Assembly: GCA_963971285.1 (NCBI GenBank)
Contig: OZ020257.1
Coordinates: forward strand, 14,088,602-14,152,601
Direction: 5' to 3'
Origin: Astropecten irregularis
Taxonomy: Eukaryota; Echinodermata; Asteroidea; Paxillosida; Astropectinidae
Length of the DNA: 64,000 bases
This document shows, piece after piece, positions 1 through 64,000 of the stretch. Each line of letters opens with the position of its first letter. The stretch's first letter is position 1. The notes beneath the pieces are model-generated. The model had not been told where the DNA came from. It made no database searches and saw nothing but the letters and a program-made list of their open reading frames with translations. The translations under genes were made by a program, and so were the position numbers.

Positions 1-62
1 ATTTGAGCTCAATCGGACACCCGAGTCACAAGAAAATAGCAAAAACCTGAAATTGTTCTTAT

Positions 63-120
63 AAAACATAAAGTGAACAAATAAAAATTGACTGGAGCGG
101 GATTCCAACCAGCGAATCCC
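63..120 (-). repeat. tRNA-derived SINE fragment
   Basis: The text here (aagtgaacaa...aaaattgact..gagcgggattc) matches the tail and B-box side of the SINE copies at 48803-48900 and 63762-63860, in the same orientation. The A-box half is missing, so this is a truncated copy. Confidence 0.6.
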
Positions 121-718
121 ATTTAATTATTAATCAAGTGGTACAAGACAAAAGAAAAACGGCTCGAAAACGTTAAGAGGTTTCAAATCTGTCGAATCTG
201 ATGATTCCTTGGAAAAAAATATCTTTTGTGGTTCACCATTGATCACCCTCGCACTAGATACTATAGCTTACCATACAGAACTGGCCTAAATGTCAAACAG
301 CCGCCCCCATTTTACACCTCCCCCGTTCACCAGAAGCGAAGGAAACCTTCCCCGACGTGTGGATGTGTCAAGTTGTCAAATTTCTGGCACGAAAAATTGC
401 AAGCAAACATGCTGGAGTGGCCGACGAGCGAGGGAGACGGGACCAACCCACGCACCGACCGAAGAGCCGTTACACCCGGCAGTCACTGCACTGCAGCACG
501 CTGCTCTGAAGTGGTTTTACGCGATGCCTCTTAAGTTTAGCATCTGGAACGTCAGAGATTCAAGTGAAATCCATCCCCAGTCCGTCGATGAGTGCACAAG
601 AGTGCAGTCCAATATTTCAAAAAAGCTTTTTTAAAAAAACCTCTAAATTGAATATTATTAACACGAATCGCAGTCGCTTCGTCCCAGATATATCGATTGG
701 CAGAAAATGACCACGCTG

Positions 719-873
719 GGGCCGATTTCACTAAAGTTTTGAGATCATATCGCTAAAGCCCAAATCCATTGCTAAACGGAAAATTGCTATGCAAAGTAGC
801 AATCGATTTTCCGTTTAGCGATGGATTCGGGCTTTAGCGATGATCGCAAAACGCAGTAATGAAATCGGTCATC
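719..873. mobile_element. Palindromic MITE-like hairpin element
   Basis: The left end (gccgatttcactaaagttttg) is repeated inverted at the right end (caaaacgcagtaatgaaatcggt). The interior arms (gctaaagcccaaatccat, and ccgtttagcgatggattcgg with its inverse) also pair. The whole ~155 bp can fold into one hairpin, as expected of a non-autonomous inverted-repeat transposon. No coding capacity is present. Confidence 0.7.
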
Positions 874-1241
874 CCGGGTCGATTTCACCAATCTCATCGT
901 ACCTTACTGTCAATTGTATGATCCATTGCAGTCCTCGTACTGTGGGTTATCCTTCGTAACTCGAGTTACGATCGATCGTAAGGCTTTTTTTTTTAATTGA
1001 CTCACATCTGAATTCCGAGGTATCATTACCACTGAAATTAGCAGGTGAAAAGGTCTTTCAACGGTGGATCGCAGCTCGAATGTCGTGATTTCCTGTGTCC
1101 GTTGATACCTGAGATAATTCTGGCGAATTTGAAATATCTTCAAATAGCTAGACAGGCTCGTGACATTCATTGCTTGACGACTCATTCCGTACTTGCAACT
1201 ATAGGACCGTAAAAATGGTATTTTGGCTAGTTAATGAATGT

Positions 1242-1607
1242 ATAAAGGGCATGTTGTGATTGAGCAGCTGCCGGCTGCTCATACTAGTTCGATTTGTCAT
1301 GGAATAAAAACAAACCTGTGAAATTTTCAGCTCAATTGATCATTGAAAACAGTAGAAAACGACGAAAAACCGTTGCAATTGTTAGGCCACCTTGTGTGGG
1401 AATAGCTGTGTCATTTTTGATCATCCGAAGATCAAAATTGTTTTTGGTGTTTGGTTTGACTCTTTTCTGGATAAATACCGCATTTCAGGCAGAAAGATTT
1501 GTACAGTATGTTTCTACCATTGTCGTCTTTATACCCTGTTATAGTTATACGTAAATCTGTGAAAATTTCTGTTTTGGTTTGTTACCAATGTTGTACATGC
1601 CCTTTAA
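1242..1607. mobile_element. ~370-bp inverted-repeat element, diverged copy
   Basis: The ends aaagggcatgt and acatgcccttt are inverted. The interior shares the family blocks: a gatcatccgaagatcaaaa core, a stretch like ctggataaataccgcatttcaggc, and 'accctgttatagttatacgtaaatctgtg'-type text (compare 8064-8430 and 12045-12424). Confidence 0.7.
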
Positions 1608-2234
1608 CACTTTTGCATCAGTAAGAGTATATATACGTATCAGAACCTAGCACCGTCGAGCAAGAAACGTCATGGTAATATGTAAAATATGACTGGCAGT
1701 GACGTTAATAGGGGCAATGCACGTATGGCATTGGTAGCATTCAGGATTTTTAAAATATCACGAGCTTCAGGCTATTGTGCGTGCTGAGCTTGTATTCGTG
1801 CTGATATTGTACAACCTGTACGCGATCCATGCACTCAGGAATAACCGAGATGTATCACGGCATACAATCTCCTTACGCCGACAAACTTAATACACGACAC
1901 CAGTCACGTCGCATAGCGATCAGACGAGAGTTCGGCTTCACATTATATCACAGATTCAACCCACGTTTAGGTTGAAGATGCTGCGAAGAGTCCTCATTTG
2001 GCGACTCAAGATGCCTGACCGTATACTGTAGCAGTCCATGCTATACTTCCTCCAGGGGGACTAGTACTTTGACGTCAGGCCTTCTTGACTTTCAGGAGGG
2101 TGTCCTATTACGGTATATCTGACCCACGGAGTTCACATCTCACTCTGCTCAGACGCAGATCCATTCAGAACATTCTGTTTGAAAATCAACCGAGCCCTGC
2201 GCCGTATAAGGATGTAGTGTGGGCCTTTCTCAAA

Positions 2235-2435
2235 GCTCAGCTCCGGCTCCGGCTCAGGCTCAGGCTTCGTCTCTGTCATCCATAATACTGAAAATAATTG
2301 GTTGTGGTTTTCCAATGAAGTTGAAGCGCTCTTTTCTTTTTTCAAACCAGTGCCTAAGTCTACTTGCCGAACCGCAGCCGTTATTTTAGATTGGATTCAC
2401 GAAATGGAGCCAGGGGCAAGAGCCGAGCTTTGAGA
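2235..2435. repeat. CTCAGG-repeat element, copy 1
   Basis: A short array of ctccgg/ctcagg hexamers is followed by a conserved body (gttgtggtttt, ttcttttttcaaaccag, gaaccgcagcc) and a closing block (attggattcacgaaatggagcc). The same order recurs at 44957-45172 (inverted) and 46262-46487, so this is a dispersed repeat. Confidence 0.6.
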
Positions 2436-5126
2436 AAGGTCCCATGTTTCACAAAATAAGATTAATGTGCCAAAGGATGCCATTATGATGAGATGCCCAG
2501 ATACTCCAAGTAGACTTAATTTAACTAAAATATTCCAGATTGCCACAAATACCAAGTTTTAGCAGACAAGAGGATATGGTCCTATAGGCCTTATATACGG
2601 TTTTATACTCTTATAATCAAATTCAGCTTCTTTGGGATCTGTTCAACATCAGTCTCCCGTCAAACAAGTCGAATCGCCAAAGATGCAGCGGTTTCACGCT
2701 ACGAGTGAACCTTAGCACAAGTATCTCGTCTTCACCTGAACACAAACTAAAATTTGAATTCAGTCAGAGACGTGTTTTCACCAACAATCAAAGATGGGGG
2801 AGAAAACCGAGAACAAAGGTCACATGGTTAAGATTTTATCCCGTAGGTCTAACACGTTTTAACCCATCGAAGTTTGTCAAAGTTTTGCTTGTTGAAAATA
2901 AACAGCCCACGCACCAACACGCCAATCCCTCGATGCTTAACCAGCTGCATCGAATGCCGCCGTAATTTCCCTGTCGACTAAATCTTAACACGTCAAGGAT
3001 TCACGGACTTTGAGACCGTATATACCGTCTCCGTAGTGCCAGTCCACGGGGGCCTGAGGGTCACATCACGCCCACCGAGTTATCTTCTGATAAACCGCGC
3101 CAACTTTTGAAACGTCGGACTTTACCGTGCTTCCACACAAGCATATCTGGTGTCGTGTTGGTTTTTTGGTTTGAGGTCTCAGGGAGTCGGCACGACACAA
3201 CCAGTATGCTGTGTACGTGTTTACGCCACAAGAATATACGTCATTAAGTGACAAAACATCACGCACAATGACGTCATTTATTATCTCTAACGTTACATCA
3301 ATGTTGGTTGGTGAAAAAAACGAAATACGAGTTCGAATTTATCGGAAGCACCAAGTGGCTACAACAGCTTGTTGGTTTCTTGCTCCCATTGGTCATTTTG
3401 CTTCCTGCGTGGCAAAAACATATTGGCGCGTTTTCAAATGAGAGATTAAACAAAGTAAAATTGACATTTTGACGTAAGTTTACACTCACTAACACAGTCT
3501 CCATTGAGAAAGTTCCAGTACTTTTTACTATAGGAGAAATTAAGAACTTAATTCAGAGAACTTGATATCACGCAATGAATATCATTGAGGCGTTCAGCTG
3601 GTAGTCTTTCCAGCCATAGAGGGCGCTATACAAGTCACCGACTTGTATTCTCACAATACCGATAGAAAACATCAACATATTTCTGAACCGAATATTATGC
3701 ACTGAATCTTGGAATCTTTCACCTAAGCAAAACAAAAATGCTGTTTTCTGGACATGTTCAGTTTTAAAAGTTATTCAATTGATCAAATAATTCCCTAGCG
3801 GTGGATCGCGTTTTTAGTTGCAGTTTTCGAAGGGATCCGTTACACTGATATTTGTGAACCGTTTGTGGGGGAAAATACGAACAATGAAATGAGGAAAACA
3901 GAATGGTTTTCATTATTAAGATCGACATAGCCTACTCGACTAATCTTACTCATAATGTAACTCGTACAGAGGTCAGTCCCCTATGCCAGGGTGATACCTA
4001 TACCCCATTCAGATTTCCTGAATTTGTCTCAGATTTCAACAGACTGGGTGAAAGATAGCACCCCAAGTGTCATATCCTTTTTTTAGAATGAGCTCGAATC
4101 CGAGCTAGCATCCTTCGGTGATGGCAATAACATCTCAGTTTGGAGTGAACGTGATGCGACATTTTAGCTATTATCTTGAAGTAAGAGATCGAGACGAACC
4201 CGCGGGAAATTACTGGACTTTTGCTCCGACGATCTTTGAATGGAAGCCACACATGCGCAGATCGGATCAATTAATTGACTATAGGCCGCCGGTTCCTCCG
4301 GCAGTGGGGGTTGAAGTTAATGAGCCCTTTTCATTCATATCCGCAAGGCGGACTAATGGAAAATTCCATTTTTCTTCCACTGAGTGCAAGGAACCAACAA
4401 TTTGGGCCCTAAATACGTCGCCTCTGTGCGGTATACCTACAAGATGTGAGACTCGCTAAGGCACAGATTAATTACCACCGTTATCGGAAGCTAGAATGCA
4501 TTAACGTTCTAATTAATGTCCGACTGAATTTGCACACGCGTCAAGAAAGAGCAAACTAAAACATCATCAGTTACATTTATCATAAAACCTGACGTAAATA
4601 AAGTCCCAGTTCTATCTACTTTAAGCTGACATTACCACCTACATTTTGTCACCATTAGCCCCTCCCCTAAAAAAAAAAGGACGCTAAAATTGAAAAAAAA
4701 AAAAAAAATACCCACCTTCAAAATGGATTTTTCTGGGATAACCTCGCGTTGCTAGGCAATCACTATGACGACACTGGCCCCGCTAAGTAATTGTAATTGG
4801 CTGATGGCTGTCTTGCCCGAGCGCGGTGTGTGCGTGATGCATGTGAGCTGAAAAGAAATACGTACGTATACAGGTGGATGGCATGCTATGCATAATTCAT
4901 GTACATCAAGACGGCAGTATATGGAGAAGAGAGGGGAAAAAATCCATTGACAAGCAAGCCGTGCAGAAAAAAAAAATCATGGCCGCGACGATGCTGACAT
5001 AGTCAAGGAGGAGGGAGACGTTTCATTTCGAACAAAAATCCTTAAGCAGATTTTTCATCCATCCCCCCTCCCCTCAACCTCACGCTTCTCTTGCTGAGTT
5101 CACATTTTTCTTGGCCATATTTTGAC

Positions 5127-5133
5127 TATAAAA
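5127..5133 (+). promoter_or_regulatory. TATA box of the PAL paralogue gene
   Basis: TATAAAA lies about 300 bp upstream of the chosen start codon and would place transcription initiation near 5155-5160. No ATG occurs between there and the in-frame ATG at 5408. Position and sequence fit a core promoter, but initiation was not measured. Confidence 0.55.
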
Positions 5134-5434
5134 ACCCCCCACCGCGGACTGATAACAGTCTGGCTGGGTGAGTGGGGTTGCGACTCGGTGGTTTGAACTT
5201 GGACTTGGAGAGAATTTTGGTTTTTGGTCGTTTACCTGAGATCGGAGACCTGAACACATTGGACGGTGAAATCTTCATTTCGCGAAACCATCTGGGTTGT
5301 TTTTGGGGCAGAGCACGTTTTACAACGGCACACCGGGGTCTGGTATAGCAGCATCATACGGTGTGCTTGTGTAGATAGACACACTGTGCGTGCGGTTTGT
5401 TGTTTGGATGGTCACAACGGGAACGACAACCAAA

Positions 5435-5677
5435 ATGGCGAGAGGCTGGACCCGTTTCGCTACCGACGCTCCGTGCCTTAAGACCCTGGTCCTCCTCCTT
5501 GGCGTTTTCCTGGTCGTTTCATCCATCGCTTCAGCGGCTGATGGATTCCCAGATGACGTGATCAGGCGACTGAAGGAGGAGATTCGACAAAAGGGACGCC
5601 AGAATCGCGACTTTGACGAAGGCGAGGAGGGAATCATCACCATGAATATGCTCATTCAAGACTCGGCTCAGAAAACG
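5435..5677 (+). CDS. Exon 1 of the PAL paralogue: signal peptide and start of PHM-like region
   Basis: This exon encodes 81 residues. A basic start (MARGWTR) is followed by a hydrophobic core (LVLLLGVFLVVSS) and a likely cleavage site around ASA/AD. Next comes a charged helix-like segment rich in K, R and E, then ITMNMLIQ, which matches the place where PHM has its first beta strand. The donor is acg|gtaaaa, phase 0. The next exon is 13 kb downstream. Confidence 0.8.
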
Positions 5678-8600
5678 GTAAAAAAAAATGCTATTTTTCT
5701 TTCAATTTGTTTCAATTTTCTTGTATATGAACAGCTTGCTTAGTGTTGAATTCCATAGGAACATGCGAGACCCATTAGGCCTAATTATGTTTCAAAGCTG
5801 TAGCAGCTTGAGTGTATCATATTAAGTGTGATCACAGCCATATGGCAAATACCGTAGCTGTTATAAGGCTACATATGGCTAATAATATAACCATGAGATA
5901 CATACCTCAGATACATAATCCGCTGGTTTTGCTTATTACTCCATAGATTTCAGGTTTAACCTCCATCTTATAGTTGAACTGTCCCTGGCCTGTTCACACA
6001 GAAAAAGAATTAATTAATTTCATCCGAGTCTGTTTCGTTTCTTTCTGAATATATTTCATTTATTATATTAATACCCAACAAATGGATACATAATGAGATA
6101 ATATTCGTGAAAACCGTTCTGACAAAATACTGAAATGTACCATGAGATCACATAAATTATACGCAAAATGATAGTAACTACATCATTATTACATTATTTT
6201 TTAAATAATTTCATTGCATGTTCTTGTCCTCTTGTCATTTATCCTTTGGGACAGACTGTTAGGATCGAAACGCGTCCTAATTCCAAGCATTTTTATAAAT
6301 TTCAGATCATAGTTTTGGCTGATGAACCGTTTGCAGCAGTTTATTACTTGTATTGCACATCATTTATTTCAACATTTTACTAAATACCATTTCGAAAACG
6401 TTATCTATAATATAATTGGTATGACACCGTACACAATTGTGTATAACTTGAAACGATCACAATTTGAATGTCAGATCACAAAATTTTCAAAAGAGTGAAC
6501 ATGTGTGAATGGCAGCAAAATATCAGAGTGGATAGGCTATATCGATTAAAGATTGTTACAACTGAAGACAACGATATCAGACAAAAATCATAGTGAAAAT
6601 AATATGAAGGACGTAAGAAAATAACCTCGCAATGACAACAGATCGTTTTAGACAGGCCCTATTTTCACACGAAAAGTATTTATTAAGTATTCCATGAACG
6701 TTTTTCTGAATCATCCGAATTGGAACAATTTAAAAATTTGATTATTGATTCATTTTTGAAAAGAACGTTTCACTGCGATACAGGCCCCTTATCCATCCCA
6801 AGCAAAACAGATATGATAAATGAAAATCGAGTCATTTACCTTCGTGAAGATGTTCTTTTTAAGGGCATATACAAAATTGGTAAGAAACCAAAACACGAAT
6901 GTTCCCAGATTTACGTTTAATTTACAGGGTATAAAGAAGGTAATGATAGAAACATATTGTGAGAATTTCTTTTACCTGAAATGGTGTATTTATCCAGAGA
7001 AGAGTAAAACCAAACACCAAAACATTTTTGATCTTCGGAAGATCAAAAATGAGACAGCTATTCCCACACTTGGCGTCACAACTGCAATGGTTTTTCGTCG
7101 GTTTTTTTTTTTACATTTGCAATGATGAATTGAGCTGAATGATTCACAGGTTTGTTTTTATTTCATGACGAATCAAATTATGAGCAGCCTGCATCTGCTC
7201 TGTCACCTTTACCAATGTTGTGTACATGCGCGTTTACCTTAAATATTTTAAATCGAAGTGAGATTCTTAAAGATAAATATATACTGCCCAATGTAGAGAA
7301 ACTAGCTCCATGGGAATTATTGTCCCACATGTTGAGTCAGCGCTGTAACTGGCGACCGAGTGTCTAATATTAGATTATATTACATCGTGTAGGCCTATAT
7401 GAATATCACACCATTGAATCAAATTGCCTATGTGAGCCAAGGGTTTATATAATATAATATTACAATTTCTGTCATCGTGTATGCACCATGAGCCTGTTTC
7501 ACATGGTACCAACGCATGCTGGATTTTTTTACAAGAGATGAAACCTAAACTTCGAGTGAGATTTACGAGAATAAGACAGATTCACTGGGTCTTAAAGGGA
7601 GCATGTATAGAATTTGCAAGGCCTCCAAAACAAAATATTGAGTTTGAGACAGAAATTTGACTCAACAGTTCGTAAACAGTGCAAACAGTCACCATGGGAA
7701 ATCTTGGTTCATCAGATGCTGGGTTTTTCAAGCAAATCTAGATTTAGTGTCTTTTCCAAAGATCGTTCGTCCGAACGATTTTTGGAACAAACATAAAGTA
7801 AACTATTCTTCATGAAAATCGAGTCGGGTTTTCCCTATTTACTTTTGACTCAGATTTCCGACTGAGCTCAAATTTTCACAGGTTTATTATTTCATGTACA
7901 TCAGACAAAGCATGAGTGCAGTCCTGTGACCTTTACCAATCATGTATTGTACCTTTAAATCTACACCAGTGGTGTCAGCTATTATACTTCTCTGTATTAT
8001 TTGAAGGACGAGTATGGGATTGGTAAATCCTTGTCTAGTTTCGGTCTCGATCAAAGCTTCCCATTAAAGGTACTATCATACTTTGGTAGCATACCGATAC
8101 AGACATGTTCACATATTTACCTATAGCCTACATGTTTAAAGATGGTGATGGTGGAAACATACCGTAAAAATGTTTCTGCCTGAAATGCTGTATATTTATC
8201 AAGAAAAAAGTAAAACAAAAGACCGAAAACAGTCCGATCTTTCGAGATCAAAACCTCACAATTACAATATACAATTTCGCGTAATGGGTTACCGTTTTCG
8301 CTGTTTTCACTGTTTCACTGATCAATTGAGCTGAAAATTCACAGGTTTGTTTCTATAAGTTATGACAAATCGAACTATGAACAGACCGCATAGATCTGTT
8401 CTATCAACTTTATTAAAGTATGACCTTTAAATACAAGAGAACCGCGAGAAAATTCGCACACTAAAACACACATGGTTATACGTAGGGTCTCGTAAAGGTG
8501 AACATCGAATTTGACTCGATTTTCATACTCAAAGGTTAAAGTTACTCGTTTAGTTACTAAGCAGAATGGATAATTTCTTAGATACTCAGATACTATGCAA

Positions 8601-11600
8601 TTTTAGGAAAACGGAAGACATAACTAATTTTTGCCTTATCGCAATAATAATCTGCATTCTATATTGTCACAATATAGAATTCAGATTAACATTGCGATAA
8701 GGAAAAATTTAAAAGTTAAGACTTGTCCACCATGGGCCAATTTCATAGAGCTGCTTAAGCACCGAAATTTTCTTAAGCACCAAAAACCTTGGTGATTCAA
8801 ATCAGTATGCCAGCCAATACTCCTTGTGAATGTTATGCTCAGCAAACAATGGCCGAACGCAAGTCAAAAGCATGTAAACATCACATGAACATTTGGTTGG
8901 CAATGTTAGATCTAGGAAGACTTTTCATGCTTTTAAGCAAATTTTGTGCTAAGCAGCTCTATGAAATTGGCCAATGTTTAGTGTGTTCAGTACACATCGA
9001 ATTTTGGACGGTCCGAGAACTATACAAGTTATTTACACGAGCAGAATTCGAACCTCCTTACTTCATACAGAGATCTGTTATCAGACTTCTGAACTTCAAA
9101 GAGTGGAATCAGCCAGTTCATACTCAACAAAATAGGCGGGAATGAAAGAGACAAATTTATATGTCTCTGTTACAACGCAATGGACATATGGGGCCTTTAC
9201 CAAATAAGGCTTGAGGCTAGGCTTGGAAATTATTTTTCTACTGCCATTTTGTGCTCTAATTGAAATGAAGGGCCGCACATGGCGAAGCTGGAGCCTTTAT
9301 TCGGCCTCGTCGTGTGGCCCAAACCCTTCATTTCGTTTCGTGGGCCTAAATAGTCAAATGGCGGTAGCGAAATAAGTACCAAGCCTAGCCTCAAGCCAGG
9401 TTTCGTAAAGGTCCATAAACATTGTTCTATGTTTATTGGTGTGATATTAAGGTCTTGTCCAAATTGTATGGCTATGGCTGGGACTCATCAATAATCATTA
9501 AACAGTGACTGCTGAGTGCTGAACGTCAGTCATATTATCATTTTTAATAAATTTGATAGGTTATCATCATAATGGTACAGATCTAGAGAAGCGTTTGTAT
9601 AAGAAACCACCGGTGTTTTTGTTTTGTTTTGGATTTTTGTCATTATTCATTTGTTTGTATATTTGGTCTACATCTTCTTCTTTTCGTGTTTTCAAATCAA
9701 TCATTCCATTCTGGGTTACCAATACACACGGCATACTGCAGATTCAGACATTGAATGACAACCGACATTAAATATAATGAAACCAACAGGGAGCCACCTT
9801 AGTCATCAGATATACATGCCCTCCTCCCGTTCCCATCACGCTGTGCTTAATAGACCTACGTCTTCATATACATAGTTTGAAATATTAATAGTTGATTCAT
9901 GCGACCTATTCATGGTGTATAGCCCTATATATTCACGCATCGTAGAATGGAGATGCATGGTGTCCATTACGTACATGGTAGCCGTATATATAGCTACATG
10001 CCCCCAGCTACGAACGTCAAAAAGAGAATAAACCCTGTATCTTCTTACAGGCGATATACCGTATCAAAATAATACACTCGCGTAATGGCTGACTATTATT
10101 GAGATGAAGATCGTGGTCCAATTAATTTGCTTCGTATAGAATATGATCTGGTAGTGGAATTTGGCTGGCGATTTATTTGTATGCTACGGCAAGACTCCAT
10201 CTTGAATGGAATGCGGTATTTTTTTTACTACGGTTACTGCGCAATGCTCATTGCGCAATGCTCACGATATATGGGTTTGTGACGTCATACGTATTCAGTA
10301 GCAAATTCCTATATGAAATGAAAACGACACATTTGGCATAATGTTTGACATGTTTTTTATTTTTAATAAAGGTATTGCTTTCAATATTGATTGTGTGAGT
10401 TTGAGTTTATCATCATCCCCAATGGAACAAACAGTCACATATTTCATCATACCATTTTATCATTATTTAAAGGTACATGTAATACCATTCTTTGGTTTTT
10501 GTCAAAGAAATGCAGATTCATGGGCAAAAATATCAAGGAAGATACAGTATCAGTCATCTGTGAAATGTTCAGTCCCATATGGTGCCTACTTTTTGAGAAA
10601 ACGGTGAAAATCGCTTACAGTATTTTTTACAATCTTTATACCGTTATGTTTTAGTCTTTAAAAGATCGATCAGAATTGTTTTTGGTCATTGGTTATACTC
10701 TTTTCTGAATAAATACAGCATTTCAGGCGAACAAATTTTAACGATGTTTGTACCATCACCATCTTTATACTCTGTAAATTATAGGTACATCTGTGAAGAT
10801 TTCTGTTTTGATTATGCTACCAAAGTATAATAGCACCTTCAACCCAAACCAGAAACGTTTATGTTGAAAATTTCTAACAACTGTCCTGACAAAAGCAATA
10901 CGGAGATGTTATACGGCTTGCAGTTGTGGCCATTTTGGCCGCCAATTATTATGTCCGTGACGGTAAGATGCATAACCAGCTGAACGGCACAACAGTAAGA
11001 AAATGACATTTCTAATTTAATATGCTCCAGCACGATGCTCGTTATAAACCTATACAATGTACAATGTATAGCCACAGCCATATACACTCCAGACAATTTG
11101 CCCTGTAAGCTAGGACTGCCTTTTTTTATAATATAAAAAATGAGGATTATAATCAGCGTGGCTTACTGACAATGTTCAGATGTAAGCTGCTTATAGTGTT
11201 ACAGCACCATACGATCTAGTCGCGGACTCTACACCCGCCTGAGGCCATATAGGGATCGTGTGATTAGCCGAGTCAGTCTGCAGGTCGTCCCAATAACACG
11301 ATGATGACTATACCGGTCTATGGTCAGATATAGGAGAGGTCGGTTCACTTCTGACATTTCAATATCAATTGAATTTATTTCTTATAACTCAATTATACGA
11401 GCACAAACAACAACAAATGCGAATTGCGCAATGCTACAGCAGTTAAGTTGTTTACATGGGCGTACTTATCCACATAATGTTGTTTTTGGTTCGTGTTGTT
11501 GATGTTTTTCTGATAATTTCAAGAGTTTACATGAAATGCATGCAGCCACATTATATACCCACTGGAATACTGAGTCAATAAAAAAACGGAAACCTTTCAC

Positions 11601-14600
11601 TTTCATTCAAACTATATCTTTTTCAATCAGCGAAATATTCACGTGGTGCCATCGTGCATAATACACGACTACCTCAATATGAAAATGGGCACAAGAAAAG
11701 ATGAATCTAATTTGTTTGAACGATTGTAATGGTGAAGACGTTACGTTGAGATTTTGTCAAAGCAGGACCTCGCATATAGGCCTGGCGTACTATGCTTAGC
11801 AAACATGGAGGAACTTGACAGCGCTGTGCAACCTAATCCATCCATATGTAGGTAGGATCGATAGGTGGGAATCAGACTGGCCGCCTGTAAGTGCTGATTC
11901 CCAAACGATTCCTGCTTCCGTTGAGCAAATACTAGTGAAGCACAGCCACGAGCATGGAACTCCAACATTATCATATGTACACAGTGTTGGATCAAACAAG
12001 ATGGAGAAAGTACTGGGGGATGTGCAGTACAATCCTCCCAGTACTTTAAGGTACTATCATACATTGATAGGAAACAAAATAGCAATATCCACAGATTTAC
12101 CTATAACTTACAGGGTCTAAAGATAGACCTGATACAAACACACCGTTAAAATTGCTTGCGGCCTGAAATGCTGTATTTATCCAGAAAATGTGTAAAACAA
12201 AAGACCGAAAACAGTTTTGATCTCCGAGATCAAAACCTCACAATCACAATTACCTTACACAATTTCGCGTAACAATTGCAACGGTTTTCGCTGTTTTTCT
12301 ACTGTTTCCAATGATTCAGTTGAGCTGAAAATTTCACAAGTTTGTTTTATTTCATGACAAACCAAATTATGAGCAGACCGCATCTGTTCTATCAACTTTA
12401 CCAAAAGTATGAAAGTACCTTTAACGTGATGCATCTTGAATCATAGTACACAATCCCAATACCAAGTGCAGCCACATTTAAATCCTCAGGAAAGCGCCAA
12501 CGTTCAAACTAGTAAATTGCAGCATTTTAAAGGTAATGTCATACATTTGGTAGCTACCGAAACAGAAATCTTCACAGATATACGTATAACTTTCAGGGTA
12601 TGAAAATGGTGCTGGTAGAAACATACCGTTACAATATTTCCTAAAATGGTGTCTTTATCCTAGAAATTAGTCAAACAAAGACCGATAAAACAATCTTGAT
12701 TTTGTGTAAGATAGTACACTGTCGTTATTCACCCTCTCTCGAACACGGAGATTCCCTCAAATATTTGCCTATATACATCATCAATCTCGACTGAAACATG
12801 CGAAAAGAAGACGGTATAAGTACAGTTACCAGTATAATCATTGCATTGGCCACTAGGGGTGTGGGCAGGAGCGAGTATAGGCCTATCCAGAGTCAGGCGA
12901 TCGAGTATAAACCACAAACTGATGATATGTGGAAAATTGGTATATACCAAGGAAATGATTGCGTTTGGTGCTGAGGGATGGTGGTCTGAGAGGAAGGTTT
13001 GGTAGTCGGTAGTCCACGGCTACGATCGACATCTTAAGGATCATAGGAGGTCTAAGATCGATTTCATAAAGCCTTACGATCGATCGTAACTCGGATTGCA
13101 AAGGATAACCTACCGTAGCCTACGTGGTTCTGCAAGTCATCATAAACCCTACGATTAATAGTACTACGATGAGTTTGGTAAAATCGACCCCTGGCTCGAA
13201 AGGTCTTTAAAGGTTGACCTTGATGTTGGTATGTGATGACCTCAACCGTGGCTGCCTCCATCTATAGACCATTAAAGGCCTACTGGTTAGAAAAGGCTAT
13301 TATAGGGGATGGCATGGAGGTTGGTATGTCATGGCCCCCAGCTATGGCTGCCATCCTCAGGACTATAAGAGGCCAAGGTTGACATACCTGCACAACAACC
13401 ATCATCACAGTTCAATGTCAATGATGGTGTCTTGTTACATACCGCACGTTTCATCATCAGGACATGATGCTGTCAGAGCTTTGGAAGATGTGACAAAACA
13501 GGTTCATCTTGAAACAACAGACCGAGCGTCGAGGTATGGCAACACAATGTGTCAAGCTATAAAACGGCGTCAACTCGATCCGTTTACAATTTGAAAAATG
13601 TTTGGCTAATGCGACAGGGCAATTACCTATCTCGTTGACAAACAGCTTGGTAAAGTGTCAGACGCAATTTAAATGTAAACCAGTCTGTATAATGTCACGA
13701 TGCCATCATTTCCTCTGGTTGACGTCTGTGGTGGGGAACTCTGGATCAGCAGCCAAACTCAAAGATGATTTCTCATGTAAACAGATCGACCATTTAAATA
13801 GATCCTGAAATAGAAAGTTGTTGACAAGCAACTCCATCAAAAACAAAAATCAGAGGCCCATAAAGCCAAAACAATTCAGTCGCAAATCCCCATTGCTTGC
13901 CCTGGTACAATCTGTGGATTCTCACCGCCTGCAATTAAGTTCATTTCGGATTTATTTCTAGACATGGTCCGATACTTTTAGGAGGAAATCCAAAACATCT
14001 TATACAAGATAATTTTGATATTTCTTACCCCGAGCTTTCTTTTATCCGCATGGATTGACTTTGAGGATTCTGTGGATTTGGGCGAAAATCCGTTCGTGAA
14101 TCCTCTGATAACCGGGGGATTTATTGCCAGGGGTTAGATTATTCACTTGAGTGGGAGGAACGCTGGGAAGGAGGATTTGGAGATAAGGGTGGCGTGAGCT
14201 GTGGTATACATGTACGAGGCTGAACGGATGACTGGCCTATTTCAAAAGCTAAATATAATCCCCAGTACACTGGACACTGTTGTTTTTCATTTCAAAAAAG
14301 TCCCAGGCAAGTCTTGTTTTTCAAGGAAATGTAAATCCTTCAGGCTGGAGTAAGTTAAGCCACATACTATACCATGCATAGCTTTCTTAATCCAAGAACC
14401 AAAACTTGTCAAATTTATGCCACCCACTCTGCAATCTCTCCCACACAACCTATCTGCATGCATAGAAAGTTGGTCCAATCAAAGCAGGGTAATGTATTAA
14501 AGGCATCGATCACAGGAAATAAGTTTCGCCAATGAATGATAAGTTGGCGAACAAAATGTTAGATAATTGTTGTTCCTCCATGACATTTTGCTTGAAGGCA

Positions 14601-17600
14601 TCTGCAAACGGCACCTACGGAATTACACGAAATGCCTTTGGCGGCACTAAACCAAACGACCAGTTATATTCTCACATTCTCCAGTTGAGGACTGGTAAAT
14701 CTAACACCATTTTTACGACGTTCCATCTCTCCACGAGTATACAACAGCAAAAGAGTGGTTGGAATTACAATTCCCTGACGCTATCTATCACCATCCAATG
14801 CTGGGAATGAATTAAAAAGTGACAAATCAAGACTATAGCTCTTAGAGATAGATGGTTGAATGCAAACTGCGTCAAGTCGCTGTATAATAAAGCATGAAGG
14901 ATGACACCTCGTGGCTCTAATGTGTTTTTGCTCCAGGGTTCATTTCGTGTTAATACCAAAAGGATAATACGTCATGGCTTATAATGAAGCTGGTCGGCAT
15001 CAGATCAAGCCTAGATCAAATAGATGGGGTGTCTTAAGGGTGCCGTTAACGAAGAAGAAGAAGTAGAAGAAGAATGTTCAAGTTATTCCACTCACGACAC
15101 ATAGCCATGTTGGATTGTGATCGCATAGACGTGTACGATAGAAACATAATCACATCGGATGACGTCAATATGTATGTAACTTTGTTCGTTTATCACCTCA
15201 GGCTGCATGGGTTCTACAGCCCTTATAGGTATTGCGCTGTGTGGTATGAATTTTAAGTCTCTTTCTGGCGTGACTCCAGCCCCGCCACAGACAGACACAT
15301 CTGTACCTGGCATCATATGTAATTAATCGTCTTTCCCCTGGGTACAGTTGCATATTATGCACATAGTGCAAGATTTATGAGTCCCATTGCTTGGTTGTGT
15401 AACATTTTCATGGAAATACAATCCCGACTGACATGTTGACGATACTCATTAACTAAATGAGTGACGCAGTTGTGAGTTGTGTTGTTTCACCAACGTCCTC
15501 TGAGTTTAAAAACAAACAAGTCTAAGGTATAACATAATTAGGTTTGCATGCGTAAAGGACCAACACGAACTTCTCGTTTGTTAAAACAAGTTGGAACTAA
15601 TTAGGGCCTGTTTGTTTCAGGCATGCGATCAGCGATCCTGCTGCTCCGGATCCCATTTTAACGTATACCCTGCATAGGACGTGGATCCGCAAGATAACTG
15701 ATCGCGTTCCTGAAAACAGGCCCTCGGCAGAACTGAGAACTGTTATATTAAAACGTTCAAGTATTGAAAAGAGATATATGAAGATGGTACATATACTTTA
15801 TAAAGCACTGTATCTATTTTGTTTTATTTGATTTGATATTCATCCTTTTGCTAGACTTAAATATAGGTACAGTACAGGATATCCAAAGAACTTCCTCACC
15901 GATTTACGTATAACTTTCAGGGTATTAAGATGGTGCTGGTAGAAATATACCATTAAAATCGCATGAAATGGCATATTTGTAATAAAAAAATAATAATAAG
16001 TGGAACAAAGACCGAAAACAGTTTTGATCTCGGGGCTAAAGATCAAAACCATTCTTAATATGTTATATAAGAGCAATTGAATCAGGTTTTCGGTATTTCC
16101 TCATGGCTCATTGTCCGAGTATAAACTCAAATTGTCATAGGTGTGTTACTTTATCTACATGTTGGATCAGACAAAGTGTACTGTTCTGCGACCTGTACCA
16201 ATCATATTACCTTTAACATCCATTTGGTGATAGCGATATAGAGGATTTTATGACCGTTCTTTAAAAATTCCAGACCCGGTTCGCACACGATCGGACCCAT
16301 GAGCAAACTCACGATTGGTATGAGTATAAACCCTACCATCATTAACCACTGCAGTAGTGCTAGTACACACCAATTCCCTTCGATTTTATTGTATTACCAA
16401 ATCCCAATCGTCTTCATAATTTCTCTTTCTCTTTTTTTTTTCTCGAGGAGGGCGCGTTCTACGGCTAAATCAATTGCATTTCTCAAGCATGGCCGAATTT
16501 ATCTCCGTGCCCCACGCGAGTCCGGGCAGTTCATAGAAATTTACGCGAATTACCGTGCGGGGCAACTCCTGATGGGCCGTAATCTAATCAAATTTGACGG
16601 CAGGATGTGTGCTCAATAAACCCGGTCCCCTCGTACAATTCACAGCTGGGGGAAGATGTTGGTCTATGCAAAATGGATAAACCCCGTGTATTTTCTATTT
16701 TCAAAAGTTCGCACGCTAACCTATAACGCGACCGCTTCATCAATGACCCAATTTATCCGGCTGGAACTAAAAGGTCATTTCTTTTTATCCAATATTTTAA
16801 ACCCCTGAACTTTTTCACCCACTATAGCGATGGGTATATCAATGCATACATCATTCTATTTTCTTCACACAGAGACAAATACTAGAACTGTACTTTAGTA
16901 TTGGAAAAATTAAGCTGACTAAATTAAGCTATAGTACACAAACATAAATAAGGGAGGGAACACGCAAGGCATGATGGGAGTGACGTCACATCCATTTGCA
17001 TGTGAAATTGGTTTTTATTTAAATTAAATATATATGAATGCATTCGTGATTAAATAGTTCAAAGGCTGCTACGGGGAATTTCATGTTGGGAGATTTAAGA
17101 ATTGGTTAGAAAAAAATAAAATTTCCCTTTCAAAATCGGAGTCCAGTTTTTGCAAGCCAAGTTCCACTGCCAGCTAACACACGTTAAAAAAAAACACAAA
17201 CAAATTTCTACAAAAATAATTGGTCACAATTTCACAGATGGAAGCTTGAAGCTTCTAACATAGGCCTACTACAGATGAAGCCTCGTGCATTGTAAATAAA
17301 GAGAGACCGAGCCTCAGTCCTGGCATGGAGCTAGCGTGAATGTCAGAGACGAGGCAACCGTTCCGATCGATGAGATGACGGCCGGGTTGAGTATACCGCG
17401 GCAATGAAGCACCGTGAAGGCTGCTTCGTGTTGAGCCCTACGTGGGCGTTCCTTCCTGTGCATGCCTAATTGCTTTATTCAAAGGTCGTAAAATAATTAT
17501 TGTTCACTTGACGGGCACGGGCACTTTTCATTCATGAAAACAACAGCAGGTGCGAGCCGCGAAGACTTCAAATACATTTTTTATTTCCCATAATTTTTCT

Positions 17601-20600
17601 TCCAAGGTGGGGCCAAGGTGCTTATTTTGACGGATCGAATTAAAAGAAAAATGTTAGGTTTAAAGGTACTATCACATTTGGTGGCATACTGAAGCATGAT
17701 CTTGGCAGATTTACCTATAACTAATACAGGGTATAAAGATAGCAATGGTAGAAATATAACGATAATTTGTTACAGGCTGAGATGATGTATTTATCCAGAA
17801 AAGAGTAAACCAATGGCCAAACACTCGCGGTTTATTTGATATCTCCAGGTAAAACAGTTACTGTGTAATTATCAAAATGCAATTACACAATTCCCATGAA
17901 GAAAATACTACCTAATTAAAATGTACAATAGCCTTTGTTATAACATTTGAAAGAGCCCATTAATTGGTTACTGGGTACCTCGTGTGCTTGTAGGACCATA
18001 GAGCCAGGTTTGGCACACTAGGCATCATTGTCTTTCACTTGTCAAGAAGAGGACGAAAACCAAAACAAAAACGGCACAGGGGTCGATTTCACGAAGCCCT
18101 ACGATCGATCGTAACTCCAGTTACGACGGATAACTTCCATCGTATCCTAAGTAGGGCTGCAAAGCATCATAACTCATACGATTGATAGTAAGTTACGATG
18201 AGTTTGGTGAAATCGATCCCAGGATGTATACGATCCTGAATCAAAGTTAGAGAGGGATCGAATGATAACAGGAATGACTGGGATCTATTTGGTATAGTCA
18301 TTCTCATTGGCTTATCCAGCTGAGGCTACAAATATTGCAACAGAAATCATTAGGAGTGCAGGACTGGGCCATACACTCCTGAAGTAAAACAAGCAATGCA
18401 ATCTCTTGTATTTTGAATGTTTAAACATAATATAATATAATAACATATAATATTATATACGCTTTGTGGTACGCCCGTGACTATGGGCTTGTTTGTTTCG
18501 CACATGAGATCCGTGATCTGCAGATCCACGTCCCATGCAGGATACACTAAAATGGGATCTTGATCAGCAGGATCACTGATCTTGTGCATGAAATAAACAG
18601 ACCATTATACGGTACCATTAGGTTCACAAAATGCAATCATTCTCAATGGCAATAACAATTTTAACTGGTTTCATTCTTTCCACCAGGGGGGCGTTTCGGA
18701 AGAGACTGAATTTTCCTGTTTAAACAGACGCGTATCGGATGAAGACGGCGAAATCCACATAGGTAAGACATAATACAATCTAATCATCAACCTCGTTCCC
18801 TTAGGTTTGGAACTCGTCCATACCTCACTCACACCCTGGTTATATCACACACTAATTGACAGCCAATTAGAAACATTACTTCAATGACGTCACTGTGCAT
18901 GTATACTTCTCCATGAGATTATGCAGAGTGAAGGGTGATGACAGAAAAACCCTTTCTCCCCGTTGATAGTTCAGCTGATTTGAGGGTTGTAGATGCCTGA
19001 TGAATCTCATTAAACCATGGTGAATTGGGTATTAATACACCTTGTCAGTGCCACCGTAACACGCGATGAATCCCCCGGGCCGAGCTGACCTTTTCCCCCG
19101 CTAGCATACCGGCGCGATTACCGGCAAAAGATGTATGTTTCTCGGAATCCCAATCATTAACGGAAGCTGGTAGCACGCTCCGGTAATTCAGCGTATATAC
19201 AATCTTTCAAAATTACATTTTGTTCAGTTGGAACCCATTATCGGAATCTCAAAACGGAAATTACCATCATTTCATGTATACAATATAAGCATGTCAAGTG
19301 ACGTGTGTGAATTAACATTTATTGGTAATTAGGCCCGCTGCAATTTATTTAAAGCTCCACGACTTGTAAAACCGTGTACTTCGCTATATACCTTCTGGGT
19401 TCTGTCTCCCCATTCACAAAAATGTCGACTCAAGATTTAAGTCTTCAGCTCTTACGGTACGATATCTAGGTCTCCTTAATACTGAATCTACAACTTGCCA
19501 GTGAAATAAAACAGAAACAGATTCCAGCGCAATTCCCAATCCTGGCAGATACGATTAATTTAGTGGATTCGTTCAAAATGCCGAAAGCCATCAAAGGCAA
19601 AGCCAACAAAACAACCGATACTTAGAGATGATAACAATGAAGAGGAAAGTGAAAAGAAGAACAGAAAAGACTTTAAGACGGGCAGACATTCAAAACTATG
19701 GAGGAATCATGCTTAAGTTCATCTTGACGTTCACAGATGTCTTAAAAGAGTTAATGAAACTTCGATAAAGACTAGGATATGTAGAAAGGAAAGAGGACAA
19801 GAATTTGGTGGCGATTTACCTCGACAGGGTTCGATTTCACGAAGCCCTACGATCGATCGTAACTCAAGTTACGAAGGATAATCCATCGTATCCTACGCAG
19901 GCCAGCAATGCACCATGCATAACCCTACGATTGATAGCAAGTTACGATGAGTTTGGTGAAATCGACCCCGAGATACACTGCAGTGTGGTTGACATTTATG
20001 TTAATAAAAAGCTATATACCAATGCACAGAGGGGCAATGACGCCAGACGCCTAAAGGGACACATTTTCCCCCACTTCTCGTGCTGAACTCCTTTCAAGAC
20101 AAACCTCGATATGGCATCTTGCTATACTGAGTTCTAACAATACATTTCTGTTCTGTTTCCTTTCCCCACGCAGTTGGTTTTAAGCCCGAACCCCGTGATG
20201 ACAGCGTCGATAAGATTGTTCTGTACGGATGCCCGCAGATGGCAACTGGTGAACCAGAGAAGTAAGAACGAACTTCTTCAAAGTCACACGATGTCGTGTT
20301 GCTGGTATAGCGACGTATCGGCTGATGGATGGAACTTAGCCTTCATCAGGCAACTGCAAGAACTGATGCTGCGGTGTCCGTTAAGTTCTTCAGTTGACTG
20401 ATGAAGGCTAGCTGTCGCCAGCAGCTGAAACGTCGCTACCAGCAACACGACATAACGCGTGACATTGATCACCTTTATTCCTTATCTGTATTTACCTCGA
20501 TGAATAACCCTTTCCTTTGTGAAACATATCTTCATCACATAATAGGACAGTTTATATCAACAATTAAAGACATTTTCTGATGAGGACTAGAGCAGGCTAG

Positions 20601-23600
20601 TCGAAACGTTGAGACCTTAATTGCGAACGAAATAGAAGTGCGAAAGTACGAACAATTCTTACATGGTATTTCCGCAAACCGATCCACATAAAGACAGTTT
20701 CTATTAATGAATAATTATAATTTGGCAAACGGCCATCTGCTTCAAAATTTAGGCCCAGTGATGACCTGTATTTTCAGTTCGTTGACCACTTTCAATAATC
20801 CCATAGACGTGCGCCCTCTATTTATAGTTTTCGAAATACATGTATAACTCTATGATTATTCCATGTCTTGGAAACAGCACGTGTATAAGCGGGTGCCTTG
20901 GTCCGTCTGTCGTGATCTACGAGTGGGTACGAGACGGGTGTCCAGACTACCTTACCAAAGGGGAAACGGTGACAGTTGGCGGGGATTTCCTCATCCACGA
21001 GTTGGTATTGGAGGTACAACACAAGAAAGGTAATTTTTGATATCACAGCATGCAGACGACCTAGCCAAAAAAGGCCGCGAAAACAAAATTGACGTTTTTA
21101 CCAAATCTATATACGGAATGAAATATAAACTATATATAAATATTTCTGAGTTCCAATTTTAACAAAATAAATTATCATCAAATGACCACAAGAGAAACTG
21201 ACTGAATTAAAAATAAATGAAAATAAATCATCGATACAAGTAATAAACTTCGATGAATTAGCCTTCCATGAAGATCCTGCTAGGATCGAAACGCTTCAGA
21301 CCCTCCTAACTCCAAGCGAAAGAAAATGACTGAGAACGGTATGTTACTCACCCTAATAAAGAAGTTTGTTCCCTTTCCATAGGCTCGGAGGTCTCATCGG
21401 GGATAACTCTGAAGATTCTACCGGAGTCTCGTGTGCGGTAAGTTTGAATTCTGATACAAATCGACAAAAAAGTAACATAAAAACAAGGTCATTCATTTCT
21501 AAAACATAGGAATGGTCCTACTTAGCACAAACATTTGCTAACCATGATATTTAAAAATGAAAACATAATTAAAAGCAGAATTTCCATATGTTGTGTATCA
21601 CTTGTGATTGTTCTTCAGGCTGTTGTTCGCTGACTATGAATATCAAATGGAATTTTTAATGGTGGCTTGTTTCATTAGGCAAGATATTTTTTGTGTTGAG
21701 CAATTTTTTGTGCTTAGCAGATCTATGAAATTGGCCCCAATTTTCATCAAGGAAATTATTCCCGATGGTGAAGTCATTGATTTTCAGCATCAGTATAACC
21801 AGTCTAGCTGCCTACCACGCTATCGGGAATCTATCATGTGATAGCCTAGTGCCATGTTTTCTGATATGATTTGTGGATTGAGGATTTCATTGGAATTATT
21901 TTCGCAGCTCCGATACCACGGTTGCAAAGTTGATGGCCTACTACAACAGCCAGCCTGGTTTCAAGGCTTGCGATGACAGCAGCAGTAGCAGCAGCAGCAG
22001 TGCTAGCTCATCCCTTGGCTCATCCTTGTCTGCCGAGGAACAACCGGACAAGGAGACACCAGAGAACGCCATCTATCCCAAGAAGGTCAGGGAGAGTTTC
22101 AGAAAAGCTCAACAGTAATACTGAGTTCAACATTTCAAAAACAAACTGTCTCTTTCATACAAAATAATGTTTGACAAATACAACGTTTAAAGGTAATTCC
22201 ATAATTTGCCAAAGAAATGCAGATTAATCGGCAAAATATCAAGTAAGATGCAGTAACAGTCATCTGTAAAATTCTTAGTCCCATACGGTTCCCACCTTTT
22301 GACAAAACAGTCAAAACGCCCACGGCATTTTAAAATCTGTTCACAGAATTTTTAATCCGAAGATCAAAATTGTTTTTGGTCAAGTGGTTTTACTTTTTTC
22401 TTGAAAAGTACAGCATTTCAGGCAGAAACATTTTAACGGTATCTTTCTATACTTTCTACCATGACATACCCTGTAACTTATAGGTAAATCTGTGGAGATG
22501 AATGTTTCGGTATCCCATCAAAGTATGATGTATCTTTAAAGTCAGCCAACCAGTGTACCCATTATTACTGCAAAAATGCGAATAAGGGGAGAACACAGGA
22601 AATGAATATTCATAAGATCTGAAAGTGACAACCCAATGAAAACATCTTAAAGCAGACGCAAGTACGGCCGTGTACAATCGTGGAACCAGCTGGGGTCGAT
22701 TTCACCAAACTCATCGTTACTCCCTATCACTCGTAGGAATCGTAGGATAGGTCCCCTACGATGGATTATCCTTCGTAACTTGAGTTACGATGGATCGTAG
22801 GGGTTCATAAAATCGACGCCTGAACTTTTGTGAAAGTCGATGTTTTATAACATAATTTAAAAATGTAGGCCGCATTAGGAGGAACTTAATAATGTGTAAT
22901 TGCTATAATTATACAAGCAAAAGTTCCAAAAAACATTTCTTCAGACAGAGGATTTATTCATCCAACTTCTGACAGGGCTTATTTTATTGTCTCCCATGGA
23001 CAGGCTTACCTAGGTGACTACCGGTATGTACGGGCCTTTCCCCCGCCAGCCGAGAACGCTGCCAACGGCCTGGAGGCCGAGGAATGGTGGCCAAGAGAGA
23101 ATATCCTCATGGGTCAAGTGGCCGGAGTGGCTACCGATCAGCATGGGTTGGTCTACGCCTTCCAACGGGGGGAGAGACGCTGGCTTCCCAGGTATGACTT
23201 GAAAGTATACCCTTAAATTAAGGGATATGTCTGATGTTTTCTGTCGTAAAAGCAGGGCGCCTGCACGCTTTATCTTGTATACAAAACCTTTCTTCACGGT
23301 GCTCGCGCGACGTCGTAAGCGTTCTAAAAGCAACAACATAGGGGCCTTATACTTTAATTCTGAAACGCTCTATCAACTTTACATCTGGCCAACATTGCTT
23401 TGTGTTCTTAAATGCTAGTGTTAACTTATTATACATTTATAAAGCTTGCTTCTTTCTAAAACAGGCTATGTGAATTGTGAACAAGTTCCTGTTTGATAAA
23501 AGAAACTCTTCCACTTTGGTCGAAAAGTCATACCACTTAGCGACAATTTTGTAAGTTTTTACGATTGCAAACTCAAAGCCACGCCTCCTTTATTATATGC

Positions 23601-26600
23601 AGCGATTTTGACGACGATCACGTGTTCAAGAAGAAAAAGCACCCTATCCGAAATGACGTAGTTCTGATGATGGATCCACACAGTGGATACGTGCTGGACT
23701 CCTGGGGAGGAGGCAGGTAAGGTCCCGAAGCCAGACTATCAAAGTTTTTTCATTGCAGGTTTTGGCGCCAAAATCCAAGCGGTGACGGCAAAAACACTCA
23801 TTGTATAAGTCACTGACATTTAACAACCGAACCGCAATGACTGCAAATCAGTAACTTTTGATAAGAAAGGGTTCTGTTAGCTCAAACAGAAGAGGCCAAT
23901 AATTCTTAAAAGCATTTCGAAGATTTTTTGTTGAATTAACTCTCCACCAACAGTTACATCAACTTCACTACAAGCGATACATCTAACAAACAAAATAATT
24001 GGCACTCTTATATAAAACAAATGCGTAGGTTGGCTCATAGTCGAGATAAGAGCTTTACAAATACATGGAGTGCATTTTATAGTGGGACTTGTAATACACA
24101 CATTGCATAGCAATTTTAAAATGTTCGGGCAAAACATATCCTTGCAAAATATTTACAGTTTATTCCTAAAGCAAGTACTGCATAGAAACAAATCACGAAC
24201 GTTTGTCACCAGGCAACGTATCCAAAAATTAATTTGTCCGAATAATATACTCGCTATATCAAAGCCCAACACTTTTGTGTGATATCGTTTGTCATTTGTA
24301 GCCAATATTTACCATAATAAATATTTTACCATTCTTTAGATTAATAGAAGATATTTTGTAATAGACCAGCTAAGGCCAGTTTAATGGGGCTTTTAAACAC
24401 AAACAATTGCTTAGCACAAAATGCCTTGCTCAATAAAACAAACCACCATTAAAAATTCCATTTGATATTCATGGTCACCAAACAACAGCCAAAGAACAAT
24501 CACAAGTGATACACAACACATGGACATTTTGTTGTTAATCCTGTTTTTGAGATAGACATGTCATGGTTAGCAAATTAGTGTGCTAAGCAGGGCCGTGAAA
24601 TTTTCCCCAGGTCAAAACAGGGTTTTTTTTCTAACAATACACAATGAAATTCTTTTTTCATATATTTGGTACGTAATCTCACAACGCCTACCTGTTATCT
24701 CATTGATTTCAGGTTTTACATGCCCCACGGAATCACCATTGACCATGCCGGCAATATGTGGCTGACCGATGTTGCCCTGCACCAAGTCTTCAAGTTTCCG
24801 CCCGGAAGCATGAAGCCAAGTCTGACCCTCGGTAAACGATTCCAGCCAGGCTCAGACTGGAAACACTTCTGCCAGCCTACCGACGTGGCCGTGGACAGCA
24901 AGACCGGCAACTTCTTCGTTGCTGACGGGTGAGAAATGAGACAATTTTTGAAGGAATACGGAAAGAGTTCTGCACGGTGAAAAAATGCTGCGTCGCGTTT
25001 GAGAAACACGTTGTGAATTTGCTGCCACCAAGAGCTCTGATACAGCATCATTATTGCTCAATAGAGGGCGCTTCGGGATGCCATATTTGGGGGCTCAGCC
25101 CTCTTCAGCCTATTTCAATCTAATCCCATTCATCATTTTTTTAAGAGGCTTGCTACTTTTCTAGTGTTAAATCAAAAATGCACGAATACATTGGGACCTA
25201 AGGCCTCCATATTAAAATGTATACCAAAACAAACAATTCAAAAATTGAATACATTTAAAAGCATTAGTTTCGTGACTTTGTCTTATATGAAACAAAGTAT
25301 CAATGGACATTCTTGTGAATTTCTTTTCTTTATCAGGTATTGCAACAGTCGGGTGTTGAAGTTTGCTCCAAACGGCTCTGTCTTGATGGAGATAACAGCG
25401 CCCTCAAGTTAGTATACCAGCAACAAAAGTCATCAATGAAACTGGTCAATAAAATCATTATTCATTTCATGTCTGAGGTTTTCAACGACGCTAGGGCGTT
25501 TGTGGGCCCTTAACTGAGAGACTTTGTCACATGTTGATGAGTAACCTTCTTAAAGGCACTACGTGTATCATAGGCCTACTTTGGTAGCCATACCGAAACA
25601 GAAATCATCACAGATTTACATATAATTTACAGGGTATAAAGATGGTGATGTTAGAAACAAACCATTAAAATGTTTCTGCCTGAAGTGCTGTATTTATCCA
25701 GAAAAGAGTAAATCCAATGACAAAAAGCAATTTTGAACTTCGGAAGATCAAAAAACCTGTAAAAAGGTTTTAAAAGTACCGTGGGCGTTTTTCACAGTTT
25801 CCGTGGGCAAAAAGTGGGCACCGTATGGGACTAGGAATTCCACAGATGACTGTCACTGTATCTTTGTGGCCATGAATCTGCATAACTTTAAACGAAAGTA
25901 TGAAATTACCTTCAAGAATGATTTTCCTCCGTCCAGGCCCTGACCAGCCCGAGGACCTACGTACCTTCGACATCCCCCACAGTCTGGCCCTTGCCGAGAA
26001 GCGTCAGCTGCTCTGCGTAGCTGACAGGGAACACGGCCGTATCGTCTGCTTCAACAGCACAACGGGCGAGTACGACAGGCAGATCTACAGCGAAGACTTC
26101 GGTGGCAGAGTCTTTGCCATAGCCTATGACGAAGCAGAAGGTGGGTCGATTTGGGGTAGAGATGCAAAACGTTTTGTTTCCGTTTTCTTTGTTTTAAACG
26201 TCATTCACCTAGATACCCTAACTGGAGCTGTGGATAAAGTTAGGAAAACCGGAGTCTGAAGCTAAATTGCTGCACTTTTGCCTGACTCACCCACCACTTT
26301 GGCCCCAACTTTGAGACTTTGTTCTTGCTCTGCCAGGACACAAGCTTCATCAGACATAAACAAGGAAGAAATCCTACGTCGTCTATAAGACATACTAGGC
26401 CTATAATGCAAATGTTCATAGGGATTCGAAAGGCCAATCCATTGATACCCTTTCGATAAGTTAGACCATTCTTAATTCTTTTTCTGAGTCACTAGATAAG
26501 TCAATTCCAGTGTTGTGTACATGGCATGGCAGGGGGAGTTAGTACCATTAGGTCCTCATGTGTACATGGCTCTGGCATAAGTGAGCAGACAAGAAGATGT

Positions 26601-27379
26601 TGCATGGTCTGCTCCTCTCCACACGTGCAGCTGGTGTCTTCAGTGTCTTTTTTGGCACCTGGGGGTATAGGGCCTCCTTGTGGCTTGTTTATGTGGACCA
26701 TAATGAGGTGGGTTGGGGAGGTATTCAGCCCACAGTTAGACCCTAAGAAGGAGGAAGTGTCGGGGGAGTGTACCACGCCCATCTGTTTGCTCCTTCTCAT
26801 TACCTTCTTCTATAACCTGTTCCTTCTTGCTTTGCAGACGTGCTGTATGCAGTCAACGGGCTAACGGATGACGAGTACTACCCTCCTCAGGGCTTCACTA
26901 TTGACCTGGATAGTGGTAGAATCCTATCCAAATGGAATCGCCCACCAAGTGATGAGGAGGTAAACAAAACAACCACATTCTTCGTCATTTTAAGACAAAA
27001 GTCCTAGTCATTTTAAGAACAAATATAAATTACTATTAGGGACACCACCAACATATGGCTGGATAGCTCAGTTGGTAATATTCGAATCCCGCTCCCGTCA
27101 ATTTTTCTTTGTTCACTTATCAATGACAACAGTTTTCAAGAATGATTCAATTTATTCTACTACTGTACTTGAAAAAAAGGGACAGCCGGTCTTCAGACCC
27201 TTATATAAATATTGTCACCGTTTTTCATCCTTTTCCAGCAATTGATTGAGCCTCATGATCTTGCCGTCTACTCGGGAGCCGTATACGTGGCCGATGTTGG
27301 AGCAAACCGAGTCTGGAAGTTCTGGGACGAGGCTACTCCTAGCAACGAAGTATGGGAGAACCAACCCTGGAAACAATAG
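5435..27379 (+). CDS. Secreted PAM paralogue: degenerate PHM-like region fused to PAL (13 exons)
   Basis: Exons: 5435-5677, 18687-18762, 20174-20261, 20878-21029, 21383-21437, 21908-22085, 23004-23191, 23603-23716, 24713-24928, 25337-25407, 25937-26140, 26838-26959, 27239-27379. All junctions are GT/AG and keep frame, giving 615 residues. ATG 5435 has a strong context (A at -3, G at +4); ATG 5408 is in frame and would add nine residues. Residues 1-35 look like a signal peptide ending near SIASA. Residues ~55-255 resemble PHM but lack its copper ligands: the His pair is replaced by D119-K120. A Ser run in exon 6 forms the linker. Residues ~265-615 are PAL, with the zinc-site histidines at H370 (MPHG), H475 (IPHS) and H575 (EPHD), R319, and Y438 in GYCNSR. 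No C-terminal membrane segment is present. By family knowledge PAL cleaves peptidyl-alpha-hydroxyglycine to an amidated peptide plus glyoxylate in the secretory pathway. I infer a soluble lyase without hydroxylase activity. Confidence 0.88.
6858..7240. mobile_element. ~370-bp inverted-repeat element
   Basis: The copy runs from ttttaagggcatat to cgtttacctt, with the palindromic centre gatcttcggaagatcaaaaa and the block 'tatttatccagagaagagtaaaac' shared with other copies. The ends are diverged. Confidence 0.65.
7594..7800. repeat. Fragment of the 27648-28027 element
   Basis: The stretch 'aaagggagcatgtatagaatttgcaaggcctcc' through 'cagttcgtaaacagtgcaaacagtcaccatggg' is nearly the same as 27650-27830. 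The right end is missing here. The two copies share a short open frame, which is a repeat property rather than a gene. Confidence 0.7.
8064..8430. mobile_element. ~370-bp inverted-repeat element, near complete
   Basis: It starts ttaaaggtactatcatactt and ends aagtatgacctttaa, so the termini are inverted. The centre has the palindrome gatctttcgagatcaaaa. Ordered family blocks include acaatttcgcgtaa, gatcaattgagctgaaaa and cacaggtttgttt. No open frame is shared between copies, which fits a non-autonomous DNA transposon. Confidence 0.8.
8632..8717. mobile_element. Short perfect-type hairpin
   Basis: The arm 'ttgccttatcgcaat...ctatattgt' pairs with 'acaatatag...attgcgataaggaa' around a short centre. 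This looks like a small palindromic MITE or its remnant. Confidence 0.6.
8734..8973. mobile_element. Inverted-repeat element with GGGCCAATTTCATAGAGC ends
   Basis: The left end gggccaatttcatagagctg is matched by the right end cagctctatgaaattggcc. Related pieces occur near 21680-21740, 24400-24600, 50860-50885 and 60238-60542. The open frame across this stretch changes between copies and is not a gene. Confidence 0.7.
9187..9413. mobile_element. Inverted-repeat element with GGGCCTTTAC ends
   Basis: The left end gggcctttaccaaat followed by ggcttgaggctaggcttgg is mirrored by ccaagcctagcctcaagcc ... cgtaaaggtcc. The inner arms gaaatgaagggc and gcccttcatttc-like text also pair. A lone left end occurs at 47901-47931. 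Confidence 0.75.
10467..10842. mobile_element. ~370-bp inverted-repeat element, 'cagattcatgggc' subtype
   Basis: The left half has tttggtttttgtcaaagaaatgc and a cccatatggtgcc block. The right half has atttcaggcgaacaaatttt and ends caaagtataatagcacctt. This subtype shares its right half with the other copies but has a different left half. Confidence 0.75.
12045..12424. mobile_element. ~370-bp inverted-repeat element, near complete
   Basis: It begins tttaaggtactatcatacat and ends aaagtatgaaagtaccttt, with the core gatctccgagatcaaaacc and the block acaatttcgcgtaacaattg. It is closely related to 8064-8430. Confidence 0.8.
13046..13190. mobile_element. Palindromic GATCGATTTCA element
   Basis: The ends (gatcgatttcataaagcc and ggtaaaatcgaccc) are inverted and the interior carries tacgatcgatcgtaactc. 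Sister copies lie at 871-990 (partial), 18079-18220, 19827-19969, 22692-22820 and 40889-41028. Confidence 0.75.
15604..15722. mobile_element. Palindromic GGGCCTGTTTGTTTC element
   Basis: Left end gggcctgtttgtttcaggca; right end tgaaaacaggccc. The inner arms 'gcgatcagcgatcctg' and 'aactgatcgcg' pair. Copies with the same plan are at 18485-18603 and 62843-62955. Confidence 0.7.
15857..16216. mobile_element. ~370-bp inverted-repeat element, 'aggtacagtacagg' subtype
   Basis: This copy has the family block acgtataactttcagggtat, the core gatctcggggctaaagatc, and a right end 'gacctgtaccaatcat...acctttaac'. It matches 55518-55885 most closely. Confidence 0.7.
18079..18220. mobile_element. Palindromic GGGTCGATTTCAC element
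   Basis: It begins ggggtcgatttcacgaagcc and ends ggtgaaatcgatccc. The interior holds tacgatcgatcgtaactcc and its diverged inverse. This is a near-complete copy in intron 1 of the PAL paralogue. Confidence 0.8.
18485..18603. mobile_element. Palindromic GGGCTTGTTTGTTTC element
   Basis: Left end gcttgtttgtttcgcaca; right end tgtgcatgaaataaacag... The interior contains gggatcttgatcagcaggatc. It lies 83 bp before exon 2 of the PAL paralogue. Confidence 0.65.
19827..19969. mobile_element. Palindromic GGGTCGATTTCAC element
   Basis: It begins gggttcgatttcacgaagcc and ends ggtgaaatcgacccc, in the intron between exons 2 and 3. It closely resembles 18079-18220. Confidence 0.8.
20285..20520. repeat. 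Inverted pair of hammerhead-like motifs with shared 3' tail
   Basis: On the + strand, CTGATGA at 20398-20404 is followed by a stem-loop (AGCTG...CAGCT) and GAAAC at 20427-20431. The mirror copy on the - strand (20292-20351) has CTGATGA and GATAC. The tail at 20475-20520 (tgaataaccctttcctt) recurs at 44065-44105 and 60025-60065. The order CTGATGA, stem II, GAAAC is the hammerhead ribozyme core. Self-cleavage is inferred, not shown. Confidence 0.5.
20577..20620 (+). ncRNA. Hammerhead-ribozyme-like motif (intron 3)
   Basis: CTGATGA at 20577-20583 is followed by a six-pair stem (GACTAG/CTAGTC) closed by agcagg, and then GAAAC at 20603-20607. These are the conserved core strands of a hammerhead with stem II between them; one extra G sits at the base of stem II. 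A diverged copy lies on the - strand at 49240-49290, where GAAAC is AAAAC. Stem III and the cleavage site are not clear. Confidence 0.5.
21266..21320 (+). repeat. Degenerate hammerhead-like repeat
   Basis: A stem atcctgctaggat is followed by CGAAACG and the tail ccctcctaactccaagc. The leading CTGATGA is decayed to CCATGAA. The same tail and stem occur at 49840-49960 and, more diverged, at 6245-6290 and 44840-44910. Confidence 0.45.
21541..21740. repeat. Transposon fragment, inverted copy at 24400-24600
   Basis: The text from 'ttgtgtatcacttgtgattgttctt' to 'tgctta' matches the reverse complement of 24400-24600. An open frame starting at 21608 runs through it, but the matching copy shows it is repeat DNA. 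It sits in intron 5. Confidence 0.65.
22186..22539. mobile_element. ~370-bp inverted-repeat element
   Basis: Starts tttaaaggtaattccataat, ends aaagtatgatgtatctttaa. The left half has the agaaatgcagatt...ggcaaaatatcaag subtype and the right half has cagcatttcaggcagaaac. It lies in intron 6 of the PAL paralogue. Confidence 0.75.
22692..22820. mobile_element. Palindromic GGGTCGATTTCAC element
   Basis: Begins ggggtcgatttcaccaaac and ends ttcataaaatcgacgcc, in inverted orientation compared with 18079-18220. It lies in intron 6. Confidence 0.75.
24400..24600. repeat. Transposon fragment in intron 8
   Basis: This is the reverse-complement partner of 21541-21740. The end tgctaagcag also matches the 8734-8973 family. 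No coding signal is present. Confidence 0.6.
25550..25913. mobile_element. ~370-bp inverted-repeat element abutting exon 11
   Basis: It begins cttaaaggcact and ends gaaagtatgaaattacctt. The core is gaacttcggaagatcaaaa. The right end lies only 23 bp before the exon 11 acceptor at 25935-25936, so the polypyrimidine tract sits directly against the element. Confidence 0.75.
26501..26800 (-). pseudogene. LINE ORF2 C-terminal fragment
   Basis: The - strand frame reads CTCGEEQTMQHLLVC, then MPEPCTHEDL. This is the Cys/His tail found after the reverse transcriptase domain in many non-LTR retrotransposons. Nothing upstream of it resembles a reverse transcriptase, so it is a 5'-truncated insertion in intron 11 of the PAL paralogue, antisense to that gene. 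Confidence 0.65.
27057..27125 (+). repeat. tRNA-derived SINE fragment
   Basis: An A-box-like ggctggatagctcagttggta is joined directly to the B-box side (ttcgaatcccgctcc) and to the shared tail (caatttttctttgttcac). Internal bases are deleted compared with 45500-45602. Confidence 0.65.
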
Positions 27380-27647
27380 ACTGCACAGCAAGATGGGCGC
27401 CCTCTGTTATATCCTGGGACATTATTCCAGTCTAACAACTAATTCATGATACCGGTTATAATGTTGAATTTTTCTTATTTTTTTTTGTGTTCGGTAAAAC
27501 TTGAATCGATTAGCAATTGCTAATAATACTGCTAGACTGCAGAGTTATGAATTATTTTGGTCAAACATAAATTTTTACTAAGCACACGATCTTCCGGAAA
27601 ATCTCAAGTCGACTTATATACTAATGAAAAATACATGAATTCTTACA

Positions 27648-28027
27648 TTAAAGGCAGCGTACAGGATTTGCAAGGCCTCCAAAAAATTTTTTTGAGTTTG
27701 AGACTGAAAATCTACTCAACAGTTCGTAAACAGCGCAAACAGTCACCATGGGAAATCTTGGTTCATCAGATGCTGGCTTTTTCAAGGAAATCAAGATTTA
27801 GTGTCTTGAAAAGATCGCTCGTCCGAACTATTTTTTAGCATTTCGAAAGAGTGGTGTAACCGTGAAGGATTCGGAGGGGGCAAAGATGATTGTCGGCCGT
27901 ATTTCTGCTATCCAGATGAAGAAAGCGTAAAAAGGTACATGAAAGTACGTCTGTATAAGGAAGTTTAAGACCTTCACCAAATTCAGCCAAAACGCACATC
28001 TTTGCAAATCCTATATGCTCCCTTTAA
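27648..28027. mobile_element. Inverted-repeat element with TTAAAGGCAGCGTACAGG ends
   Basis: The left end (ttaaaggcagcgtacaggatttgcaagg) is mirrored by the right end (tttgcaaatcctatatgctccctttaa). It is ~380 bp long. A truncated copy lies at 7594-7800. Confidence 0.75.
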
Positions 28028-29377
28028 GAATTTTTCCCGTGTTAAGAAGTACGGTGTTTTTGTGGCAACAAAAACCACCGCTGATTTTGTTCTAAATGTA
28101 TGTGTAGTGATGTGTTGAAATCATCACATCGCCATTCTATATGCTAGTATACTGTATTAACGACTATTCTAAAATGTTTGCAGATAAGTAAATTTGTAAA
28201 ATGTGTGCACAAAACGAAATGGAAAGAATCAAGTCATCTTTTCAGTGTGTAATTGAATGCATAAAATAGTCGACGGTATAAGTACTTCATAATTTCATCT
28301 TTTCACGAGTCTGTAGCCAACTTGAAACGTTTTAACTGATGTCGAGGACTGCTTTGTGTCATTCCTCAGAAACCAGCTGTGATTTAATCATTCATTCAGG
28401 GACTAATTATTACACCTTATAAATTCATTTATATAAAATCCAGTTGAAAAAATCCCCATAACATTATTTTGACGAGAAGTATTAGAATATAAAAAAGGTT
28501 TATTTTTGTGACTATATGTATAGATAATTATACCAGTGTGTTAGCAAATAATGTTTAATTTATGCCTAAAACAAAATAGGGCTTGATGATGTGGTATGTA
28601 TATTTGTGTAAATACTAAAATAGCCGATAAAAGATTAACAAAAAAAAATTATATGAATTATGATTTCTGCTACTGGTGTTACCCTGAGACGGTGCCCATG
28701 CCCTTGGGTCATCAATGTGTTTAAAGCAGTCTATTTTATAATACATTGCACATAGGTTCTACACAGTTTGAAAAAAAAGAAGACTGGGTACCATACTTGG
28801 AGGATTGCCTATCGAACAGGTCATAGGTTTCTAGTACACCCTTACAGCCATGGGATAGTATTAATTTCTTGTTTGATTTCTGTTACTACAAAGAAAAATG
28901 AACTTGTACACGTGCTAAACTAATGACAATGTATAGAACCTATGTGCTAGTTGTTATAAAATATTATGTGTGTGTTTATTAAGAGGAACAAGTGCGTCAA
29001 TATTAATCAAAGAACATTAAGAATAATATTGTAGGTTATTTGAAACGCTCTTCATGTGTGTTAGTAGATTAAGTTGTAATGATTTACCTTTAAAGTTCCA
29101 AACATCCACAAATACTTCGGGAACCAAATTCTGGTCTACGTACAGCCAGCCTCCATGACTAATGACGTCATATAATACCCAGCATGCATCTGGAGTGTCT
29201 TTAAAGCACACGATGTGCCGAAACTAAGGCCGTGTACGAAACGGGTTTCCAGGGCTATAGCTACGCCTTAAGTCAGCGTGTTCCAATGCATTTGCAATGG
29301 ACTCAGACCTAGACCTAGACCTAGCCTCTAGGCAACTGGTTTCGGATGCAGCCTGAGTTGAAATTGTTATTTGTTAT

Positions 29378-29743
29378 TTAAAGGTAGTATCATACTTTGG
29401 TAAGATACCAAAACAGAAATGTTCACAGATTTACGTATAACTTTCAGGGTATGAAGATGATGCTAGTAGAAACTTAACCGTTAAAATTTTTCCGCCTGAA
29501 ATGGTGTATTTATCCAGAAATTAGTAAAACAACGACCGAAAATCTTTTTGATCTTTTAAAAGATCAAAAATAAAAGAGAAAAGACTTAAGAAATACTTTG
29601 GCCGTTTTTCACGATTTTCCCAAAAAGTTGGCACCGTATGGGACTGAAATTTTCACAGATAACTGTGATTGTATCTTCCTTGATATTTTTGCCAATGAAT
29701 CTGTATTTCTTTGACAAAAACTAATGTATGATACTACCTTTAA
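29378..29743. mobile_element. ~370-bp inverted-repeat element, near complete
   Basis: Starts tttaaaggtagtatcatact and ends tatgatactacctttaa, with the central palindrome gatcttttaaaagatc. It has the cagggtatgaagatgatgct block in the left half and the ggcaccgtatgggactgaaa block in the right half. Confidence 0.8.
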
Positions 29744-31965
29744 ACTGAAGATTTACTGAGATATAAATTGATCGAAAACCAATTAGCTTCACGCTCTTTA
29801 TACAAACAGTACTAGAAAATGACTGGCGTTTTATTACGTAAAGGAAGTATTACAGATACGACATGAACATCTTAATGCGAAATTTGTTCGGTAAATGGGA
29901 CTCCATGTTGAAAGAGAATTAACGAAGAATGAACATCGTAAAATAATCTGAAAATGGTAAACATCTCTAAAGCAGGCATTCAATATGAGATCTAGTGTCG
30001 TGATGATGTTAATCTCAAAGTCGTGATTTGGAGAAAAGAAAATTGGATTGAGTTTTCCGAGGGCGGGGTCAAAATGGTGACGCCTACAAAGTTTAACCAC
30101 AATACTGTTTGATGCCGTAAATACATACAGTTTGTTAAATGTGTTGCATCAGTAGTAGGTTTGTCTGCATGGACCTAAAATTTGAGAATCACCCACAACA
30201 AAAGTGAAGTGTTTCGTGGGAAATGGGCGGCGGTCTCTCCATAGACATACATCGTTCAGCCATGCACCAGTAATCAATTCGTGTTTTCTTTTCGTCGTAT
30301 GAAATAACAGTACTGTGTGACTGGCAGAAATTCAGTCCAATGTTTACTGATTAAGTATTATGAATTATTAGTAAATACCAGTGTGAATAAATAAATAAAT
30401 AAGTGCTCATAGAGTTACCTGATTTTGTCGACATGTGTACATCTGTAAATGGGTATACATTTCTGTATTACATGTAAAAATTAGTACTAGGCCTATATTT
30501 ATCCATGGCCCACCAACGTACACGTAGTTTATCTATATGAATCAGAGATTAAAAACCCAAACAAATAAACAAAACAAAAACAAAAGGTATGTCATTGTTT
30601 GCGGTCATCCCAAACAATGGCACATTTCACTGAGGCGAAACCGGCCTACAATAGTTCGTCGTTAAGCAAAACACCTAGATTAAATAAAATAAACAGATTA
30701 ATCGAATCAACCAAGAAATGGAGAGCGGTAAAATTCAAGTGTACATGTTTATCATGACTATAGCCTTGCAAACACTTAGTCTGATCTCCCAATTTGTCGG
30801 GGTGTATTTGTTTGTTTGTTCATTAATTTGTTTGTTTGTTCGTTTTTAATAAAACAATACTGTTTGTACTTAGCAGCCTATTTTATAAACCCGACCCGTC
30901 TTAGGGCACATAGAAGCTTCCGTATCTTCATTTTGTCCTCTTGAATTTTCAAACATGTCCTTAGACACTTATTATGATACATTTCGTATATCACATCCCC
31001 CTTTGCTCGAGCACGCTTTCATCTCGCCCAATTATATCCCTCAGTGGGCCTAATGAAATGTTACCATAGCAACCACGTGTCTAATTTCCCCTCTCGGCTT
31101 TTACTAATTATAAAAAAAAAACGACACTGTACGGCTGCCGGTCGTGAGCCATCCACAATCGAAAGAAAAGAACCGCGCGCATCTATTTGTTCATTTTTTT
31201 TTATTTGAGTGGCGAAATTAAGGCGAATTGCATACATGCAAGAATGAGTATATAATAAAGATACCTTGCGTTGCTAATGGAAATGCTGACGAAAGAAGTT
31301 GTCATAGAAACACCTCTATATTGAAACAGCTATTTTATGGTCCAGTCCCTCTATCCACATGGTATGGATTCCATTTACTATGATAATCATGTTGACATTT
31401 TAAACATGGAAGATTTCATTTGCACTGTGTACAACCGGACGGGTGGCCAAAACATAATATGCACACAATACATATAACAAAATGACGTATAATTTTTCGT
31501 AGACGTGCATTTACAATGAATGGGGTAATTTTGTTCTAATCTTGGCTCGATATCGCCTCATACTCTCCGATTTTCAACAGGTAGGTAAATAATAATTTAA
31601 TGGTATTACATATTTAGTAGTCCATATACCTGATCAAAGGAATCAGCGACACGGATTAAAACAACACAATGAAGCAACAATTTCATAAATTTTACTACAT
31701 AAAAAGTGACTGTTGTAAGGACGAATCTTTTTACATATTTACATATTCATAAGCCTTTTGGGTTGGTTCTTGTGTCAATCAGATTGAACGGCCTGCAAAG
31801 TCCCAAGAATCGTACCACACTGTTCCTTATACAATTACTTTTATACTGTAATAATTTTAAATATTTAATCCTCAAGGTACAAACTTTAATATTTCAATCT
31901 GACGACTCGAACCAGGATATACCATTCAAAATAAAAGATGGACTAAAAAAACTGACCAGACCATA

Positions 31966-32313
31966 AAGGTGCTTCATACTTTGGTAAAGTTGATAGATCT
32001 ATTGGTAATTTGATTTGTCTTGGAATAAAAACAAACTTGTTCAGCTCAATTGATTACATGTATTGGAAACAGTGAAGAAAAAAGGCGAAAACCGTTGCAA
32101 TTGTTACGCGAAACGGTGAGATAATTGTAATTGTGAGGTCTGTTTTGGGTCTTTTGTTTGACCTTTTCTGGATGAATACAGCATATCAGACAAGTTTTAA
32201 CGTTATGTTTAATTTGTCCCAGGTCCATCTTCATACCCTGTAAGTTATACGTAAATCTGTGAACATGTACAGTGTGTTTTGGTTTCTCGAACAAAAGTAT
32301 GATAGAACAGAAC
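31966..32313. mobile_element. ~370-bp inverted-repeat element, diverged
   Basis: Starts aaaggtgcttcatactttgg; ends caaaagtatgatagaac. Family blocks caattgattacatg, cgttgcaattgttacgcg and accctgtaagttatacgtaa are present. It lies ~130 bp beyond the predicted PACRG polyadenylation signal. Confidence 0.7.
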
Positions 32314-32448
32314 ATGGATCAATCCTAGACACAAAATACTTATTTCTATATTACTTAATGTAATTAGTACTGGTACAGATAAAACAAAAATTCAGCCATC
32401 ACCTTAAAAGAAATGTCAGCAAATGTTCACCTTGACAGAAAATAAATT

Positions 32449-32454
32449 TTTATT
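32449..32454 (-). terminator. PACRG polyadenylation signal
   Basis: AATAAA on the - strand, about 70 bases after the PACRG stop codon at 32525-32527. Distance and sequence fit a cleavage and polyadenylation signal, though the surrounding T/A run makes chance occurrence easier. Confidence 0.5.
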
Positions 32455-32524
32455 TTTTTTAATTATAAGTATAAGCACCCTGAAGTGTAATTGGACGCAT
32501 ATGATAGTAGGCAGCCTCAATTCT

Positions 32525-33256
32525 TTAATTTAGAACGCAAGATTCGTAAGTAGGTACCATGTACTTGATGTTGATGAAGGCGTCCGGACCACCGTGTTTC
32601 TCAAGAAGTTCAAGGGTGGAGTTGATCAGATCACCCATGTTCTCTCGCTTGCGCTGGTTGTACTCGATGCGGTCACCGAGGTTCTTGTTGCAGTTCTTGA
32701 AGAGCTGGAGGACGGGGAGAATCTGACGATAGTACGGCACCAAGGCCTGTCCCACCAGTTCATTGGAGTGGACAAGAGCTTGTAAGATTTTCAACGTGAC
32801 GCATATTATCTAGGAAGAATGAATAGGAATGAAGATGAATTCAAAATGAATTGTCAAATTTGTTGGAAGTATCAGTATTACGTATTGTCTGTCTGGGTTT
32901 TTGTCTTGCTGCTGCTGCTGCATGTTGCTGCTGCTGCATGTTGCTGATGAGTGCTGCTGCTCGTGTTGCTGCTGCTTGCTGTACGGTTGTTGCTGCTGTT
33001 GCTGCTGAGTGCTGCTGCTGTTCCTTCTACTGTTGCTTGCTGATCGTGTTGCTGCTGCTTGCTGTTGTTGTTGCTGTTGCTGTTGTTGCTGCTGAGTGCT
33101 GCTGCTGTTGCTTCTGCCGTTGCTGCTGCTGCTGCTTGCCCATGATGCTTCTGCTGTTGCCGCTGCTTGCCGCTGTTGCTGCTGCTGTTGTTGCTGTTGT
33201 TGCTGCTGTTGTTGCTGTTGTTGCTGTTGCTGCTGTTGCTGCTGCTGCTGCTGTTG

Positions 33257-33295
<39 letters not shown>

Positions 33296-35851
33296 CTGCT
33301 GTTGCTGCTGCTGCTGTTGCTGCTGCTGTTACTGTTACTACCGGTACTGCTGTTGCTGCTGCAACTGCCGCGCTAATGCAACTTCTGCTGCATGCCAGTG
33401 CTTCTGCTCTTGCTTACCTCTGGGTTTCGTGTCTGCAGTGCTTTCTTGATAGGCAAGATAAGCTGTGGAATGACTGGTACTACTTTGTGTCCTCCTTGAG
33501 ACAACATGTCTAAGATCCCTTGACGGGCAAAGAAACTGTATGGAAACTGCGTCTCAGAGAGTCCATCGAAGAACAGTGGCAAGTAATGGTGGTAGTCCAG
33601 CTTCGCAATGTCCACCTGGTGAAGAGTGAATGAAGGACACAGGGACGGTTATGCATAAATCAGAGTGTACACTGTCAACAATTTCGGTAACATTTTCGGT
33701 AACATGTTGTCCAGTTAGGCCAACACACCTGGGCAACACTTTGGGCCTGTGTACACCAGCAACATTTGGCCAACATGCTACCGAGATGTTGCTGCGACAT
33801 GTTACCCAACATTTTCAGCAACAAGGTATACCTGGGCAACATTTTACCGAGATAGTTACCGAAAATGTTGACAGTGTAGGTCTACATTCTGCTTATAGCA
33901 TAAGTCATCTCAGTTTTAGAATCTGCTCGTCGATTAATAATGAATAAGAAACAAAAGAAAGCGAATCAATATCAAATGTGACTGACATTTGGGGGAATTA
34001 TTAAGCTTATTAGGACGACAAATTACACAGAGTTGTTTGTTTCATATATAAACCATGTCTGCTGCCACCACGAGGCCAAAAGTCTCCATTATTTTAATAT
34101 TATTTGGAATGGGTCATTAGGGAGACTTTCCCATAGGGTCGTGCACAAACTTTACTTACCTATTTCTAAACACCCTCCAAACCAATGAACTTGAAATTGA
34201 CATATGTTCATATTGAGAGCATTTTCTGTCTTCTATAAAATTATGAGCAGTAAAAATGTCCTTAAAAGGTAGCTGGTATAATAGGGAGACACCGAAAAGC
34301 CTCCCTATTTGCAGATGTCTCTAAAATGTTTACTTTTAGACTCTAAAGTGTCTCCCTAATATGCAATTTAGACTATTATCATAACCCTCGGTGTTAATAA
34401 TTATATTCAGTGCCTGTCAAGCGCTTACTGATGGTGATTTTCGACGTCTCATTGCTGCCTGCAAATTGGACATTATTTCCAACTCACTGGGTTGTAACTG
34501 AACTGGCGCCTAGCCTGTCATGTTGCAATAAATATAAAGCTATTTCAAGCTGCAGACCATTGACGAGCCTCTTGTGATGTGTGATTGCTCATTATTTGGC
34601 TACGACTTATGACCACACGCTTGTCCTATAGCGAGTGGCTGCCCCGTAGACCTATGGGGAATTGCAAGCCGTAGACCCAGTAATTCAGAATTGTTCAGGA
34701 TTTTTAATACAGATGCTTTTAACATTTCTCTGAAAGGCATAATTGGTAAAGGTCACAGAACAGTACTCACACTTTGTCTGATCCATCATACACATGAAAT
34801 GATAAACTTGTGAAAATAGCGAGAACCCGACTAAATTGTGTCTTATAAAACATAAAGAATGCTTTTGATCTTGCCCTGAGATCAAAACTGTTTTTGGTCT
34901 TTGTTTTACTAATTTCTGGACAAATAAATTTTAAAGGTATATTTTCTACCAGCAACATCTTCATACCCTGACATTTATACGTTAATCTGTGAACATTTCT
35001 ATTCGGGTATGTTACTAATCCTGTGCTGTACCTTTAAAAGCAAACACGGATATTCGTCCATAATACCACGTTTTAATTGTTTTGCCTGGTAGCAGACATC
35101 AGATTCTTTTTTTGACTGGCGTAGTATGATAAGCACAAATTAATACAAATAATGATATGGCCTACCCTTTACATTTGTTCATTACCACTAAGAGGTTGGT
35201 GATACTTTTGTACATACAGCAATGTCAGCACAACAAAGATGAACATCAAAGATGATGCAGCATCATACATTTTCATTACTTTACCTTCCATAAGATTTTG
35301 TTATTTTTAGAGTCATGGTCCACGGCGATTGGGAAGTCTCCTCTCTCGTAGAAGAATCTGAACTCCGATGGAGGCGTTGGTCGGACGTGGAAGGCCCCGG
35401 CCACCGGGGGACATTTCACCTTGATGTGAGGGTCCTGTCTGAGGGACAATACGGAGAAAGGGTTCACTGTGATCGTCTTGGTAGCGGTCTTGCCTCTCAG
35501 GAGTGGTCGAGGGGTGATGGACGGGGGTCTCAGGTGCACCGGTGGGAGGCTTGTGTTATTAGGCCTACCCTTCCGAACACGAGTCTTGTTCTGCTGACTG
35601 GCATCCGATCGAGCTCCCGGTGAATATTGGCCGCGGCACCCATTCTTCTCACCGCTGTTGCCGCTGCTGTTGCTGCTGCTGCCTTGGCTCCGGAGATGGT
35701 GATGGTGAAGATTAGGCCCGCCATCTTTCGTGGCCCGGCGAGCGAGGAATATCTTATCACGATGGCCTCGGTCGCGGGATGATGCCTGTTGGGGGACCGT
35801 GTGGCCTTTTATCGGCTTAGAAACACCAGATGACACAGCAGCGCTTATCAT
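32525..35851 (-). CDS. PACRG: PACRG, ciliary microtubule inner protein (3 exons)
   Basis: Exons in transcript order: 35851-35285, 33615-33418, 32809-32525. All junctions are GT/AG and phase 0, giving 349 residues. The PACRG core is clear: [16 protein letters not shown], then [65 protein letters not shown] and [14 protein letters not shown], ending CVLN as in other animals. Family knowledge: PACRG is an alpha-helical repeat protein that sits with FAP20 at the inner junction of axonemal doublet microtubules and is needed for motile cilia and sperm. The N-terminal ~140 residues are low-complexity (H, S, N, K and R rich) and longer than in mammals. The first in-frame ATG at 35851 was taken as start. 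In vertebrates PACRG lies head to head with parkin; I see no parkin exon upstream here. Confidence 0.93.
32905..33375. repeat. CTG/CAG trinucleotide-rich tract in last PACRG intron
   Basis: About 470 bases are mostly ctg, ttg and tgc triplets on the + strand, which gives CAG/CAA in the PACRG transcript. The last intron is only 608 bp (32810-33417), so the tract fills most of it. It opens all frames on the + strand as poly-Leu, poly-Cys or poly-Ala, and these are artefacts. Interruptions (ttg, atg, cttctac) suggest an old, imperfect repeat with a purer section at 33170-33350. Confidence 0.9.
33666..33880. mobile_element. Inverted-repeat element in PACRG intron 1
   Basis: Left end gtacactgtcaacaatttcg plus gtaacattttcggtaac; right end gttaccgaaaatgttgacagtgtag. 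The middle also has paired blocks around ggccaacac/ggccaacatg. ~215 bp, non-coding. Confidence 0.7.
34741..35037. mobile_element. ~370-bp inverted-repeat element, shortened
   Basis: Family blocks ggtaaaggtcacagaacagtac, tttgtctgatcc, the core gatcttgccctgagatcaaa and a right end ...tgtgctgtacctttaa are present. It appears to have lost about 70 bases internally. It lies in PACRG intron 1. Confidence 0.65.
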
Positions 35852-36752
35852 CGTGACGAGCCGGATTCAAGAGACTAATAATTGTTGATGCACGGCGAAT
35901 ATTCTGATGAGATGCTCTTAAAAGGAAGCAAGAATGGAGAAAAGAAGATTGCACAAGTCTTAAGACGCTGCTCATCACTAATTCACATTTGCCATCACCA
36001 ACAGCCTGACCAACCATTCGTATACACGATAATGCATTCACCGCACGTTCCCTTAGCTGTCGCCCCAAGAATCACATCTGAGATATAGGTCACTTCTTCT
36101 TTGCATATGTAAGTTGCCACATACGGTACATGTTGGGATACGTAATGGACTCACCGCATACCCCATGTAGGATGCCTGATACAGTGATAGCGACGACATT
36201 CAGCAAGCTGCATTGCAAATCACGGCCCTCACTGAATTAAAACATTTTTTATTAAATCACGGTTGCACCGGTTGCTGTTTTTGCTGAGGCAGTCCTTAGA
36301 AACGACCTTGCTAGAGCATTTTCTAATTTCCCCAGCCCTGAAATATTGGCCTTCTTTAAAGCAATACCCTTGTTTTCGTTTCTTGTTATTTTAATACCTG
36401 TCTTACGGTTGGTTGACAAATATTAAATTAAATTTTCCCAATTTTACAAGGAAAATTCAATACCGAGTTCTGAAAAGATCTATTTTTATTTTGGTATGGA
36501 AAATGAATCATAATGGCCTTAACCTTTAACTACTAGCAGACTAAGATTACATTTCCATATGCTGTACATTTCACGGTATAGTGGTAATCCATAAGTCTAC
36601 TTATGTACCAGTCTACTGATTAATTCAGCTAAAACCATTAGGCCACTCGAAAGCGCAGGCCTGATTTTTAATTCTATTAAACGGAGTAGAATCTCATTCT
36701 ACTTTACAGTAATATTCAATTGCTCTGGGGTAGTATAGCCACACTGTAGCCC

Positions 36753-37124
36753 TTAAAGGTAATCATACTTTGGTTTTTATCAAAGAAATACAGATTCATG
36801 GGCAAAAATATCAAGACAGATACAGTAACAGTCATCTGTGAAAATTTCAGTCCCATACGGTGCCCACATTTTGAAAACAAAACAGTAAAAAAAAAAACAG
36901 CCACAGTATTTCTTAAGTCTTTTCTCTTTTATATTTGATCTTTTAAAAGATAGAAAAAGATTTTCGGTCGTTGTTTTACTAATTTCTGGATAAATACACC
37001 ATTTCAGGCGGAAAAATGTTAACGGTATATTTCTACCAGCACCATCTTCATACCCTGTAAGTTATAAGTAAATCTGTGAACATTTCTGTATTGGTTTTTT
37101 ACCAAAGTATGATACTACCTTTAA
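36753..37124. mobile_element. ~370-bp inverted-repeat element, near complete
   Basis: Starts cttaaaggtaatcatacttt; ends aaagtatgatactaccttta. The core is gatcttttaaaagat. The left half is the 'cagattcatgggcaaaaat' subtype. Confidence 0.8.
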
Positions 37125-37180
37125 TTATTATAATGCAAGATAATTGAATTGAGATTCCTGGATTACAGCTGTATTCACAA

Positions 37181-37815
37181 TTTAAAGGTCATATCATACT
37201 TTGTTTTTCGTCAAAGAAATGCAAATTCACGCGCAAAAATATCAAGAAAGATACAGTAACAGTCATCTGTGAATTTTCAGTTCCATATGGTGCCCAGGTT
37301 TTGAGAAAAAACAGTGAAAACGCTCACAGTATTTCTTTTCACAGGAATTGTAATATTCCTGATATACAGTTTTGATCGATTGGTTTTAATCTGTTCTAGA
37401 TAAATACAGCACTGTTTCAGGCAAAAAGATTTTTAATCCTGTACTGAGTTTTAATTGAAAAATCTAATTAAAGGTATCATACTTTGGTTTGATAGAACAC
37501 ATGCGGTGTGTTCATAATTGGATTTGTCATAGAATAAAAACAAACCAGTGACTTTTTCAGCTCAATTGATCATTGCATGGAAACAGTATAGAAAACAGCG
37601 AAAACCGTTGCAATTGTTACGTGAAATTGTATAAGGTAATTGTAATTGTGAGGTTCTGATCTCTGAGATCAAAACGGTTTCGGTGTTTTTCTGGATAAAC
37701 ACAGCATTTCAGGCGACAAATAATTAATGGTAAGTTCGTCCCAGGTCCATCTTTATACCCTGTAAGTTATACGTAAATCTGTGAAAATTTCTATTTTGGT
37801 ATTGCTACCAAGTGT
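37181..37815. mobile_element. Two adjacent ~370-bp inverted-repeat elements
   Basis: A first copy (from tttaaaggtcatatcatact at 37181) loses its right end near 37467, where a second copy begins (attaaaggtatcatactttgg). The second runs to about 37815 with gatctctgagatcaaaacgg as core. This looks like one element inserted into or beside another. Confidence 0.65.
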
Positions 37816-38305
37816 TGCAGATGCTATAATGTGTCTGTATTGAAAATAAATATGTTTGGTAAACGTATGAAATGAGATCAGTGACGATGCCCCCCCCCCC
37901 CCAAAAAAGGTCTTAATCGAATGAAACACAAACTACTGCGAATACATCATCAGATATAGCGTCCTATAACTTGCATCTTGATTTCATTTCTACCCAAATT
38001 AAGATTTCCACCGAAAATCTGTAAAATTAATAAACATGAGGAAAAATGAAACACACACTAATTTAAAGAACACTCATCACACATGACGCGGACGACATTT
38101 CACAAAATTGGCGCCATTTTACCAACGGCAACTCTTTTTAATTGTCGTACACCTAGTGAAATCTGCAAACACGAGTGCACAGAAATTATATATCAGTACC
38201 ATAAACTGGACTTATATAATGAGTTCAAATGAGTTGTGGAGTTATTTTAGGGACCCAAGCAATGAAATGAATCCCAACCACTGCTATCATGAGTATAGTT
38301 ATATT

Positions 38306-38432
38306 GGGTGCATTCGTTTAGCTAACACGGGTCAACCCTTAGTGGGAATGGTCGCGCTATACTGCACAAAACAAGCGAGAGAATGGGGACGAGGTTGACT
38401 GGTGTCGACCCGGGGGAGCTAAACGAATGCAC
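38306..38432. mobile_element. Inverted-repeat element with GTGCATTCGTTTAGCT ends
   Basis: Left end gggtgcattcgtttagctaa; right end ggagctaaacgaatgcac. Inner arms cacgggtcaacc and ggtgtcgacccg also pair imperfectly. Confidence 0.7.
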
Positions 38433-39867
38433 ACAATGTTGATGATCATTATTATGGCTATCGGCATGACTTACCATGTGTTAATTTAATTATGAGTTAC
38501 ATTTAAAACGAACATTTATTAACTATAATTGAAATAACTGAACAAAAATTAATGTATGCAGATTTCGAATACATAAAATATTGGAGATACATATCATATT
38601 TAAGTTCGTCTTTTAATGAAAATATAATAACCCTAATATTTGTTAACACAAAAATAACGTCCCTACGGTCACTAGTTATTTATGACAACTGATGCAACAT
38701 TAATTTATTTCAAAAGAAAAGGAATATATTTAAATACAAAACGAAACAACATAAGAACATAAAATATGGCAAGCTACATATATGTTTCACTTCGTGTGCA
38801 TTTTACGCAGTGTGAATTTCAGGAACAACAACAAAAATCACGTAAAATACTTGCGAACAAATTAAAATTATGCAAAAAACAAGAGTCGAATTGTGTTAAT
38901 AAAAAGAAAAAAGAAAGAATTCGATGGCTACATCAAGATTATTTTATTGTGGATTTTGGGCGAGATAATCTGAAGATTAAGGATTATCTTGTAATGATAA
39001 TCTTCCAGTGGATAACTGATCCAGTAATTGATCCTGGATTAATGTTGGAATCAAGCTAAGTACGTTATTGTTAATTTTGGTGAGTTAATCGGCAGATTAC
39101 GGACGCTCTCGTAATGATTCAATTGTTAGAAAATAATCCTTTCTAAACTTAATCTGGATTAATGCAGGATTAATATCTTTGTACTGCTCGAAACATCAAG
39201 TTCATCAAATAGTTCTCAATCAGAATGTACAATCACGTGAGTTATTTCTTACCATAAATATTCTTAAATTAGTACCTAAAACAACCAGGAAAAAGCAATG
39301 AAAATTCTTCAGTTCAAAAGAAAAAATTGTTTTTAGTCTTGATAAACTTTGGTAGTACTTCTAAAGCTGGAATTTGGTGTCACATATGTGGAGCATCATC
39401 CACGACCATACTTATCCCATGATACACACACATATTAATATACAACGATACACTTAATTAATTCTCCCTAATTGTTATTTACAATATATACACACACATT
39501 ATGCATAAGACAAAAACTAAACGGTCATGAATATGTATTAACTGTGAAAATAAGTTTTAATTTTCCTAGTACCTGCATGGGCATATTTTCTTAAAAACAT
39601 ACTGTTTGCATTGATATGTATAAAGCAAAAACTAATTTATACCAAAATAAAAAGCAACAGTACTTGATACATAGCAGACATGGACATTTTTAGACAAAAC
39701 TGAAAAAAGCGCATTAACATAATTGTAACGGTTATGTCCTACCCAGCCAATACACAAGCTACATCGGTACATCCACAACTTTCTGGTAGGGATTGTTTCA
39801 CCCACCGAGTAAACCGTAATAAATAACTGAGTATGATTAAAAATAATCCTGTACAACATTTCATCGA

Positions 39868-40010
39868 GAATGGGAGACTGAAGAATCAGTATTCAAGTCA
39901 ACAGCACACGTGCATGCAATTGTGAGCATGCGCGCGTTGTTTTGCGCCTGCGCTGTCGTGCGTGCGCGTGCGCTGTTGACTTGAAGACCGATTCCCCAGA
40001 GTCTCCCATT
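39868..40010. mobile_element. CpG-rich palindromic element
   Basis: The outer ends aatgggagact and agtctcccatt are inverted, and the inner arms ttcaagtcaacagc and gctgttgacttgaa pair exactly. The centre is rich in CG (gcatgcgcgcgttg, gtgcgtgcgcgtgcg), unlike its AT-rich surroundings. Confidence 0.7.
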
Positions 40011-40459
40011 ATGTACTGTACCACACCAAGCACATATTTCCTTGATTTGAGCAAAGTCACAAAATTTCGACTGAAGCCGGAATTAAACTTGTTACCACTG
40101 CTGTAATCCAGAGGTCTCCGGTTTAATTCCGAGTTAGCCAAAGTATTTGTGTTTCGTACCCTATAATCATTATAATGTCAGTTTCTCAATTTATTCTCTT
40201 TTATTTGTCGATTTATACATACAAGGGAAGATTTCCACAATTTTAATAATGAAATTGAGCAACTGTCATGGAAACAATTTTTCAGTTTTAATACTATGAC
40301 ACATTCAGAGGAATGAAGAAGCAAAAAAGTAGATTTCTCGACCCGGCAGTAGGTGGTGTGGGCATGGAATACACCTGTATCAAAAACCAATCAATTAACA
40401 TGTCCCTTTGTATATACCCTGGACTCAACGATACATGACTTGCTCAGCCCAGACCAAAC

Positions 40460-40465
40460 TTTATT
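40460..40465 (-). terminator. Possible PAM polyadenylation signal
   Basis: AATAAA on the - strand, ~720 bases after the PAM stop codon. Other AATAAA matches occur further on near 40190-40205, so the true site is uncertain. Confidence 0.25.
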
Positions 40466-40888
40466 TGTGGCTTGATAACCCAACTTGGTTCAAGTCTCCA
40501 AAGACGTGCCATGTATAGGTCCTTGTTCACAGTGCGGAACTTTTAAAGGACATGTCACTTTAAGAGCCCAGACTACGGTAACTTTATATGAGGCCTACTG
40601 GCTCAACTTGATCCAAGTCCAAAGAATGTGCCATAGGGTTACTTCATACTTCATAGTGTGGATTTTTGAAGGACACAGGACTGTAGAGCACATCAGTCAT
40701 TGTAACTTAATAATGCTTACTGGTTCAACTTGGTCCAAGTCAAAATAACATACAGTAGGGACTGTAGAGCCTAGGCATCAAACTTTTTTTCACAGGGGTT
40801 GAAGGCCCGACTTACTCCAAGCCCAAAGAATTTTCTCAAGAAGTTTCCCAACAGGAATACTGCATAGTGTGGTATTTTGAAGGAAACA

Positions 40889-41028
40889 GGGGTCGATTTC
40901 ACGAAGCCCTACGATTGATCGTAACTCGAGATACCAAGGATACCCATCGTATCCTACCTAGAATTGCAATGCATCACAAGTCCTACGATTGATAGTAAGT
41001 TACTATAAGTTTGGTGAAATTGACCCCA
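40889..41028. mobile_element. Palindromic GGGTCGATTTCAC element
   Basis: Starts ggggtcgatttcacgaagcc and ends ggtgaaattgacccc. It lies in the likely 3' untranslated region of PAM, ~160 bases beyond the stop codon, so it could form a hairpin in the mRNA. Confidence 0.8.
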
Positions 41029-41187
41029 GGAATGTGGATGGCAGTGTGACCAAGGGGGTTTGGCTTGAATGATTTCCCCGCAATTCCCTGATGTTAATTT
41101 CCTCCTTCACCACATCCATCACTAAGAGGAAAAGGAAAAAAAAATTTTTTTCAGGATATTCAGATCTTTTCTCTTCAACTCTCATTC

Positions 41188-41597
41188 TCATAAATTCTGC
41201 GTTTTCTTTGAGTTCAGTATGCTGTACTCCTCCACGTCCGAGTCATCGCTCCATCCCATCCCTCCGTCGTGGTCCGAGTCCTCGGTGTTGACCTGATTGA
41301 AGCCCTTCCGCCGGTTGAAGAAGTTCCCCAGGCTGAACTTGTCCGTGGCCTTGTAGCCCGCTCGGATGGCCATGCCCGACTCGCTGCTGCGGAAGAAGCG
41401 CATGCGCCCCTGGGCGCGCAGCCGGACCACCACGGCCACCAGGAGCATGAGGAAGATCGGGACGGCTAGGACGGCTACGATGATGGCCGTGGTCGTCATG
41501 CTGGCATCTGTGGCTGCGTTTGGGAGGTGCTTAAGTCTCTCCTCCAGTCGTGGTTCGATCTGATTCTTTGTCTCGTCATCCATCAATTCATCAATTT
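41188..41597 (-). other. PAM transmembrane segment and cytosolic tail exon
   Basis: After a short charged stretch the exon encodes a hydrophobic helix ([20 protein letters not shown]) followed by basic residues and a ~75-residue tail. The tail has [19 protein letters not shown] and a late EEYS, which match conserved trafficking and phosphorylation segments of mammalian PAM. This supports a membrane-bound form that cycles through granules and endosomes. Confidence 0.85.
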
Positions 41598-44500
41598 CTA
41601 AAATAAAATGACAAACAAAAAATACTCCATCAAAATAATTTGGGAGGCTATTCATCCTTACTGGCAGCTTGGGTGCTGAATTATGAAGGATTGTGCTACA
41701 ATGTGACCGAGTTGCTGGCATTCATGGGCGCCCTTTGGCTGCCAGCCACATCAACCCATATATGATCACGGAGTACAGCCTGAGATTGAAAGTGTTTCAT
41801 TTTTGTGGAGGGAGGAAAAATGGAGAACCCGGAGAAAAACCCTCGTAGCATATGAGAGAACCAAACGCACAACTCTACTCACATATGACCCAAGTCGGGA
41901 TCGAACCCGGGCAACATTGGTGAGAGGCGAGTGCCAAACGCACTTGCCACCTATGCCCCCTAAACATCACAATACAACAAGCGTTTTCAATCATATTCAG
42001 TCTTGTCAATTATAAGAAGACCTCAGCAATGTAATGCTAAACCGTAATTTGGCTTTACTTTCTGTTAAAACAATCATGAAACGTGAAAAGAAATGGACAC
42101 TGTGATTTAATTTCCATACCAAGGTGTCTTTCAAATTTCCAGATTTTGTTGGGACCGATTTCTGCCACATAAACGTTCTTGGAGTCAGGAGAGGCTGCAA
42201 CGTCATGAGGTTGACCAAACTCCTACAAGAGGAAAAAAACCCAGGATCGATGAATAACGGAACAACTGTGACTTTCAGTATAATTCAAGATGAAAAACAC
42301 ATTCGTAACTTAATAGACCCTGGTTCAACCAACAAAGAAGCTGATAACAAGAACTGGGCAGGCAGAACTTACGGCATTGTGTGGCGACCACGTCTGCAAC
42401 AGCTTGCCAGAGTCAAAGTCCAACGTGAATCCCTGGACGGCCGGCCTCTTCATGCCACTACGGGATGACCCTGGGCCATTCACAGCATACAGAACACCTC
42501 CTGCAAGAAATTACACACAAAGAAAGGTGACTCAATGACAATGAGAGGTCAACGGCCAATCAATCAATCAGTAGGAGCATGCACCGCATTGTCGCATCTA
42601 CCTTCGGTCTTCTGATGGCCATCCCCCGGGCAGCCATGCAACCCTTCCCCATCTCAACAAAATAACGATCTATCTGACACAACCTCATGTCAGGCGGACA
42701 CCCTATGCGGGTCCTATACCAGTAGATTCTCACATAGAGAGAATCCGCCTGGCAGGATCGCTCCCAGGGAATCCCGCCACGTGACCGTGCAGTCACATGT
42801 GGCGCTCACGTATCAGGCAGGTAATAGGTCTCATCTGACTCTCCCTGAGTAACCTCTCATTAGACACACGGTCCGACCAGTGGTACCCAAGGATCCTCCT
42901 CAGAGACCCAGTACTGAAGACATTGAGTCGCAACCCCATGCCCCAAGTCGAAGTCCATGTCCCAGAACAGTCAACAATCACATACAAACATAGAATCATT
43001 CAAATAATAAAATCTTCGACAAGGTGCCTAACCTTTATAAGAGCTGTAGCTGATGGCAAAGAGCCGTGTGCCAAACTCCTCTGGTTGGTATTCACGTACA
43101 AATTCCCCCGATTCAGCTTCAAAGCATTGGATACGTCCGTTCTCCCTGTCGGCTACACACAGTTGTCGTTTGTTTGGGATGAAGGCCAGGCTGTGTGGGA
43201 TAGAGAAGGTACTGGGCTCTGGATTGACGGCTAGCTCCCTTCCTGGAAGACAACCAAAGCCAAAATTACGATTTAGAAACTGCTGTGCGTCAACTGAAAT
43301 GACTGGAATATACAAATGAAATACAAGATATTATCTCTCTTTTTTGAAAATGTGTGGCTCTGAATAGAGCCATTTGTTTTTTGTTAAATATGTTGTTCTC
43401 ACAGGTCGAAACCATCAAAGTCGTCATCCTCACCACCTTTATTTCTAAACTTTTTTATTTCTAAATGACTATTAAGAGAGACTGGCTGGTTGTGGTGAGG
43501 TTGTCTTTACCGATGTAAGAAGAAGCCTTCCCCCACTCCATGAGGTAATCACCAGTTGCAGAGAACTTTACGATCCGGCTGTTGCAGTACCCGTCGGCAA
43601 CAAAGATGTCTCCCGTCACAGGATCCACGGCTACGTCAGTGGGCTTGCAGAAGTGGTCCTTGTCACTACCGGGAGCCAGCTCCGTCCCTAGCGTCAGCAA
43701 GGGCGTGTCCCCGCCCCCTGGAGGGAACTTGAAGACCTGATGGAGGGCGACATCCGTCACCCAGACGTTGCCCTCGTGGTCGAGCGACAAACCGTGGGGC
43801 ATGAAGAACCTTGAAAAAGAAGCAGAATTTGAACCATGGTTGATTTTTTGAGTTGTTTTTTTTGGAGACCTTGCCTGACATTGGATCTTGATAACAGGAG
43901 GACTGTCACATGAATCCTGATAGCAGACTAGACAAGAATAACTACACAGGGTTTGGGCAAGGGTAGACTAGCAGTCTAAAGGTTGCCTGATGAAGATTAG
44001 CAGTTTCAGCAGCCGAAATGTCGCTACCAGCAACACAACATCGCGTGACTTTGATCACCCTCTTTATCCTATCTGTATCTCCCGAGATGAATAACCCTTT
44101 CCTTAATATTGGTAGTCTAACCGTTTCTTATAATATACTTCCCCACAGTTTATGCCTGTCTTGATTTTGTTGAAAACATGTTTTTAATACAGACAATGCA
44201 TCATTAGGTGCGTTCGAGTAGGTCACCTAGGTCGCTCCAAGTCAGCCCCCCGTACCGTTCGATTAGGTCTGACGTCATTCTCAGGGTTCACCCAAGGCAG
44301 CCACCAGTGACCCTGCTCGCGTGCAGAGTCAGTGGTGGGAAACACGTCACACGAATTCAAGATGGCGGAAAGGTATTAAGCAAGTGTTCGATTAGCCCGG
44401 CTGTGGTGGCTGATTCGGGTGACGTGACCCGTATTGACCGAGGGAAGCTTGAACTTGAACGCACCTCTTGCTCTAAAATGTAACAAAATGTTCAGACTTC

Positions 44501-46267
44501 CAATACTAAACTGAGTTTAATAAACCATGTGCAGATATGACACTCAAGACTCACAGGTTGGCACCCCACTGCCGTTTGATGCGACCAGTATCCTTGTCAA
44601 ACACCAGTATTGTGTTGTTTGTAATCCGGCCCAAGTCAGTCTTCATGAAACGGTTGTCTGTACTGAAAACCCTGCAAAGTGAACAATGGTGTACAATAAT
44701 GAAGACGAACAATCCATGTGTTAGCCGAATAATGAAATTAAATTTTTTATAGTGGATGCAAAGAGAGACATGAAAAACAGCGAAAGTCGAAACGATCAAA
44801 GTGACAGCCTTCCATATAATCCAAAATAATGACCAGACACATAAAATGCTCAGTGTTGGGAGGGGCCGACATTTCCATCCCAGCAGGATCTTTCTCAAAG
44901 GCTAAATATAGATTTGAATCAGGTCCTGCCAATACTGGGCATTGGTTATCGGGCCTTTTCAAAATGGAGGCTCAGACTCAGGCTCCATTTCGTGAATCCA
45001 TTCTAAAATAACGAGTATCAAAAAAGAGGCTTTTGGCTACGGTTCGGAAGTTGATTCTCTGGTTTGAAAAGAAAAAACAGAGCTTCAGCTTCGAAGAAAT
45101 ACCACAAGCTATATTTTCAGTGTATGGATGAAGGAGCTGGAGCCTGAGCCTGAGCCTCCATCTCGTAAAGCCCCACTGTCTGTACTTACCCTATTCCCCA
45201 AACCCTGTCAACCCGATGGAATATATGCACATCACCCTCGGAGTCTACAGCTACTCCAGCGACCTGACCAAGGGTCACATGATCACCCTGTGGCCAATCA
45301 TCAACCACGGAGAGATCTGGTAGGACAAGAAAGCGAGAATCAATTGTGGGTAACAGTACTTCACAACAAATGTTTGTGGACTGCAAAAGAATTCAGGTAA
45401 TGGAAATTATTGAAAGATGAACAAAGAAGCCATGGTTTCATGGCTTCTGACTGCCAAACGAACAAAGATAATTGACTATTGGGGTCACCACCAAGGTAGG
45501 GCTGGATGGCTCAGTTGGTAGAGCGCCTGTACAGTGTTCAGTAGGTCACCGGTTCAAATCCCATTCCAGTCAAATTTTTCGTTGTTCATCTTTCAATGAC
45601 TAAAAGATTCAGTCAGTTTCCCTTGTGGTTATTTGATGATTACTGGAAATTATGGCAGATATAGCAGCCAACTGAAAATTGAGTTGGATTTTGGCTATTT
45701 TCTCGTGACCAAGATGTCCGATTGAGTTCAAACATTTACATGTACATACTGGATCAGACAAAGTGTTGGTGCTATTCTGTGACCTTTACCAATCATGTAT
45801 TATACCTTTAAGCCTCAACTCTCCTTCAACTCACCTTCAGACTCTTCCTTTTCCTTTGACCCTTCATCAACACCACTGGTCTCAGTCTTAGCTGTTGACG
45901 TATCGCTGTTGACCGACGTCTTCCCGGGCGATGGTTTGGAGGTGGTCATGTCCTGCTCTTTTCCCTCTCCGGAATCCTGTTCACCGCGGTCATCATTCCC
46001 CTGGCCCAGGTCCCCGTACTTGCCCAGGAATTTATCCAGGATGTTTTGGTAATCGGGATCCTTGTTGTCATCAGTGTACCAGTTGTCATTGTCATTGTCA
46101 TTGTCATCGGTGTACCCGTAGAGGGACGGGTCAGTTTCGTAGCGAGGAGGCTCTGCCTGCTGGGTTGTGTCTTTGCTCATTGTGGGCGGATGTTGAGGAA
46201 CAATATCTGATCCTGTATGGTTAAAAACCAAACAAGTAAATACAACTCTTGGGCATTAACGAAACAG

Positions 46268-46311
<44 letters not shown>

Positions 46312-49300
46312 TCTCAGGCTCTGTCATCCATATGCTGAAAATATAGGTTGTGGTTTTTTAATTGAAGCTGAAGCTCTGCTTTTCTTTTCTTTTCAAACCA
46401 GAGAATCTACTTCCGAATCGCAGCCAAAAGCCTCCATTTGGTTACCCATTATTTTAGAATGGATTCACGAAATGGAGCCGGAGCCTCCGTTTTGTATTAA
46501 AACAACCTATGATTCACTATTTACACAAAAAACCAACATGATGACTCGAGTACAATTTCATCATGAACCCTGCTATCATCTCGGCTCCCAAAAGAAATAA
46601 CAAACACAACCTGAAATTTAAACGAATTTTACAGAATTTTCACAAACAAGACAAGAAAATAACTTTCGAACAATCATAAAATTCTTCAAAAGTCAAAGAT
46701 TCAAAATGAAAATTTAATTAATTTCAGGAATATTAAATTTTAGGGGAAAAAAACCCATTTACAAGAAATAATTAAAACTATCTGTTTTTTTATCTAAAAC
46801 TGTTTTAAAACTATCAGCACTTTTTACATTTTGAAAAGTTTCACATACAAAACTTTGCATCATACCTGGTGGAATGTATTGAAAGAGCCTAGGATTGCCC
46901 TCCTGCCAACAGGTCTTATAGCTCTCTCCGTTTATGGCGTCTGTGTAGTACATGATGTAGAAGTTGCACATTTCATCATGGGATGTGGGTCTGTGGATCG
47001 AATACAATGCAATGAACCAGAGGTTTGCTAGGATCTACGATATGGTTATACAATATCTTGAGCATGGGGTACGTTCACACATGGGATCTAGATGACCAGA
47101 GTGCCAGAGTGGGCCTAACTTGAACCCAAACACTGTGTAGTACATGATGTAGAAGTTGCACATTTCATCATGGGATGTGGGTCTGTGGATCAAATACAAT
47201 GCAATCAACCACAGGTATGGTAGGATCTACGATACAATATCTAGCATGGGGTACGTTCACACATGGGATCTAGATGACCGGAATGCCAGAGTGGGCCTAA
47301 CTTGAACCCAAACACTGTGTAGTACATGATGTAGAAGTTGCACATTTCATCATGGGATGTGGGTCTGTGGATCGAATACAACGCAATCAACCAGAGGTAT
47401 GGTAGGATCTACGATATGGTTATACAATATCTTGAGCATGGGGTACGTTCACACATGGGATCTAGATGACCAGAGTGCCAGAGTGGGCCTAACTTGAACC
47501 CAAACACTGTGTAGTACATGATGTAGAAGTTGCACATTTCATCATGGGATGTGGGTCTGTGGATCGAATACAACGCAATCAACCAGAGGTATGGTAGGAT
47601 CTACGATATGGTTATACAATATCTAGCTTGGGGTACGTTCACACATGGGGTCTAGATGACCAGAGTGCCAGAGTGGGCCTAACTTGAACCCAAACACTGT
47701 GTAGTACATGATGTAGAAGTTGCACATTTCATCATGGGATGTGGGTCTGTGGATCAAATACAACGCAATCAACCAGAGGTATGGTAGGATCTACGATATG
47801 GTTATACAATATCTTGAGCATGGGGTACGTTCACACATGGGATCTAGATGACCAGAGTGCCAGAGTGGGCCTAACTTGAACCCAAAGATTGTGTAGTCTA
47901 TGGGCCTTTACGAAACCAGGCTTGAGGCTAGGGGTGCTGTGACCTAGTGGACTGGCGTGCCGAACTCAAGATCTTGTGGTCAATGTACAGATTGTGTGTT
48001 CGAATACAGCCATGGGCTAGTGGTGCTTGCATCCTTGGGCAAGATGCTTTGTCACATATTGCTCCTCTTAACCCAGGTGTAAATGGGTACCTGTGAGGGT
48101 AGAGATGGCTTTGTGGTTTGATTAGCCTTTGCGCACCTTACAGTAGTCAGGGATTTATACTGTCTCATTTAAAGGTAATATCATACTTTGGTTTTTGTCA
48201 AAGAAATACAGATTCATGGGCAAAAATATTAAGGAAGACACAGTCACAGTCATTAAGTTGTGAAAATTTCAGTTCCATACGGTGCCCACTTTTTGAGAAA
48301 ACAGTGAAAAACAGCCACAGTATTTCTTAAGTCTTTTCTCTTTTATTTTTGATCTTTTAAAAGATCAAAAAGATTTTTGGTCGTTGTTTTACCTATTTCT
48401 GAAAAATAGACCATTTCAGGCGGAAAGATTTTAATGGTATGTTTCTACCAGCACCATCTTCATACCCTGAAAGTCATATGTAAATCTGTGAACATTTCTG
48501 TTTTGGATTCTCACCAAAGTATGATACTACCTTTAAGTGTCAAACCAGTCATTACTTACCCAGCATGAGTCACTGTGTATTTAGACTTGGAGTTGTACGT
48601 ACACCTCGCTGCCATGATGTCGCCCTCTTTGACTTCATAGGTGCGATCCATCGGGTAGAAGGCCTGTACAAAGAGCAAAACAACCGTCGCTTTCAATGGA
48701 ACAATTCTACAACATGAGCAGATAGCTGTATTTAAAGCACACTGACAATGCATGTCACAGCGCCCTCTGTAGACAATACACAAAGCAAATGAAACCTTCT
48801 TTTCAGTGAAAAGTGAACAAAGAAAAATTGACGGAGCGGGATTCGAACCGGCGACCTCCTGAATACCGTACAGGCGCTCTTACCAATTGAGCCATGCAAG
48901 CAGTAATGAAGAGTCCTTACATACATGCAGCTCTGAAAAATCAGCTTACAATTACGAATCATTACAACCATTTTTCAGAGGGGAATATATGTCATTCCAT
49001 ATGTAAAGCAATTTCCATGATCTCCCCCTGGTAAAGGAACAGCTTACCCATCAGAAATCTATTTGTCACTTGAAGGGCTCAATATTAAAATTCATATTAA
49101 ATCTATATATAAATACAAGTACGGTATTCAAGAAAGATTTGAGGCTTTGCATGGTGACAATCGATATGTGGATCGGTTTGCGGAAACACTATGTAAGAAT
49201 CGTTTGTACTTTCGCACTTCTATTTTGTATGTACTTCTCGTAAGGTATTAACGTTTTGACTAGCCTGCTCTAGTCATCATCAGCAGACGGTAAATCATCA

Positions 49301-52300
49301 AGTACGGTATTTCAAAGGTCTCAGGTTTGAATCCAGCTTCACTCAATTTTCGTTGTTAACTTTCCAATGAAATCCATTAACTGTTCCAAGCTGTAGCACG
49401 TACCTGAGCCCACTGGGGATTTCCCTTGCCCAGTATCGTCCATTGTCCATCCCGTATACGGTACCCAGTGATGACGGTGCTCATCCCGTGGGCATGGGTG
49501 CGGAATGCAAATGGGTAGATGGGTACCGGGCTAAGGTAGGGACATGAGACGTCAGCATGGTAGTCTGTGAAGAGACAACACAACATTGCAAAGGTGCTAG
49601 AGTTGCATTCCCAGTTGTAACAGAAGAAAATACTTTTTAAAAAAATGGAAATTTGAGAGAATTCAAGTCAAACTTCAGAAACTTGCTTGTTGAAACCATA
49701 GCAAAATAAATGAATATGAGTCGTAATTGTTGCTGAGATAAATTTTTCTTGTCAAATAAAACAAAATATTAAAAATTTAAGTAATAAACTGCTGCAATCT
49801 GCTCATTAGCCAAAAATAAAAACCTGAAATTCATAAAATGCTTGGAGTTAGGAGGGCCTGATGCGTTTCGATCCTAGCAGGATCTTTATTGAAGGCTAGC
49901 CTTTGATGAAGTTCCTGCTAGGATTGAAACGCATCAGGCCCTCCTAACTCCAAGCATAATGAAATATTCTCAATTATTTCTGAGTCTCGCTATAAGAGAG
50001 CTCTGCAGCTCTCTCTTACCAGCTAGAAAATAAAGGAAACTATTTTTTGATTAGGTAATTTAGAAAATTGTAACTACACTTACTCTCCATTCTTGGTGGA
50101 ATGGATATATATCCCGATCCAAGGAGGTAGATACCGCCAGCATAACGTTGTCTGTAGGTTAGAAATTTGAGAAATTCACACATTAATTAATACAACAGGC
50201 AATGGTTAAAACTCCTGGCACTAATGTTGTGCTAGGGTGAATGGAGGGTTCTTATTGACCAATTACCGGAGCAGGTGCACATGAATGCAACGTCGAGTTA
50301 ACCGGCTCTTTTCAGAGCCACGCAACTCATAAAAAGAGTATAATATATGTCTTTTTGTGTTACCGCAAAATCAATTATGGGATGCAATCTTGCCTAACCA
50401 AAGAAGCAAGGAAGTGAAGGAATGGATCTTTTCCTTAGTCTGTGGTCTAATACCAACTACCTAGAACTGTCTGGTGCTTTAAGGTAGTATCATACTTTGT
50501 TTTTTGTAAAAGAAATGCAGATTCATGGACAAAAATATCAAGACAGATACAGTAACAGTCATCTGTGAAAATTTCAGTCCCATACGGTGCCCACTTTTTT
50601 AGAAAACAGTGAAAAACGACCATGGTATTTTTAAAGTCTTTTCTCTCTTTTTTTTGATCTTTCAAAAGATCAAAAAGATTTTCGGTCGTTGTTTTACTCT
50701 TTTCTTGATAAATACAGCATTTCAGGCAGAAACATTTTAACGGTATGTTTCTACCATCACCATTTTCATACCCTGTACGTTATACGTAAATCTGTGAACA
50801 TTTCTATTTTGGTCTCTTACTAAAGTATGATACCACCTTTAAGCATATTTTGGTGCTTAAGCAGCTCTATGAAATTGGCCCCATATACATGTACATGTCT
50901 GATGGAGAAGCTGATGAATTACTTCCTGTAGGAATCAGGCACGATTTTCCCGTCGGCAAATTAAGAGCAGAACCCCCTGAGTATTGCAGATGCACCCCTT
51001 AAAGCTTCTTAGGCCTGCTGGTTTATGGACTTAAGTCTCTAAAATTGACAAGGATTTGGGGCAACATGGGCCAGTATTGGCATATTCGACAGAATTCTTG
51101 AAGGAGTTCCGTGTCCAATAGGTCAAGTATGTCAAAAGCTTAAAATGGTATTAGATCTTCCAGAAAATTTGCAAGATATTAGCTCAGTCTAAGAAATAAT
51201 ATCACGGTGCTTGCCTTCTTGGGCGAGACACTTTTACTCACCACCGGCACCCAGGCAAAATTGGGTGGGGCTGGGGGGGGGGGGGGGCGGGCTCAAATCC
51301 CTCAATACTCCTCAGGGTATTGTGAATATTTTTCACGAGTGATAATTTGGACTTGCATGTAAGACCAGGGACAATACCACAATGAACATGAAGATTTCCT
51401 TTAGTTCTGCATTGAGCATCATCAGGACAATAAAACTACGAATGTACATCTGTGCTAGCTTTATTTTTTAAATGCGGTATGAAAGTATTATATCTTGTTC
51501 TGTCTACAAAACATTAAAATGTAAAGAGCAATTTGCTTCAGACGTTTTATTTAAAAAGATAAAAATATTTTAATGACAGATGTATGCAAGCAATACCAGG
51601 GTTTAAAAAAATAATTGTTCAAATAATATGAATGCTTAGTGGAATGATGTTGGAAATAGATTAGTCATGCCCATATTATACAGTACTATATCAGGCATAT
51701 CTAATAACCAAGTCTACTCCATTCTAGTGTAACAAGATTACCACGCTAACTGGCCAGGGACGCACCAAATGCTTTCCCAGCGTCCATCTTACATAATCGG
51801 ATAATACAAGGGTGACTGACTGACTGCCAGTGCTAAACAAGCCAATGTACTGTACTGTACGTACAGTTTGCAACAGTACACTGTTTATGCCCAATGTAGC
51901 GGGAATATTGCGAGGGCGTTTTGAAAGGTCACACCGATCCCTTAGGATATAGAGGCCATGTCTTCCAAGAGCTAAGTATAAACTACACTCTTATTCCCGT
52001 TCTGGGAATAAACTGGAGAATCTAGTTGGTAACCCGGGGCACCAGGGTGTTTTCAAATGTTTCCTCGTCGTGTGAAAATGCACCACTCGTACACCACAGG
52101 GAAAGGTATTAGGGCTAATTTTACTGAGCTGATGAGCGCACAAAGCAAGTACTGGTTACCAACCAAACTTGCGTGCAATAGTAATCTGCTTATAGCCGGT
52201 ACACTGCTAATTTTTTTTTTATCAAAACATGGATGAAAACAAGCTTTAATCATTTGCAATATTTTCTGCTCCATTCCTCGATCCATGCACACACCATTTT

Positions 52301-55300
52301 CTCCCTGAGTTTAGTTTCTAAAATTCCAAAGAGATGCTGAGCACAAAAGAGAAGAAACTGGTAACCAAGCAAAGCTTGCCAGAAGCCGGTTCTCTGCATT
52401 GAATTTTTGCTCAGCATAAAAATACTGCTAAGCATTGTCTCATGCTGAGAGGCACTCTATTCCGCTTAGCGATTATGCAGTTTGGCAGGAAAAAGACAGA
52501 AGCAAGGTCAGGGATTAGAAAGAAAATAAATGAGAGCCAAGGAAAAAAAAATTAAAACAAAAACATCATAAATCATAAATTGCTATGGTTACTTACGGAG
52601 TGTGAGTCATGACTAGAGACAATCCTGAATGATCCCTTTCTGTAAAAAAAAAGGTAAAGAAAGGTTATAAATAAAACTGTGACTCTTTCACAATAACATA
52701 TTTTATTTTTCCCCAAGCATCTCTATATAATATCTCTATATGAGACTTATGGTCAGGGAATATTAATCACAGATGAAGATTTATGCATGCACGCGTGGCC
52801 ACATCATTAGAAAATGTTGTTTCTTTGAAAAATCAGACAAAATAATATTAATATTATTAATTTCACAAAAGAATGATAATAATTCTTCCATTATTTCAAA
52901 ACCATTTGAAATTTGAAGATGACGATATTTGAAGATATTTGAAAAAATTTTGAGATACAAATGCAGGTTTACAAATGAATCTCTCCTGAAAACAAAATGA
53001 ACATCAGAACCTTTTAAAACATGAAGGCTACATGTACATGTTTGCATACAGAACACTTTTGATGAAAAAGTAGTCCCAAATATTATTAGTTTCATTAATA
53101 ACATGATACCAGAGATAATGTGTATTCATTCTGAGTAAGATTCTTCAAAAACAAGCTTTCTGTTATGAAATCCATAATAATTATATTCCATATGTAAACA
53201 TGTAATGTATGCAATATAACAACAGCATTGAAAGCAAACAACGTATGCAAATGCAGGACGAGCATTCAGTAATCAGAATTCCTTAATAACGCCTCTGGTA
53301 ATTTATTCATAAAGGCACAGCCCAAAGACATAAATGTAAATTGAGGAATCCATGCTCATAAATAAAGTAATTATCAGTGAAGATATTAAAATTCAAAACA
53401 GGCATGGAATCTGAAGGAATTTGAGTCTTATGTAGGTATACCTATACACTGTACTATCCCCACTGACACAAAGAATGTTCTTGAATTTCACGGTGATATA
53501 CTAAAGCCTGGACCGTATTTAATTCACAACGGTGTGTGAACATAATACTCCCCACTCAACCTATTTGCAGCTTGGCCAAACACCCCGAGTAATCCATTTC
53601 TTTCTTAATAACATACAGCAGACATATGCTAACTGCTTCATACCACTTCCCATTCTAAAAAAAAACCACAAAAAATGTCATAGTACACGACAAATAGCCA
53701 GTGGGAAAAAAAAAAAAAAAAAAAAAAAAAAAACAGTGAAGAACAAGAAGTCCACTGCACAAGACTGCTGACGTAGTTCGTCAGCAGTTGCTATAGCAAC
53801 AACTGACAAGGCCGCACTGGTAAACAAGATGTGCAGAGAATGGAGGAAAAAAAAATTATTTTGATTCGTGTGCGTCGGGGCATGATACGCAGCCAAAGCG
53901 AAAACCAACCAGTGATGAATTGTCAAATCAGAAATTGGTTCAATTATTTTCCCTCCAAAACGGTTACCATAGAAACGTGGATATATTTTTTTGCTCTCAC
54001 TCTCTCTCTCGGTGAGGGCAGGAGTCAGGTTGGCATAGCGGTTCTTTCCTCGCCTTTCACCTCTGTGGACCGGGTTCGAGTCCGGCTCGGTTCACAAGTG
54101 GATTGGGTTTTCAGTAACCTGCCTGATTCCGTGGGTTTTACCCAGAATATTACTCTGGGGTTTTCATCCCACCTCTAAAACTGTATCTTCTTCTCATCAT
54201 CTTTCCATAACAGGTTTCATCAGGCTTGCTAGCTACAGTGCCTTGGTCACTTTTGAGGAATCCTTGGTGTCATTGCAAGAAATAAATAATAATAATAATA
54301 ATAATAAAAGGCACTTCCATGAGTGTCAGTGGCTGATGTTAGTGTCCTGGAGGGAATTCTATGTAATGAAGCAGTTTGCCACATGTCTTTTTGCTTGCAA
54401 CCTCAGGGACAACTGCACTATAATCAATTTACGGTCTGAAATTCAGAAATTCATAGCCTGACGTCCTCGTCTCATTTTCCGCACGAGCACACGGCGATGA
54501 CGCTATACATGTACACACAAGGATTATTAGGCTCGTATTTCAGTTGAACTGTTTCCCAGACTGCAGGAAATTACAAGAAGAACAAGAAGACCAAGGACAT
54601 GAAGGAGATACATCTTCTCTTTTTGGAGCAATTTTACCTACACTGAAAAAATAATGCTTAAAGGTACAGTAGTATCATACTTTGGTTTTAGTCAAAGAAG
54701 TACAGATTCATGGGCGAAAATATCGAGGAAGATACAGTGACAGTCATCTGTGAAAATTGCAGTCCCATACGGTGCCCACTTTTTGAGAAAATCGTGAAAA
54801 ATGGCCACAGTATTTCTCTTAAGTCTTTTTCTCTTTTATTTTTGATCTTTTAAAATGAAATTTTTGAATTTCTGAAATTGTTGAATTTCTGAAATTTTTG
54901 AAATTCTGAAATTTATGAATTTCTGAAATGTTTGAATTTCTGAAATTTATGAATTTCTGAAATGTTTGAATTTTTGAAAAGTGGAAAAGACAATGGAAAA
55001 GGCTTGCTTGTACAGGCGCCACAGTCACTTGAATAGTTATTAAACCAACCTAGCTGAGATAAGCTAGCTGGTCCCAATCCAATACTACGGCAGGTACTGC
55101 TGCATTCAATCACAATTATGATGATTTTTTCCCACTGCCACCGGGGTAATACTAATAATAATGTACAGCATTAGCCTTGTGTGTACATTCAATGCACACC
55201 GCCTCTCAAACGGCCTACCCATTAAAATGGTCTACCCTTCAAATTGCGCAAATGACACATAAATTGTGATTAGACTTTTCACTGGCAGCAAGCGGCATAT

Positions 55301-58300
55301 GGGGTTTATATGTTGAACCTTTATACTTGCAGTGAAATGAATATCAAAATGGCGAACCTACCTTGCAAGTGTGTTATATCTCCGTAGTGTATCTGTAGTG
55401 TGAGATAATTCAGACCACTGGTCCCTCCAACATGGAAACCGACATCTAGAAAGAGACACAGTCACAGTAATGGTCAAAGTAAGGTTGTGAACATTTACCT
55501 TTTTGGTAAAGTGGTGGTTTAAAAGGTACAGTACAGGATTGGTAACATACCCAAACAGAAATAATCACAGATTTAAGTATAACTTTTAGGATATGATGAT
55601 GGTGCTGGTAGAAACATACCGGTAAAAATATTTCCATCTGAAATGGTGTATTTATCCAGAAATTAGAAAAATGAAGACCGAAAGCAGTTTTGATCTCGGG
55701 GTAAGATCAAAACTATTCTTTATGTTTTAAAAGAAAAATTTAATCAGGTTTTCACAATTTTCTCGTGATTCAGATGTCCGATTGAGCTCAAATATTCACA
55801 GGCTTATTATTTCATGTAAATGCTGGATCAGACAAAGTATGAGTGCTGCTCTGTGACCTGTACCAATCATGTATTATACCTTTAATCACCAGATTTTGTG
55901 TTGCCTCAGCCTCTAGCAAATTAGTAAAAACATGATATAAAAACTTGTGGTTTTTAAAGTTATAATCCCACAGATGTAAAGCAATTATTCAAAACAGTTT
56001 CATAATCTCCATTGGACAGCTGGCTTGCTTATGTGGGATTCGAACTTGTGACCCACTGTTTACTATTGATGCTGTCACATCTGCTAGACCACTAAAGGGT
56101 GCTAGGTAACACAGGCTATCATGTACCAGACAGACATACAATATTGCAAACTATACTCTGAGTAAATAAACCACAGATGAAGACTCTGACAAATCAGAAG
56201 ATGACGAGATGAGATGTGAGAGCAGGATGAGAAACCATGGTAACAGCTGCTCCAAGAAATGGAAGCAGAGGAAGATTGGTGAGGAGATTATCAGTCGGCA
56301 GTGGAGCCAAACGTGGCAACAACAACTGACGCAGACAATACAAATTCTCAACCTTACCTTTTGGGAGAGTAGGCTGTGTCGCATTTCGTGCCCACGCAAA
56401 TAGGATTTTGCCTTGGCCACGACAGGTACCCATAGCAGCGCAGTCACTGAGAAAGAAATTAATTTAAAGTCGGAAATTTAAAATATTACCTGTTTGGTTA
56501 TTGCACACCCATAGCAATCCTCACACATAACACAGAAAATAATATGCAATTAGACAACATAACACTGTTTTTTTTCTAGGCACATCTTATGGACGGAACA
56601 AGGCATACACTTTTATAAACCAGGGTTTTAAATATCCACTAAACCGTGAACAGAGTCTAGTGATTTCAGTGTGTACTGCACTAGTCCAGCTGTCTAGTGA
56701 TTTTGTTTTCCTTGCACAATTAAAACGCTGCCTAAATTGGTGATTGTGATACAAGGATACAATTACGGTTTTCCTACAGTATGTTTTTTCACACAATTCG
56801 AGCATGGTAAACAAAAATGACTGGAGACATGACCGCATAGAACCGTATAGAATCACAAATGGCTTCCCTTAGTCTTTTTGGAGTATGTACATATATCATA
56901 TTGAATCACATGTTTTAATATGAAATAAACAAGACCATTTCTTTTACATACACATGTAGCAACTAATCTGAGCCTACACAATCAACCAACAAGAAATGTT
57001 TACTCTATCGACCATTTTGTCATAGAGACCTCAAGTAGTCAATGAAGACACTTTGAGAGAAGTAGGCACGTTATTAAACTTTAAGACCACGGAAGAACGT
57101 GCATACTGCAAATACAGGCAGTCAGTAAGTGCTGCATCCATATGGCAGGATGAATGTTACCATTTGATGCACAGTGGACAGTCTAATTGCACAGGACTTG
57201 TGTGTGGTTTTCATCAATTATGTCCGCCCAAAAACCGGGACACTGCGGGGGCACAAATGTCAAAGATTGTGATGCATGCATTGCATGTTGAAGGTTTAAT
57301 AAAAAGGGCACAGAAATATATGACTTGCACTGGAAATGAACTATGTCCTTTAAAGGGCAAAATTTCTGCTTGGCCTTTTTCTAATGGTTTATAAGGAGAG
57401 AAACTCAAACTAAAAATGACATGAATGATGAGGTGATAATAACCAGGGGCACCAAGGCAATGATCAGGGGCACCAAGGCAATGACCAGGAGCACCAAGGA
57501 AATGATCAGGGGCACCAAGGCAATGACCAGGAGCACCAAGGAAATGATCAGGTGCACCAAGGCAATGACCAGGGGCACCAAGGCAATGATCAGGGGCACC
57601 AAGGCAATGACCAGGAGCACCAAGGCAATGACCAGGGGCACCAAGGCAATGATCAGGGGCACCAAGGCAATGACCAGGAGCACCAAGGAAATGATCAGGT
57701 GCACCATGGTAATGACAAGGTGGCATAGAGGCAACGACCAGGGGCACCAAGGCAGTGACCAGGGACAAAGAGTGACCAGGGGCACCAAGGCCATGAACAG
57801 GGACACCAAGGCACTGACCAGGGGCACCAAGGCAATGACCAGGGACAAGGAGTGACCAGGGGCACCAAGGCAGTGATGACAAGGGACAAGGAGTGACCAG
57901 GGGTACCAAGGCACTGACCAGGGACAAGGAGTGACCAGGGGTACCAAGGCACTGACCAGGGACAATGAGTGACCAGGGGCACCAAGGCAGTGATGACCAG
58001 GGACAAGGAGTGACCAGGGGCACCAAGGCAGTGATGACCAGGGACAAGGAGTGACCAGGGGCACCAAGGCAGTGATGACCAGGGACAAGGAGTGACCAGG
58101 GGTACCAAGGCACTGACCAGGGACAAGGAATGACCAGGTGCACCAAGGCAGTGACCAGGGACAAGGATTGACCAGGGGCACCAAGGCACTGACCAGAGAC
58201 AAGGAGTGACCAGGGTCACCATGGCGCCAAATGATCGCATCCACTGCCTCTCAGAAGTTCAGGCCCTGCCTAATGATAATGATAATACTCACTAGTACGT

Positions 58301-59560
58301 TCCTGGTTCAGTTTGTACATCATTACAGCCATACAGGAGCATATGGTGGGCTGTGTACATGTTTGCATGCGGCTCAAAACCAACTACGGAAAAATCAACA
58401 GAAAAACACACACAATCAACATCCATCTTTCTCTGTTTTCAAAGGAGTAGAGATACAATTAAACAAAACACTCCCCACACCTAGTCTAGTTTCACGTTCC
58501 GTTAAAAGAACATGAAATGATTCAGACATAATTATTTGAAATTTAACAGCTCAATGGTTTCTACAAAAAAATTGCTGGCATCATTTATTGTAGTTTTCAA
58601 CCTAAAGTTTGTTAAAAACATGGCAGCCTGCGTCTATAATAGACTACAGATATTGATTCTTTCTAGGACATGTAATTGTTGTGCTGTAGTACTATAAAAC
58701 AAGCACAATCCTGAACAAAAATCTACCCTGCAAATGGCAATACAGTATATTTATGCAGAGTTTACATGCCCGTGTACATTCTCCACATCCAGTATGCTAA
58801 ACATTGACATTAGGATGCGCCACGACAGTCAACACCTCGCCAGGTCATTGATCATAACCGGCGTGATTATCACAGTCGGGAATAAATTGGGGGAAAATTT
58901 CTTGGCACAGACAGTCCCCCCGGGAGAGGTGAGACCTCCTGAATCCCTTGGGATAGGGAAAAACCTGTCGTGGGATGTGGGGGAGCTTCGTCAATTGAGA
59001 AGACTTTAATCCTAGCCGCACTACGGCGCATTTTGTCAACAGCACGAAGCTGAATTGCCTCCTGCAGATGGCGGACTGACAAGTACGTTGAAGAAAACAA
59101 GTCATTGACGAGGATAAAATATCACTCAAGCTTATCAAATATTTTCCACAGTTTTCAATACTTGAATTCTGGCGGCCATCTTGGACTTTGGCAGCTCCAT
59201 CCTGAATTTTGGCAGCCATCTTGGACTGAGTTCTGCCACTCAGCATCAACATGCACAAATATTTTCACATGAACAATGTGGGTTTTTTTTTTAAAGGATG
59301 ACAAAATCAAATGTTTTGAAGTTGAATGTCAACACTTCTTCTTTCAAACAGGAACACTGTCCTACTTCAGGAATATTTTTTTGCCCGCAGCCCAACAGTC
59401 CAATTACAGCACATTTGAAGAGAATGTAATAGGGGGGAGGGCCTACCAGACTAGGGCCCGCTATTTTCTATTTTTCTTAGTAATTGGCACCTCCTCCATA
59501 CTTACTGATATATGAATCTTCACGCGGAAGAGTTATTGAGGTACACATATACTGCTCCGA
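41188..59560 (-). CDS. PAM: PAM, bifunctional peptidylglycine alpha-amidating monooxygenase (17 exons, 5' partial)
   Basis: Exons in transcript order: 59560-59506, 58383-58293, 56446-56358, 55445-55362, 52639-52597, 50151-50084, 49564-49404, 48663-48560, 46990-46866, 46212-45835, 45316-45190, 44671-44555, 43809-43511, 43242-43033, 42500-42373, 42222-42120, 41597-41188. All junctions are GT/AG and keep frame; 863 residues are in the window. The order is PHM, acidic linker, PAL, transmembrane helix, cytosolic tail. Copper A ligands are present (AHHMLLYGC and LQIHYGD), and so are copper B ligands (RTHAHG and DEMCNFY). PAL has MPHG, IPHS, QPHD, FHR and GYCNSR. Family knowledge: PHM hydroxylates the glycine alpha-carbon using copper, ascorbate and oxygen, and PAL then releases the amidated peptide and glyoxylate, in secretory granules. 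The first exon matched here starts at SEQYMC, so the signal peptide exon(s) lie beyond 64000. The stop is TGA at 41190-41188. Confidence 0.93.
42560..42999 (-). pseudogene. LINE ORF2 C-terminal remnant in a PAM intron
   Basis: Two - strand frames, broken by a shift near 42793, read [33 protein letters not shown], then [18 protein letters not shown]. This is the region after reverse transcriptase in many non-LTR elements (W.D.VSNE.LL, then the cysteine-poor tail). It is truncated and lies between exons 42500-42373 and 43242-43033, in the same orientation as PAM. Confidence 0.7.
43960..44105 (+). repeat. Hammerhead-like repeat with conserved tail
   Basis: CTGATGA at 43987-43993, a possible stem II, then GAAAT at 44015-44019 in place of GAAAC, followed by gtcgctaccagcaacacaac and the tail gatgaataaccctttcctt. 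It belongs to the same family as 20285-20520 but with a mutated core. Confidence 0.5.
44206..44466. mobile_element. Inverted-repeat element with AGGTGCGTTCGAG ends
   Basis: Left end aggtgcgttcgagtaggtca; right end cttgaacttgaacgcacct. Inner gtcac/gtgac blocks also pair. ~260 bp, in a PAM intron. Confidence 0.65.
44957..45172. repeat. CTCAGG-repeat element, inverted copy
   Basis: Starts with atggaggctcagactcaggc and gattcgtgaatcc-type blocks, then the body (cttttggctacggttcggaa, tggtttgaaaagaaaa), and ends gagcctgagcctgagcctcc. It is the reverse-orientation relative of 46262-46487, with both ends carrying the hexamer. Confidence 0.65.
45500..45602 (+). repeat. tRNA-derived SINE, best copy
   Basis: ggctggatggctcagttggtagagcgcc looks like a tRNA 5' half with an A box, and ggttcaaatcccattccagtc gives the B box and acceptor-like 3' strand. 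A tail (aaatttttcgttgttcatct ttcaatgac) follows that is shared with other copies. No intact tRNA fold is claimed because the tail is fused directly and the anticodon arm is irregular. It lies in a PAM intron. Confidence 0.75.
45690..45811. mobile_element. Right part of a ~370-bp inverted-repeat element
   Basis: Text from ttttctcgtgaccaagatgtc through gtccgattgagttcaaa to catgtattatacctttaa matches 55740-55885. The left part is missing. It ends 24 bases from the 3' end of the acidic linker exon, next to that exon's splice donor. Confidence 0.65.
45835..46212 (-). other. Acidic linker exon between PHM and PAL
   Basis: A single 378-bp exon encodes ~125 residues rich in D, E, S, T, K and Q, with a DNDNDNDN run from a gtcatt hexamer repeat (46083-46105 on the + strand). 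It has phase 1 at both ends, so it can be skipped without breaking the frame. In mammals the corresponding linker exon is alternatively spliced and holds cleavage sites that separate PHM from PAL. A similar role here is an inference. Confidence 0.75.
46262..46487. repeat. CTCAGG hexamer array plus conserved body
   Basis: About ten ggctca units (46267-46318) lead into ctctgtcatccatatgctg, gttgtggttttt, cttttcaaaccagagaatc and gattcacgaaatggagccgg. It is a member of the repeat family at 2235-2435 and 44957-45172. Confidence 0.75.
46943..47898 (-). repeat. ~190-bp tandem array that copies the start of a PAM exon
   Basis: Five units begin at about 46943, 47135, 47317, 47509 and 47699. Each contains, on the - strand, ~140 bases of intron, the splice acceptor (gatccacag) and the first 48 bases of the last PHM exon, encoding THPSHDEM-type residues through MYYT. 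Only the unit at 46943 continues into the real exon; the others run from TACTACACAG into spacer. The copies are nearly identical, so the duplication is recent. The copied pieces lack the exon's own donor. Confidence 0.9.
47933..48115 (+). repeat. Second tRNA-derived SINE family
   Basis: ggtgctgtgacctagtggac ... gtgtgttcgaatacagcc gives A- and B-box-like text. A unique body follows (gcatccttgggcaagatgct, aacccaggtgtaaatgggta). A piece of the same body appears near 51208-51270. It lies in a PAM intron. Confidence 0.6.
48168..48536. mobile_element. ~370-bp inverted-repeat element, near complete
   Basis: Starts tttaaaggtaatatcatact; ends tatgatactacctttaa; core gatcttttaaaagatcaaaa. It ends 24 bases from exon 48663-48560 of PAM. 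Confidence 0.8.
48803..48900 (-). repeat. tRNA-derived SINE, reverse copy
   Basis: On the - strand it reads gcttgcatggctcaattggt aagagcgcctgtacgg..., then ggttcgaatcccgctccgtc and the ttttctttgttcact tail. The A and B boxes are both intact. Confidence 0.75.
49115..49295 (-). repeat. Decayed hammerhead-like repeat pair
   Basis: On the - strand CTGATGA is followed by a stem GACTAG/CTAGTC and AAAACGTTAATACC, matching 20577-20620 except for the G-to-A change in GAAAC. Further on it shares the text 'gtgcgaaagtac' and 'ggatcggtttgcgga'-like blocks with 20630-20690. Confidence 0.5.
49840..49960. repeat. Inverted pair of TGATGA...GAAACG repeats
   Basis: The right half (+ strand) has TGATGA at 49914-49919, a stem ttcctgctaggat, GAAACG and the tail gccctcctaactccaagc. 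The left half is its inverse. Compare 21266-21320. Confidence 0.5.
50478..50842. mobile_element. ~370-bp inverted-repeat element, near complete
   Basis: Starts tttaaggtagtatcatactt; ends aaagtatgataccaccttta; core gatctttcaaaagatcaaaa. It is followed at 50850-50885 by a lone end of the 8734-8973 family. Confidence 0.8.
54012..54172 (+). repeat. tRNA-derived SINE-like repeat
   Basis: ggttggcatagcggttcttt ... ccgggttcgagtccggctcg carries a strong B box. A body follows with tggattgggttttcagtaac, gtgggttttacccagaata and ctctggggttttcatcccac. It is a different family from 45500-45602. Confidence 0.55.
54658..54985. repeat. Inverted-repeat element cut off by a 13-15-bp tandem repeat
   Basis: The left half of a ~370-bp element (cttaaaggtacagtagtatc ... 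gatcttttaaa) stops near 54855. A tandem run of tgaatttctgaaat-type units follows to about 54980. The right half of the element is absent. Confidence 0.7.
55518..55885. mobile_element. ~370-bp inverted-repeat element, 'aggtacagtacagg' subtype
   Basis: Starts tttaaaaggtacagtacagg; ends catgtattatacctttaa; core gatctcggggtaagatcaaa. It lies ~70 bases upstream (in transcript order) of PAM exon 55445-55362. Confidence 0.75.
57441..58222. repeat. Minisatellite in a PAM intron
   Basis: About 780 bases of imperfect units built on accaggggcaccaaggcaatg (~18-21 bp), with longer units of ~33-39 bp that add gggacaaggagtg in the second half. Unit lengths are mostly multiples of three, which keeps all frames open and produces long spurious repeat ORFs (LVPLVIA-type and PWSLLVP-type). 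It lies between PAM exons 58383-58293 and 56446-56358. Confidence 0.9.
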
Positions 59561-60237
59561 CTACAAAAACAAAGAGGAGAAAGAACATTATTAATACAGA
59601 ACGAAAACAAATAATAGTAATTAAGAACAACATTGTCATACTTGAAGAAAACAAATTTTGAAATTATATGAAAGAATTTATATTGTATGGGGCATCCAAA
59701 CTTAAAACGTTGGAATTCTTTATACAAGATAGTTTAAGGTGAAGATAAAATGAACACAGAGAATATTATTTGGGAAGGAAAAATCTGTTTTTCATTCTAA
59801 AAGAAAAATGGGAATGGTTCAACAACATCATGAGTACAGTATTTTCAAATAAAAGAATCTTTTTGTTGGAATGGGAAAACACATAATTTATGTGGTGTAC
59901 ATAAATGAGACTTGAAGGCTTGTATGGTAGATACAGCAATAAAGAAAAAGGTGATCAATGCCACGCGATGTTGTGTTACTGGTAGCGACAGTTCCAGAAG
60001 ACAAAATGTCGCTGGCAGCGACATTTTCCTTATCTGTATCTACTGCGATGAATAACCCTTTCCTTTCTATTGAATGAAGAAAAGGTTAGTGATAGCACCA
60101 TGTGATGTTATCCTATTTTCTGACCAAGACAGAATCTGGAAAGCAAGACCCGGAGGGCTCGACATTTCGCACATTACGAGCTGTTCAACTTTATCAACAG
60201 GAGACTAACTGAAGAGAAAGGTATTCTCCAGATGACC

Positions 60238-60542
60238 TGGGCCCAATTTCATGGAATCCATTACGGCATATTTTCGTGCTTAAATGGACACTGCTGTGCA
60301 TGAAATCTATTCCATGGAATCTGTAAGCAAGACTGTTAGCGATGAATTTCTATGCTAACCTGCTATCATGTGTATTCTGCAAAATGTCCTGAGCTTAGCG
60401 TAGCGAGAATGAAAATTGCACTTAGCATTGCGAAAATGAAAATTCTCCTGTGAAATACGCTAACTATAAGCCAAACTAAAGTCTGCTATAGTAAGCGAAG
60501 AAATGTTCTGCTTACGGTAACAGGTTCCATTAAATTGGGCCC
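60238..60542. mobile_element. Inverted-repeat element with GGGCCCAATTTCATGGAATCC ends
   Basis: Left end gggcccaatttcatggaatc; right end ggttccattaaattgggccc. Inner blocks gtgcttaaatgg and agcttagcgtagcg suggest kinship with 8734-8973. Confidence 0.65.
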
Positions 60543-62842
60543 TGCACAGTGCAAACTGTCAAGCTCTCCTCTTCTTTTAAGATATTAAAAGAAGAAGACA
60601 TGATCAGGTACTACATGACCTCATACAGAGGTCACGACGGACCGCTGCATCCACACCGTCTGTGTTCAGACCTAGTAATCAATGAACTTGCTGTGCAAAC
60701 ATGACAAAGTCAATTCCATACGCGCTCACAATTTAATTTAAAACAACAAAACCGTCGAGTCATCCACTGGTCAAGAATGTTTGTACTGATCCTGCTGTCT
60801 ACTAGGCCTATACTTGCTGAGTTCATTTCTGCCGTTTATTAGGTAAAAAAGGGTCGTTTTTAATATATACATTTTTTTTTCTGATACATAAATTAGTCAT
60901 AATGTACATTCAATTGATTTTTATTTGTTTTATTATAAAACAAAACCAACAGGGACAAAAATCGCCAATTATAAGGATAAAAAATCTAAAACAAACAAAC
61001 AAACAAACACCCCGACAGCCATTTCAGGTTTATCAGGCATAGGCTTATGCACAGATACAATTTGTAAATAAATATTTCCACATATATGTTATACGCTGAA
61101 TCTATAAAAGAGTCTAAGCCTAAGGCCTATACCTTATGTCAATGGGTAATATGATTCTTTCCTTCCAGCAATTCTCAATTTATGAAATTACCTATTTATG
61201 CAAAATTTGATATAATTTTTAACCCTTCAGATTATACAAAACCACTCAATGATCAATTTTCCATTTTATGAGAGTGGTTTGTGTTGGTCATTTTAATTGT
61301 GATAAATCTTACTGCCAAATGACAATCGGTCTGTGTATAAATTAAGAATCTTCCACTGAGTGCATAATATAGGCCTACATGTGTGTGGGTATAGCCACGG
61401 AGCCTGCCAGCCGACAGGGGTACCAGTTAAATACATACATCTGTGGATTAAGTACCGGCCATTAAACATGCACGCTCGCTACTCCTCATGTACATGTACA
61501 CACGTCTTGCAATTCAATAAACCTAGCTATATATATGCAGACCATATGGTTCACAATCTAACTGTAAATGTCACCTCATTAAACACAATCACCTGCTTAC
61601 TGCACACACCTGTGCAATATACAAACACCGCCTGCTGTCAAACCAACCACACAAATTATATGGATTTTTCCCCCTCGTATTTTTCATGTCGTCGTATAAT
61701 ACATGAAATATTGATTTCGCTCTCCATATAAATGTACATGATGTACAGTGTATAATGCTCTTGTTCTATAGCAAGCTCTATAGCAATTGACTAATGATCA
61801 GAGCAGTAGAATTTTTACTAATTCACAAAGCCTTGGTGGAAATCCACAGTATTAGAGAATTTATTAATTAAAAAAGTTTCCATGTAGGGGCCTTTATGTA
61901 TCACATGGAGCGTACATGTACATAACCTGTCACATTCAGTAGAACAGAGAGATATCTGTTTATGCGAAACGGCATGTTGACATCAGAGTGGCAGAAATGT
62001 ACAGTGTAGGTTTGTGGTACTGTACTACTCAGAGGTGAGATGTGGAAGAATAAATCCATAATTTGTTTAAATCTGACAGCAAATCAATTATCATAACACG
62101 GTTTACAATCACAAGTAGAGCACAGAATTGGGACACTGGAGAAAAAAATCAATCAATCCGATTAAATCATTATAATATAATAATATAAATTCTTCAAAAA
62201 ACGAAATAAAAATCCTCACATATAGGCCTATAGATTTTGATTTTCAATTCTTTCACAAATTATTGAAATTATTTGAAATTCAAGTTGATGATTTTCCATT
62301 GCAAAATACCCATGGACACACAAATGAATGTTCAACATCCACAAAATTGCTTTTTAAAAGTCGTTAACTTCATCCGTACAGTTCAACAGTTTTATTTCTT
62401 TTGGGGGGCATTCAGCTATAACAAAGATTTCACAGTGGTTTCCCCTTTTCAAGAGGTCGTGTTCTTCGCGTATTTGATGAGATTATGAGACAAACACAGC
62501 CTGTAATCCAAGCATTTAACAGGATCAAAAAAACCCGGTTCATGGGCGGGTTTTTATCAAATACCGCTATCAATAGATTTGATGTGATTGGTTGCAACTG
62601 TCACGACTGATTAATCAAGGGAGGACTGTATCTTGGGAAAAAAAAACCTAAAAAAAACCCAAACCAGGACATTCCTGCTGAGAGCTTGTCACAGCATGTT
62701 GCCAATTTTGACTACAATTTAGACTGACGTTTGTCATACAACTCTGTATCATTCCAATCACAGATTGTTTTTCATCCAACCGCAATCCCCATCCAATTTC
62801 ACTGAACATTACCGCTTTGAAAAAAAAAAGCAGCTTAGGAAA

Positions 62843-62955
62843 TTCGCACACGAGATCCGGGATATGCAGATATCCACGTCTCATGCAGGATATTATGCTA
62901 AAATGGGATCCGGATCAGTAGGATCTGTGATCTCGTGCCAGAAAAAACAGGCCCA
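62843..62955. mobile_element. Palindromic element of the GTTTGTTTC family
   Basis: The arms cgcacacgagatccgggat and ggatctgtgatctcgtgcca pair, with the cacgtctcatgcaggatat centre found in 18485-18603. The outer ends are decayed. Confidence 0.6.
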
Positions 62956-63761
62956 TACATGTCGACACATACTACATGATTGTACATGTTATATGGGTTG
63001 AATTTGTGAATTACATGTACTTCTTGGCCTTTGTCCTCCCTTCCTATCACATATAATTATTCCCATACTTCCGAATTTCTAATAGACGTGCCCTTTGAAA
63101 AGGAAAATGCCTTCTCGCTGTAAAAATCCACTAGCCAGCCCGCTGCCATGTTCGTACGTGTTCTTGTACAGCTCTTGAGCTTTACAGAGGAAAATTAACA
63201 TGCAGTAAGATGACCCATTGCCCTGGGTCTTTGTCTCCAATCTCCGCATACATTCTCATACACCAATATAAACCATGATAGAGCTACAAAGAGACTGAAG
63301 GAGGGTGTTCAGTTTGTGATGGAACTGGGCTTTGACGAATTGACGATATGCCTGGCAGCATTTTGAGAGGCCCGTATTAATGTGTCTGCATCCCATATAT
63401 CTTGTTTACTGCATTCCAACAGTGCGTTACGCTCGAGCACTGGGTGACAATTTGAAGACTTCAACGAAAATCACAATTAAGTGCAGACTCATTTTCAAAA
63501 ACTGAGGTTAATGCTAAAAATCCCCTAAATCTACAGATTAACAGCTTCCAAGATGAAGTGCATTAACAATATTTCTAAAAATGGTTCAAAAAACAGTTCT
63601 GCCTCAAGGATTTCATACAGTGCCCCCCCAAAAAAAGAATACATTTTTGTTAAATTGCCATTTTCTTAATACATTTAGTATTATTAGTATTATTATGTAT
63701 CTATTCATAGTAACCATCAAATAACCCACAAGGAAATGAATTGAACTGGATTTTAAGTCAT

Positions 63762-63860
63762 TGAAAAGTGAACAAGGAAAAATTTACAGGAGCAGGATTC
63801 GAACTAGCGAAATCCTGAATACTGTATAGGGGCTCTTACCAACTGACCTATCCAGCCAGT
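63762..63860 (-). repeat. tRNA-derived SINE, reverse copy
   Basis: On the - strand: ggctggataggtcagttggt aagagcccctatacag..., then agttcgaatcctgctcctg and the tail ttttccttgttcacttttc. Slightly decayed A and B boxes. Confidence 0.7.
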
Positions 63861-64000
63861 TTCTTTCAGCATCTATCCATGTAGTTAGTCCAGTAAATAT
63901 TTGATATAAACAACCATTTCAAAAATTGGTGAACAAATTGTAAAGTCTACTTAGTGCTCCTTGGGGTCCTGGACCATAATACGTTGATGTGAAAAGTTCA

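Follow-up and report, generated by a model that had tools for sequence, protein, structure and literature searches.

A gene on the forward strand of the 64,000-nucleotide window of Astropecten irregularis DNA analysed here is probably an old duplicate of PAM that encodes a soluble secreted PAL carrying a copper-free PHM N-domain (pseudo-PHMn) whose fold has been kept; judged from the sequence, this reading has a probability of roughly 0.6. The canonical PAM, which is bifunctional and membrane-anchored and retains 6/6 copper ligands, resides on the opposite strand, 14 kb away, and its first exon probably lies just outside the window.

Architecture of the Forward-Strand Gene

The forward-strand gene (5435–27379) is a single open frame of 615 codons in 13 exons, with GT-AG at the exon junctions and matching phases, as the first-pass annotation had claimed of its frame (Table 1). 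The span given there, 18687–22085, covers exons 2–6 and falls short of the whole gene, which starts at 5435. In the product, a signal peptide is followed by a degenerate PHM N-domain, a linker rich in Ser and a complete PAL lyase. Hydropathy exceeds 2 in one segment of the protein, residues 17–35 (2.37), the next highest value being 0.83, and no transmembrane segment is found by this measure, for which canonical PAM served as a control (peak 3.28). The gene has the features of a monofunctional soluble PAL: a signal-like segment by hydropathy, a PAL domain and no anchor. Pooled codon usage of exons 2–5 scores higher than all 5000 length-matched sets of open stretches drawn from the gene's own introns; exon 2 alone or exon 5 alone is unremarkable against such stretches.

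Table 1. Positions of the forward-strand gene, its canonical paralogue and the intervening reading frames within the window.
Feature	Position	Strand	Basis
Exon 1: ATG and signal peptide (TLVLLLGVFLVVSSIASAA); mature protein begins	5435..5677	+	open frame, GT donor, phase 0, hydropathy
Exon 2: pseudo-PHMn begins; Cys equivalent to rat C81 kept	18687..18762	+	splice sites, phase, alignment
Exon 3: VGFKPEP..IVLYGC; DK in place of copper-A HH at 20209–20214; Cys matching rat C114 kept	20174..20261	+	homology, splicing, alignment
Exon 4: CISGC..WVRDGCPDYLTKGE..VGG..LVLEVQHKKG; Gln in place of the third copper-A His; both Cys (rat C126, C131) retained	20878..21029	+	
Exon 5: PHMn-like region ends; intron column and phase equal the canonical PHMn/PHMc boundary	21383..21437	+	
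Exon 6: Ser-rich linker, KK pair at end; in place of canonical PHMc exons	21908..22085	+	
Exon 7: PAL begins (GQVAGVA, QRGERRW)	23004..23191	+	splicing, PAL homology
Exon 8: PAL	23603..23716	+	splicing, PAL homology
Exon 9: PAL; FYMPHG with the zinc His (rat H585); Cys matching rat C634	24713..24928	+	
Exon 10: PAL; GYCNSR with Tyr matching rat Y654; preceding intron absent in canonical gene	25337..25407	+	
Exon 11: PAL; H690 and R706 equivalents	25937..26140	+	splicing, homology, alignment
Exon 12: PAL	26838..26959	+	splicing, PAL homology
Exon 13: PAL with equivalents of H786/D787 and the stop codon; transmembrane segment absent	27239..27379	+	
Three PACRG-like (ParcG) ORFs lying between the PAM genes (bounds are those of ORFs, not of exons)	32525..35866	-	PF10274 in 3/3 ORFs tested
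Canonical bifunctional PAM, 17 exons: HHM, HYGD, HAH, DEM, PAL, TM, cytosolic YSIL tail	41188..59560	-	

Loss of the Copper-A Site in Pseudo-PHMn

The peptide encoded by exons 2–5 is homologous to the PHM N-domain, matching rat PHM with an E-value of 1e-7 in phmmer. Against 177,635 PDB sequences, the same program finds 13 sequences at E-values under 1e-6, every one a PHM or PAM entry, and the next at E 0.15. The match to PF01082 amounts to 22.1 bits (E 1.8e-4), below the gathering cut-off of 30. A scan of viral contigs with the PHMn peptide yielded no relatives, and the one pattern-matching stretch does not code for a relative. The PHM signature peptides reported earlier are indeed found where they had been placed, in exon 3 (VGFKPEPRDDSVDKIVLYGC) and exon 4 (WVRDGCPDYLTKGE...LVLEVQHKKG). 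Aligned to rat PHM, pseudo-PHMn keeps 4/4 disulfide cysteines and 0/3 copper-A histidines, with D, K and Q standing at the histidine positions; the alignment confirms the reported change of HH to DK and places Gln at the third histidine.

Possible Constraint on Pseudo-PHMn

With gap columns excluded, the duplicate and canonical PHMn share 27 of 112 residues (24 percent) over the stretch from EFSCLNRR to ILPESRVR, and canonical PHMn shares 58 of 117 with rat, whereas the two PAL regions, compared from FYMPHG on with the first part omitted, share 129 of 228 (57 percent). The lower identity of PHMn would be expected if this domain were a passive relic, non-functional and drifting, kept in frame only through PAL, in which case the protein is a plain soluble PAL. 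This explanation is the strongest of the competitors, and it is considered unlikely. It gains some room from the saturation of synonymous sites between the paralogues, in PHMn and PAL alike, so that, had PHMn been released from constraint recently, the event could not be dated; pairwise dN/dS was rejected as a dating tool for the same reason. The duplication itself is judged to be old because of this saturation.

What has been retained in pseudo-PHMn argues against a mere relic. Its cysteines and hydrophobic pattern survive where the copper-A ligands have disappeared, and hydrophobic positions are conserved in 29 of 43 cases versus 8 of 57 for polar ones (p 4e-8). Among the residues identical in rat and canonical PHM and aligned in the duplicate (n = 56, the 58 identical columns minus two gapped in the duplicate), C, G, W and P are kept at 11 of 18 positions and the others at 9 of 38 (Fisher p 0.008), the three copper histidines being counted among these 38. 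Of 112 codons, 44 match the canonical gene at the first position, 64 at the second and 30 at the third, in counts built on a protein alignment that itself favours positions 1 and 2; agreement at third positions is near chance, and second positions agree about twice as often. The earlier suggestion that the domain is kept for structure gains indirect support from these three features, the cysteines, the hydrophobic pattern and the codon positions, and a passive relic also fits. The open frame and the splice phases were considered as proof of PHMn use and rejected, as PAL alone would preserve both; the openness of exons 1–6 is uninformative in this respect because the downstream in-frame PAL protects the frame.

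The PAL Half

The PAL region aligns to residues 11–319 of the 329-residue rat PAL chain with an E-value of 6e-80. The equivalents of H585, H690, H786, Y654, R706 and D787 and four cysteines are conserved in the alignment to rat, as is the Arg of HRGD; active-site roles are presumably fulfilled by Y654, R706, D787 and this arginine. Rat M784 corresponds to Glu in the forward-strand PAL and to Gln in the canonical gene. With the zinc, tyrosine and arginine positions intact, the description of the domain as a good PAL holds, and the enzyme is apparently catalytically competent.

It is improbable that the gene comprises two transcripts, in which the PAL exons are transcribed from a promoter and first exon of their own, exons 1–6 being a dead or separate unit. 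Intron 1 (13 kb) and intron 6 (0.9 kb) could hide an alternative first exon, and monofunctional soluble PAL genes occur in scorpions and insects, according to PMC6669573. However, the phases agree across the PHMn, linker and PAL joins, and the sole strongly hydrophobic, signal-like segment comes from exon 1.

Search for the PHMc Domain

PHMc, the domain with the copper-B site (HxH and Met) and the substrate site, was not found in the forward-strand gene. The Pfam search of its protein gave no PF03712 match up to E 1, and of the five PF03712 matches obtained genome-wide at E 0.001, three fall within canonical PAM and the remaining two share a single other location, with none in the forward-strand gene. 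In tblastn searches with rat PHM and canonical PHM as queries (the top 30 hits of each query scoring over 21 bits), rat PHMc picks up three canonical exons (E 3e-15 to 2e-7) and nothing on the forward-strand gene, where the matches comprise exons 3 and 4 and one stretch of intron 1. The latter (9655–9879; canonical PHM, 22.7 bits, E 0.65) contains internal stops and was taken as a chance match. The rat queries also missed the canonical exons at 59506–59560, 52597–52639 and 50084–50151, the last of which lies outside the query span, and a PHMc that had diverged as far as pseudo-PHMn would be at the edge of detection. Since PHMc could escape tblastn, the argument for its absence also draws on the Pfam searches, on the break of the coding sequence at the very intron that, in canonical PAM, lies between PHMn and PHMc, and on the small introns 5 and 6 (470 and 918 bases), in which inspection by eye revealed no PHMc-like open stretch of at least 25 residues.

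These results largely refute the very improbable idea that the gene is a fully active PAM whose copper ligands are supplied by missed or alternative exons. Long introns offer room for such exons in principle, and the weak intron-1 match might be cited in their favour despite its stops; nevertheless, such exons, raised in the first-pass annotation as a result that would overturn it, were sought by tblastn, by eye and with Pfam, and were not found. The gene lacks both the copper-A ligands and a detectable PHMc and is not a bifunctional PAM. Several earlier statements change with the loss of this domain. The alignment of the copper-B Met with Thr is meaningless because no PHMc was found in which the Met could have a counterpart. 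The term "shortened" understates a reduction that leaves the N-terminal half alone. The PHM substrate site is located in PHMc, and peptide binding through this site is therefore ruled out for the remaining PHMn half.

Descent from a Bifunctional PAM

Descent from PAM is indicated by shared intron positions and phases: in 10 of 12 introns the phase equals that of a canonical intron within five alignment columns, and four of these fall at the identical column, as raw counts. An assembly or gene-model artefact joining exons of unrelated genes can hardly be credited, as no supporting point was found, introns and phases are common with bifunctional PAM on both the PHMn and PAL sides, and the window sits within an 18.4 Mb contig.

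Proposed Function

The old duplicate of a bifunctional PAM would have shed its PHMc exons, its membrane anchor and all copper ligands and retained PAL. Its product would be a soluble secreted lyase whose N-terminus forms a copper-free, disulfide-braced beta-sandwich derived from PHMn. The neighbouring canonical PAM would supply peptidyl-alpha-hydroxyglycine through its PHM half; this PAL would cleave it to glyoxylate and amidated peptide, the reaction normal for a PAL, and could provide extra soluble lyase capacity extracellularly or within the secretory pathway. The earlier picture of a pseudo-hydroxylase on a secreted lyase is thus retained for a protein that is encoded in one frame, is anchorless and looks secreted and competent, with the correction that the N-terminal PHM half alone is present. 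Pseudo-PHMn would most likely be a module for folding, sorting or docking, and it may be cut off within the linker, at the KK pair encoded in exon 6.

A more specific proposal, which is doubtful, is that pseudo-PHMn is a dedicated module of the lyase, one that might, for example, dock it to a peptide carrier or to the hydroxylase half of the adjacent PAM. An anchored hydroxylase would then carry out one step of amidation and a soluble lyase, fitted with a pseudo-hydroxylase adaptor, the other. Such a module would represent a pseudoenzyme adaptor in peptide amidation, provided that the lineage has conserved it.

Comparison with Known Systems

The usual alternative to bifunctional PAM is a clean split into PHM and PAL. 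The forward-strand gene represents an intermediate state, in which the hydroxylase function is gone, together with an entire domain and all ligands, and half of its fold is still attached to the lyase. It resembles bifunctional PAM (rat PAM, PDB 5wm0/1opm/3fvz; the canonical paralogue) in the order of PHMn and PAL, the PHMn cysteines and the PAL active-site residues, and the canonical paralogue in its intron positions, but differs in having no detected PHMc, copper ligands, transmembrane segment or tail.

Scorpion PALm and Drosophila PAL2 are soluble PALs, the former encoded apart from bifunctional PAM and the latter as a separate gene, and consist of a signal peptide and a catalytic domain, with 356–366 aa in scorpions, as PMC6669573 describes them. 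The forward-strand gene likewise encodes a soluble PAL; unlike these proteins, it also carries a Ser-rich linker behind a degenerate PHM N-domain, for a total of 615 aa. Lymnaea PAM, cited in the same paper, has four PHM domains and one PAL and is processed to isoenzymes. An odd PHM:PAL ratio within one invertebrate polypeptide is common to both, whereas PHM is multiplied in Lymnaea and halved and dead here.

PAM is described as the sole enzyme amidating secreted peptides in the abstract of PMC6529398. Among the literature matches listed (titles and abstract starts), there was neither a PAL with a dead PHM nor an echinoderm PAL duplicate. If relatives share pseudo-PHMn, they would offer a natural test of a non-chemical role of PHMn for PAL. 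As pseudo-PHMn scores below the Pfam cut-off, routine annotation would probably overlook it and record a plain NHL/PAL protein.

Architecture of the pseudo-PHM/PAL gene

The + strand duplicate is a real, old and well-built gene which, judged by its residues, encodes an ordinary lyase (PAL) carrying an unusual leftover of the hydroxylase (PHM). In the window (bases 14088602–14152601 of the 18.4 Mb contig C21; assembly of 475.7 Mb in 168 contigs), its exons form a single open frame of 615 codons, and all 12 introns are GT–AG with consistent phases. The protein ends after PAL without a membrane anchor, and its sole segment with a hydropathy above 2 lies at residues 17–35 (next highest, 0.83); in the canonical paralogue, which serves as a control, the maximum is 3.28 and falls in the membrane segment.

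The exon 2–5 peptide matches 13 distinct PHM/PAM entries in a sequence search (E 1e-7 to 3.4e-7), with no further match below 0.15. Pfam PF01082, the model of the PHM N-domain (PHMn), matches the gene with 22.1 bits (E 1.8e-4), under its gathering score of 30, so that the region may escape routine annotation. In codon usage, exons 2–5 taken together score higher than every one of 5000 length-matched sets of open stretches drawn from the gene's own introns, both when the training set is the canonical gene with the PAL exons added and when it is the canonical gene by itself; taken singly, exons 2 and 5 do no better than their own other frames.

Loss of the copper-A ligands and apparent loss of PHMc

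The copper-A histidines are replaced by Asp, Lys and Gln in the alignment. The first-pass annotation had placed D-K instead of the copper-A HH at 20209–20214, a position that the alignment bears out; its copper-B detail did not stand, the PHM C-domain (PHMc) not having been found. Up to E 1, the protein shows no hit to the PHMc model PF03712, and a rat PHMc query gives none above 21 bits on the gene; the same query detects three exons of the canonical gene (E 3e-15 to 2e-7). With canonical PHM as the query, intron 1 yields a single stretch of 22.7 bits that contains stop codons. Genome-wide at E 0.001, PF03712 again has no match in the gene; of its five matches, three fall within the canonical gene, and the other two, on contig C24, have peptides that presumably resemble dopamine beta-hydroxylase. 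Since exon 5 ends at the alignment column and phase of the canonical PHMn/PHMc intron, the loss of PHMc looks exon-exact.

Ancestry and age

The canonical paralogue is a bifunctional PAM carrying HHM, HYGD, HAH, DEM, PAL, a membrane segment and a cytosolic tail. Its likely first exon, chosen by motif from three candidates, ends about 970 bases outside the window and has a signal-like start, with FMPGVIPQH ahead of a phase-0 donor. By raw count, ten of the duplicate's 12 introns match a canonical intron in phase at most five alignment columns away, and for introns 2, 5, 7 and 8 the column is identical. Introns 6 and 9 lack a canonical counterpart, and canonical intron 4 is missing from the duplicate. 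These common positions and phases make a bifunctional PAM the most likely ancestor.

Identity between the paralogues is 129/228 in PAL (canonical–rat 125/229, duplicate–rat 113/223) and 27/112 in PHMn (58/117 and 33/112, respectively). Synonymous differences are saturated in both PHMn and PAL (pS 0.82 and 0.76), and the paralogues share the base at the first, second and third codon position in 44, 64 and 30 of 112 PHMn codons and in 142, 169 and 94 of 228 PAL codons. Together, these values indicate an old duplication, after which PHMn changed far more than PAL.

Retained residues and constraint

The equivalents of the paired rat PHMn cysteines (C81, C114, C126 and C131) are all present. Among the 56 columns common to rat and canonical PHMn and aligned in the duplicate, 11 of 18 C/G/W/P residues are kept, as are 9 of 38 others (p 0.008); the 38 include the three lost histidines. 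Positions hydrophobic in both references remain so in 29 of 43 cases, and those non-hydrophobic in both are hydrophobic in 8 of 57 (p 4e-8); 29 was reached in 0 of 20000 permutations. This pattern fits a retained fold from which the metal site has gone.

The codon-position counts support constraint on PHMn after ligand loss and fall short of proof, since the alignment was made on protein, favouring positions 1 and 2; constraint may also have ended recently. Because PHMn precedes PAL in a shared frame, exons 1–6 would stay open under selection acting only on PAL, and their openness is uninformative on PHMn use; the residue pattern is the sole evidence suggesting a kept fold.

PAL aligns to residues 11–319 of the 329-residue rat chain (E 6e-80). 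It retains the equivalents of H585, H690, H786, Y654, R706 and D787 and of Cys 634, 655, 702 and 713, and has Glu at the position of M784.

Putative role

Beyond the architecture, losses and conserved PAL residues observed here, the product would be a soluble secreted lyase accepting peptidyl-alpha-hydroxyglycine from the PHM of canonical PAM. PHMn could act as a module for its folding, sorting or docking and might be removed by cleavage at the KK ending exon 6. Scorpions have a monofunctional soluble PAL alongside bifunctional PAM (PMC6669573), and PHM and PAL are separate in insects (PMC6529398). A coral skeleton proteome includes a PAM and a PAL sequence (PMC7853314), which makes a secreted PAL outside peptide hormones conceivable. 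A pseudo-PHMn fused to PAL was not found in the titles and abstract openings among the literature matches listed.

Other features of the window

Features of the two PAM genes and their surroundings
Feature	Coordinates	Strand	Remarks
Pseudo-PHM/PAL gene	5435–27379	+	ATG to stop, 13 exons
Exon 1		+	signal-like segment
Exons 2–5		+	PHMn-like region
Exon 6		+	Ser-rich linker, terminal KK
Exons 7–13		+	PAL domain
PACRG-like gene	32525–35866	-	three ORFs, Pfam ParcG; between the PAM genes
TGC-repeat array	32907–33362		long; separates two PACRG-like ORFs
Canonical PAM	41188–59560	-	17 exons
Histone 3' UTR stem-loop	43332–43376	-	canonical PAM intron
Histone 3' UTR stem-loop	50299–50344	+	canonical PAM intron
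tRNA match	45500–45572	+	canonical PAM intron
tRNA match	48835–48895	-	canonical PAM intron
Acceptor/exon array	46941–47897	-	five tandem copies
Minisatellite	57438–58225		21-base unit, 39 copies; canonical PAM intron
Inverted-end element	18084–18222, 19832–19969, 22690–22815, 13059–13191, 876–986, 40894–41029		six copies, four in + strand gene introns

In the tandem array, the canonical exon with the copper-B Met is repeated from its acceptor through its first 50 bases, at a spacing of 182–192; the 50 exon bases are identical throughout, and 31 of the 152 other columns vary (p 6e-5, with gap columns scored as variable and columns treated as independent). Read-through from one of the four upstream copies would lead to a short truncated end after 40–48 residues. 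The Rfam stem-loops exceed the gathering score; the Rfam tRNA matches, without an ARAGORN call, are perhaps tRNA-derived repeats. The short element with inverted ends (TCGATTTCAC...GTGAAATCGA) is probably a non-autonomous DNA transposon.
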